A stretch of 36,363 nucleotides of DNA from contig NZ_JAKRVY010000014.1 in the NCBI RefSeq assembly GCF_023638055.1, positions 1-36,363 of the forward strand, in the 5' to 3' direction. Positions 1 through 36,363 of this stretch are shown here, piece after piece; position 1 is the first letter of the stretch; each line of letters starts with the position of its first letter. The notes below the pieces were generated by a model. That model had not been told where the DNA came from, searched no databases, and was given only the letters and a program-made list of their open reading frames with translations. Position numbers and translations under genes: made by a program. This DNA comes from Natranaeroarchaeum aerophilus. GTDB lineage: Archaea > Halobacteriota > Halobacteria > Halobacteriales > Natronoarchaeaceae.

Positions 1-108
1 CGACTGGCTCAGATCATTCGCCTTCGCATGGAATCAGCTTATCTGAACACGACCCCCGATTCGACACGAAGCTATTTGACCACCACGGCCAATACGGTAA
101 CAACTGGT

Positions 109-1161
109 ATGCCTCCGAAAGTACTGTTGCTCGGCTGGGGATATCCGCCGAACATTACGGGCGGTCTAGATACGGCGATTGCCGGGCTCTACGAGGAGCT
201 GGCACCGCGGGACGACATCGAGGTTGAACTGGTATTGCCCGCGGAGTTTGCTCCCGAGGATCGGCCGGGAATCCACGGCGTCCCGACGGGAGACGGTGGG
301 ATCTTCACCCGGGTTGCCCGGCTCGCCAGCGCCTTCTCGAAGCGCGCTAGCGACGCGGACATCGTCCACACGAACGACTGGTTCGGCTACGAACCCGGTA
401 GCAGGGCGAGCACAGCCCACGACGTGGAATGGATCACGACCTTCCACTCGCTGTCGGTCGACAGGAACGTGACTCCGCCCGAACGAGAGGTACGGATCGA
501 ACAGCGAATCGCCAACCGTGCCGACGAGCTGATCGCAGTCAGCGAGTTCACCCGTGGTCGGATCCAGGAGGAGTTCGACGCGGACGCCAGGGTCATCTAC
601 AATGGCTTCACGTCGGTGGAGCCGACCGGACGTGATCTCAAAGCCGAACTCGAAATCGACGGCAAAATGCTGTTTTTCGTCGGTCGCCATACCGACCAGA
701 AGGGGCTGTCGTACCTCCTGTACGGGTTCTCGAAGCTTCAGCGCAAAGACGCAACGCTGGTCATCGGTGGGTCAGGGCACCTGACCGACCAGCTCAAGCG
801 GTTCGCGGAGCTGCTCGGTATCGAGAATCGGGTACGGTTCGTCGGGTTTGTCCCACAGGAAGAACTCGGGGATTACTACGCCAGCGCGGATCTGTTCGTC
901 TCCCCGTCGCTGTCTGAACCGTTCGGTATCACCATCGTTGAGTCGCTCTCGGTCGGCACGCGAGTCGTCGCAAGTCGAAGCGGAGCGACGGAGGTCCTCC
1001 CGGACGACTGCGTGATCGAGGTCGAACCGGACTCGGCGTCGATTGCCGATGGGATCGAGCGCGCGCTCTCGATGACAACACCGATAGAGTACGAGGAACG
1101 GACCTGGTCACAGGTCGCCGAAGAGCACGTTGCGCTGTACAAGGAGCTTGCCGCTCAATAG
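109..1161 (+). CDS. GT4-family glycosyltransferase
   Basis: Predicted GT-B fold glycosyltransferase transferring a sugar from a nucleotide-sugar donor, probably to a glycan or glycolipid at the cytoplasmic face of the membrane. About 350 residues, normal for GT4. The N-terminal Gly-rich loop (GWGYPPNITGGLD) resembles the starch/glycogen-synthase branch. The second Rossmann domain has FVGRHTDQKGL, and the E-x7-E donor-phosphate motif is seen as EPFGITIVE. I chose the ATG at 109 because the 27 residues from the ATG at 28 are low-complexity Thr/Ser and precede the family's usual start. The frame is open to the window's left edge, so a longer N-terminus cannot be excluded. The gene ends 8 bp from the converging small gene. 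Nearby phosphohexomutase and nucleotidyltransferase genes fit a sugar-nucleotide and glycan pathway. Acceptor and donor cannot be read from sequence. Confidence 0.85.
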   Translation: MPPKVLLLGWGYPPNITGGLDTAIAGLYEELAPRDDIEVELVLPAEFAPEDRPGIHGVPTGDGGIFTRVARLASAFSKRASDADIVHTNDWFGYEPGSRASTAHDVEWITTFHSLSVDRNVTPPEREVRIEQRIANRADELIAVSEFTRGRIQEEFDADARVIYNGFTSVEPTGRDLKAELEIDGKMLFFVGRHTDQKGLSYLLYGFSKLQRKDATLVIGGSGHLTDQLKRFAELLGIENRVRFVGFVPQEELGDYYASADLFVSPSLSEPFGITIVESLSVGTRVVASRSGATEVLPDDCVIEVEPDSASIADGIERALSMTTPIEYEERTWSQVAEEHVALYKELAAQ

Positions 1162-1169
1162 CCGGACGT

Positions 1170-1538
1170 TCACCGCAAAAACCGGATGTCGGTCACCGGT
1201 TCCGGATGGACGATCACGTAGCCATCACTGGTCGACTGCATCCCCACCACCGAGGATATGTCGACACCCGACCGATACGGGCTCTCGGCCCCACCCGACG
1301 CGGGTTCGTAGGAACTCTGTTGCCCCGAGCGTGGCTGGCTCTGGTAGGGCGTTTCGCGTTCCGGCTCCCGCTCGAAGTCCTCGGGCGGGAGATAGATGTG
1401 TTCGCCGCCGTCCGAACGAACGATCACCGCCGTATCTCTGTCTCCCGTGACGATGATCTCCGTTTGCCCGTCATCGATCTCCATCTCGAACGTGACCGGG
1501 GACATCTCTGCGCCGCCGGTGTCGGTAGCCGATCCCAT
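1170..1538 (-). CDS. conserved hypothetical acidic protein, ~122 aa
   Basis: I do not recognise a named family. The first ~55 residues look like a compact beta-strand domain (VTFEMEIDDGQTEIIVTGD, then EHIYLPPEDFE). A disordered Pro/Ser/Gln/Gly linker follows, and then a C-terminal strand region ending TDIRFLR. There is no signal peptide, membrane segment or metal motif. The start at 1538 gives 122 residues; an internal Met (MSPVTFEME) would remove 11 residues and looks equally natural. It converges with the glycosyltransferase gene (8 bp between stops) and diverges from the phosphohexomutase gene. Codon use is like the neighbours, so it is probably a real haloarchaeal gene. Function unknown. 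Confidence 0.6.
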   Translation of the reverse strand: MGSATDTGGAEMSPVTFEMEIDDGQTEIIVTGDRDTAVIVRSDGGEHIYLPPEDFEREPERETPYQSQPRSGQQSSYEPASGGAESPYRSGVDISSVVGMQSTSDGYVIVHPEPVTDIRFLR

Positions 1539-1596
1539 ACATCATAGTTACAGGTCCCGGCCTTAACAGTTCGCAGGGAGCGTGCAGCGACGGCCG

Positions 1597-1603
1597 TTTA
1601 TAT
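1597..1603 (+). promoter_or_regulatory. TATA-like box for phosphohexomutase
   Basis: TTTATAT lies in an AT-rich stretch inside the divergent intergenic region. It sits about 53 nt before the ATG at 1656, implying a short 5' leader of about 25-30 nt. Confidence 0.5.
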
Positions 1604-1655
1604 TTCAATACAATAACCAATACGCTATTGATAGCTCCTGTGCTTGTATCATCAT

Positions 1656-3026
1656 ATGGACCAGATTTCGTTCGGTACTGACGGCTGGCGTGCAACATTG
1701 GATACATTCACCGAAAACCGAGTCCGGATCGTCGCACAGGCGGCCGCCTCGTACTTCCGGGAGCAGGACGCCCAGCACGTCGGCGTCGGCTACGACGCGC
1801 GCGAAACGTCACCTGCGTTTGCCGAGGCAGTAACGGAGGTCCTCACGGGGAACGGTCTCGACGTCGTCCTTAGCGAGCGCGACGTGCCGACGCCGATACT
1901 GGCGTGGACCGTCGACGATCGGGATCTCGACGGAGGGATCGTCATCACCGCGAGCCACAACCCGCCGGAGTACAACGGGATCAAGTTCCTCGGATCCGAT
2001 GGCGCTCCAGCCGACGAATCGGTCACCGAGCGGTTAGAGGAACTCCTCGCCGAACCCGATCTACTGCCCGAAGACGAGCGAGGGACCGTCAGCGAGGAGT
2101 CGCTTGTGCCGGAGTACCACGTACACGCCGAGGCGTACGCCGATACTGACCTCGAGGGGTTGTCGATCTGCTACGATGCGATGCACGGGAGCGGCCGTGA
2201 CGTCACGGACGCATTGCTCGAATCTGCAGGCGCTAACGTCGAGCGACTGCGCTGTGATCTCGATCCGACGTTCGGTGGCGGATCACCCGAACCCTCGGCA
2301 AAGAAGCTAGAACGACTCGCCTCACAGGTTACGGCAGGCGAGGCCGACCTCGGCATCGCCAACGATGGCGACGCCGACCGGATCGCGGTCGTCACCCCCG
2401 ATCGAGGCTACCTCGATCCAAACCTCCTGTACGCAGCGCTGTACGAGTACCTGCTCGAATCCGCGAGCGGACCTGCCGTTCGGACAGTCTCGACGACCTT
2501 CCTGATCGACAAAATTGCGACAGCACACGGCGAAGACACCGTCGAGGTGCCTGTCGGGTTCAAGTGGGTCGCCGATGGGATGCGTGAGTCGGGCGCGCTC
2601 TGTGGCGGTGAAGAGTCCGGCGGGTTCGGACTGACCGACCACCTGCTGAACAAGGACGGCGTCTTGCTCGCCCTGGTAATCGCCGGGGCACACGTCGAAC
2701 GTCCTCTCGACGAGCGGGTTGATGACATCGTCGCCGAATACGGCTCGATTCATCAGGACCGGATCAGCGTCGACTGTCCCGACGACCGAAAGGTGGCAGT
2801 GCTTCGTGAGCTGGACGGCTCGCTTCCGGACTCGATCCGCGGCATCGACGTCGAGCGCGTCGACGAGACGGACGGATTCAAAATCTTCCTCGAAACCGGC
2901 GCGTGGCTACTGGTCCGGCCCTCCGGCACCGAACCGAAACTACGCGTGTACGCGGAAGCCGACAGCGACGAACAGGTGGCGAACTTGCTCGAAGCGGGTC
3001 GGGACATCATCGAGCCGCTGATCTAG
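1656..3026 (+). CDS. phosphoglucomutase/phosphomannomutase-type phosphohexomutase
   Basis: Alpha-D-phosphohexomutase interconverting hexose 6-phosphate and hexose 1-phosphate, which feeds sugar-nucleotide synthesis. All four family loops are present: the phosphoserine loop TASHNPPEYNGIKF (catalytic Ser near residue 95), the metal loop NDGDADRIAVV, the sugar-recognition loop GGEESGGFG and the C-terminal phosphate loop RPSGTEPKLRVYAE. At 456 residues it has the usual length. I chose the ATG at 1656 (MDQISFGTDGW) because the family starts just ahead of the FGTDGWR motif; a TTG four codons upstream is in frame but unneeded. Substrate (glucose, mannose or glucosamine phosphate) cannot be fixed from sequence. 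The glycosyltransferase on its left and the nucleotidyltransferase at 28057-29022 supply the preceding and following kinds of activity. Confidence 0.93.
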   Translation: MDQISFGTDGWRATLDTFTENRVRIVAQAAASYFREQDAQHVGVGYDARETSPAFAEAVTEVLTGNGLDVVLSERDVPTPILAWTVDDRDLDGGIVITASHNPPEYNGIKFLGSDGAPADESVTERLEELLAEPDLLPEDERGTVSEESLVPEYHVHAEAYADTDLEGLSICYDAMHGSGRDVTDALLESAGANVERLRCDLDPTFGGGSPEPSAKKLERLASQVTAGEADLGIANDGDADRIAVVTPDRGYLDPNLLYAALYEYLLESASGPAVRTVSTTFLIDKIATAHGEDTVEVPVGFKWVADGMRESGALCGGEESGGFGLTDHLLNKDGVLLALVIAGAHVERPLDERVDDIVAEYGSIHQDRISVDCPDDRKVAVLRELDGSLPDSIRGIDVERVDETDGFKIFLETGAWLLVRPSGTEPKLRVYAEADSDEQVANLLEAGRDIIEPLI

Positions 3027-3046
3027 TCGCGTCGCACCTTCTGATC

Positions 3047-3052
3047 TTTATT
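3047..3052 (+). promoter_or_regulatory. TATA-like box opening the tubulin island
   Basis: TTTATT lies 20 bp after the phosphohexomutase stop and about 46 nt before the ATG at 3098. It is the only AT-rich element in this gap, so the island probably has its own promoter. Confidence 0.4.
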
Positions 3053-3097
3053 GTAGCCGAACAATTATGTATCGTTGACCCACTTCGTTTATCCAAC

Positions 3098-4606
3098 ATG
3101 CGAGACGGCCTCTGGATGTCGGAAGCGTTTGTCGATGAGCTGAGTCATACATTCGGCTCTCTCGATACCGTATTACTGCTAGAACAGCCTGCCGCATTCG
3201 GAGACATGTTCGGCACCACAGCCATGATCATTGTAGTTGGTATCGGTGTCCTGACAGTGGCCGGAAAAGTTGCTGTTGATACGTGGTCCAACACTACAGA
3301 CGAGAGCTCGACAGGAGGGCAAACAGGCCGTGGAGAGCACAGACCGCAAACGAACGAGACGCCCGGGAACGATGCTCGCGTTGCGTTCGAAGAGCGGATC
3401 GGCGAAACGACCGTTGACCGCCTCGAACCGATCATTCCTGCAGCGGTTTCGCGGGTTCGGAGGCGGCTCCCACTCGATAATGGTGATGATATGAGAGAGG
3501 TCGACAGTATCGAGCAGGAGCTACGCGAAGGGATCGAAAACGCGATCGATGACCGTCGGTTCGATCCGTCGGTCGAATCGACATTCAGTGAGCAGTACGA
3601 GATCGTAAACCTGCCGGGACAGCATCGTGAGTGCACACTGTCACACACCCAACAAACGATATATATCAATGAGATAGAACGAACAGCCAGCGAGGTCGCT
3701 GAATCGACCGATCTCCGTGAGGCAGCCAGAACGCTCTCGGTGCTGTACGAACATTGCCGCGACATCGAAAGCTACGTGCGCCGACAGGAAGACCAGTTTG
3801 TTGAGCGCTACGAAACGATCGAGGAGGCACTTGACGACATCCACGCGCTGACAAACCGGCTTGAGCAGTCGCTGGGGAACAGGGTCGCCGAGTTCGTGGT
3901 AGAAGGACGTCATGATGCGATTGAAAGTACGGTCGAGATCGAACGGCAACTCGAAGCGGCGACAACAGCGTTACACCGGTGTGCGTTCAAGGACGCGTTA
4001 CGACTGCTCGAGGATGCCCACCAGCAGAGCGATGAGCTACTCGTTACGGTTGACTTCCTTGGTGGGGTACTTGGGACAGTCGATCACGGCGAGGGTACCG
4101 TCGAAATCCCGGAGCAGGTGCCTGTCGAACTCATCGAAGAAATAACACCAATTATCGAACAGGAGTACGACATCTCAGTGACGATCGAACAGGAAAAAAT
4201 CATCGTGGAGGATCCACACGCCAACCAGGACCGACAGGCAGGTTCGGCGAGTACGGGGGAGACTGCTTCAAGCAGGGGGTCCCAGAGCGGTGAGGAACAC
4301 CGCTCAGAGGTCACACCAGAAGCGGCGGCTGACGAGATCCTGTTTATTCTCCGGGAGCTCGACGGGATCGCGAAAGAAAGTACCGTCCAGTATCAGACTG
4401 GCCAGCTCCCGGAGGGCATCGCAAGTGCGGACGTACTTGACGAACTCGCGCGTTTCTGTCGGCGGCAGACGGACGTTGTCACCGCGGTACAGTTACAGGA
4501 GAACGCGCCGCCCGGCTTTTTCGAAATCGAGTTTGCCGAACGGACAGATGCCCGTTCCGGACTCGAAACCATCCGAAGGCGATTTACCGAGCGACACGCG
4601 TCATGA
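3098..4606 (+). CDS. membrane-anchored acidic coiled-coil protein (island gene 1)
   Basis: 502-residue protein of unknown family. One hydrophobic segment spans about residues 41-60 (AMIIVVGIGVLTVAG). A short Ser/Thr/Gly/Gln-rich linker follows, then about 250 residues of charged helix (roughly residues 130-340) predicted as coiled coil. A small alpha/beta module lies around residues 345-400 (GTVEIPEQVP...ISVTIEQEKIIVED). After a second disordered linker there is a C-terminal ~90-residue alpha/beta domain (ADEILFILRELDGIA...FFEIEF). The ATG at 3098 was chosen because the longer frame overlaps the phosphohexomutase; MSEAFVDEL at 3116 is an alternative. The gene stands 69 bp ahead of the first tubulin-like gene. 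By layout it could be a membrane adaptor for it, but no known partner-binding motif is visible. A Pro- and Cys-poor, Glu-rich composition is typical of haloarchaeal cytosolic domains. Confidence 0.75.
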   Translation: MRDGLWMSEAFVDELSHTFGSLDTVLLLEQPAAFGDMFGTTAMIIVVGIGVLTVAGKVAVDTWSNTTDESSTGGQTGRGEHRPQTNETPGNDARVAFEERIGETTVDRLEPIIPAAVSRVRRRLPLDNGDDMREVDSIEQELREGIENAIDDRRFDPSVESTFSEQYEIVNLPGQHRECTLSHTQQTIYINEIERTASEVAESTDLREAARTLSVLYEHCRDIESYVRRQEDQFVERYETIEEALDDIHALTNRLEQSLGNRVAEFVVEGRHDAIESTVEIERQLEAATTALHRCAFKDALRLLEDAHQQSDELLVTVDFLGGVLGTVDHGEGTVEIPEQVPVELIEEITPIIEQEYDISVTIEQEKIIVEDPHANQDRQAGSASTGETASSRGSQSGEEHRSEVTPEAAADEILFILRELDGIAKESTVQYQTGQLPEGIASADVLDELARFCRRQTDVVTAVQLQENAPPGFFEIEFAERTDARSGLETIRRRFTERHAS

Positions 4607-4675
4607 AATCAATACGATCGGTATCACACGTAATCCTTTAGACAATTCCGCCGCATTGAACTGTATATACGTAGA

Positions 4676-6274
4676 ATGAGCAACGTTTGTAAAATCTGCA
4701 TGGAACGGTCCAATGAGTGGCAGGAGCGATCACTCATCGACCATCTCCGGGCAGCACACCGCGACGAGCCGGCCTCAGTAGAACAGGTCTATCCGGAGTT
4801 GAAAGAGGAAGTGTTCAGTGCGGTGGACAACGAGGAGCGCGATGGAGAGTCGGTCGACTCGGAAAGCCCGGATCCTATCACTGAGACGCCAAGCGACGCC
4901 CTGATGGACGATACCTACGGAAAAAAATGGTATCTTATCGGGGTTGGGGGTGCCGGAAACAATATTCTCGACGCGATTTTGCTCCGCCAGGAGACGTTAG
5001 AAGAAAACAACGAACGTCGTGCTCGTATCTGGAACGGTGGGCTAGCCGGGTACGGCCCACTGAACACAAACATCAGCGAACTCGAACAGACCTACTACGC
5101 ACAGGAGGAGAAAAACTACTCCCGAAACGACCTGTTACCGAACTGTATCATCGGGTGGGGGAAACACGATTACGCCGGGGCAGGTTACCGCTGGGACATC
5201 GGCAAGGAGCTTATCGAGGCCGACTTCGCGGATGATGGCGATCCGTTTCAGGAGCGCTGGGATATGAAAAAATCCGACATTCAGGACTCGCAGGCGCTGA
5301 TGTTTGTCCACAGCGTGACAAAAGGTACCGGCTGTGGGTCGACGCCGACTCTTGCAGAGAAGATCCGGGATCGAGTCCTGGAGGACGATTTCGTCGTTCC
5401 CAAACCGCTGTTTAGCAGCATCGTAATCCCCTCTGAAGGCTCCGAGTACTCGGAGTTCGGCGGACGGGCAAAGGTCAACGGGATCGTCGGGCTGGCTCGC
5501 GCATCACGGGCGGTGGATGCAATCATTCCGTTCGACAACAACCGGCTTGCCGATGTACAGGCCGACATTCGCCCACGGATCGACCGACTCGGCGAGTATA
5601 ATCCACCCCAGTACGAGGAGATCAACAAGCCACTCGTAGCGTTTCTCGAAGCGTTCACTATGTCGTCAGTACCGCAGTTCCTCGATCGGGACGCAACCAT
5701 GTCGATCATGGGTGACGTGTTCGATCCGGCCGACAGCTTCCGGCCGGTACAGGACAAATATCAGCACGACCCCGATAGGGAGTTCACGCCGGCGGTCGTA
5801 CTCGCTCCGGTCCTTGGCCGCTCGCGTGCGAACTCTTTTGACCGATCAAAACTGGAGATCCTGGTCCGGAACGCCCTGTTCCAGAACAAGCTTGCCGAGT
5901 TCGATCCGACGACGGCGTGGGGCGGCACCTTCCTCATTTACGGCCCGGAAGAGAAGATGGAGGACGTCTCCGAACTCGCTTCCGATGGAACGCTGTCGAG
6001 TATTCTTGCCGACGAGCAGTTCCTCGATGCAGGGCGCAAGGACGGGATCGAATCGATCGATATCCACCTCAAGCAACTCGTCACACCGTATCTTGACGAT
6101 GTCTATCTCTGGGGTACCCTGTGGAACCCCGAAATGCCGTCGCTTGATGGGATGTACGAACACGCCAGAACCCTCAAACAGGAGGGGAACACCGAGCAGG
6201 CCGAAAACGTTCGTGAGGTCTGGAGCGATGTCGAGGCCCTGTTCTCCTGTCTCGGCCGGGAGAATATGGCGTAG
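4676..6274 (+). CDS. tubulin/FtsZ-superfamily GTPase with N-terminal zinc finger (TubA-like 1)
   Basis: 532-residue divergent member of the tubulin/FtsZ superfamily. Residues 5-28 form a C2H2-type zinc finger (C-x2-C-x14-H-x4-H), and an acidic linker runs to about residue 80. The GTPase domain shows the T1 loop GVGGAGNN (about 89-96), the T3 loop LNTNISEL, and the T4 signature as KGTGCGSTPT, where the first Gly of GGGTG is Lys. It also has an H7-like segment DAIIPFDNNRL (about 281) and a possible catalytic T7 loop FLDRDAT (about 336). Canonical FtsZ and CetZ are much closer to consensus and lack the zinc finger, so this belongs to the non-canonical Tubulin_2/FtsZl-type group. It probably binds GTP and polymerises, but hydrolysis is uncertain because T7 departs from NxDxxD. 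Helical tail, no membrane segment. It sits between the coiled-coil membrane gene and the zinc-ribbon membrane gene. Confidence 0.85.
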   Translation: MSNVCKICMERSNEWQERSLIDHLRAAHRDEPASVEQVYPELKEEVFSAVDNEERDGESVDSESPDPITETPSDALMDDTYGKKWYLIGVGGAGNNILDAILLRQETLEENNERRARIWNGGLAGYGPLNTNISELEQTYYAQEEKNYSRNDLLPNCIIGWGKHDYAGAGYRWDIGKELIEADFADDGDPFQERWDMKKSDIQDSQALMFVHSVTKGTGCGSTPTLAEKIRDRVLEDDFVVPKPLFSSIVIPSEGSEYSEFGGRAKVNGIVGLARASRAVDAIIPFDNNRLADVQADIRPRIDRLGEYNPPQYEEINKPLVAFLEAFTMSSVPQFLDRDATMSIMGDVFDPADSFRPVQDKYQHDPDREFTPAVVLAPVLGRSRANSFDRSKLEILVRNALFQNKLAEFDPTTAWGGTFLIYGPEEKMEDVSELASDGTLSSILADEQFLDAGRKDGIESIDIHLKQLVTPYLDDVYLWGTLWNPEMPSLDGMYEHARTLKQEGNTEQAENVREVWSDVEALFSCLGRENMA

Positions 6275-6443
6275 TTTGCATCTATCAGCTACCCTCCCCA
6301 AAGAGGTGTTAGCTTGTCGTAGAGTCTCATTCTGCCGACACTGCTGTTTCGGACCTACTTTAGCAGCATTCACCGTGAAACATCGTCAGTGGCATGTGGA
6401 TTCCAAAATCTCAGCTGTGGGGAAACTCAGACTGAGCGATGTC

Positions 6444-6450
6444 TTTTTAA
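6444..6450 (+). promoter_or_regulatory. TATA-like box, zinc-ribbon membrane gene
   Basis: TTTTTAA is placed 28-35 nt before the ATG at 6479, the spacing of a leaderless haloarchaeal transcript. The remainder of the 204-bp gap (6275-6478) holds no open frame or repeat that I can support. Confidence 0.5.
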
Positions 6451-6478
6451 TCTGTCAGGGTATACCACTGATCAACCG

Positions 6479-8584
6479 ATGGGTCGAAAAAGTGGAATAA
6501 AATACTGGTTGAAAGCGGTTATAGCGGGGATGATCGTAACAAAAATTGCGTACTTTATTCCGGTGGTGCATGTCGTCGCGCCATTGGCTGGTGGCTCTGT
6601 CACTGCGTATATACTTGACAACGGCGCTATAGATGGTCTGAAAGGAGGGTTCCTGAAAGGTATCTTTATGTCAATCCCAGCAATAATTTTGGGCCTTTTC
6701 TTTATAGATGTGCTAGCAGGAATACCAATAATTGGTGACCTGTTAGCGAGTAGCCTTCTTCTCGTTGTTGTTATTATTGTACTTCACTCGGTGACTCTCG
6801 GGATGATCTCCGGCTTCATCACTGGCGCAATTGCGACGACTGCGACCAAAGCAGATCCCGTAGAAACAACAGCAAAAACCACGGCAGCAGCGGCTAACAC
6901 CGTCGATGGTGCAAAACAGACGTACTCCGAGAAACGAGAGGAAGCCGGGAATACGTATACGGAAAACCGGGATACTGACGCAGGAGCCAGCAGTTCCGAC
7001 GACAACAAAAAAGCATCGACAGCAGACAAGAGCGGGAGCAGTTCGTCCGGAGTCACTGCTGCGGGGACAAATGAGCGATCGGAGCAACAATCCAACCAGA
7101 ATCAAGAAAGACAGTCACAGTCGCCCAGTTGTAATCGCTGTGGCGCCAACGTTGAGCAGGGTACGAGTTTCTGTCCCAACTGTGGTGTCGAATCACCACT
7201 TTCATCCGCGGCGTCCGCTGATGCGAACGACGGCGTCGTCAAGAAGCAATGTATAGACTGCGACAAACTGATTGAGGAGACGGCTGGCTTCTGTCCCAAG
7301 TGTGGAGCCGAGGATCCGTTCACGCCGAGATCCACTCCAGAGTCGAACGGCAGGAGACGTGATCAGGCTACCAGAGGAGTCAATACAACCACGGAGTCAC
7401 CCACCGGGGTCGAACAGCCTGTGCATCCCATCACCTCTGTTGCCGATTCGGTCCTCGACACCCATGGCCCCCGATCCGCCGCCGCGGACGAACTCTGTCA
7501 AGTACTTGCCGACGAGAATCCCGACGAGCACCGGCTCAAAGACGCCCTCGTCGACGCTGTCGAGGCCATCGAAACGGCCGCAGCAGTTACCGACACCATC
7601 GGTCGGATTAGCAATCCGACCGACCGCGGACAGATCGAGTCCGCGCGCAGCTCGATCCACAACGAATCCGGCAAGCTTCCCAGCGCACTGGAACCGGTGC
7701 TCGATGGCACTCTGACAGTACATGACGATCTCGACGAGTGTGAGACCGAGTACGGACGGCTCGAAGACGCCGCCGTCGAGCTCTGTGAGACTGTCGAACG
7801 TGAGCAGGATACACGAGTGCCCGGCGGCGACATCACTAGCCGCACCGGGCAGGCATCTGAAGCGATCGAATCGATGGAAGAGACGACCTCGCAGAGTTCG
7901 GAACCGGCGCTTTCATCAGTCGTCGACGATGTAGAACGCTCGGCACGACCGACAACTGACCGAACCAGAACACTTCTCGAAACGCTTCGCGAGAGCGACG
8001 ACAACGGCGAGATAGCGTCTGTGCTACGGTCGGCAGTCGAAGATCTCGACGAGTACGCCGAGCTGCACGCCCCACTCGCGGATATCGGCCACCGTGACGT
8101 GCGACGACGGCTCACGTCGCTCGACGACGAACTGCAGCGGGAGGAGGGTGCGATCTACCGGCACCTCGCGGATCGGATCCGCGAACTCGACACTATGGTA
8201 GAACGCGACGATATCGATAGCGTCCAGCTCTATGCGATCTATCAGGAGTGTACGTTCTACGATCGAACGCTGTTGCCACGCCTGTCGCGGTCGGATTCCG
8301 GTAGCGGTTCGACAGATGTGAGCCGGCAGCTCCGAAACGTCGAGGACAGGCGAACGGCGATCGAAAATGATTACGTTACCGTTCGGGCGGATCATAACCA
8401 CACGATTCCTAACCACTTCCTGTCACTTGTGAGCTCCCTGTGCGATCGGGCACGGGACCTCGACGATAACCAGTCCGAGCGTGCGGCGGGGATCCTGATG
8501 GCCGCGGACGAACTACTTGACGGCGTCGAACAGCTGTACGAACGAAACGAGTACAGCGTCATGCTTCGACGGCTCCGCGGCTAG
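6479..8584 (+). CDS. multi-pass membrane protein with two zinc ribbons and long helical domain
   Basis: 701 residues. Residues 9-125 are hydrophobic with about four membrane segments and a Gly-rich pattern (VAPLAGGSVTAY, then GLKGGFLKG), resembling the haloarchaeal DUF5518 membrane module. A Ser/Thr/Gln-rich linker follows. Two C4 zinc ribbons come next, near residues 218-236 (CNRCGANVEQGTSFCPNCG) and 259-280 (CIDCDKLIEETAGFCPKCG), of the double-zinc-ribbon type. The last ~350 residues are acidic helix or coiled coil rich in LDE repeats. I chose the ATG at 6479 (MGRKSGIKYWLK) because 30 upstream residues are unlike a membrane protein start and a TATA-like box sits 28-35 nt before it. Base use in 6479-6900 is noticeably more AT-rich than the rest, suggesting that the membrane part has a separate origin. 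It may recruit partners to the membrane; function not known. Confidence 0.8.
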   Translation: MGRKSGIKYWLKAVIAGMIVTKIAYFIPVVHVVAPLAGGSVTAYILDNGAIDGLKGGFLKGIFMSIPAIILGLFFIDVLAGIPIIGDLLASSLLLVVVIIVLHSVTLGMISGFITGAIATTATKADPVETTAKTTAAAANTVDGAKQTYSEKREEAGNTYTENRDTDAGASSSDDNKKASTADKSGSSSSGVTAAGTNERSEQQSNQNQERQSQSPSCNRCGANVEQGTSFCPNCGVESPLSSAASADANDGVVKKQCIDCDKLIEETAGFCPKCGAEDPFTPRSTPESNGRRRDQATRGVNTTTESPTGVEQPVHPITSVADSVLDTHGPRSAAADELCQVLADENPDEHRLKDALVDAVEAIETAAAVTDTIGRISNPTDRGQIESARSSIHNESGKLPSALEPVLDGTLTVHDDLDECETEYGRLEDAAVELCETVEREQDTRVPGGDITSRTGQASEAIESMEETTSQSSEPALSSVVDDVERSARPTTDRTRTLLETLRESDDNGEIASVLRSAVEDLDEYAELHAPLADIGHRDVRRRLTSLDDELQREEGAIYRHLADRIRELDTMVERDDIDSVQLYAIYQECTFYDRTLLPRLSRSDSGSGSTDVSRQLRNVEDRRTAIENDYVTVRADHNHTIPNHFLSLVSSLCDRARDLDDNQSERAAGILMAADELLDGVEQLYERNEYSVMLRRLRG

Positions 8585-8648
8585 GCGATACTACCGATCT
8601 TCGTCCTTTCGTGCAGTTCGTCCGCAAAACTGTCAGCGAACCCAGTAT

Positions 8649-8656
8649 CTTTATTA
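8649..8656 (+). promoter_or_regulatory. TATA-like box of the 8745-20614 operon
   Basis: CTTTATTA in the 160-bp gap, about 90 nt before the ATG at 8745. It predicts a leader of about 65 nt that would contain the short frame at 8689-8748. Confidence 0.45.
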
Positions 8657-8688
8657 GGCGATAATCAAGTAGTACGTATCGTCAAGCA

Positions 8689-8748
8689 ATGTATCGCTCG
8701 ATAGTAACTATCCAGAGTGAAACAAGTATTCGGTCGGTGTACAAATGA
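8689..8748 (+). CDS. possible 19-codon upstream ORF
   Basis: An ATG at 8689 opens a frame MYRSIVTIQSETSIRSVYK whose TGA overlaps the ATG of the next gene (ATGA, 8745-8748). This is the same 4-nt overlap used by genes further down the operon. It could couple translation, or be chance. The peptide resembles nothing I know. Confidence 0.2.
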   Translation: MYRSIVTIQSETSIRSVYK

Positions 8749-10043
8749 CGTACCTTTTTGTTGGGGCAGGACAGGCAGGAGGTGCGATCGTCGACGCTAT
8801 CTTCGAGTACACGGACGATTCAATGTTGGGGCTGTTCGAGTCGACTGATATCTCGACGTTGGGTCGACCGCTGGTGTTCAACTCGACAATGCGAGATCTG
8901 CAGAACCTGTCAAACGTGCCTGCAGAAGACCAGTACGGCGTAGCTGAGCAACATGGGTTGATTCAGGGGACTGAGCCGGGGTTCGAGGAGATGGTGACGG
9001 GAGGATTTGGCCGGAATCCGGCGGACGCGGACGAAGTGATGGACGAGCACACCGCGGAACTGCAGTCGATTCTCGACGAGCGGTTCGGCAGTGGCGGCTT
9101 CGATCTGGACATCGAGGAGAATGAAGACTCCGAAGCGTCAAATCCCGATCCCAGAAGCTCCGATGCCATTCAGTTCGCTTTCCTGTTTCTCGGCCTGGGC
9201 GGCGGTACTGGCTGTGGGATCGGTCCCCATCTCGCGCGCGAAATAAAACAGTTCACCGACGGTGACACCAAAATCGTCGCAGTCGCCGTCCTGCCGAACA
9301 CCCGATCCACCGAGGAAAGCGATGAGGAGAACGGAACGAACGCGGGTCGTCAGGCGTGGAACGCGCGGTACGGCCTGAACAGACTCGAAGAGGAAGTCGA
9401 TGGTATCGTGCTCGTCGATAATCAGCGGATTTCCTATCTCGACTCGGCAGGTGGTGAGTTCGGGGAGTACAACGAGTACGTCGCTGCGGCGGTCCACGAT
9501 CTCGTCGCCGGGCCGATGCTAAGCAGCGTCGACGCGAGCGATGTCGACGGAGTAGACACGCCGGATATCGACGTTCGGGATATCATGACCTCGCTGTCGT
9601 TCGGCGTCGGTAGTGGGGAGTCAACACCTGGGTATGGAGCGATTGGACGTTCCGTAACGATGACAAAGTCGTTAACCGGTTATCTACTTCCGTTCGTCGG
9701 AAACCGCGATATCGATAGTGCTGCCCTCTCCCGACTCTCGGCATCGAAGCAGACACTTGCGAGAGCGGATGTCGGGGACGCACAGAAAGCGATATCGTTG
9801 ATCCGAGCGCCTGGCGCGAACCTCAGCGCCGGGCCGAATAGTGTCGAGACTGGAACGGTCAAGGAGTACCTCGAACGTAGCTGTCAGCTCAACGAGGTGA
9901 ATCTGGGCGTCGCACTGAGTGATCGGAACCTCGCCTCCGTAACGACACTGCTGACCTATCGCCGGGAGGACCTTGACCGGCTCGACGAGATAGAACAGGC
10001 GGCCGAGGCCTACGAGGAGGAGACGGAGGAGCTGCTTACATGA
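8745..10043 (+). CDS. tubulin/FtsZ-superfamily GTPase (TubA-like 2)
   Basis: 432 residues, the most canonical of the three tubulin-like proteins here. The T1 loop is GAGQAGGAIVDA at residues 7-18, directly at the N-terminus. The T3-like loop is FNSTMRDL. The T4 signature LGLGGGTGCGIGPH (about 150-163) is a full GGGTG match. The H7-like segment is DGIVLVDNQRI (about 219), and the T7-like loop DIDVRDIM begins at residue 274 with the expected D-x-x-D spacing. An acidic stretch (EENEDSEAS) precedes T4, and the end is a Glu-rich helix without an FtsZ C-terminal peptide. Predicted cytosolic GTPase able to polymerise. It is the first gene of an eight-gene operon, and its stop overlaps the next start by 4 nt (ATGA). 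It is not the cell-division FtsZ1/FtsZ2 or CetZ type, judging by its poor match outside the loops. Confidence 0.88.
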   Translation: MTYLFVGAGQAGGAIVDAIFEYTDDSMLGLFESTDISTLGRPLVFNSTMRDLQNLSNVPAEDQYGVAEQHGLIQGTEPGFEEMVTGGFGRNPADADEVMDEHTAELQSILDERFGSGGFDLDIEENEDSEASNPDPRSSDAIQFAFLFLGLGGGTGCGIGPHLAREIKQFTDGDTKIVAVAVLPNTRSTEESDEENGTNAGRQAWNARYGLNRLEEEVDGIVLVDNQRISYLDSAGGEFGEYNEYVAAAVHDLVAGPMLSSVDASDVDGVDTPDIDVRDIMTSLSFGVGSGESTPGYGAIGRSVTMTKSLTGYLLPFVGNRDIDSAALSRLSASKQTLARADVGDAQKAISLIRAPGANLSAGPNSVETGTVKEYLERSCQLNEVNLGVALSDRNLASVTTLLTYRREDLDRLDEIEQAAEAYEEETEELLT

Positions 10044-10306
10044 GAAGGTGGTGGCCACGGTCGATCGTCGCAGGCGCAGTATTGCTATGTGCCAGTATTG
10101 CTATCGCAAGCGCTAACAGCGACGTGTCACCGATCGAGACGGCGATCGAAGCGACGAACGTGACGATCGCGGCGCGGGCGCTTGCGGACCAGATCGTCAT
10201 CATAGCCGTTGGCGGGTTGCTTCTTGGCGCTGGTGTCGGCGTCGTGGCCGCTGCCGGTCTCACGTACTGGTACAAAAACAGACAGATACAGGGGCGATTA
10301 CAATGA
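10040..10306 (+). CDS. small two-segment membrane protein
   Basis: 88 residues. An N-terminal hydrophobic segment (IVAGAVLLCASIAIASA) may be a signal peptide or anchor. A short polar stretch of about 30 residues lies outside, followed by a second membrane helix (IVIIAVGGLLLGAGVGVVAAAGL) and a basic tail (YWYKNRQIQGR) that places the C-terminus inside. It overlaps the preceding tubulin-like gene and the following gene by 4 nt each (ATGA), so translation is probably coupled. No family recognised. Size and position suggest a membrane adaptor or subunit for the adjacent tubulin-like protein, which is inference. Confidence 0.75.
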   Translation: MRRWWPRSIVAGAVLLCASIAIASANSDVSPIETAIEATNVTIAARALADQIVIIAVGGLLLGAGVGVVAAAGLTYWYKNRQIQGRLQ

Positions 10307-11061
10307 CTCGATACCGGCGCGTTCTCGGGCTTGTTATTCTACTGGCGGTCGGAGCGGTGGCGACTGGCGGCGTGGCCGTTGCCGAGGAGTCCGACAACAA
10401 CGGAGCGGAGTCGATCGACCTCGAAGAGATCGGTCTCGACAGCATTGAAACCCTGATCGAGAACGACGAGGAACTCGAAGCACACGTGCGAGAGTATGCG
10501 ACCGCAAGGGCGGAGTTTTACGATGAAGTCGATGAACTGAACGAGACGACTGACCGGATCGATGACGGTGGCGGCGATCTGGATGAGGCAGGCACGACGC
10601 TGGAACGGCTCGAAGACCGACACGAGAACATGACTACACAGGAAACGGAGATCATCGAGTATCTAACCGAGACGACACACGGAGGGAACGGTACCGGGAC
10701 CTTCGGGGCAGTAGCAACGATCAACGACGAACGAACCGACCGGTCCGAGATGCTGTCCGAGTCAACGGATGCGTACGTAGCAGCCGTCGAAGGAAGCGGC
10801 GATGAACCGCGGTCGACGGTTCGACTGACACTGTTCGGGTCCCTGCTGGGCGGACTCGTCGTCGGCCTCGTCGCAGGCGCTGCGGTCCCGATCGTCGCCG
10901 CGAAACGAGTATCCGAGAAAATGAAACTTAGCCGGAACGTAAACTACGACCGGAAAGTCGCGCTCCTCCCGATTCTGCTCGGTGTGGCGGTTGCGATTGC
11001 AGGTGCCGTCGTTCTCGTCGTCCTCGTTGGCGGCGCGGAGCTTCTGGAGGTGGTACGATGA
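10303..11061 (+). CDS. signal-peptide protein with coiled-coil ectodomain and two C-terminal membrane helices
   Basis: 252 residues. The N-terminus is a typical signal peptide (RRVLGLVILLAVGAVATGGVAVA, cleavage near residue 27). About 150 acidic residues with heptad-like spacing follow (ELNETTDRIDDGGGDLDEAG, LERLEDRHENM), with several N-x-T/S sequons, predicted to lie outside the cell. Two membrane helices come last, about residues 167-192 and 206-230 (LLGGLVVGLVAGAAVPIVAA; LLPILLGVAVAIAGAVVLVVLV), joined by a short basic loop (KRVSEKMKLSRNVNYDRK) on the cytoplasmic side. Coupled to both neighbours by 4-nt overlaps. Family not recognised. The layout suits an envelope subunit that transmits between outside and the cytoplasmic tubulin-like proteins. 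Confidence 0.75.
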   Translation: MTRYRRVLGLVILLAVGAVATGGVAVAEESDNNGAESIDLEEIGLDSIETLIENDEELEAHVREYATARAEFYDEVDELNETTDRIDDGGGDLDEAGTTLERLEDRHENMTTQETEIIEYLTETTHGGNGTGTFGAVATINDERTDRSEMLSESTDAYVAAVEGSGDEPRSTVRLTLFGSLLGGLVVGLVAGAAVPIVAAKRVSEKMKLSRNVNYDRKVALLPILLGVAVAIAGAVVLVVLVGGAELLEVVR

Positions 11062-13142
11062 ACCCGAACGTCAAAACTGCGCTCGGTATCGGTTTGCTCG
11101 TCGTGCTCGCGGCAGTGGCCGGAGCAGGCGTGTTCGTCTGGCGCGGCTCCCAGGCAGCAACCTGGTTCGTCATCATCGGGATCCCGGCGACGGTCGTCAC
11201 GGCGATCACGCTGTACGTTCGGGGCGTCGTCGCACGGAGCGGGACGAGCGAGCAGCAGTTCGTGGAGACGCGCGCACGCTCGACGGCCGAAGAGTTTCAG
11301 GAAGCCGTTCGGCAGGTCAACGATCTTCAGGACGCCTATCCGAAGTGGACGCCGGGCATCGACGCGCGCCTGCAGTCGATCGAGGGTGACTTTCGGGGGC
11401 AGTCAGTCACGTTTGATCTCGAAACCGGCGCGTTCGATCTCGGTAGCGGCGTCAAAAACTCGGAGCTACAGGAGTTCGAGCGGCTCTCGAACGAGATTGA
11501 CGACATCGAGGCGACGATCAAGTCGGCGTTCCGCGAGTTCGCTGAGGAGGAACTGACGACGATCGAGGACGCGCTCAAACGGCTCGAAGACGTCGGAGTC
11601 ATTCAGATCGACCGACTGTACTCCCTCGAGGAGGACGAGTCGGTACCGGAGTATCAGGACACGCTCGAGCTTGCCAGAACCGAAGCGACCGAGACGGTCG
11701 AGACGGCGATCGAAACTGTCCGCGAGATGGGTCGTGGCGACGAACGTCCCAACAGCGTCGACACGGTCGACAGGGATTTGGAAGACGCTGCCGCGGCGCT
11801 CGAAGACGACGAGTTCGGTCGGGCGGTCGAATCGGTTCTGGATGCGCGGGATCGGCTTCGAGACGAGTTCTCCGGGTCCTTCGAGGAAGAGCGGGACGCT
11901 GTGCTGGATCTGGTTGATGCCGTGCGACGGGCCAATATCGACGGGCACGTCGATGCGGAGTACGTTGACGAGGTCGACCGCGTCGAGTCGGCGATCGAGG
12001 GGCTCGATTCCGCGCTCGATCTCGCGGAGTTGAGCAGGCCGCGGTCGGAGTTACGGCGGACCTGCGTTGACATTGTTGCATCGATGGAGCGGGATCTCGA
12101 ACGGGACGTACGGACGCTCAGGGACGCGGAGCTTCCCTCCGGCTATTACACTGAGCCAGCAGTCGTAGACGAGCGGTTCGTGGACAAACTCGACGATATC
12201 GACGATCTCGACCGGTTCTCTGAGGAATGGGTCGACGCCGCGACGCGGCTGCGGGACGCTCTGGATACGGCGAGTACGAAAGCTGCGGTCGTCGATGCAT
12301 ACGACGACGTCGTCGGAACGATCGAGGACAAACTCGACCAGCACGGTGAAGTAACGGGTGACGATCTCCCGATGCGACACGCCGATCAGTTCCTCGGGCT
12401 CTACTTCCGCCGGAACAGCGACGTCGAGTTCGATCCGGACGTCCCCGTTCTCAAACGCGGCGATGTGGAGACGTACGAGCTAGGTGTCGATATCGCGTAC
12501 GAACGGGGCGGCGAAACGCGGAGGGCGACGATCGAAGTGACGGGCGGCGGCTACAGCAAGACGGCCACGGTCGAAACGCGTGTCGCCGGATCGACGACGT
12601 TCGAGGAGGTTCCGGCGGGGACACACACCATCTCGGCAGAGCCGGGAGACGGGGCGTTCGCCGTCGTCAAGCGAGAGGTTGCTGTTGACCGGGATACGAG
12701 CATCGAGATCGAGTTTACGGAGCAGAGCCTTCGAGATCAGGTCTGTTCGGACGTCGACGCAGATATGGAGGAACTCGTTCCGGAGATGGAGTCGCGTCTG
12801 GAATCGATCTTCAGGGAAGAGGGCTACGTCTCGACGGAGATGGGGCTTCCGGTCCGTGACTCCCACGCACCGTGTTTGCTTGCGGTCTGGGGGGAGCACT
12901 CGGGATACGATCTCTGTCGGGATGGTGATGAGATCGTCGTATACGATCGGGGTGAGCTCGAACGGGAGCTAACCAACGTTCTGAGATACAACGTCGAGCC
13001 GGGCGACCAGCTTCGGTTCGACGAGCTCGAACAGAACTTCCTTTCAGCGCCGGTACCGACGACAGTGGTTCGAGATGTAGTTGTAGAGATCGACAGTGAG
13101 TACGACGTAACGACGACGAAAACGGCAATCGAGGTCAACTAA
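11058..13142 (+). CDS. membrane-anchored coiled-coil protein with beta-sandwich and C-terminal domain
   Basis: 694 residues. Two membrane helices lie at about 7-28 and 33-55 (LGIGLLVVLAAVAGAGVFVW; FVIIGIPATVVTAITLYV). Both ends should be on the same side, and the following Arg-rich stretch suggests the cytoplasm. Residues ~65-440 are charged helix with repeated RLEDVG/LEDDEF-type elements, predicted as extended coiled coil. Residues ~455-560 look like a carboxypeptidase-regulatory or PEGA-like beta-sandwich (EVPAGTHTISAEPGDGAFAVVKREV). The last ~130 residues are an alpha/beta domain with four Cys-free strands (LAVWGEHSGYDLCRDGDEIVVYDRGE). It overlaps the upstream gene by 4 nt and ends 1 bp before the third tubulin-like gene. 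Domain order resembles a spacer or scaffold between membrane and cytoskeleton. No enzyme motif. Confidence 0.78.
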   Translation: MNPNVKTALGIGLLVVLAAVAGAGVFVWRGSQAATWFVIIGIPATVVTAITLYVRGVVARSGTSEQQFVETRARSTAEEFQEAVRQVNDLQDAYPKWTPGIDARLQSIEGDFRGQSVTFDLETGAFDLGSGVKNSELQEFERLSNEIDDIEATIKSAFREFAEEELTTIEDALKRLEDVGVIQIDRLYSLEEDESVPEYQDTLELARTEATETVETAIETVREMGRGDERPNSVDTVDRDLEDAAAALEDDEFGRAVESVLDARDRLRDEFSGSFEEERDAVLDLVDAVRRANIDGHVDAEYVDEVDRVESAIEGLDSALDLAELSRPRSELRRTCVDIVASMERDLERDVRTLRDAELPSGYYTEPAVVDERFVDKLDDIDDLDRFSEEWVDAATRLRDALDTASTKAAVVDAYDDVVGTIEDKLDQHGEVTGDDLPMRHADQFLGLYFRRNSDVEFDPDVPVLKRGDVETYELGVDIAYERGGETRRATIEVTGGGYSKTATVETRVAGSTTFEEVPAGTHTISAEPGDGAFAVVKREVAVDRDTSIEIEFTEQSLRDQVCSDVDADMEELVPEMESRLESIFREEGYVSTEMGLPVRDSHAPCLLAVWGEHSGYDLCRDGDEIVVYDRGELERELTNVLRYNVEPGDQLRFDELEQNFLSAPVPTTVVRDVVVEIDSEYDVTTTKTAIEVN

Positions 13143-13143
13143 C

Positions 13144-14373
13144 ATGGCACAAAGTGACACGTTTACGAGATGGAGCGTCATCGCATCCGGCGAGGGGGGC
13201 GGTCGGATTGCATCACAGTTTTTCGACCGAACGGAGAACCCCGGTATCGACGATCGGATCCTCGTGATGAACACGAACCGGGCCGACCTCCGGAACACGA
13301 TCGATCGGCTGAGCGATCAGATTCAGTCGGAGCAGAACGAAAACGAGATGATGGAATCGCACGCGTTGGAGTTTGGCTCTCAGCAGGGGGCCGGGAACTT
13401 CTTCCCTAACGGGGAGGCCTGCGCACGCGAGGACCTCGACCGTATCGTCAACCGGATCAAAGATCTCAGCACGGCGGACGCGTTCATGCACGTCGCTACG
13501 CTGGGTGGTGGGACCGGAAACGGCTCGATTCCGTATGCGATCGACCAGTTCAAGCGTGGCCTCGACGATCTCGACGACGAGGGGGCTGCAGAGGAGTGGA
13601 TGGATAGCGTCATCCACACCGCCTTCGGTGTATGGCCCTACTACTACGAGAACCCCCAGCGACATTTCAACGCGGTCTGTGGTCTCTCACGACTACTCCG
13701 CACCGAGGACGATCAACAGAACGCCGATATGGTATTGCTGGCGGCCAACTCCCACCTCGACCAGGAAGAAAACGGCGGGAGCCGTCACTACGACTCGATC
13801 AACGATGCGATCATCACGGCGATCGATCTGATGATCGGTGCGGGTCGCGAGACACGCAGTGTTATCGACGTGAAAGATTACGTGACCATCCCCTCACAGA
13901 TGGACGCGTACCACTTCACGCCCGCAGTCGCGACGGAGCTCAACGGCGACGTTTACGAGCTGGAGTATATGCTCGACCAGGCGGCCGAGAACACCTATGT
14001 GCCGATGGACATCGGAACCACCTCGGCGGCGTATGCGATCGTCCGGGCCCCAGAGGCGATGATCGAGGAAGACGTCATCAGCGAGCCCGATGTCTACGGC
14101 GCGTTCCGGGACTGGACCGGGAAACACGGCATTAACGTCGCAGGGCAGGCGAGCCTGACGCCAAAGCGCGGACGCGGCAGCGATGTCGACGTTCTCCTGT
14201 TACTGGGTGGGTTCGATCTAAATCCCCTGCTTGACCACTCATGGGACGAGTTCGAGATGCTTGGAGATAGCCTCGCTGGCCAGAGCCGCGGCGACAGCGC
14301 GGACCTCAGCAAAGCCGAGCTCGGCCGTCTTGTCGAGAATCTCGAAGCGTACGTCGAACAAAACGCAGGATGA
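13144..14373 (+). CDS. tubulin/FtsZ-superfamily GTPase (TubA-like 3)
   Basis: 409 residues, third tubulin-like paralogue. T1 is GEGGGRIASQFF (about residue 16). T3 is MNTNRADL, close to the FtsZ NTDxxAL motif. The T4 signature TLGGGTGNGSIP (about 119-130) is intact. The T7-like loop SVIDVKDYV (about 239) parallels IDVRDIM of the second paralogue. The H7 position reads ADMVLLAANSHL and has lost the usual D-N-x-R. There is an insertion-like stretch with aromatic residues (VWPYYYENPQRHF) after T4. No membrane segment. The start is 1 bp after the preceding stop and the stop is 4 bp before the next start, well inside the operon. Sequence drift from paralogue 2 is large, so these are old duplicates that probably form different filaments or a mixed one rather than redundant copies. 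Confidence 0.86.
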   Translation: MAQSDTFTRWSVIASGEGGGRIASQFFDRTENPGIDDRILVMNTNRADLRNTIDRLSDQIQSEQNENEMMESHALEFGSQQGAGNFFPNGEACAREDLDRIVNRIKDLSTADAFMHVATLGGGTGNGSIPYAIDQFKRGLDDLDDEGAAEEWMDSVIHTAFGVWPYYYENPQRHFNAVCGLSRLLRTEDDQQNADMVLLAANSHLDQEENGGSRHYDSINDAIITAIDLMIGAGRETRSVIDVKDYVTIPSQMDAYHFTPAVATELNGDVYELEYMLDQAAENTYVPMDIGTTSAAYAIVRAPEAMIEEDVISEPDVYGAFRDWTGKHGINVAGQASLTPKRGRGSDVDVLLLLGGFDLNPLLDHSWDEFEMLGDSLAGQSRGDSADLSKAELGRLVENLEAYVEQNAG

Positions 14374-14377
14374 AACT

Positions 14378-17221
14378 ATGGCAGTACACAGATCCACAGA
14401 TAACGTAAAACGACTGACCATTGCCGTTGCAATCGTTGCAGCCGTCCTCAGTGGCGCGCTTGTTTCCAGTGTGGTCGCAACTGAAGACGGGATCGATCGT
14501 AACGGACATGATCTAGAAATCGATCTCTCGGATGTCGAGGATCCCGACGAAGTGACGGTTAACGTAACGGATCCCGACGTGGAGCTACAGTACACCGAGA
14601 GCGTCGAGGAGGCCGATGACGTCGTCTCAATTGACGTGTCCGATCCCGATTCCGGGACGATTGGCGACGCGGATCTGACAGCCGCAACAGTGAACGTCAC
14701 CGCCGAAGCCGAGGAGGGTACGGAGACTGTCGAGGAGGACGCGACCGTCGACCTCAGCTACGCGACGTTCGATGAGGATGTTCCAGTATGGATCGATGAC
14801 GATCAGGTCCGTGTCCCGCTTGACGGCGACGGTACTGCTGGCTTCGATGGGAACGCCACGGTCGGCGTCGCGCCGGCGGATGAAGACGTCGAGTTCGAGG
14901 AGATCAACGCGACTGTCCGGGACGATGGGACCCAGCTCTCCGTCGAGCACGCCGCACTCGTCGAAGCAGTCTCCGGAGCCGAATCGATCGAGCTCGACGT
15001 TCGATCGGACGGCGCGTCGATCGCCGCTGGGACGGTTACCCACGCTCCCGAACTCCGCTCGGTAAACGATGAACTCGTCGTCTGGCAGCCGCTTATAGAG
15101 GACGACGGTGAGTACACAGTTACCGAAAACGGCGAAGACGTCGAAGATGTCTCGTCGGAGCATGGAACGATTGCACTCAATTCACAGACGGTCGACGACG
15201 AGTTCGAGGTCGAGATTACGGAAGAAGAGGGCCTCGAGTTCTCGATCAGTGGCAGTGAGGCGGACCTGTCACCGCTTGCAGTCAACGCGACGCTTTCGGA
15301 CGACGGCGTGATGTTCGATCAGGGCCTCGCCGAACTCGATGTAAGTGCCGCTATCGCGGAGGGCGAGGAGACGAGACCCGTTACCGTGGGCGACGAAATC
15401 AACGAGGAGCGTGTGCTCGGTCTCGAGGACGCCGAGATCACGGCTGACGACGAGTTGCTGTTGTCGACGGATGCGGGTGTGCTCGCGGTATCGCTCGACC
15501 AGGAACAGACTGAGGAGTCAACTGAGTGGGGGAGCCACCTCCTGATGGGAGGACTTATTTTAGTGCCACTACTGTTCGGCGGGGTTCTCAGCGTGGCGGT
15601 GAGCCGGATCGCCCCGTCGCCGGATCTCTGGGACCTCATTCTGACTGGACTCCTGGCGCTTGGACTACTCACAATCGTCCAGAGTATCGCACTCATCCTG
15701 ACCGAAAACACCCTGCCACTGGAGCAGATACATGCGGTTGCGGCTTCCGGGGCTATCCTCGGTGTGATCGCTTCGATGGGAGGCTATCGATTGCTCGGCT
15801 CGGCTGGGGGAAGCGGCAGTACCGCCTTCACGGTGGACGTCAAAGTCACCGATGGCGAACGGAAGCTACAGGGCCGGACGGCGGTCGCATACGAGGAGGT
15901 GGGAGGTGACCGTAGCGGCAATCAGACGGTTCGAAACGGAACCGGGCAGGTGAAACTTCCCGACCGGGGGAAGTGGGATCTCACAGCCGCAAGCAAGACG
16001 AGTAGTGGGGTTCACCGCTCGGACTCCGTGACGGTGAACAAACGAAGTTCGGATGTCTCGTTCGTTATCACGCTTCCCACTCAGGTGACGGTGGTCGACA
16101 AGACCAGCGGGGAGCCGATAGCCGATGCAGTGGTACAGCGTGAGGACGGCTCAACGACGACTACCGGACGCGACGGTACGGTGACCCTCGACGCGCCTGA
16201 TGATGGCGCTAGCGAGCGCGTCGAAATCGATCACAAGAAGTACCGGACAGCCGAACAGACAGTGAAGTTCGGCAACCGTAGCGACCGGACTGTAGAGCTC
16301 GAACCGCGAACCGGACGCGTCCAGATCGTCTCACAGATAGACGGCGTCCCGACCGAGGGAATAGAACTACATGTGACGCCGGTACGGGGAGAGCAGTACC
16401 TCCGCGAGAGAACGGAAGAGGTTCAGACGACGACCGGACGCGACGGCGTGGCCACGTTGGATGATCTCCTTATCGGGGAGTATCGGGTTCGGGTCCCGAC
16501 CCCTAACGGCTCCTCCGACCGCTTCGAGGGGAGCGAAAAACGAGTGACTGTTCGGGACGGCCAGACCACGAAAGTCGAGGTGAACACCCGATTCACATGG
16601 ACGCTCTCGACCGATCAGCGGAGCCGGATCGATCGAATCAGACGCGACGTCGATGCCCTCTCCGATGACTCCCGCCGAGATACGACGATTCCACAGTACT
16701 ATGGCTCCATCGTCGAGTCGATGCTGGATGCCGTTGAGACACTCCCGTCTTCCGGCCATCAGTTCGTCGCTACGAGCGTGGATCCCGACACCGTCGCAGA
16801 TGCGACGCTCGATGCCGCCGACCGAACTGTCGAGGCGATCAATGATGCAATGACGACGAAACGGAACGTCGATCTCTTCGCCGCGTGTACCGATATGCCG
16901 AACCGCGAGATCACCTGGAGTGGAGAGTTCGAGATTGCCGAACTACTCGACAGGCTCGATTCGGAGCCAGCAGCGCAACGAAATGAGGTCAAGGAGCGCT
17001 ACGAAAGCGTTGCCGACCTGATCGAGAGTAGACGCGGTGGGGTTTCCGAGATCGGCCCGGCCAAGGAGATGCACCAGCGTGCCTGGGAGATGGTCAGAGA
17101 GACCAACCGGGGTGATGAGGCGATCGTGACGGCGTACACCGCCCTGCTCATGCTCGACGCAATCGAAGAACTGTTTGAGCACGATGCCCTTCATGAACGA
17201 CTTTCACGGACGGTGTTCTAA
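14378..17221 (+). CDS. large envelope protein: signal peptide, ectodomain, three membrane helices, cytoplasmic beta-sandwiches
   Basis: 947 residues. The signal peptide spans about 1-35 (LTIAVAIVAAVLSGALVSSVVA). An Asp/Glu- and Thr-rich beta-type ectodomain runs to about 380 with many N-x-T/S sequons. Three membrane helices follow at about 388-408, 418-440 and 452-472. The cytoplasmic side then has three immunoglobulin-like carboxypeptidase-regulatory/Cna-B-type domains (about 483-745); the second and third share the short element TTTGRDG. The last 200 residues are helical (about 745-947). The ATG at 14378 was taken because the longer frame overlaps the previous gene and lacks the signal peptide. 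The start is 4 bp after the tubulin-like gene, so it is in the same operon. It is a candidate transmembrane linker between filament and cell surface. Predicted topology (outside, three crossings, inside) is inference from hydrophobicity. Confidence 0.8.
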   Translation: MAVHRSTDNVKRLTIAVAIVAAVLSGALVSSVVATEDGIDRNGHDLEIDLSDVEDPDEVTVNVTDPDVELQYTESVEEADDVVSIDVSDPDSGTIGDADLTAATVNVTAEAEEGTETVEEDATVDLSYATFDEDVPVWIDDDQVRVPLDGDGTAGFDGNATVGVAPADEDVEFEEINATVRDDGTQLSVEHAALVEAVSGAESIELDVRSDGASIAAGTVTHAPELRSVNDELVVWQPLIEDDGEYTVTENGEDVEDVSSEHGTIALNSQTVDDEFEVEITEEEGLEFSISGSEADLSPLAVNATLSDDGVMFDQGLAELDVSAAIAEGEETRPVTVGDEINEERVLGLEDAEITADDELLLSTDAGVLAVSLDQEQTEESTEWGSHLLMGGLILVPLLFGGVLSVAVSRIAPSPDLWDLILTGLLALGLLTIVQSIALILTENTLPLEQIHAVAASGAILGVIASMGGYRLLGSAGGSGSTAFTVDVKVTDGERKLQGRTAVAYEEVGGDRSGNQTVRNGTGQVKLPDRGKWDLTAASKTSSGVHRSDSVTVNKRSSDVSFVITLPTQVTVVDKTSGEPIADAVVQREDGSTTTTGRDGTVTLDAPDDGASERVEIDHKKYRTAEQTVKFGNRSDRTVELEPRTGRVQIVSQIDGVPTEGIELHVTPVRGEQYLRERTEEVQTTTGRDGVATLDDLLIGEYRVRVPTPNGSSDRFEGSEKRVTVRDGQTTKVEVNTRFTWTLSTDQRSRIDRIRRDVDALSDDSRRDTTIPQYYGSIVESMLDAVETLPSSGHQFVATSVDPDTVADATLDAADRTVEAINDAMTTKRNVDLFAACTDMPNREITWSGEFEIAELLDRLDSEPAAQRNEVKERYESVADLIESRRGGVSEIGPAKEMHQRAWEMVRETNRGDEAIVTAYTALLMLDAIEELFEHDALHERLSRTVF

Positions 17222-17226
17222 CACTG

Positions 17227-18258
17227 ATGAACCAACAGACCACTGCGAAACCGGAACCGACTGTCAGGACGGCAGTGCTCGTCGCAGCGCTCGTCGTTAT
17301 GACTCTCGTAACGATACCGATGCTCGCGACCAGTGCGATCGCAGATGAGCACGACGATCCCGAGACAGCAGACGACTACTTCGAGACGTTCCGTGCGATG
17401 GAAGGAACCGAAGCCTACGAGGAGTACGACGAGTTAGAGACCGTCCGAACGTTTGCCACCTCCCAGACGCAGGAGATCGGGAGCCTCGACACCGAACAGG
17501 AGGCCGAACTCGCCGCGTTACTTGAAACGATGATCGCGTTCGAGCAGGCATACGATCACGCGGAGGACGGCAACTACGAGGCGAGCCTTGAAGCCGCTGA
17601 AGAGACGGACGATGCGATCGAGGAGCTCGAATCGCACGACCAGACCCAGGCGACGCTTGCGGACCTGGCGCTGACCCGATTCTACGAGCAGCTCGGCAAT
17701 GGGCTGCGCGAGGACGCCGAGGCGGCCGACCGGACGCCGGACCGGATCGATCTGCTCACGATGACTGCGACCGCCTACGAGCGGGCAAACCTCCCGGACG
17801 AAGCCGCGGAGTTCAACCTGCAGGTCGAACAGCAAACAGCCGAGTACGAGGGTGCCCTCGAACGAATGGACAGGGCCGAGAACGACTCGGAGACGTTCTT
17901 CGATCACTGTGGTGAGTGTATGAGTATGGGGACAGCCCTCACCGCGAACGCCAACGTACTCGGTCTGTTCGAGCAGTACCAAACCGCGCAAACGGTTAAC
18001 GCTGACCTCGACGACGCCGAGGCGGCGGCCGCCGCACACGGACTCGACGATCGCGAGGGAGAAATCGCAGCTATCAACCAGGACGTTAGCAGTGCCCAGA
18101 TCGCACTCGCGCTTTCCTCTGTTGGCGTGCTGGTCGGCTACGGTGTCGTCATCGGACTTGTCGGCGCGCTACTGTTCGGGCGAGTGTTCGCCTGGCAGCG
18201 GACCTACGACAGATCACAGGTTGGCTCCGTCGTAACGGTAGGTGATACTGATGTATAG
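17227..18258 (+). CDS. secreted/anchored helical-repeat protein with C-terminal membrane helix
   Basis: 343 residues. The N-terminal signal or anchor is at about 15-40 (LVAALVVMTLVTIPMLATSA). About 240 residues of acidic helical repeats follow, with TPR-like spacing (ADLALTRFYEQLGNGL; ATAYERANLPDEAAEFN). A single CGEC motif near residue 230 could bind metal or form a disulfide. One membrane helix lies near 285-312 (VGVLVGYGVVIGLVGALLF), ending with a short basic tail. The start is 5 bp after the preceding stop, and the stop overlaps the next start by 8 nt. Helices and overall layout resemble the C-terminal half of the next protein, so the two are probably paralogous. No known family. Confidence 0.75.
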   Translation: MNQQTTAKPEPTVRTAVLVAALVVMTLVTIPMLATSAIADEHDDPETADDYFETFRAMEGTEAYEEYDELETVRTFATSQTQEIGSLDTEQEAELAALLETMIAFEQAYDHAEDGNYEASLEAAEETDDAIEELESHDQTQATLADLALTRFYEQLGNGLREDAEAADRTPDRIDLLTMTATAYERANLPDEAAEFNLQVEQQTAEYEGALERMDRAENDSETFFDHCGECMSMGTALTANANVLGLFEQYQTAQTVNADLDDAEAAAAAHGLDDREGEIAAINQDVSSAQIALALSSVGVLVGYGVVIGLVGALLFGRVFAWQRTYDRSQVGSVVTVGDTDV

Positions 18259-20614
18259 ACGGTTGATCGTCGTGCTTGCGCTCGTGCTCGCTCTGGGGAT
18301 GACCGCAGTGCCCGCCGTGCAGGCAGCCGAAATCACCGACGTGCAGGCCGATGATACGGTCGTCGATCCGAGCGACGATCCCGAGTTCGTGGACCTCTCT
18401 GTACAGAACGACGGCGAGAATTCGACGGCAGCCGATGTTACGATTTCCGATAGTCCCTCCGGGGTCACCGTCACCCATCCCGGCTCCGAGACGCTCGATC
18501 CGGGATCGAACACCGTCACTCTCGAGGTGACTGCGGAGAACGACGCGGACGACGGAACTGTCTCGGGTGATGTTAACGGCGAGCAGTTCGACTTCGAGGT
18601 TACCGTCGAGAACCCGCCGCTGGCGGGCTTCGAGGACGAGCCGCTGGATCTCGGTGACGTGCTCGTCGGGGAGACGACCGCTGACGAGCTCGTCGTCGAG
18701 GAGGTCGGCGGCGAGGAGGGGCTCGATGGCGTTGAAGCGACGGTAACAAGCGGCGACGCGAACGCCGACCTCGAGTTCGACGACATGGAAGGTGGTGGCT
18801 TCGGCAGTGACGGCGTTCAGACCGGTCCTGGCGGTGAGGATACCGCAGGCTGGGAGATCGATGTCAATGACGACGCTTCACAACACGCGGATCTCTCGTG
18901 GACCGTCGAGCTCCACGACACGAACCATCCTGATGCGACCCGGACCGTGGACATCGAGGCCAGAGTTATCTATCCGCCGGAGTTTGGCGAGAGCCTCTTT
19001 ATCGATGACGAGTTCAACTTCGACGAGCCGCGTGACGAAGTAAGCGTGATCACCGGCACCAACGAGTTCGAGATCAGTAATTCCGGGGACCTGGCGCTCC
19101 CGCTCGACGATATCGATGTGGCCGCCGATGGGATCGAGATGCAGGCCGAGGAGTTCCCGGAGGAGATCGAAGGTCAGGAGTCCGTTGTCGTCGAGATCGG
19201 TGTCGCTGCAGACACCGATCTAGAAGAAGGCGAATACGAGTTCCTCGTCTCGCCGGACGCCGGTGACTTCGACATCGACGAGACGGAGTACGAGGGGACA
19301 ATTCAGGATTCCTTCTTCAGCCACACTGTCGAGGACGTGGAGTACGAGGACGAGATTGAGATTATCCACGAGACACACCTCGCAGTCGATGGAACTGTTT
19401 CGATCGGCGATGTCCCAATCGGTGAGAGCGACAGCGCAACGGCGACCGCAACCGAAGAGCTCGGGTACAACGACATCGAGAATGTCGAAGTGCAGCTTGA
19501 ATCAGGCCCCGAAAGCTGGCTCGATCTTGATGCCGCGCCAACCAGGGTCAACGCCGGTAGCTCCTCGTCGCTGGCATTCGATCTCGACTTCGACACCGGT
19601 GCTGAACTCGGCAACGATTATACATGGGAGTACACTGTCGAAGGCGATGACGTCGAGACACAGACGGTGACGGTCTTCGCGTCACCTGTCCCGCTGGATC
19701 TTGACCCGATCCGTAACGACCTCTCAAGCTACGACAATCCGGTTGCAACGGAAACCGTCGCGATCGTAGACGAGATGGACGAGCAGATGCAGGCTGGTGA
19801 CACTGATGGCGACGACATCTCGACGGTGCTTACCTTCGGTGAGTCAACGACGCTGTACCTCGAAGCAGTCGGAGAGGCGAGCGACCTCACTGACGCAGGC
19901 GAACACGACGAGGCCCAGTCCGAGATCGTCGCGGCAGCGGCGGCGTACAACACGATGTCCCTGTACAGCGAGTCCATCGAGGATCCCGGACTGCGCGCAG
20001 ATAGCGAAACAGTTCTCGATATCGCAGACGACGATCTCACGGCTGTTATCGACGCTCAGGAGTCCCACTACGAGAGCCAACTGGAATCCGGCGAACTATC
20101 ACTGATCGAAGAAGCGACTGTCCAGCGACAGCTCTCGCGGATCGCACTTCTACAGGGCAACGACGAGCGGGCTGCGGAACTCGAAGCGGACGCCGAGGAG
20201 GCGTTTGAGGCATACTCCACGGCAGTCGCCGACGGAGAAAGTGCCGCACAGGAGGGAGACGAGATCTGGGCGACAATGGAAGACGAGCAGTTCGTCTCGG
20301 TCGCTGGACAGCAGTTCATGCTGAACCCGGCCGGGTACGACACGTTTACCGACAACGCTGCCGAAATCGACGCCACCTACGACGAGGCCACAGCATCGTT
20401 CGAGGCTGCTGGCGAGAGTTCCCGTGCCGAAGCGGTGGGAGCTGAATACGAAAGTCGATCCGACGCACTCGAAACGGCAGAGCTCTCCCTGTTCGTCGCA
20501 ACGGGTCTCTACGCCACGCTAATGATCGGTATCATCGGTAGCACCGCCCGCCGAATGTACCGGTACACCCAGGACGCCCGCGCCGCAGTCAGCGGTGACT
20601 TCCTGATGAACTGA
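18251..20614 (+). CDS. large secreted/anchored protein: CARDB-like repeats plus helical-repeat domain and membrane anchor
   Basis: 787 residues. The signal peptide is at about 1-27 (LIVVLALVLALGMTAVPAVQA). Three or four immunoglobulin-like CARDB/NEW3-type modules follow up to about residue 490; the element L-D-P-G-S-N-T-V-T-L in the first is typical of CARDB domains. About 230 residues of TPR-like helices come next (DEAQSEIVAAAAAYNTM; ERAAELEADAEEAFEAY), then one membrane helix near 745-768 (FVATGLYATLMIGIIGS) and a short basic tail inside. Start chosen at ATG 18251, which gives an 8-nt overlap with the preceding gene; a GTG at 18242 would add three residues. Last gene of the operon. It is likely exposed at the cell surface, with its helical part related to that of the preceding gene. 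Confidence 0.8.
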   Translation: MYRRLIVVLALVLALGMTAVPAVQAAEITDVQADDTVVDPSDDPEFVDLSVQNDGENSTAADVTISDSPSGVTVTHPGSETLDPGSNTVTLEVTAENDADDGTVSGDVNGEQFDFEVTVENPPLAGFEDEPLDLGDVLVGETTADELVVEEVGGEEGLDGVEATVTSGDANADLEFDDMEGGGFGSDGVQTGPGGEDTAGWEIDVNDDASQHADLSWTVELHDTNHPDATRTVDIEARVIYPPEFGESLFIDDEFNFDEPRDEVSVITGTNEFEISNSGDLALPLDDIDVAADGIEMQAEEFPEEIEGQESVVVEIGVAADTDLEEGEYEFLVSPDAGDFDIDETEYEGTIQDSFFSHTVEDVEYEDEIEIIHETHLAVDGTVSIGDVPIGESDSATATATEELGYNDIENVEVQLESGPESWLDLDAAPTRVNAGSSSSLAFDLDFDTGAELGNDYTWEYTVEGDDVETQTVTVFASPVPLDLDPIRNDLSSYDNPVATETVAIVDEMDEQMQAGDTDGDDISTVLTFGESTTLYLEAVGEASDLTDAGEHDEAQSEIVAAAAAYNTMSLYSESIEDPGLRADSETVLDIADDDLTAVIDAQESHYESQLESGELSLIEEATVQRQLSRIALLQGNDERAAELEADAEEAFEAYSTAVADGESAAQEGDEIWATMEDEQFVSVAGQQFMLNPAGYDTFTDNAAEIDATYDEATASFEAAGESSRAEAVGAEYESRSDALETAELSLFVATGLYATLMIGIIGSTARRMYRYTQDARAAVSGDFLMN

Positions 20615-20629
20615 TCGGTCGGCCAACTA

Positions 20630-20634
20630 TTTTT
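20630..20634 (+). terminator. T-tract after the plus-strand operon
   Basis: A run TTTTT (in ACTATTTTTCGG) lies 15 bp after the stop at 20614 in the 48-bp gap between converging operons. Archaeal RNA polymerase can terminate at short U-tracts; no stem-loop is evident. Confidence 0.3.
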
Positions 20635-20662
20635 CGGAGGAAACACCTTGCGGGACTGCCGC

Positions 20663-23488
20663 CTATTCGTCGAACGACGTCGAGAGCGACGACGGAAGCT
20701 CCGGGACTGCGGACGTGGTGGTCGGCTCGTCAACCTGCTCGATCGACCACGCATCGAGATGCTCGGATTGCCACTCGCTTTCCTCGTCGATGGCCGGTCC
20801 GGAGGCACGTACGGTGAACTCGTGCTCGACACCATCAACCGCGTAGCTAACGGTCGCCTCGAACGACGGCACCCTCGCATCGGCGTCCAGATCTACGAAG
20901 TGCTCGATCCAGTCGCCGGGTGCGAGACGGTCGCGACGTGCCTCCGAATAGAACAGCTCGTTGATCGATGAGCCCTCGGCGGCGACCGAAAGATCCGATA
21001 CCGCCCGATCCCCCTCGTTCTCGAAGACGAGTACGGCCGATCCGTACTCGCCCGCAGCTTTGGTCTCCTCGCCGATCGAACTGGCCAGCTGGCTCTTTGC
21101 CCCGCCGTCGTCGTCGGCTTCATGTTCGGCGACCGCAGCGAGTGCCTCGATACTCTCCGTCCCATCATGTTCGTTCCGAACCGTAAGTGAGAGCACGAGT
21201 GTATCACGGTCGGGGAGACCCGTAACCGGTCCTCGGGTGAGGACCGCCGACTCGCCAGCGCCAAGACGGCGGTCGATCGACTCCCGGAACCCGCATGCAT
21301 CGATTTCGACGCCGAGTAGCTCACAGTCCCAGTCATTCCCGTTTTCGATCTCGGCTGTGAGCGTCCCGTCACCGGGATTGATCGCCGCAACGACGCCGAG
21401 TCCCCCTTCGTCGATGTCGATCCGACGGCTCGGAAGGGACTCAACGACCGAACCGTCAGCCTCGATTTCGATGGCTGGCAGGTGGATCTGGTCGCCGGAG
21501 ACGCTGCTAACTGCTCTGCTGACTGTCTCCGACCCGCCGGAGTCGACTCCAATATCTACCCGGTCATCGCCACCGACGACCGTCACTTCGACAGGACTGC
21601 CGTCGTTCTTGACGGTGATGTGGTCACGAACAACACGGCCGACGACGGGTGATGGCGCCTCAACGTCCCGTGTGACCGATATCGATGGCTGGTCGCTCGC
21701 CGTACCTCCGGTGGAACCGTCGTCCCCAGTGGACCGATCAGTATCAGTCCGACTCGGCGACCCCACCTCGCTGCTGCTTTCATTCTCATTCGGCCGATCG
21801 CCGCGATCACGTGACGTCGTCTCGCGTGTCTCGTTGTGATGACCTGTTCGGTCGGTCCGGTTCGTTTCGGACGGCATCGAGAACGGACCGGTCTCCCTGA
21901 TCCGTACGCGCTCGTCGACATCGATCGAACTGAACCCGATTCTCGCCGTCCCCGGCTCGTACTGTGGGACGACAAGCAGGAGTTGGTCGCTATCGATCGT
22001 CACAGGTTCGCGAACGCGTCCGGCACCCGGAAGCTCGATCACTAGCCGATCTGAAACCGTCACGCCGTCCTCGACCACGACCGTCGCCCTGACGGTTTCT
22101 CCGGACGCGTCAATATCGATCGATGGTGCGGACGGCAGCGTACACGTTGGAGCGAACTCCCGCTGGCGGTCTCCGCGCGAGACCGCAAGCCCGACTGAGA
22201 CAAGTTTTCCCGGCTGGAACGGACGATCCACTTCGACCGTCCACGTCTCCCCGGGCCCGATCTCATCGGTGCTGGTTCCGGTCTCCAGCAGGCTGACCGA
22301 CTCGACAGGGACGCCACCGACGTTCTCGACGACGACCTCGAGCACGACAGTACCCTCTTCAATCCGGATCGGGGTCATCTCGGTTTCGATTGCCAGGGAC
22401 CCGATTGCGGCGTCCTCGACAGCGATCGTTCCCCGTTCGACGATCGACCCGCCGACGGACAACTCGATCTCGGCGGTGCCTTCCGACCGGACCTCACCGA
22501 TTGCGAAGTCGATGATCTCACTTTCTCCCTGATCGAGGTCGACCATCCGATCGCCCGGCGACAGCGAACAGCCCTCAACTTCCGCAACGACACTCGCAGT
22601 CTGCTCGTCGCTCGTTGCGTTCGTAGCCTCGACATTGATCGTCCCACCGACGCCAACTGACTCGGTAAGCAACTCGGCATCGAGCCGTTTCCGGTCGGGT
22701 ACGTACGTCGAAACGGTCCCATCGCGAACCAGACAGACGACCGAATCGTCTACTGCTGCGTAGATATTACCCGAAGATAGCTCTTCGACCCCCTCGGTCG
22801 TTCCATCAGGGGAGACCCGCCGGGGGCCCGACGTCGTGCTGACGAGTATCGTCTCCCCGCCTACCGGCGCGACCTGGACTGCTTCGAGCTCGGTCCGCCA
22901 CTCCAGCTCACCCATCGCCGCATCGAGTCCGACGAGTTGGTCGCTCTGGAGCGCCACGACGAGCGTGTCACCACAGCAGCCGATGCTTCGAACGACTGCG
23001 GAGAGATCGGAGTCAAAGCTGATCTCGCCGTCGAGCGTAATGTGCGTAAGGAACGTCCACGTCGCGAGAACGAAGCCAGCGGGAGTCGCGACCAGTTCGT
23101 CATCCCGGTCACCGGGGCGGGTGCGCTCGACGTCGAACCGCTGCTGGCCGCTAGCGACATCGATCGCACGGAGGCGGTTCGGCCCGAGCACGCCACAGAG
23201 CCCCACCTCAGTAATTGCAGCGATGGCGTGTGCATCATCGACCGGCTGGCTCCAGATCCGTTCGCCATCCTGCGAGTAGGTCGTCAGCTGTCCCGGTGAA
23301 AGAACGATCACCCGCTCGGAGAAGGCGATATCGACGATCGGCTCACCATGGTCGATACCGGCCCGCCCGTCGCCAGTGACTATCTCAATGTGGCCATCGC
23401 TCCCGATCGCAATCGCCCCATTGCCGACACCGACCGCCTCGACTGTGGCACTCTCGAACGAAGCGCTCTGGCGATAGCGCTCACTCAT
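20663..23488 (-). CDS. cytosolic beta-propeller plus beta-sandwich repeat protein
   Basis: 941 residues. The N-terminal ~300 residues look like a PQQ/WD-type beta-propeller, with repeated pairs of GxxxAIxSxxG and D-x-x-G-x-x-x-W elements (GAIAIGSDGHIEIVTGDG; LVGLDAAMGELEWRTELE). The rest is a string of CARDB/Ig-like modules (about 320-900), partly linked by a disordered Arg/Asp/Ser/Gly stretch near residue 570. There is no signal peptide or membrane helix, so it is predicted to be cytoplasmic. The ATG at 23488 overlaps the AAA+ gene stop by 8 nt (ATGAGTGA), and the longer frame runs inside that gene. Last gene of the minus operon and convergent with the envelope operon. A scaffold or substrate role for the AAA+ protein is only inference from position. 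Confidence 0.75.
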   Translation of the reverse strand: MSERYRQSASFESATVEAVGVGNGAIAIGSDGHIEIVTGDGRAGIDHGEPIVDIAFSERVIVLSPGQLTTYSQDGERIWSQPVDDAHAIAAITEVGLCGVLGPNRLRAIDVASGQQRFDVERTRPGDRDDELVATPAGFVLATWTFLTHITLDGEISFDSDLSAVVRSIGCCGDTLVVALQSDQLVGLDAAMGELEWRTELEAVQVAPVGGETILVSTTSGPRRVSPDGTTEGVEELSSGNIYAAVDDSVVCLVRDGTVSTYVPDRKRLDAELLTESVGVGGTINVEATNATSDEQTASVVAEVEGCSLSPGDRMVDLDQGESEIIDFAIGEVRSEGTAEIELSVGGSIVERGTIAVEDAAIGSLAIETEMTPIRIEEGTVVLEVVVENVGGVPVESVSLLETGTSTDEIGPGETWTVEVDRPFQPGKLVSVGLAVSRGDRQREFAPTCTLPSAPSIDIDASGETVRATVVVEDGVTVSDRLVIELPGAGRVREPVTIDSDQLLLVVPQYEPGTARIGFSSIDVDERVRIRETGPFSMPSETNRTDRTGHHNETRETTSRDRGDRPNENESSSEVGSPSRTDTDRSTGDDGSTGGTASDQPSISVTRDVEAPSPVVGRVVRDHITVKNDGSPVEVTVVGGDDRVDIGVDSGGSETVSRAVSSVSGDQIHLPAIEIEADGSVVESLPSRRIDIDEGGLGVVAAINPGDGTLTAEIENGNDWDCELLGVEIDACGFRESIDRRLGAGESAVLTRGPVTGLPDRDTLVLSLTVRNEHDGTESIEALAAVAEHEADDDGGAKSQLASSIGEETKAAGEYGSAVLVFENEGDRAVSDLSVAAEGSSINELFYSEARRDRLAPGDWIEHFVDLDADARVPSFEATVSYAVDGVEHEFTVRASGPAIDEESEWQSEHLDAWSIEQVDEPTTTSAVPELPSSLSTSFDE

Positions 23489-25064
23489 CGGCGTCACCTC
23501 CAGCCAGCAGGTTTTCGAGCCCTGATGGCCCGTCCCCGAGCCGCATGTCCAACCGTTCGGCCTGCTCCTCGACGTACCGACGGAGCTCGGGGTAGCCTTC
23601 GAGATCGTCGATCTTTGTTCGAACGCTTGCGACATACTGGCGGATCGTCTTCGGCTCCGTCCGGTCGAGCCGTTCGAGGAAGTACTCCGTCGATGGCTCG
23701 ATCGGCTCGCGGTCGGACAGGTGGACACTCTCGACGAACTCCCGCTGGAGATCGCTTCCGAGCACACGATCGGCGATCTCGGCCGGGGTGTACCCCTCCG
23801 AGGCTGCGCCGATCCGTCCGTACTCGATCCCGCCGGTCCCCTCCATCCCGGAGAGATGCTTCCGCCAGACCTCGGCCATCACTTCCTTGTCGGGCTGGGG
23901 GATGAACTGCTGGATCGGGAAGCGGCGGGTCGCCGCTGGATCGATGGTAAAGGGCATGTTTGTCGCCCCGATCACCAGCAGGTTGTCCTCGATCTCGTTC
24001 ATCTCCTGAAGGAAGGCGTTCGTCAGCGAGCGCTCATGACGCTGCAAGGAGTCATCGCCACGATCCGGAATCAGCGTGTCGACCTCGTCGAAAAATAGTA
24101 CGGCAAAGCCCTCCTGAGCGATCCCGTGTGCCTTCTCGAAGATGGCTTCGACGCGCTTCTCCGACTCGCCCGAGTACTTCGAGAGCACGTCGCTACCCTT
24201 GATTTCCAGGAACTTCACCTCGCCGTAGCTGTCCTCGATGTTCGAGTTGTACTTGGCCTCGTAGGCGATGGCCTCCGAGATGAGTGTCTTCCCGCAGCCG
24301 GGCGGACCGTACAGCAGCATGCTGTTGCCCCGTGACGCGAACTCGTCGCCGTAGCGGTCGACGACCTCGTCGCGGACATCCGGATCGAACAGGGCAAGCA
24401 GGTTCTCGGCAGTCCGCTTGACCCCCGGCAGCCCCGCAACATCCTCCTCGAAGCTAACCGTCGGCTTCTTGGGTTCGAGGTTCACCTGTATCTCCTCGTC
24501 GTCGCCCTCGGCGCCGTCACCGGGCCCGCCGGGGCCGCCGCGGCTCGCGGACGATCTGGTGGCCCGGAGCTCCCGGAGCTCGCCAGCGTCGATAAATTCG
24601 AGTTCAGTTTCGGGCGTCACCCGGAGCGTCGTGTAGCCCGACGGCTCCATGGCGGCGACCTCGAACGTCGCGAGACTATCGCCGTTTGGGACGACCTCTT
24701 CCATAGGATGGAGCAGATAGTCGTTCTCCCGGAGGAACGGACCCAGCTCGTCCGGCGCGACCTCGCTCGTGTGGATCTTCGCCAACTCGCACTCGATAAC
24801 ATCGTGTTTTCCGGCGTCGGGATCGACGAGGAAATCCTTCCCGCGGTCGATCCCGTCGAACACCGTCTTGACGTTCTGGTGCATCCGGACCTTGTTCCCG
24901 ATGCCATCGACGATCGAATCGTCGACCGGGTCGACATAAAAGAATGCCTGCCGGTCGTTATGACGGATTTTGATCGTGTTCGTGTTCGGTCCAACCTTTT
25001 TTGCGCCGATCTTGATTCGTGAGGTGGGCTGGTCGCGTTTCAGTATTGGTGTCAGATTAAGCAT
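23481..25064 (-). CDS. AAA+ ATPase of the Vps4/Cdc48/katanin type
   Basis: 527 residues. The N-terminal ~190 residues are beta-rich (KKVGPNTNTIKIRHNDRQAF) and, after a Gly/Asp-rich linker, lead to one AAA+ module. Motifs: EDVAGLPGVKRTAENLL before Walker A; Walker A GPPGCGKT at about 253-260; pore-loop region SDVLSKYSGESEKRVEAIF, close to the meiotic-clade SK-W/Y-GESEK pattern; Walker B VLFFDEVD (about 320); sensor 1 GATN; and TRRFP with the arginine finger. Vps4 itself begins with a MIT domain, which is absent here. Predicted hexameric unfoldase or disassembly motor. The ATG at 25064 gives an 8-nt overlap with the upstream gene; GTG at 25073 is an alternative. It lies downstream of the ESCRT-III-like gene with one helical gene between. 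Confidence 0.9.
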   Translation of the reverse strand: MLNLTPILKRDQPTSRIKIGAKKVGPNTNTIKIRHNDRQAFFYVDPVDDSIVDGIGNKVRMHQNVKTVFDGIDRGKDFLVDPDAGKHDVIECELAKIHTSEVAPDELGPFLRENDYLLHPMEEVVPNGDSLATFEVAAMEPSGYTTLRVTPETELEFIDAGELRELRATRSSASRGGPGGPGDGAEGDDEEIQVNLEPKKPTVSFEEDVAGLPGVKRTAENLLALFDPDVRDEVVDRYGDEFASRGNSMLLYGPPGCGKTLISEAIAYEAKYNSNIEDSYGEVKFLEIKGSDVLSKYSGESEKRVEAIFEKAHGIAQEGFAVLFFDEVDTLIPDRGDDSLQRHERSLTNAFLQEMNEIEDNLLVIGATNMPFTIDPAATRRFPIQQFIPQPDKEVMAEVWRKHLSGMEGTGGIEYGRIGAASEGYTPAEIADRVLGSDLQREFVESVHLSDREPIEPSTEYFLERLDRTEPKTIRQYVASVRTKIDDLEGYPELRRYVEEQAERLDMRLGDGPSGLENLLAGGDADE

Positions 25065-25737
25065 TGTCGTCACTCCGTAGCTGTGTCGTGGCGGTTTCGA
25101 TCGTCGACAGCAGTTCGTTCTGCTGCTGGTCGGTCCGGTTACGGACGTATCGTGCGTCGGCGTCAGCCCGGCGGACTATCCGGCGAAGTGTTTCAAGCAT
25201 CGCGACGACGCTCTCGCAACCGGTTGCGAACGCCCCCTCAACCCCAGCGACGCCGATCCGTCGGCCGATCCGCTCGAAATCGTCGAGCACGTCTTCAAGC
25301 CGTGCAAGTAGCGCTTCGACGACTGGCCGCCAGTTCCGGGAATATGGCGGGCTCGACCCGAGCGGGACGATAACCCATGAGTCGACGGTCTCAAAACGGT
25401 TACCGGTCATCACACGGTTGGCGGTCTCCGCGTCGAACCGCTCGATCGTCGCGCCGCCGCGCTCGTAGCTCGTCTCCAGTACGCGGGCTACGAGATCATC
25501 CTCACGCGAGACGGTGTCCGTCCCGCCGTCTGGACGATACTCGCCGGTGCCGTGACCGTCGACCCGCGGCGGAAACGGTGCTCCTGCACGCAACAGTTCG
25601 GCGATATCGAGGAGCGTATCCATTGCGATATCGATCCGTCGGGCGGGCTCTTCTCCCGAGTATGTCCGCATCGCAAGGAGCCCCTCGCCCTGATCCTCGA
25701 TCCGGCGGACCCCGTGGAGCAACGAGTCTGCGCGCAT
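25057..25737 (-). CDS. small helical protein between the ESCRT-III-like and AAA+ genes
   Basis: 226 residues of unknown family, mostly helical: RIDIAMDTLLDIAELLRAG, then WRPVVEALLARLEDVLDDFERIG, and a C-terminal helix with QQQNELLSTIETA. A middle part (SWVIVPLGSSPPYSRNW) may be a short beta segment. No metal site, signal peptide or membrane segment. The ATG at 25737 lies 1 bp after the preceding stop and is the likely start; a longer in-frame extension begins with basic residues unlike this proteome. The stop overlaps the AAA+ start by 8 nt. It may act as an adaptor of the AAA+ ATPase, which is inferred from gene order only. Confidence 0.7.
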   Translation of the reverse strand: MRADSLLHGVRRIEDQGEGLLAMRTYSGEEPARRIDIAMDTLLDIAELLRAGAPFPPRVDGHGTGEYRPDGGTDTVSREDDLVARVLETSYERGGATIERFDAETANRVMTGNRFETVDSWVIVPLGSSPPYSRNWRPVVEALLARLEDVLDDFERIGRRIGVAGVEGAFATGCESVVAMLETLRRIVRRADADARYVRNRTDQQQNELLSTIETATTQLRSDDNA

Positions 25738-25738
25738 C

Positions 25739-26785
25739 CTACGACATCTCGAGCCCGCTCGTCTCGGCTTCCTGCGTCTCTTCACCAGCGGTCTGCTGTG
25801 CGGTCTCGCCGACGCTCTCGATATCGCCTAGCACGTCGTCGACCATCGAGGCGACCTCGTGGTCCCCGGTATCCTCGATCGTCTCCTCGATACCGCCCAC
25901 ACCCGCGAGCTGGGTTGTGAGTTCACCCATGTTGTCGACGATGTTCATCGCCTCGTCAGGGAACGTCTGCTTCTTTAGCGCCTGTGTACGGACCTGTTCG
26001 CGTTTGTTCCCCAGTGTTGTCTTCGCGGATTTCAGCATCTCAATGTTGTCCGCGAGCCGGTCGGCTCCGCTTTCGACCTTCTCGGCGAGGTTCTCCTGGT
26101 CGGCCTGTTTCATCTTCTTGTGATAGACCAGCTTCCGCTTGAGCTGCTGGAACCGCTCGCGCTCCTCTTCGGAAAGTGTCGATGGGTCCTGCGGGACGCC
26201 CGCTCCGTCGCCGAGACTCTTCAGCTCCTGGGCGGTCTCTTCCAGATGTTCGTCTATCTGCCCCGACTGCTGGTCAAGCCCGTTCATACGGTCTTCGAGC
26301 TTCTCCTTTGCGCTGTCGACCCGCTCGATCGTCTCTGATATCTTCTCGACACAGGCGTCGATCGCCGCCGCCCAGTTGAGGATCATGCGACCGTTGATCT
26401 CGTCAGGGTTCTCGCTCGGGTTGCGGAGCATCACCACCTGTCCCCCCTGTAGCTCCAGAATATCTTCCGACGCGAAAAACTCGATCAGTGCCTCGGCCTG
26501 CTGTTCGCTGGTGACGATATCACCCTTCTCATCGCTGGCCTCGGACAGCGTCTCGATCGCCTCTCGGCGGTCGATCCGACCGTTCCCTTCTTTGAGCTCC
26601 ATCGAACCGAGTAGATCGGTCTTGATGATCGCCCGGATCGCTCGCTCCCATTCGCCCTCGACGTCGTCTCCTTCGATCCAGCGGGCCTCGAGGCGAACCG
26701 GGTCGTCGGTCTGGTTGACCGGGTTCGCTATCACGTACTCCTGTCCGTCACTTTCGATTCGTTCGAATTCGTATTTCTGGGGCAT
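25739..26785 (-). CDS. winged-helix plus ESCRT-III-like helical protein
   Basis: 348 residues. Residues ~45-122 look like a winged-helix domain (AIETLSEASDEKGDI, then ALIEFFASEDILELQGGQVVML). Residues ~130-305 are helix only. There is a long helix of basic/acidic heptads, a break at the VPQDPSTLSEEER turn, a return helix (RFQQLKRKLVYHKKMK), a third with NIEMLKSAKTTLGNKREQV, and then PDEAMNIVDNMGELTTQL, which matches the alpha3-alpha4 pattern of Snf7/CHMP proteins. The C-terminal segment EVASMVDDVLGDIESV (about 310-325) is acidic and hydrophobic like a MIT-interacting motif. No signal peptide or membrane helix. The order winged helix then hairpin differs from CdvB, where the winged helix follows. 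ESCRT-III assignment is a hypothesis: coiled coils give weak homology signals, and a structure search is needed. Confidence 0.6.
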   Translation of the reverse strand: MPQKYEFERIESDGQEYVIANPVNQTDDPVRLEARWIEGDDVEGEWERAIRAIIKTDLLGSMELKEGNGRIDRREAIETLSEASDEKGDIVTSEQQAEALIEFFASEDILELQGGQVVMLRNPSENPDEINGRMILNWAAAIDACVEKISETIERVDSAKEKLEDRMNGLDQQSGQIDEHLEETAQELKSLGDGAGVPQDPSTLSEEERERFQQLKRKLVYHKKMKQADQENLAEKVESGADRLADNIEMLKSAKTTLGNKREQVRTQALKKQTFPDEAMNIVDNMGELTTQLAGVGGIEETIEDTGDHEVASMVDDVLGDIESVGETAQQTAGEETQEAETSGLEMS

Positions 26786-26808
26786 CGTTGATTAGTCCTG
26801 TAGTCGCG

Positions 26809-27927
26809 TTATTCGGCCATCCCGCCGAACTCCTCTTCGTTGACGAGGCTCCGGTAGCGCTCGCGCACCGCGTCCCTGACGTGTTCGTTGACAGCAGTCG
26901 TGCTGCTTACCTGTAGTTCCTCGAAGTGATCCTCGGCCAGTTCGATCCACTCGGGTAGTGTCCCCGGAAGCTGGTCCGTCTCGGCCTTGACCTCCGATCG
27001 GATCCGCCGGGCATGGTCCTCAGCAACGGCCCTGAACGGTTCGACAACTTCGACCATCTCTCGGCCGTGCTCGAGTCCAAGTCGGTCGGTCAGCGTGTCT
27101 CTGGCCCCCTCGAGGATCTCGGGGCGGACGGTCCGGGCCTTCGACAGCACGTCGAACCGGGTGTCGATCTCGTTTTCGACAACCTGCTCGAACTCGCCGC
27201 TCCGAAGCACGTAGCTCGACCCCTCGAACTCGTTTTCGACCGCCTCTTCGATCTCCGTGGCCAGAAACTGGGCATACTCGTCGATCGCCTCTTCGACGAG
27301 ATACTCTCCATCGAGGTCGACAATATACCCCTCGCGGTCGAGATACCGAATTACGTCGGACGTCGCTGCGACATCGATAACGCTTTCGAGGTCGCCGTGA
27401 GCGATCTTTCCATCCGAGGCTTCTGACTGCAGTCTGGAGTCCAGACCCACGTCATCGGCATGCTCCTTGAGTTGCGGGCCGATCGTGTAGTAGTCCCGCT
27501 TTCCCGCAGTGATCCGACGGACGTAGTCGCGTTCGGCGAGCTCGTCGACGAAAAAATCCAGATCGTCGATGGCAAGAGAAAACCGGGACCGGAGCGTCTC
27601 ACCGGTGACGACCAGACGCTGGCCGAACAGGTTCGTTAGCTCCCGCGTAATGTTCATGTTCCCTTTCACTCCGAACGGATCAACGTAGAACACGCCGTCA
27701 CGGAGCTGGTCCAGATCGACGAACTCGTCGGCCGTCATCCCAGTAAGCGCTTCCCGTAGTTCACTTGCGGTCAGGGATCGGGCGTTGAGTAGCCCGACAT
27801 CAGCGCTCTCATAGCCCGACTTGAGCTCTTTTTTCTGATCCGCAACGTAGACGAACCCATAGTTATCCTGGGCAATGTCCCTACAGACGTCCTCAAGGAC
27901 ATCCGTATCGACCGGCAGGAGTGTCAT
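26809..27927 (-). CDS. tandem winged-helix protein, first gene of the minus operon
   Basis: 372 residues. Three consecutive segments read like winged-helix units: SLTASELREALTGMTADEFV with a following strand; LVVTGETLRSRFSLAIDDLD, ending RRITAGKRDYYTIGP; and DLESVIDVAATSDVIRYLD, ending GYIVDLDGEYLVEEA. A helical C-terminus ends with EEFGGMAE. This tandem arrangement occurs in ESCRT-II (Vps22/Vps25) and UFL1-like proteins, and here it is only a comparison of layout. It is not obviously a DNA-binding regulator. The start is supported by a TATA-like element at 27952-27959. The stop is 23 bp before the ESCRT-III-like gene. Function not established. Confidence 0.65.
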   Translation of the reverse strand: MTLLPVDTDVLEDVCRDIAQDNYGFVYVADQKKELKSGYESADVGLLNARSLTASELREALTGMTADEFVDLDQLRDGVFYVDPFGVKGNMNITRELTNLFGQRLVVTGETLRSRFSLAIDDLDFFVDELAERDYVRRITAGKRDYYTIGPQLKEHADDVGLDSRLQSEASDGKIAHGDLESVIDVAATSDVIRYLDREGYIVDLDGEYLVEEAIDEYAQFLATEIEEAVENEFEGSSYVLRSGEFEQVVENEIDTRFDVLSKARTVRPEILEGARDTLTDRLGLEHGREMVEVVEPFRAVAEDHARRIRSEVKAETDQLPGTLPEWIELAEDHFEELQVSSTTAVNEHVRDAVRERYRSLVNEEEFGGMAE

Positions 27928-27951
27928 TGTAAAGGAAATTATATGCTTGGA

Positions 27952-27959
27952 TAGTAAAA
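27952..27959 (-). promoter_or_regulatory. TATA-like box of the minus-strand ESCRT-like operon
   Basis: On the minus strand TTTTACTA is centred 28 nt before the ATG at 27927, a leaderless spacing. The rest of the gap (27928-28056) also holds the 10-bp palindrome CGAGTACTCG (28032-28041) and a short inverted repeat TCGGT/ACCGA (28008-28022). These lie beyond the sugar gene's stop and may be its terminator or a regulatory site. Confidence 0.45.
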
Positions 27960-28056
27960 CTTATGTTCGGCACATTGTCCACCAGGGGTCAACAATCCCG
28001 GATCAAGTCGGTCGAGAACCGAAGGTATTCGCGAGTACTCGACTGGTAACAGTGTC

Positions 28057-29022
28057 TCAGGTGTCCTCGTCCATCACTGAAATATCGCTAATGAGCGACT
28101 GGGAGATCCGGAGGTCCTCGACCTCGGTCCCCGTGTCGAGGATCGTCTCGTCGACGTTACAGTTCTCGACCGTGGCGTCCGGGAAGACGAGCGTCCGTTC
28201 GAGCGTCGAATCACGAACGGTCGCCCCGGCCATCACGTGAACTGTCTCGCCGATCTCGCAGTTCTCGACCGTGGCATCGGGGTCGACCATCGATCCCCCG
28301 TCGAGTTTCCACTCGACAGTGTCAAGATAGGAGTCGGCCGAGCCGATATCGAACCAGACATCGTCGAACGTAAAGGCGTGAACCGGCTCGTTTGACTGGA
28401 GCCAGTCGATGTACCAGCCGGGCTCGTCGGGGTTGTTGTCGCCGGCGAGATACTCCGCAAACCGTACCGAATCGGCTGGGAATGCGTAACAGGCGATCGA
28501 TACCAGCGTGCTGTTAGGTTCGTCGGGTTTTTCCTGGAAATCGATGACCCGAGAACCGTCCAGTTCGACCAGCCCGTAGGATTTGGCCTTTTCGCGGGAC
28601 CCGACATCGTAGGCCGCGAGTGTGGGCGTACCGTTCGCCTCGAACTCGTCGAGGAACTCGCCCAGATCGAAGCCGATCAGGTTGTCGCCCGCGATGACAA
28701 AGAGGTCGTCGTCGACATCTTCACGATCGACAAGTTGGGACAGCGCGCCGACGACGCCGAACTTCTCGTCTTCATCCGCCGTGTCCTCAACGGAGAGCTG
28801 TGTTTTGTCGTACCCCCGGTCGGCAAGGTGCTCTCTAAACGTCTCTGCGAACGCTTCGTTCGTACTCAGGTAGACAGTATCAATCCGGTCGTCGTCTTCT
28901 AGCTGCTGGAGTATCCGATCAATAACTGTTGTTTCTCCCACTGGAAGTAGCATCTTCGGCCGGCGACGAGTAATGGGCCACATCCGCGTGGCGAACCCCC
29001 CAGCCAGTACAATAGCGTCCAT
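28057..29022 (-). CDS. sugar-1-phosphate nucleotidyltransferase (NTP-transferase family)
   Basis: 321 residues. The N-terminal pyrophosphorylase signature LAGGFATRMWPITRRRPK(x)LLPVG has the usual Arg and Lys, followed by nucleotide- and sugar-binding segments FVIAGDNLIGFDL and VIDFQEKPDEPNS. After about residue 230 the sequence becomes hexapeptide-like (DATVENCEIGETVHVMAGA, then DATVENCNVDET), suggesting a short left-handed beta-helix tail. Such enzymes form NDP-sugars from NTP and sugar 1-phosphate, which would act after the phosphohexomutase at 1656-3026. Substrate unresolved. Next to the methyltransferase on the same strand but 108 bp away, so not clearly an operon. Confidence 0.9.
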   Translation of the reverse strand: MDAIVLAGGFATRMWPITRRRPKMLLPVGETTVIDRILQQLEDDDRIDTVYLSTNEAFAETFREHLADRGYDKTQLSVEDTADEDEKFGVVGALSQLVDREDVDDDLFVIAGDNLIGFDLGEFLDEFEANGTPTLAAYDVGSREKAKSYGLVELDGSRVIDFQEKPDEPNSTLVSIACYAFPADSVRFAEYLAGDNNPDEPGWYIDWLQSNEPVHAFTFDDVWFDIGSADSYLDTVEWKLDGGSMVDPDATVENCEIGETVHVMAGATVRDSTLERTLVFPDATVENCNVDETILDTGTEVEDLRISQSLISDISVMDEDT

Positions 29023-29043
29023 ATGTGAAATCTCAGTTCAACG

Positions 29044-29051
29044 GATAAAAA
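29044..29051 (-). promoter_or_regulatory. TATA-like box for the nucleotidyltransferase
   Basis: Minus strand TTTTTATC, centred about 26 nt before the ATG at 29022, the leaderless spacing. Confidence 0.55.
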
Positions 29052-29130
29052 GCTAGTGGCGATGCGGGGCGGCTCCCTGAGCCAGGAGCTTCTCGCCCAC
29101 AGATTGCTACACTCCGGGGGATCTCACCAT

Positions 29131-29823
29131 TCAGAGACAGCTGTCTGTTGATTGCCTGATTGTCCGCCTTGCTGTGAGCGTATACACCGTCCCGAGCATA
29201 TGAGTCTCAAGGAGTTCGTACCCACCAAAGACGTCGTCAACCGCCGCCCGGACATCACCGTCGACGTTCCAGTTCGCGTACCAGCGAAGGAACCGGCCCA
29301 ACAAAGGGTTGCCCAGCCGGAGTGGCCCCGACTGAAACCCCTGCAGATCGAGAATACCAAGCGGTGCGTCCCGAGTTAGCGCGTCGTGCACGTTTCGGAC
29401 CGTTCGCTCGACATCGGGCATTACACTCATCGAGAGCGTCGCGAGCGCGGCGTCGTACCCAGTGCCCAGATCAGCGGTCGTTGCATCGGCACGCATGATG
29501 TCGACGTTCTCCCACCTATTCTCATCGACTCGCGCGTTCGCCTTCGCAATCATCTCCGGGCTGTAGTCGATCGCCACGAGTTGGCCCTCGTCACCGATCT
29601 CGTCCAGCACTGGCGCGAAATTGACACCGGGTCCACAGCCGATTTCGAGTACTCGATCGCCCGGTTCGAGGCCGAGCTTCTCGATCAGATCCTCGCGTAT
29701 CGGTTCGAAGTCCTGTTCGCTCATCGAGTACCAGTCGCTCCAGCGATCCCAGACGGTTGCACTGCGCTCCAGGTGTTCTCGGTACTCCCCTTCGGCGTCC
29801 GGTTGACGTTCGATGTCAGTCAT
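29131..29823 (-). CDS. class I SAM-dependent methyltransferase
   Basis: 230 residues. The SAM-binding motif I is VLEIGCGPGVNFAPVLD (about 59-75). A downstream acidic strand AIDYSPEMIAKANARV (motif II) and a motif-III-like DIMRADATT complete the Rossmann fold. Related enzymes are UbiE/COQ5-like and act on small molecules or lipids; the substrate here cannot be named. The C-terminal part is weakly conserved, ending in a strand and a Ser/Thr-rich tail. ATG at 29823 is taken as start. It is alone, between the nucleotidyltransferase and a coiled-coil gene, with gaps of over 100 bp. Confidence 0.85.
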   Translation of the reverse strand: MTDIERQPDAEGEYREHLERSATVWDRWSDWYSMSEQDFEPIREDLIEKLGLEPGDRVLEIGCGPGVNFAPVLDEIGDEGQLVAIDYSPEMIAKANARVDENRWENVDIMRADATTADLGTGYDAALATLSMSVMPDVERTVRNVHDALTRDAPLGILDLQGFQSGPLRLGNPLLGRFLRWYANWNVDGDVRAAVDDVFGGYELLETHMLGTVYTLTARRTIRQSTDSCL

Positions 29824-29949
29824 CGTCCGATACGTCTGCCATCAGATGAGAGTAGCATGAATCTTCCTGTAGTTAAGTCTGGAGAGAGTTACGAGACACC
29901 GACAGTTTGTATCTCTCCTGGGCGACCTAAGCGCGCAACAGAAGTGAGT

Positions 29950-30810
29950 TCACTCCGGCTGCGCGGTCTGAAACGCCGATTCGACATTTTCCCTCCATTG
30001 TCGAGCGGTATTGAGTTCCGCTTCGATCGCCGAGAGGTTTTGCTCGATCATCTCGTTCGTCTCGTCGAGCCGACGCTCGATCGTTGCGAGCTCCCCCTCA
30101 TGCCGACCGCTGTCGTTTCTGAGAGTCTCGATATCGGCCTCAAGCTGATCGAGACGGTCACGCTGTGCCGCCATGTCGTTTCGGAGCCTCGCAAGCTCCG
30201 CGTGGAGTTCGTCGACTTCTTCGAGCAGATCGGTGTCAGTGTCGAACAGGTCTTCCATCGCCTGCAGGTAGGCTTCGAGGTCGAGAAATCGCGATTTGAG
30301 GTAGTTCAGCTGTACCTCCACCTGTCTGTTGTCGCGGATTCCCAGCGCGTTGCGTAGTTTGGCTCGCTTGGAATCGGTGACGTCCTCGTCCTCAAGCGCG
30401 GTGATGAGTGTGTCGACGTTGATCGGTACTCCCTGCCCCTCAACCCCATCGGAATCCTCTTCGCCTTCGGTAGGTTCGATTCGCTGCTTGCCGTCCCGCT
30501 GTTGCTCCGGTCCCCCATTAGTACTTTTTGACTGACTGTCATTCGTACTGTCGGCATCCTCCCCCAGAAGGTCGTCGAGACTCACGCTGTCCTCTGTCAT
30601 CTCCAGTTCCCCGTGAGAATCCAGGAACTCCAGATACTCCGGATCCTGAACGAGACCCGCCGGACTGAGTTCGTCAACTTCGTTCTGCAGCTCCCCAAAC
30701 ACCTGGGTCTCGGACGCTGCCGGTCCACTGCCAGTGGCTGTTTCCCCTCGAGTGAATTCGTCCATGTCGTCCCCGCCCCGTCTGTCTTGCCCCCGATTGT
30801 TCTCTCCCAT
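29950..30810 (-). CDS. acidic coiled-coil protein of unknown function
   Basis: 286 residues. The N-terminal ~130 residues are disordered and rich in Glu/Ser/Gly. A small helical part (VDTLITALEDEDVTDSKRAKLRNALGI, split here as two helices) follows. The last ~130 residues are a clear coiled coil with regular L/E heptads (LLEEVDELHAELARLRNDM; RLDQLEADIETLRND). No membrane segment and no family I recognise. The upstream region holds an inverted repeat and AT-rich repeats, so it may be regulated. Coiled-coil structural, cell-shape or signalling roles are possible, but there is no direct sign of one. Confidence 0.7.
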   Translation of the reverse strand: MGENNRGQDRRGGDDMDEFTRGETATGSGPAASETQVFGELQNEVDELSPAGLVQDPEYLEFLDSHGELEMTEDSVSLDDLLGEDADSTNDSQSKSTNGGPEQQRDGKQRIEPTEGEEDSDGVEGQGVPINVDTLITALEDEDVTDSKRAKLRNALGIRDNRQVEVQLNYLKSRFLDLEAYLQAMEDLFDTDTDLLEEVDELHAELARLRNDMAAQRDRLDQLEADIETLRNDSGRHEGELATIERRLDETNEMIEQNLSAIEAELNTARQWRENVESAFQTAQPE

Positions 30811-30825
30811 TTGTTTACCCCGAAT

Positions 30826-30841
30826 TTCGGTTGTTACCGAA
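30826..30841. promoter_or_regulatory. 16-bp inverted repeat upstream of the coiled-coil gene
   Basis: Perfect arms TTCGGT and ACCGAA with 4 nt between, centred about 24 nt before the ATG at 30810 (read on the minus strand), the place of a TATA box or operator. AT-rich DNA with repeated TTAGTTA (30847-30853, 30882-30888) and GTTACC (30833-30838, 30885-30890) lies beside it. Possible binding site of a dimeric regulator. Confidence 0.4.
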
Positions 30842-30934
30842 TCTAATTAGTTAATACAGCTACATGTTAAAAAGTAGTTGGTTAGTTACCATATATTGCA
30901 GAATTCAGTTACTTCCTACCGGATAGTAGGAGGA

Positions 30935-31729
30935 TCATAAGGGTTGATAGTATGGAATGGGGGGATGTGGCAACGCAACACCGAACATCGCGAGGCCATG
31001 TTGAAGCGGGATATATCCGAGGAGAACGAACCCGATACCGAGGACACGGTGGAGTCGAGCGCGCATTTCGCTCCCCATCGACTGAAAGACGGTACCAGTG
31101 AGAAAGACCGCAGGGATCGTTCCGAGACCGAGCACGCCGAGGACAGCCATACCACCGATCGCGTCCCCCTGGACGAACGCGTACAGGAACGCCGGGTACA
31201 GCAGCGGACACGGGAGCAGTCCGTGTGCTGCACCAAGACCAGCAATGCGCCAGTTGCCGACCCACCGGTCGACGCGTGGGACGAGCCGTGCATTGATCGC
31301 AGCGGACAGTCGAGCAGTTCCGGGGACAGCAATATCGTGTGCGTGACTCCCCGCGACGTACCGGAGCCCGACTGCGACGATGAGCGCTCCGACTACGAGT
31401 CCAGTGACCGCGTGGATGTCGCTCACAATTGCTGTCACCCGCCGCCCACTGACGAAGACGAGATTCCCGGCCAGTCCGAACAGCCCGCCGAGCACCGCAT
31501 AACTCATAGTTCGCCCGAGATTGAACAGACCATGCTGTTTGACGTGGACGAATGTGAGACTATCGGCACGACGTCCGTTCTCTCGCATCCGGTCGGCGTA
31601 CATCGTGACCAGCGGTCCACACATACCGATACAGTGTGCACCACCGAGCAAACCGACGAGGGCGAAAACGGCGAGACCGATCGGCTCGCCGGCGTACAGA
31701 TCACCCGACGGTGCACAGGAGGCAATCAT
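30935..31729 (-). CDS. DsbD/TauE-like multi-pass membrane protein
   Basis: 264 residues with about six hydrophobic segments. Two repeated motifs mark the halves: GGAHCIGMCGPL (about 29-40) and GAAHGLLPCPLLYPAFLYAF (about 167-186). This pair is typical of the DsbD_2/sulfite-exporter TauE/SafE-like family, which is linked to thiol transfer or copper and heavy-metal handling. The gene follows a Sco1-type gene by 6 bp, so the two are one transcription unit. Together they suggest maturation of a copper-containing oxidase or supply of copper or thiols across the membrane. A 6-bp-arm inverted repeat (30914-30931) lies just after the stop and may act in termination, though no U-tract follows it. Confidence 0.82.
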   Translation of the reverse strand: MIASCAPSGDLYAGEPIGLAVFALVGLLGGAHCIGMCGPLVTMYADRMRENGRRADSLTFVHVKQHGLFNLGRTMSYAVLGGLFGLAGNLVFVSGRRVTAIVSDIHAVTGLVVGALIVAVGLRYVAGSHAHDIAVPGTARLSAAINARLVPRVDRWVGNWRIAGLGAAHGLLPCPLLYPAFLYAFVQGDAIGGMAVLGVLGLGTIPAVFLTGTVFQSMGSEMRARLHRVLGIGFVLLGYIPLQHGLAMFGVALPHPPIPYYQPL

Positions 31730-31735
31730 CGTCTA

Positions 31736-32434
31736 TCAGTCGTGTATCGCTGGATCGTAGTTCGCGACGATGTCGTCGATATCGTCGGTTACTTTCTCGG
31801 GATCGATGTTTTCGCCACGGTAGGCGCGTTCGACCACTCCACCGGGGTTGACGAGCAGCGTCACGACGATATGCAGGAAGTCGTAGTGCTCGACCCGGTC
31901 GCTTTCGGCCGTCCGCTCGAAATCGATCCCCAGCCGATCCCTGACCACTGTTCGGGCTCTGTCCGGCGTTTCGGGGCGGAGGAACTTCCAGTTCCCGAGC
32001 GACAGGTCCGCTCCCATCATCTCCGAAGATTCCCTGAGCGCCGTCTCGTCGTCGCGTTCGGGATCGAACGTGATCGGCAGGAACAACACGTCGTCCGTCC
32101 GATCCAGGTCGTCGACGAGTGACTGTACCCCGGCAAACCGGTTGAGAAGGACGCCACACTCGTCCGGACAGAACGTAAACACGCCGGTGAGCAGGGCTGT
32201 TCGGTCCATTGCAGCCGAGTCGAACACAGTGTCGCTCAGTCCGTCTGGAAGCTCGAATTCCGGGAGCGCCTCCCCATAGGCCGGGTAGGGGAGGTCCTCG
32301 CTGTCGGCCAGCTGATCGGCCGGTTCGTCGAGGACGACCCCGTCGAGCTCGTCGTCGAACACGTCGGTGAGACAGCCAGCAGTGCCGAGCAGGCCCGTGC
32401 TGGCGACTGCAGAGAGATACGATCGTCGGTCCAT
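31736..32434 (-). CDS. SCO1/SenC-family copper-assembly lipoprotein
   Basis: 232 residues. The N-terminus has a Tat-like RR pair (MDRRSYLSAVAS) and a lipobox-like LLGTAGC, giving a lipid-anchored exported protein. The thioredoxin-like domain has the copper-binding C-x3-C as CPDEC (about residue 88) and a His in DFLHIVVTLLV, the third ligand in Sco proteins. Sco proteins deliver copper to the CuA centre of cytochrome c oxidase or act as thiol reductases. A TATA-like GTTATTC at 32457-32463 (minus strand) lies about 25 nt before the start, so it probably opens the operon with the DsbD/TauE-like gene 6 bp downstream. The nitric oxide synthase gene is 85 bp further upstream on the same strand. Confidence 0.88.
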   Translation of the reverse strand: MDRRSYLSAVASTGLLGTAGCLTDVFDDELDGVVLDEPADQLADSEDLPYPAYGEALPEFELPDGLSDTVFDSAAMDRTALLTGVFTFCPDECGVLLNRFAGVQSLVDDLDRTDDVLFLPITFDPERDDETALRESSEMMGADLSLGNWKFLRPETPDRARTVVRDRLGIDFERTAESDRVEHYDFLHIVVTLLVNPGGVVERAYRGENIDPEKVTDDIDDIVANYDPAIHD

Positions 32435-32456
32435 ATCGATCGGTAGGACTCCCTCT

Positions 32457-32463
32457 GAATAAC
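32457..32463 (-). promoter_or_regulatory. TATA-like box of the Sco1 operon
   Basis: Minus-strand GTTATTC about 25 nt before the ATG at 32434. Its presence suggests that the Sco1/TauE-like pair has its own promoter, separate from the nitric oxide synthase. Confidence 0.45.
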
Positions 32464-32519
32464 CGAATTGGTGCGATTGCCGAAAGCGTTCGCCGTAACC
32501 GATACGGAGTCAGACCGTT

Positions 32520-33656
32520 CTACCGGCCGATATCAGTGCGACGCTCCTCGATCGGCACCGGATCCGGCTGGTAAAAGAAGTTGGGCCGCTCGATTCGGTT
32601 GTCGTACTGGTTCTCGAAGACGTGTGTCGTCGCCGAGCTCATCGGTGGCAGCAACCAGTCGCGGTCCCCAGTGACATCACGGCCCGCTGTCTCCTCGTTT
32701 CGTTCGAACTGCTGGAACTGATCGGTCACTTTGTGGTGGTCGACGATCTGGACACCGGCCTCGTCGAAGGAGTGCAACACCGCCCGGTTCAGTACGAGGA
32801 GTGCCTCGTCCTTCCATAGGTTCCGGTCGCGATCCGTCTCAAGGCCGAGCCGTTCGGCAACGATCGGCAACATATCGTACCGGTCCTCGTCCGCGAGGTT
32901 CCGGGAACCGATCTCCGTGGAGACGTACCAGCCGCTAAAGGGCGCAGCGGTGTACTGGATCCCGCCGATCTCCATGCGCATATTCGAGACGACGGGAACG
33001 TCGTACCAGCGAAGGCCAAGCTCCTCGAACCAGTCGTACTCGGGGTGAGAAAGCGGGACTTCGCCGATCGCGGATTCGGGAACGTCGAACAGTTCGGGCT
33101 CCCGGTCGCGGATCTGGATGACGTGGGGCTGAATGTCGAACCGCGTCCCTTCTCCTTCCCACCCCCGTGATTGACAGTATTCGGTCAGCGCGACCTCGTC
33201 GGGATCGCCAACGACGCCATGGTCCGTTTGATACCCCGCGTACCGTAACAGTTCGTAGTTCCAGAGTCGCACCTGCTGCTCGCCGTCGATCACCGGCTTG
33301 AACACGGTGAGCAGCGGGACGATATCCCCTCCGTTGCGCGCCCGTTCGAGATGCTCACAGCACGCCTCGTGTACCTCGCGTGCTGTCTCACAGTTCCTCC
33401 GGTCAAGGACGTTCAGCCGCTGCCAGAACAGCCGGCCGATACAGCGGTTACTGTTTCGCCAGGCGATCTTCGCGCCGTGTTTTAGCTCCTCGGTGGTGTG
33501 GTCATAGTGGCCACGGCGGGCGATCTCGTCTTCGATCTCGTCAAGTCGGTCTTCGATTTCGTCTTCCTTGCCAAGTTCTGCATAACACTGCTCGACAAAA
33601 TCGTGAGCCTGCTCGTACAGTTCGACCCGATCGTACTCGGGTAGTGGCTCGTGCAT
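32520..33656 (-). CDS. nos: nitric oxide synthase, oxygenase domain
   Basis: 378 residues, length of a bacterial-type NOS (oxygenase domain only, no reductase domain). It oxidises arginine to citrulline and NO using electrons from a separate donor. The proximal haem cysteine is C72 in RNSNRCIGR. The later motifs PFSGWYVSTEIGSRNLAD (with the substrate Glu), IVDHHKV, and ATTHVFENQYDNRIERPNFF closely follow known bacterial NOS. The region around EGEGTRFDIQPHVIQ is conserved too. Start at 33656 (MHEPLPEYDR). A weak TATA-like GTTGTAA at 33681-33687 (minus) lies 28 nt before it. Natural archaeal NOS-like proteins are known from haloarchaea. The Sco1-type gene nearby suggests a link to respiratory oxidase function, which is inference. 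Confidence 0.95.
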   Translation of the reverse strand: MHEPLPEYDRVELYEQAHDFVEQCYAELGKEDEIEDRLDEIEDEIARRGHYDHTTEELKHGAKIAWRNSNRCIGRLFWQRLNVLDRRNCETAREVHEACCEHLERARNGGDIVPLLTVFKPVIDGEQQVRLWNYELLRYAGYQTDHGVVGDPDEVALTEYCQSRGWEGEGTRFDIQPHVIQIRDREPELFDVPESAIGEVPLSHPEYDWFEELGLRWYDVPVVSNMRMEIGGIQYTAAPFSGWYVSTEIGSRNLADEDRYDMLPIVAERLGLETDRDRNLWKDEALLVLNRAVLHSFDEAGVQIVDHHKVTDQFQQFERNEETAGRDVTGDRDWLLPPMSSATTHVFENQYDNRIERPNFFYQPDPVPIEERRTDIGR

Positions 33657-33739
33657 ACCGGGGGTTAGGAGTAGCCGGGCTTACAACTGACGACATGCGT
33701 GCTCGCATCGTCGGCCTGGCATCAACCCCGCACCGACGT

Positions 33740-33746
33740 GTTTTTG
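33740..33746 (+). promoter_or_regulatory. TATA-like T-rich element for small membrane gene
   Basis: GTTTTTG lies about 27 nt before the GTG at 33770, favouring that start over the ATG at 33695. Confidence 0.35.
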
Positions 33747-33769
33747 TCTGTACTCGCCAACACGGTGTC

Positions 33770-34015
33770 GTGAGCCCTTCACGAGACCTTTCCCGGCGAC
33801 TACGAGCCATCACCGAATTGAGGAAGCTGTACCTGTTCGTCGGTGGGATCACCGCCTTTCTCTCGTGGGTCGTGATGCCACCACTCGGCCTGATTGCGGG
33901 CTTCTGTGGAATGGAGCTATACCGAAAGCAGGGGCTGCCGCTCTCGGGAATCGTGATCGGCGGAATCGGGATTGCCGCCGTCCTGACATGGTTCGTGATC
34001 CTCGCAGTGTACTAG
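33770..34015 (+). CDS. small two-helix membrane protein
   Basis: 81 residues from the GTG at 33770. A basic N-terminus (SPSRDLSRRLRAITELRK) is followed by membrane helices (LYLFVGGITAFLSWVVMP, then LSGIVIGGIGIAAVLTWFVILAVY), with a middle stretch GLIAGFCGMELYRKQGLP. I favour the GTG because a T-rich TATA-like element precedes it; an ATG at 33695 would add 25 residues of Arg-rich sequence unlike a start. No family known. The stop shares the palindrome CTAG (34012-34015) with the stop of the converging dehydrogenase gene. Confidence 0.6.
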   Translation: MSPSRDLSRRLRAITELRKLYLFVGGITAFLSWVVMPPLGLIAGFCGMELYRKQGLPLSGIVIGGIGIAAVLTWFVILAVY

Positions 34016-35052
34016 GGCGTGATCACTGCCCGCCCCTCGATCTCGTTGTGTTCCAGCATCTCCGCGACGCTATTTACCTCGTCGAGACCGAACTGTGTGG
34101 TGTGTAAATCGACGTCGCCGCGTTCGACGAGTGCGACGAGTTCCTGGAGTTCGGTGTACTTGCCGACGATGTTGCCCTGGTAGGCGAACTCGCCGTTGAC
34201 CAGCGCCTGCGCCGGTTCGTGAATATGGCCACCGTAGCCGATAATGTGGTGGTCACCACCGGCGGCACAGATGTCGGGGGCAAGCGCGGTCGTCGAATCC
34301 GCACCAACGAAGTCGAGTACCTGCGCCGCGCCGTTCCCGTCGGTGAGCGCCTCGATTTCGCTCGGGATATCCTGTCCCTCGGGGTCGAGTGTATGATGTG
34401 CGCCGAGGTCGCTCGCGAGGTCGCGGGCTTCCTGCTTGATATCGACGGCGACGATCTCGGCCGCACTCATCGCGTCGATACACTGCAAGCCGATATGGCC
34501 GAGTCCGCCGACCCCGATGACAACGGCGGTATCGCCCGGTACGAGATCACCGACTGCCTTCTTGGCGGCGTGGTACGCCGTGATCCCCGCGTCGGCGTGA
34601 GGGGCGATCTCGGCCGGATCGACGCCGTCGGGAAGCGGGATGACCGCCCGTTCGTTCGTGAGCAGCGTCTCGGCGAAGCCGCCGTCTGTTGTCAGTCCCG
34701 AGAACTGATCGTTCTCGCAGTACATCGTCTCGCCCATCCGGCAGGGTCGACAGGTCCCACAGGTACGGACTGGATGGCAGATTACCTGATCACCCTCGGA
34801 GACGAGCGTCACCTCGTCGCCCACCGCCGCAACTGTCCCGGCGTTCTCGTGGCCGAGCGTCATCGGTAGCGGCTGGGGGACGTACTCCTCCCACATGCCC
34901 TCGATGATGTGGTTGTCCGTCTGACACCAGCCCGCACCCTCGACATCAAGGAGGACGTGATCGCTGGCAGTGATCTGTGGCTGATCGACCTCGTCGAGCG
35001 AGAGCCCGTTCGCCATGTCGTGTGTGTACTCGTGAAGTCTGGCTGCCTGCAT
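34012..35052 (-). CDS. zinc-dependent alcohol dehydrogenase (MDR family)
   Basis: 346 residues, usual for medium-chain zinc dehydrogenases. Catalytic zinc ligands are the Cys in GWCQTDNH and the His/Glu of GHENAG. The structural zinc is bound by four Cys in CGTCRPCRMGETMYC. The coenzyme-binding Rossmann motif is GVGGLGHIGLQ, with a preceding VIGVG strand. Oxidises an alcohol with NAD(P); the substrate is unknown. The ATG at 35052 starts the conserved core (MQAARLHEY); the upstream extension is unlike the family. A TATA-like TTTATGA (35076-35082, minus) is 27 nt before it. The aldo/keto reductase gene follows upstream, 55 bp away and on the same strand, so the two may be linked in carbonyl/alcohol metabolism. 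Confidence 0.93.
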   Translation of the reverse strand: MQAARLHEYTHDMANGLSLDEVDQPQITASDHVLLDVEGAGWCQTDNHIIEGMWEEYVPQPLPMTLGHENAGTVAAVGDEVTLVSEGDQVICHPVRTCGTCRPCRMGETMYCENDQFSGLTTDGGFAETLLTNERAVIPLPDGVDPAEIAPHADAGITAYHAAKKAVGDLVPGDTAVVIGVGGLGHIGLQCIDAMSAAEIVAVDIKQEARDLASDLGAHHTLDPEGQDIPSEIEALTDGNGAAQVLDFVGADSTTALAPDICAAGGDHHIIGYGGHIHEPAQALVNGEFAYQGNIVGKYTELQELVALVERGDVDLHTTQFGLDEVNSVAEMLEHNEIEGRAVITP

Positions 35053-35075
35053 AGCTACACATTCTTCACGAACAA

Positions 35076-35082
35076 TCATAAA
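35076..35082 (-). promoter_or_regulatory. TATA-like box for the alcohol dehydrogenase
   Basis: Minus-strand TTTATGA, about 27 nt before the ATG at 35052. Its position between the two oxidoreductase genes suggests that the dehydrogenase is transcribed separately. Confidence 0.5.
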
Positions 35083-35107
35083 CGTACGCGCCGCGACAGG
35101 GCGATCC

Positions 35108-36076
35108 CTACTCGTGGCCGGAGATCGGCACTGGCTCGTAGGGCTCTTCGAGATAGTCGAGTTCGCTATCGGCGAGGTCGATCTCGGTCGCCTCGACGGC
35201 GGCTTCAAGATGCTCAATCGAGGAAGTGCCAAGGATCGGCGTCGTCACCCACTCCTTGTGCAGCAGCCACGCCATGGCGATCTGGGCCATCGACCGGTCC
35301 TTCTCGGCGGCCAGTTCCTGAACGCGCTCGTTGATCTCGCGACCACCGCCGTCCGCGTACGGACGTCCCAGCGAAGCCTCGTGCTCGCCTCGGGTCGTCT
35401 CGTCGAACTCCTCGTGGGGGCGCGTGAGAAAGCCCGCACCGAGAGGGCTCCACGGCATCACGCCGATGCCTTCCTTCTGACAGAGGGGAAGCATCTCGCG
35501 TTCCTCCTCGCGATAGGCGAGGTTGTAGAGGTTCTGCATCGTGGCAAAGCGTTCCAGCCCGAGCCGGTCGCTCGTGTGCAATGCCTCGGCGAACTGGTGG
35601 GCCCACATCGAGGACGCGCCGATGTGGCGTACCTGTCCGCGTCGAACGGTGTCATCGAGCGCCCTGAGCGTTTGCTCGATGGGCGTATCGTAGTCCCAGC
35701 GATGGATCTGGTACAGATCGACGGTGTCCATCCCCAGCCGATCCAGCGAGTTCTGGAGCTCCTGTTCGATGGCCTTCCGCGAGAGCCCCTCGGAGTTCGG
35801 GTCGCCCTCTCGCATCTGGAAGCGGACCTTCGTCGCGACGACCATCTCGTCGCGGTTGTACTCGGCCAGCACGTCACCGAGGATCTCCTCGCTCGTCCCC
35901 GTACTGTAGATGTTGGCCGTATCGAAGAAGTTGATACCCAGTTCGATCGCGCGCTCGATCAGCGCCTCGCTCTCCTCCCGATCCAGCATCCACTCGTCGT
36001 CATCCCCAAAACTCATACAGCCCAGACAGAGTTCGCTCACGTCGATGCCGGTGCTGCCGAGTGTGGTATACTCCAT
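35108..36076 (-). CDS. aldo/keto reductase
   Basis: 322 residues. The AKR catalytic tetrad is visible: Asp in NFFDTANIYS and the Tyr just after it, Lys in VATKV, and His in YQIHRWD. The N-terminus (YTTLGSTGIDVSELCLGCMSFG) is the usual AKR start, and the C-terminal NADPH-binding segment PILGTSSIEHLEAA is typical. NAD(P)H-dependent reduction of aldehydes or ketones; substrate unknown. ATG at 36076 chosen because 16 extra residues upstream are not AKR-like. A TATA-like element (CTTTTGG on the minus strand, 36099-36105) lies about 26 nt before the start. It is upstream of the alcohol dehydrogenase on the same strand. Confidence 0.93.
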   Translation of the reverse strand: MEYTTLGSTGIDVSELCLGCMSFGDDDEWMLDREESEALIERAIELGINFFDTANIYSTGTSEEILGDVLAEYNRDEMVVATKVRFQMREGDPNSEGLSRKAIEQELQNSLDRLGMDTVDLYQIHRWDYDTPIEQTLRALDDTVRRGQVRHIGASSMWAHQFAEALHTSDRLGLERFATMQNLYNLAYREEEREMLPLCQKEGIGVMPWSPLGAGFLTRPHEEFDETTRGEHEASLGRPYADGGGREINERVQELAAEKDRSMAQIAMAWLLHKEWVTTPILGTSSIEHLEAAVEATEIDLADSELDYLEEPYEPVPISGHE

Positions 36077-36127
36077 ATGCCAGCAGGCGTGCGAATCGCC
36101 AAAAGCGTTCGCGTACCGTTCCAATTT

Positions 36128-36363
36128 TCAGTAGCTTTCAGTAGTACACCGTACGAAACGGGTACACTGTTGGACGACTGGGCCGCGTCCAATACTACCA
36201 TCAGCATTCGACTCGGGCAAGGCGACAGCGGGCGCTATGACAGCCGACCCACCACCAGTGGCCGCCTCTGCCTGGTCGGGTTCGTAGGCGACGATGCTAG
36301 ACCCGAACGTGAGCCGCGTGCCAGCGTCAGAAGCGAGTTCTGACGAGGATCGCAGTCCATCGG
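36128..36363 (-). CDS. possible C-terminal end of a gene running off the right edge
   Basis: A minus-strand frame is open from the window edge to a TGA at 36128-36130, giving 77 residues with an Ala/Asp/Glu-rich beginning (SSELASDAGTRLTFGSSIV). Composition is compatible with a haloarchaeal protein, but no family motif is visible and other frames here are open too. It is the only content I can suggest for 36077-36363, apart from a 10-bp tandem repeat of TTTCAGTAG (36126-36134 and 36136-36144). Confidence 0.25.
   Translation of the reverse strand, partial: DGLRSSSELASDAGTRLTFGSSIVAYEPDQAEAATGGGSAVIAPAVALPESNADGSIGRGPVVQQCTRFVRCTTESY

Follow-up and report, generated by a model that had tools for sequence, protein, structure and literature searches.

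Three divergent GTPases of the tubulin superfamily, predicted from sequence and named here TubA, TubB, and TubC, are encoded in a conserved module of two operons and about 16 genes in Natranaeroarchaeum aerophilus. The module occupies about 3.1-27.9 kb of the window, the whole stretch of 36,363 nucleotides that was analyzed. Computation establishes the family and motifs of the GTPases, the conserved gene order, and two strict co-occurrences, of TubB with TubC and of TubA with an ESCRT-like half of the module. The best explanation, whose chances of being right or wrong we judge evenly balanced, is an envelope-anchored TubB/TubC filament system that is coupled via TubA, in haloarchaea, to ESCRT-like membrane remodeling.

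Module Organization

The module borders are sharp: the genes to the left (28-3026) and to the right are not common to other cluster loci. A preliminary description of this DNA reported three tubulin/FtsZ genes interleaved with membrane-protein genes. The open reading frames of TubA (4676-6274), TubB (8745-10043), and TubC (13144-14373) are present exactly where it put them, on the plus strand. A hydropathy scan, from which alone the topologies given here are taken, bears out the interleaving, with transmembrane or signal-like segments in m1, m2, sm3, and m4 to m8 (eight membrane or exported proteins).

The plus-strand operon begins at the left border with m1 (3098-4606), which evolves fast and has a single transmembrane segment; its soluble part is long and probably forms a coiled coil. 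TubA, which has an N-terminal zinc finger of the C2H2 type, is followed by m2 (6479-8584), a poorly conserved membrane protein with a DUF5518-like N-terminus and zinc ribbons. The TubB gene overlaps by four bases that of sm3 (10040-10306), which is 88 amino acids long and has one transmembrane segment in addition to its signal-like N-terminus. Next come m4 (10303-11061), a membrane protein with two transmembrane segments besides a signal-like N-terminus, and m5 (11058-13142), in which an N-terminal transmembrane hairpin precedes about 640 residues of helical stretches and a beta domain. Downstream of TubC, m6 (14378-17221) has a signal-like N-terminus, two further transmembrane segments, and CarboxypepD_reg-type beta domains. 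The last two proteins, m7 (17227-18258) and m8 (18251-20614), each combine a signal-like N-terminus and a large, presumably extracytoplasmic part with a C-terminal transmembrane segment; this part of m8 has an Ig-like similarity that falls under the Pfam cut-off. TubB, m5, TubC, m7, and m8 belong to an ancient core.

The minus-strand operon encodes bprop (20663-23488), with beta-propeller (PQQ) repeats; AAA (23481-25064), a Cdc48/Vps4-like AAA+ ATPase with a single AAA domain and a non-AAA domain at its N-terminus; c3 (25057-25785), a small, poorly conserved protein of uncertain start whose gene overlaps c2; c2 (25739-26785), which is helical; and c1 (26809-27927) at the right border. This half of the module was absent from the preliminary description, as was the spread of the core outside haloarchaea.

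Superfamily Membership and GTPase Loops

All three proteins exceed the cut-off of the Pfam Tubulin/FtsZ family (PF00091, 33 bits), with 41.5 bits for TubA, 58.6 for TubB, and 38.9 for TubC. A whole-genome family search found seven Tubulin/FtsZ genes, the three described here and four canonical ones at other places; a tree assigns two of these four to the FtsZ type and the other two to the CetZ type. The three families are pairwise related, and profile-profile alignments back their homology (TubA-TubB, 99.0% over 320 columns; TubA-TubC, 97.1%; TubB-TubC, 98.8%). Of the three, it is TubC whose fold is confirmed by a structural model; for TubA and TubB, a tubulin fold is putative. The AlphaFold2 model of TubC (pLDDT 85, pTM 0.89) has the full tubulin fold that the preliminary description led one to expect, matching CetZ2 and CetZ1 in Foldseek (E 6.7e-19 and 1.4e-17) and tubulins with a best Z of 38.8 over 361 residues. 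The TubA model was kept out of every fold claim because its pLDDT, from a shallow alignment, was 47. A Pfam scan listed up to E 1 contained no Tubulin_C domain in any of the three. In plasmid records, orthologues carry the names 'cell division protein FtsZ' (those of TubA and TubB) and 'hypothetical protein' (those of TubC).

The T1, T3, T4, T6, and T7 loops are kept among homologues, and in the alignments they are under selection. Among 41 TubC homologues from several archaeal lineages, T3 GxGN, T4 LGGGTGNGS, T6 N202, H7 N220, and T7 D242/D245 are invariant. For TubB, counted over up to 32 homologues, the T4 Gly/Thr residues are kept in 30-31 of 31, T6 D225/N226 in 32 of 32, and T7 D276 and D279 in 30 and 31 of 32, respectively. 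The 18 TubA homologues share an invariant T1 GxGGAGN, T6 N288, T7 D350/D353, and zinc finger (C5, C8, H23, H28); their T4 is KGTGCG where GGGTGxG is usual, and KGTGCG is itself invariant. The GTPase loops of all three families appear intact. In the tubulin superfamily, T7 acts on the GTP of the adjoining subunit, and its retention is expected of polymer-forming members.

Relationship to Known Tubulin-Like Families

That the three proteins differ from each other and from FtsZ1, FtsZ2, and CetZ, as first proposed, agrees with a quick tree with long branches that covered FtsZ, CetZ, and the three families: TubA, TubB, and TubC form separate supported clades apart from FtsZ and CetZ (CetZ group support 96). 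Against the FtsZ equivalog TIGR00065 of NCBIfam (cut-off 295 bits), TubA, TubB, and TubC score 24.3, 36.3, and 19.9 bits, under the cut-off. Among solved structures, those of CetZ proteins (4b45, 4b46, 3zid; Duggin et al., 2015) stand closest to TubB and TubC by sequence profile, and the GTPase fold is probably common to all of them. However, TubB and TubC lie outside the CetZ clade, and their gene context differs. The TubC model aligns with OdinTubulin and BtubA/BtubB along almost its whole length (Z 37-39), but sequence identity is just 17-18%, and there is no Tubulin_C Pfam match. Moreover, these Z-scores say little on kinship because longer tubulin chains score above the shorter CetZ and FtsZ chains.

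The FtsZl1/Tubulin_2 families, for which membrane remodeling was proposed, are likewise divergent FtsZ-like genes in membrane-protein operons (Makarova and Koonin, 2010, PMC2875224). The kinship to them raised in the preliminary description found no support. Only TubB touches the Tubulin_2 model (PF13809), reaching 14.4 bits where the cut-off is 27; TubA and TubC are without a match. Unlike FtsZl1/Tubulin_2, the three have no C-terminal coiled-coil fusion, and Pfam scans of the module genes found no von Willebrand (vWA), OmpA, GTPase, or kinase partners of the FtsZl1 kind. Separately, in two genomes that lack TubA (G054 and G048), the TubB/TubC cluster has a gene of FtsZl1 type about 5 kb away.

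There is also a resemblance to Halo.Tub, a haloarchaeal tubulin-like group near CetZ and tubulins, described in the accessible part of its source as several quasi-tandem copies amid unknown, often coiled-coil genes (Santana-Molina et al., 2023, PMC9871819). The gene order of TubA, TubB, and TubC at the module loci is similarly quasi-tandem. Probably at least one of the three is Halo.Tub, as matched by the published description rather than by sequences. The difference is that Halo.Tub, in that part of the source, is a single group with no system defined.

Distribution and Gene Order

The module is present in 38 haloarchaeal genomes (about 10% of the sample), and its order is kept in most carriers. 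The three genes are therefore conserved together in related genomes, a point on which the preliminary description had staked its proposal. Of 391 haloarchaeal genomes, 40 have TubB, and those 40 also have TubC; TubB was likewise found in all 17 of the non-haloarchaeal archaeal genomes that were picked for TubC. Together with m5-m8, TubB and TubC occur in Methanoperedens and Hydrothermarchaeota and partly in other archaea. In both of these groups, m8-m7 are divergent from TubB-m5-TubC, with m6 close by; ANME-2 has an m8-m7-TubB arrangement. TubB and TubC genes are non-adjacent in ANME-2, Altarchaeum, and Micrarchaeota. An S-layer protein gene comes after the m6-like genes of Methanoperedens. 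Outside haloarchaea, too, the m5 gene sits between those of TubB and TubC; its product is a candidate membrane anchor. Because this set recurs in several distant archaeal lineages, TubB, TubC, and their membrane partners are probably an old machine. Its recurrence beyond haloarchaea appears new relative to the accessible parts of the published sources.

The second co-occurrence, also new on the same footing, concerns TubA and c1, the marker gene for the ESCRT-like half in the genome surveys. The two share one set of 38 haloarchaeal genomes and, with two further MAGs, occur together in 40 genomes. Three Halobellus-type genomes with TubB and TubC have neither; in Halopenitus, TubA and the ESCRT-like half are unlinked, yet both are present. 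This co-occurrence partly reflects common ancestry, and the TubA-negative genomes are just three, of related genera. The non-haloarchaeal TubB/TubC loci examined showed no TubA, and c1 was absent from 11 of 11 non-haloarchaeal TubB/TubC genomes tested. A first reading that placed TubA in the core was ruled out by loci without it.

Several module copies reside on large plasmids, including PHS2 of Halobacterium salinarum, where the gene order is kept as well, and many on multi-megabase contigs. Haloquadratum walsbyi J07HQW1 also has the module (locus L191). One genome (G340) has a second, damaged copy, which the genome counts left out. A class-wide PF00091 search brought up mostly canonical FtsZ and was of no help in finding other tandem clusters. 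A viral or phage origin was set aside, as tblastn of TubC in phages returned nothing and a scan of viral contigs found no relative.

The ESCRT-Like Half

The minus-strand half agrees with the Halo_adaptin ESCRT system, whose exemplar is Haloquadratum walsbyi and for which vesicle formation and protein sorting were proposed (Makarova et al., 2024, PMC10936438). The agreement with the accessible text of that mBio paper comprises an ATPase, a propeller protein, and a CetZ-like gene. As in Halo_adaptin, the ATPase is a single-domain Vps4/Cdc48-like protein without an MIT domain. Bprop (PQQ_2, 31.1 bits; cut-off 27.6) is probably the 'adaptin-like' propeller protein. Halo_adaptin is described with two distinct propeller/Ig adaptin-like proteins; in the module, one propeller protein was found (20663-23488), and the Ig-like similarity of m8 stays under the Pfam cut-off. 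The positions of c1 and c2 upstream of the ATPase fit the winged-helix and ESCRT-III/PspA-like genes, respectively, of Halo_adaptin loci. Profile searches against solved structures gave no significant match for c2 (including ESCRT-III), c1 (including winged-helix structures; best match SelB, E 0.11), or the AAA N-domain (including the VAT/Cdc48 N-domains), and comparing the profiles of c1 and c2 brought out no similarity between them. The ESCRT kinship therefore derives from gene position and the published description. That text (Makarova et al., 2024, PMC10936438), as far as accessible, names one CetZ-related protein linked to the system, in contrast to three tubulin families here, and describes neither the TubB/TubC/m5-m8 core outside haloarchaea nor the fact that this core is independent of the ESCRT half.

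A Proposed Machine and Its Alternatives

We propose that the products of this locus make up a cytoskeletal system of tubulin type, anchored to the envelope and composed of two joined halves. In the ancient archaeal core, TubB and TubC would bind GTP and probably polymerize at the inner face of the membrane, to which m5 may tether them, and m6-m8 would carry the connection through the membrane to Ig-like and other beta domains that presumably lie outside the cell. The second half, seen in haloarchaea only, would be an ESCRT-like module of the Cdc48/Vps4-type AAA ATPase, which may take the assembly apart, the propeller protein, and c1-c3. Presence and absence suggest that TubA, the zinc-finger tubulin, couples the halves. 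The likely job would be membrane or S-layer remodeling, such as vesicle budding or localized envelope shaping.

The multi-subunit, envelope-anchored system of the preliminary description fits these data; the heteropolymer of all three proteins, which it raised as possible, is not supported, since TubA is dispensable in Halobellus-type genomes and at non-haloarchaeal loci. A narrower version seems unlikely to us, in which TubB and TubC form an obligate alpha/beta-like, microtubule-like heteropolymer and TubA is a cap or nucleator like gamma-tubulin. It would suit the strict TubB-TubC pairing, the like branching of lineages in both tree halves, and the best whole-length structural matches of TubC, OdinTubulin and BtubA/B. 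However, the chain-length effect on Z-scores weakens the last point, and the two genes lie apart in three lineages. With T4 and T7 complete in all three proteins, the catalytic roles are not divided in the alpha/beta manner that would hint at a heterodimer, and TubB and TubC could each homopolymerize. We consider it similarly doubtful that the three are GTP-dependent scaffolds or switches of a protein-sorting complex, without extended filaments. Retention of T7 in all three is what polymer-forming members would be expected to show, and the core does without c1 in the 11 non-haloarchaeal genomes tested. Yet the propeller, Ig-like, and AAA components would suit such a complex, and the accessible text on Halo_adaptin ties a CetZ-like protein to that system, for which it proposes sorting (Makarova et al., 2024, PMC10936438).

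Other readings are far less probable. Carriage on large plasmids and the patchy haloarchaeal distribution recall a TubZ-like device for plasmid or chromosome segregation, a very improbable role given the many copies on multi-megabase contigs, the eight membrane or exported proteins, the recurrence of the core in other archaeal lineages, and Pfam scans of the module without a partition protein. Slimmer still is the chance that ordinary CetZ paralogues lie side by side by accident: by sequence, TubB and TubC come closest to CetZ proteins among solved structures, but the clades are separate with strong support, and gene order kept across many genera and outside the class already contradicts this reading. 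An equally slight chance attaches to an anti-virus defense island. The module is accessory, patchy, and at times plasmid-borne, and its ATPase weakly matches IetA/TRIP13 models; that match, however, is to a generic AAA domain for which Cdc48 scores higher, and PADLOC gave no match for the tubulins, c1, or membrane proteins tested.

Significance

To our knowledge, archaeal tubulin relatives have been studied almost solely as FtsZ, in division, and CetZ, in shape. The module adds three conserved families whose GTPase loops appear intact. Two of these families are always accompanied by the same membrane proteins, across lineages that range from haloarchaea to Hydrothermarchaeota and Altarchaeum. 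The analysis also corrects the database names given to orthologues of the three. With slightly less than even confidence, we suggest that TubB, TubC, and m5-m8 are an unrecognized two-tubulin envelope machine of archaea that predates haloarchaea and is ESCRT-independent, and that haloarchaea functionally joined an ESCRT-like module to it by adding a zinc-finger tubulin, giving a natural tubulin-ESCRT membrane remodeling machine outside Asgard archaea and eukaryotes. Direct tests are possible because the module occurs in culturable, partly genetically tractable haloarchaea (Halobacterium salinarum, Haloquadratum, Halorubrum, and Natrinema). The proposed haloarchaeal tie of tubulins to an ESCRT-like machine is a pairing known from eukaryotic cells. 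If TubB and TubC polymerize, they would constitute a conserved, membrane-bound two-tubulin system of archaea, probably a cytoskeletal machine of great age, hardly studied so far, that acts on the cell envelope.

Three tubulin-superfamily genes in a conserved module

The preliminary description had placed three divergent tubulin/FtsZ-superfamily genes in one cluster, and all three are full-length open reading frames on the plus strand: TubA (4676-6274), TubB (8745-10043), and TubC (13144-14373). All three score above the cut-off of the Pfam Tubulin/FtsZ family. Four more Tubulin/FtsZ members, of FtsZ1/FtsZ2 and CetZ types by tree, lie on other contigs of the same genome; thus, the three genes are additional to the canonical set, as had been proposed. 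The T-loops first read from the single sequence are also conserved among the homologues of each protein. In TubC, the T3 GxGN, T4 LGGGTGNGS, T6 Asn, H7 Asn, and both T7 aspartates are invariant in 41 homologues (identity down to ~34%). The T4 Gly/Thr, T6 Asp-Asn, and T7 aspartates of TubB are kept in almost every one of up to 32 homologues, and T1, a variant T4 (KGTGCG), T6, and T7 of TubA in 18 of 18. On sequence grounds, these motifs are more than chance. Profile-profile alignment links the three families pairwise, with the T7 aspartates in register for TubA-TubC and TubB-TubC.

The predicted tubulin fold was recovered in full in a confident structure model of TubC, whose best Foldseek matches are Haloferax CetZ2 and CetZ1. 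A second structural alignment of this model with OdinTubulin and other tubulins gave Z 37-39 over ~360 residues, values that partly reflect chain length and do not prove closer kinship. A quick tree of 61 proteins, which omitted bacterial FtsZ and eukaryotic tubulins, placed TubA (SH-aLRT 100), TubC (99), and TubB with two Altarchaeum TubB-like proteins (100) in groups distinct from one another and from the FtsZ (100) and CetZ (96) groups; long branches make its deep order untrustworthy.

The tubulin genes belong to two convergent operons in which many start and stop codons overlap. The plus-strand operon reads m1, TubA, m2, TubB, sm3, m4, m5, TubC, m6, m7, m8, and the minus-strand, ESCRT-like half reads c1, c2, c3, AAA (an ATPase), bprop (a beta-propeller protein). 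Across 42 loci from 41 haloarchaeal genomes and three plasmid records, this order is the same in most carriers, and the cluster is accordingly conserved together in related genomes. The genes flanking the module in the window (28-3026 and 28057-30810) are not common to other loci, which puts the module borders at about 3.1 and 27.9 kb. Some copies reside on large plasmids (Halobacterium salinarum R1 PHS2, Natrinema, Halobaculum) and others on multi-megabase contigs. One genome (G340) has a second copy on the same plasmid-sized contig (C2:9032-29031 and below; L145/L146), with TubA and TubB interrupted and other genes short; it looks like a decaying duplicate. Outside the window's module, a minus-strand gene (32520-33656) encodes a protein with a nitric oxide synthase oxygenase domain (PF02898, E 3.1e-159) and adjoins genes for a DsbD-like membrane protein and a SCO1/SenC protein.

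By hydropathy, transmembrane or signal segments are predicted in m1, m2, sm3, m4, and m5-m8, and m5 has an N-terminal hairpin followed by a long soluble part. The presumably extracellular parts of m6-m8 carry CarboxypepD_reg- or Ig-like domains, which score for the most part weakly in the window and more strongly in relatives. The single AAA domain of the AAA protein is, among solved structures, most similar to Cdc48/p97 and less so to Vps4; bprop is above the PQQ_2 cut-off.

Distribution in haloarchaea

Of 391 genomes sampled from the class, the same 40 carry orthologues of TubB (E < 1e-50) and of TubC (E < 1e-80), and 38 of these also carry TubA orthologues (E < 1e-150), G048 and G054 being the exceptions. 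Within the window's family, one of nine genomes, the window's own, carries the module. The minus-strand marker c1 was detected by profile search in 38 of 381 genomes, a set identical to that of TubA. A third Halobellus genome lacks both genes and two more MAGs have both, giving 40 genomes with both and three with neither; these carriers are related, so the counts are not independent events. The co-occurrence of TubA and c1 holds without physical linkage: in three Halopenitus genomes, c1-c2-c3 lie away from the tubulins (G025 C1:246505; G103 C26:139880; G066 C22:34769), and TubA and c1 are nonetheless both present.

Distant TubA-like genes (34-35% identity range), left out of these counts, occur on the minus strand in G086 (L163:12690-14372) and G004 (L169:12399-14180) without TubB/TubC. 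Both proteins have a C2H2-like zinc finger at the N-terminus, and a propeller-like protein is encoded close by in each case. A 1144-aa Tubulin_2 (FtsZl1) protein is encoded ~6 kb away in G086, and a CarboxypepD_reg and kinase-domain protein nearby in G004. TubA may derive from a broader family with links to FtsZl1 systems. Two genomes without TubA, G054 (L168:10489-13962, minus strand; Tubulin_2 cut-off passed) and G048 (L165:16717-20001, plus strand), each encode a large protein with an FtsZ-like nucleotide loop at its start, ~5 kb from TubB/TubC.

The TubB/TubC core in other archaea

A TubC profile scan of 84,980 species genomes, which used the fixed TubC motifs and would miss more distant members, identified relatives in Methanoperedens, ANME-2 and other Methanosarcinales, Hydrothermarchaeota, several Euryarchaeota MAGs, Altarchaeum, and one Micrarchaeota MAG. 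TubB is present in 17 of 17 tested genomes chosen for TubC, some already known to have both at one locus. By profile searches, Hydrothermarchaeota and Methanoperedens have TubB, m5, and TubC as consecutive genes; m7 and m8 are oriented divergently from TubB, and an m6-like gene is close by. ANME-2 keeps the divergent m7-m8 pair with TubB genes and has TubC elsewhere, and the Micrarchaeota MAG retains m5-TubC with TubB ~4 kb off. In Altarchaeum, TubB and TubC are apart, and profile searches of the loci revealed none of m5-m8 beside either. The c1 marker was not found in 11 of 11 non-haloarchaeal genomes tested, nor was TubA seen at the non-haloarchaeal TubB/TubC loci searched.

Several other features of these archaea were also recorded. 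The m6-like genes of a TubB/TubC cluster in Methanoperedens are directly followed by a gene (L228:15040-18192) whose product has CarboxypepD_reg domains and an S-layer domain (PF07752, E 1.6e-106). Altarchaeum has a second locus (L246:4071-9300 and L239) comprising TubB-like and m7-like genes and a TubC-like remnant or paralogue, possibly a second version of the system. Hydrothermarchaeota have CetZ-like tandem pairs (L237, L238), and one ANME-2 locus (L241) has three tubulin-superfamily matches in a row.

Relation to known systems

The window module fits, in gene content and order, the haloarchaeal ESCRT system Halo_adaptin as set out by Makarova et al. (2024; PMC10936438), where vesicle formation is suggested; Haloquadratum walsbyi J07HQW1 (L191) also has the module. 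Membership in Halo_adaptin is likely and rests partly on that work; the Halo_adaptin-type AAA N-domain, ESCRT-III, and winged-helix assignments found no sequence confirmation in the window module. Santana-Molina et al. (2023; PMC9871819) mention 'Halo.Tub' in several quasi-tandem copies, which may be one or more of the three families. The suggested kinship to FtsZl1/Tubulin_2 was not supported; FtsZl1 (Makarova and Koonin, 2010; PMC2875224) is a family distinct from TubA, TubB, and TubC by profile and context. A literature search outside subscription journals and preprints found no paper on three tubulin families at one such locus or on the TubB/TubC core in other archaea.

Proposed function

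Computation shows that GTPases and membrane proteins form a conserved module; beyond that, we infer assembly, envelope tie, coupling, and remodeling. TubB and TubC are predicted GTPases and probably able to assemble, because they keep T7, which acts on the neighbor's nucleotide. The proteins that constantly accompany them are membrane proteins, which makes a tie of the assembly to the envelope probable. One main rival, a TubB/TubC heteropolymer in the strict sense, seems unlikely; the other, in which the proteins are sorting scaffolds that form no filaments, is judged just as improbable. The envelope-tied assembly is preferred, with m5 as the best candidate anchor and m6-m8 probably reaching outward. 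TubA, found only with the ESCRT-like half, is the best candidate coupler to it, with its zinc finger as a candidate contact, and the AAA ATPase would disassemble or remodel the assembly. This whole account, to which we give roughly even chances, would have membrane or S-layer remodeling, such as vesicle budding, as its outcome.
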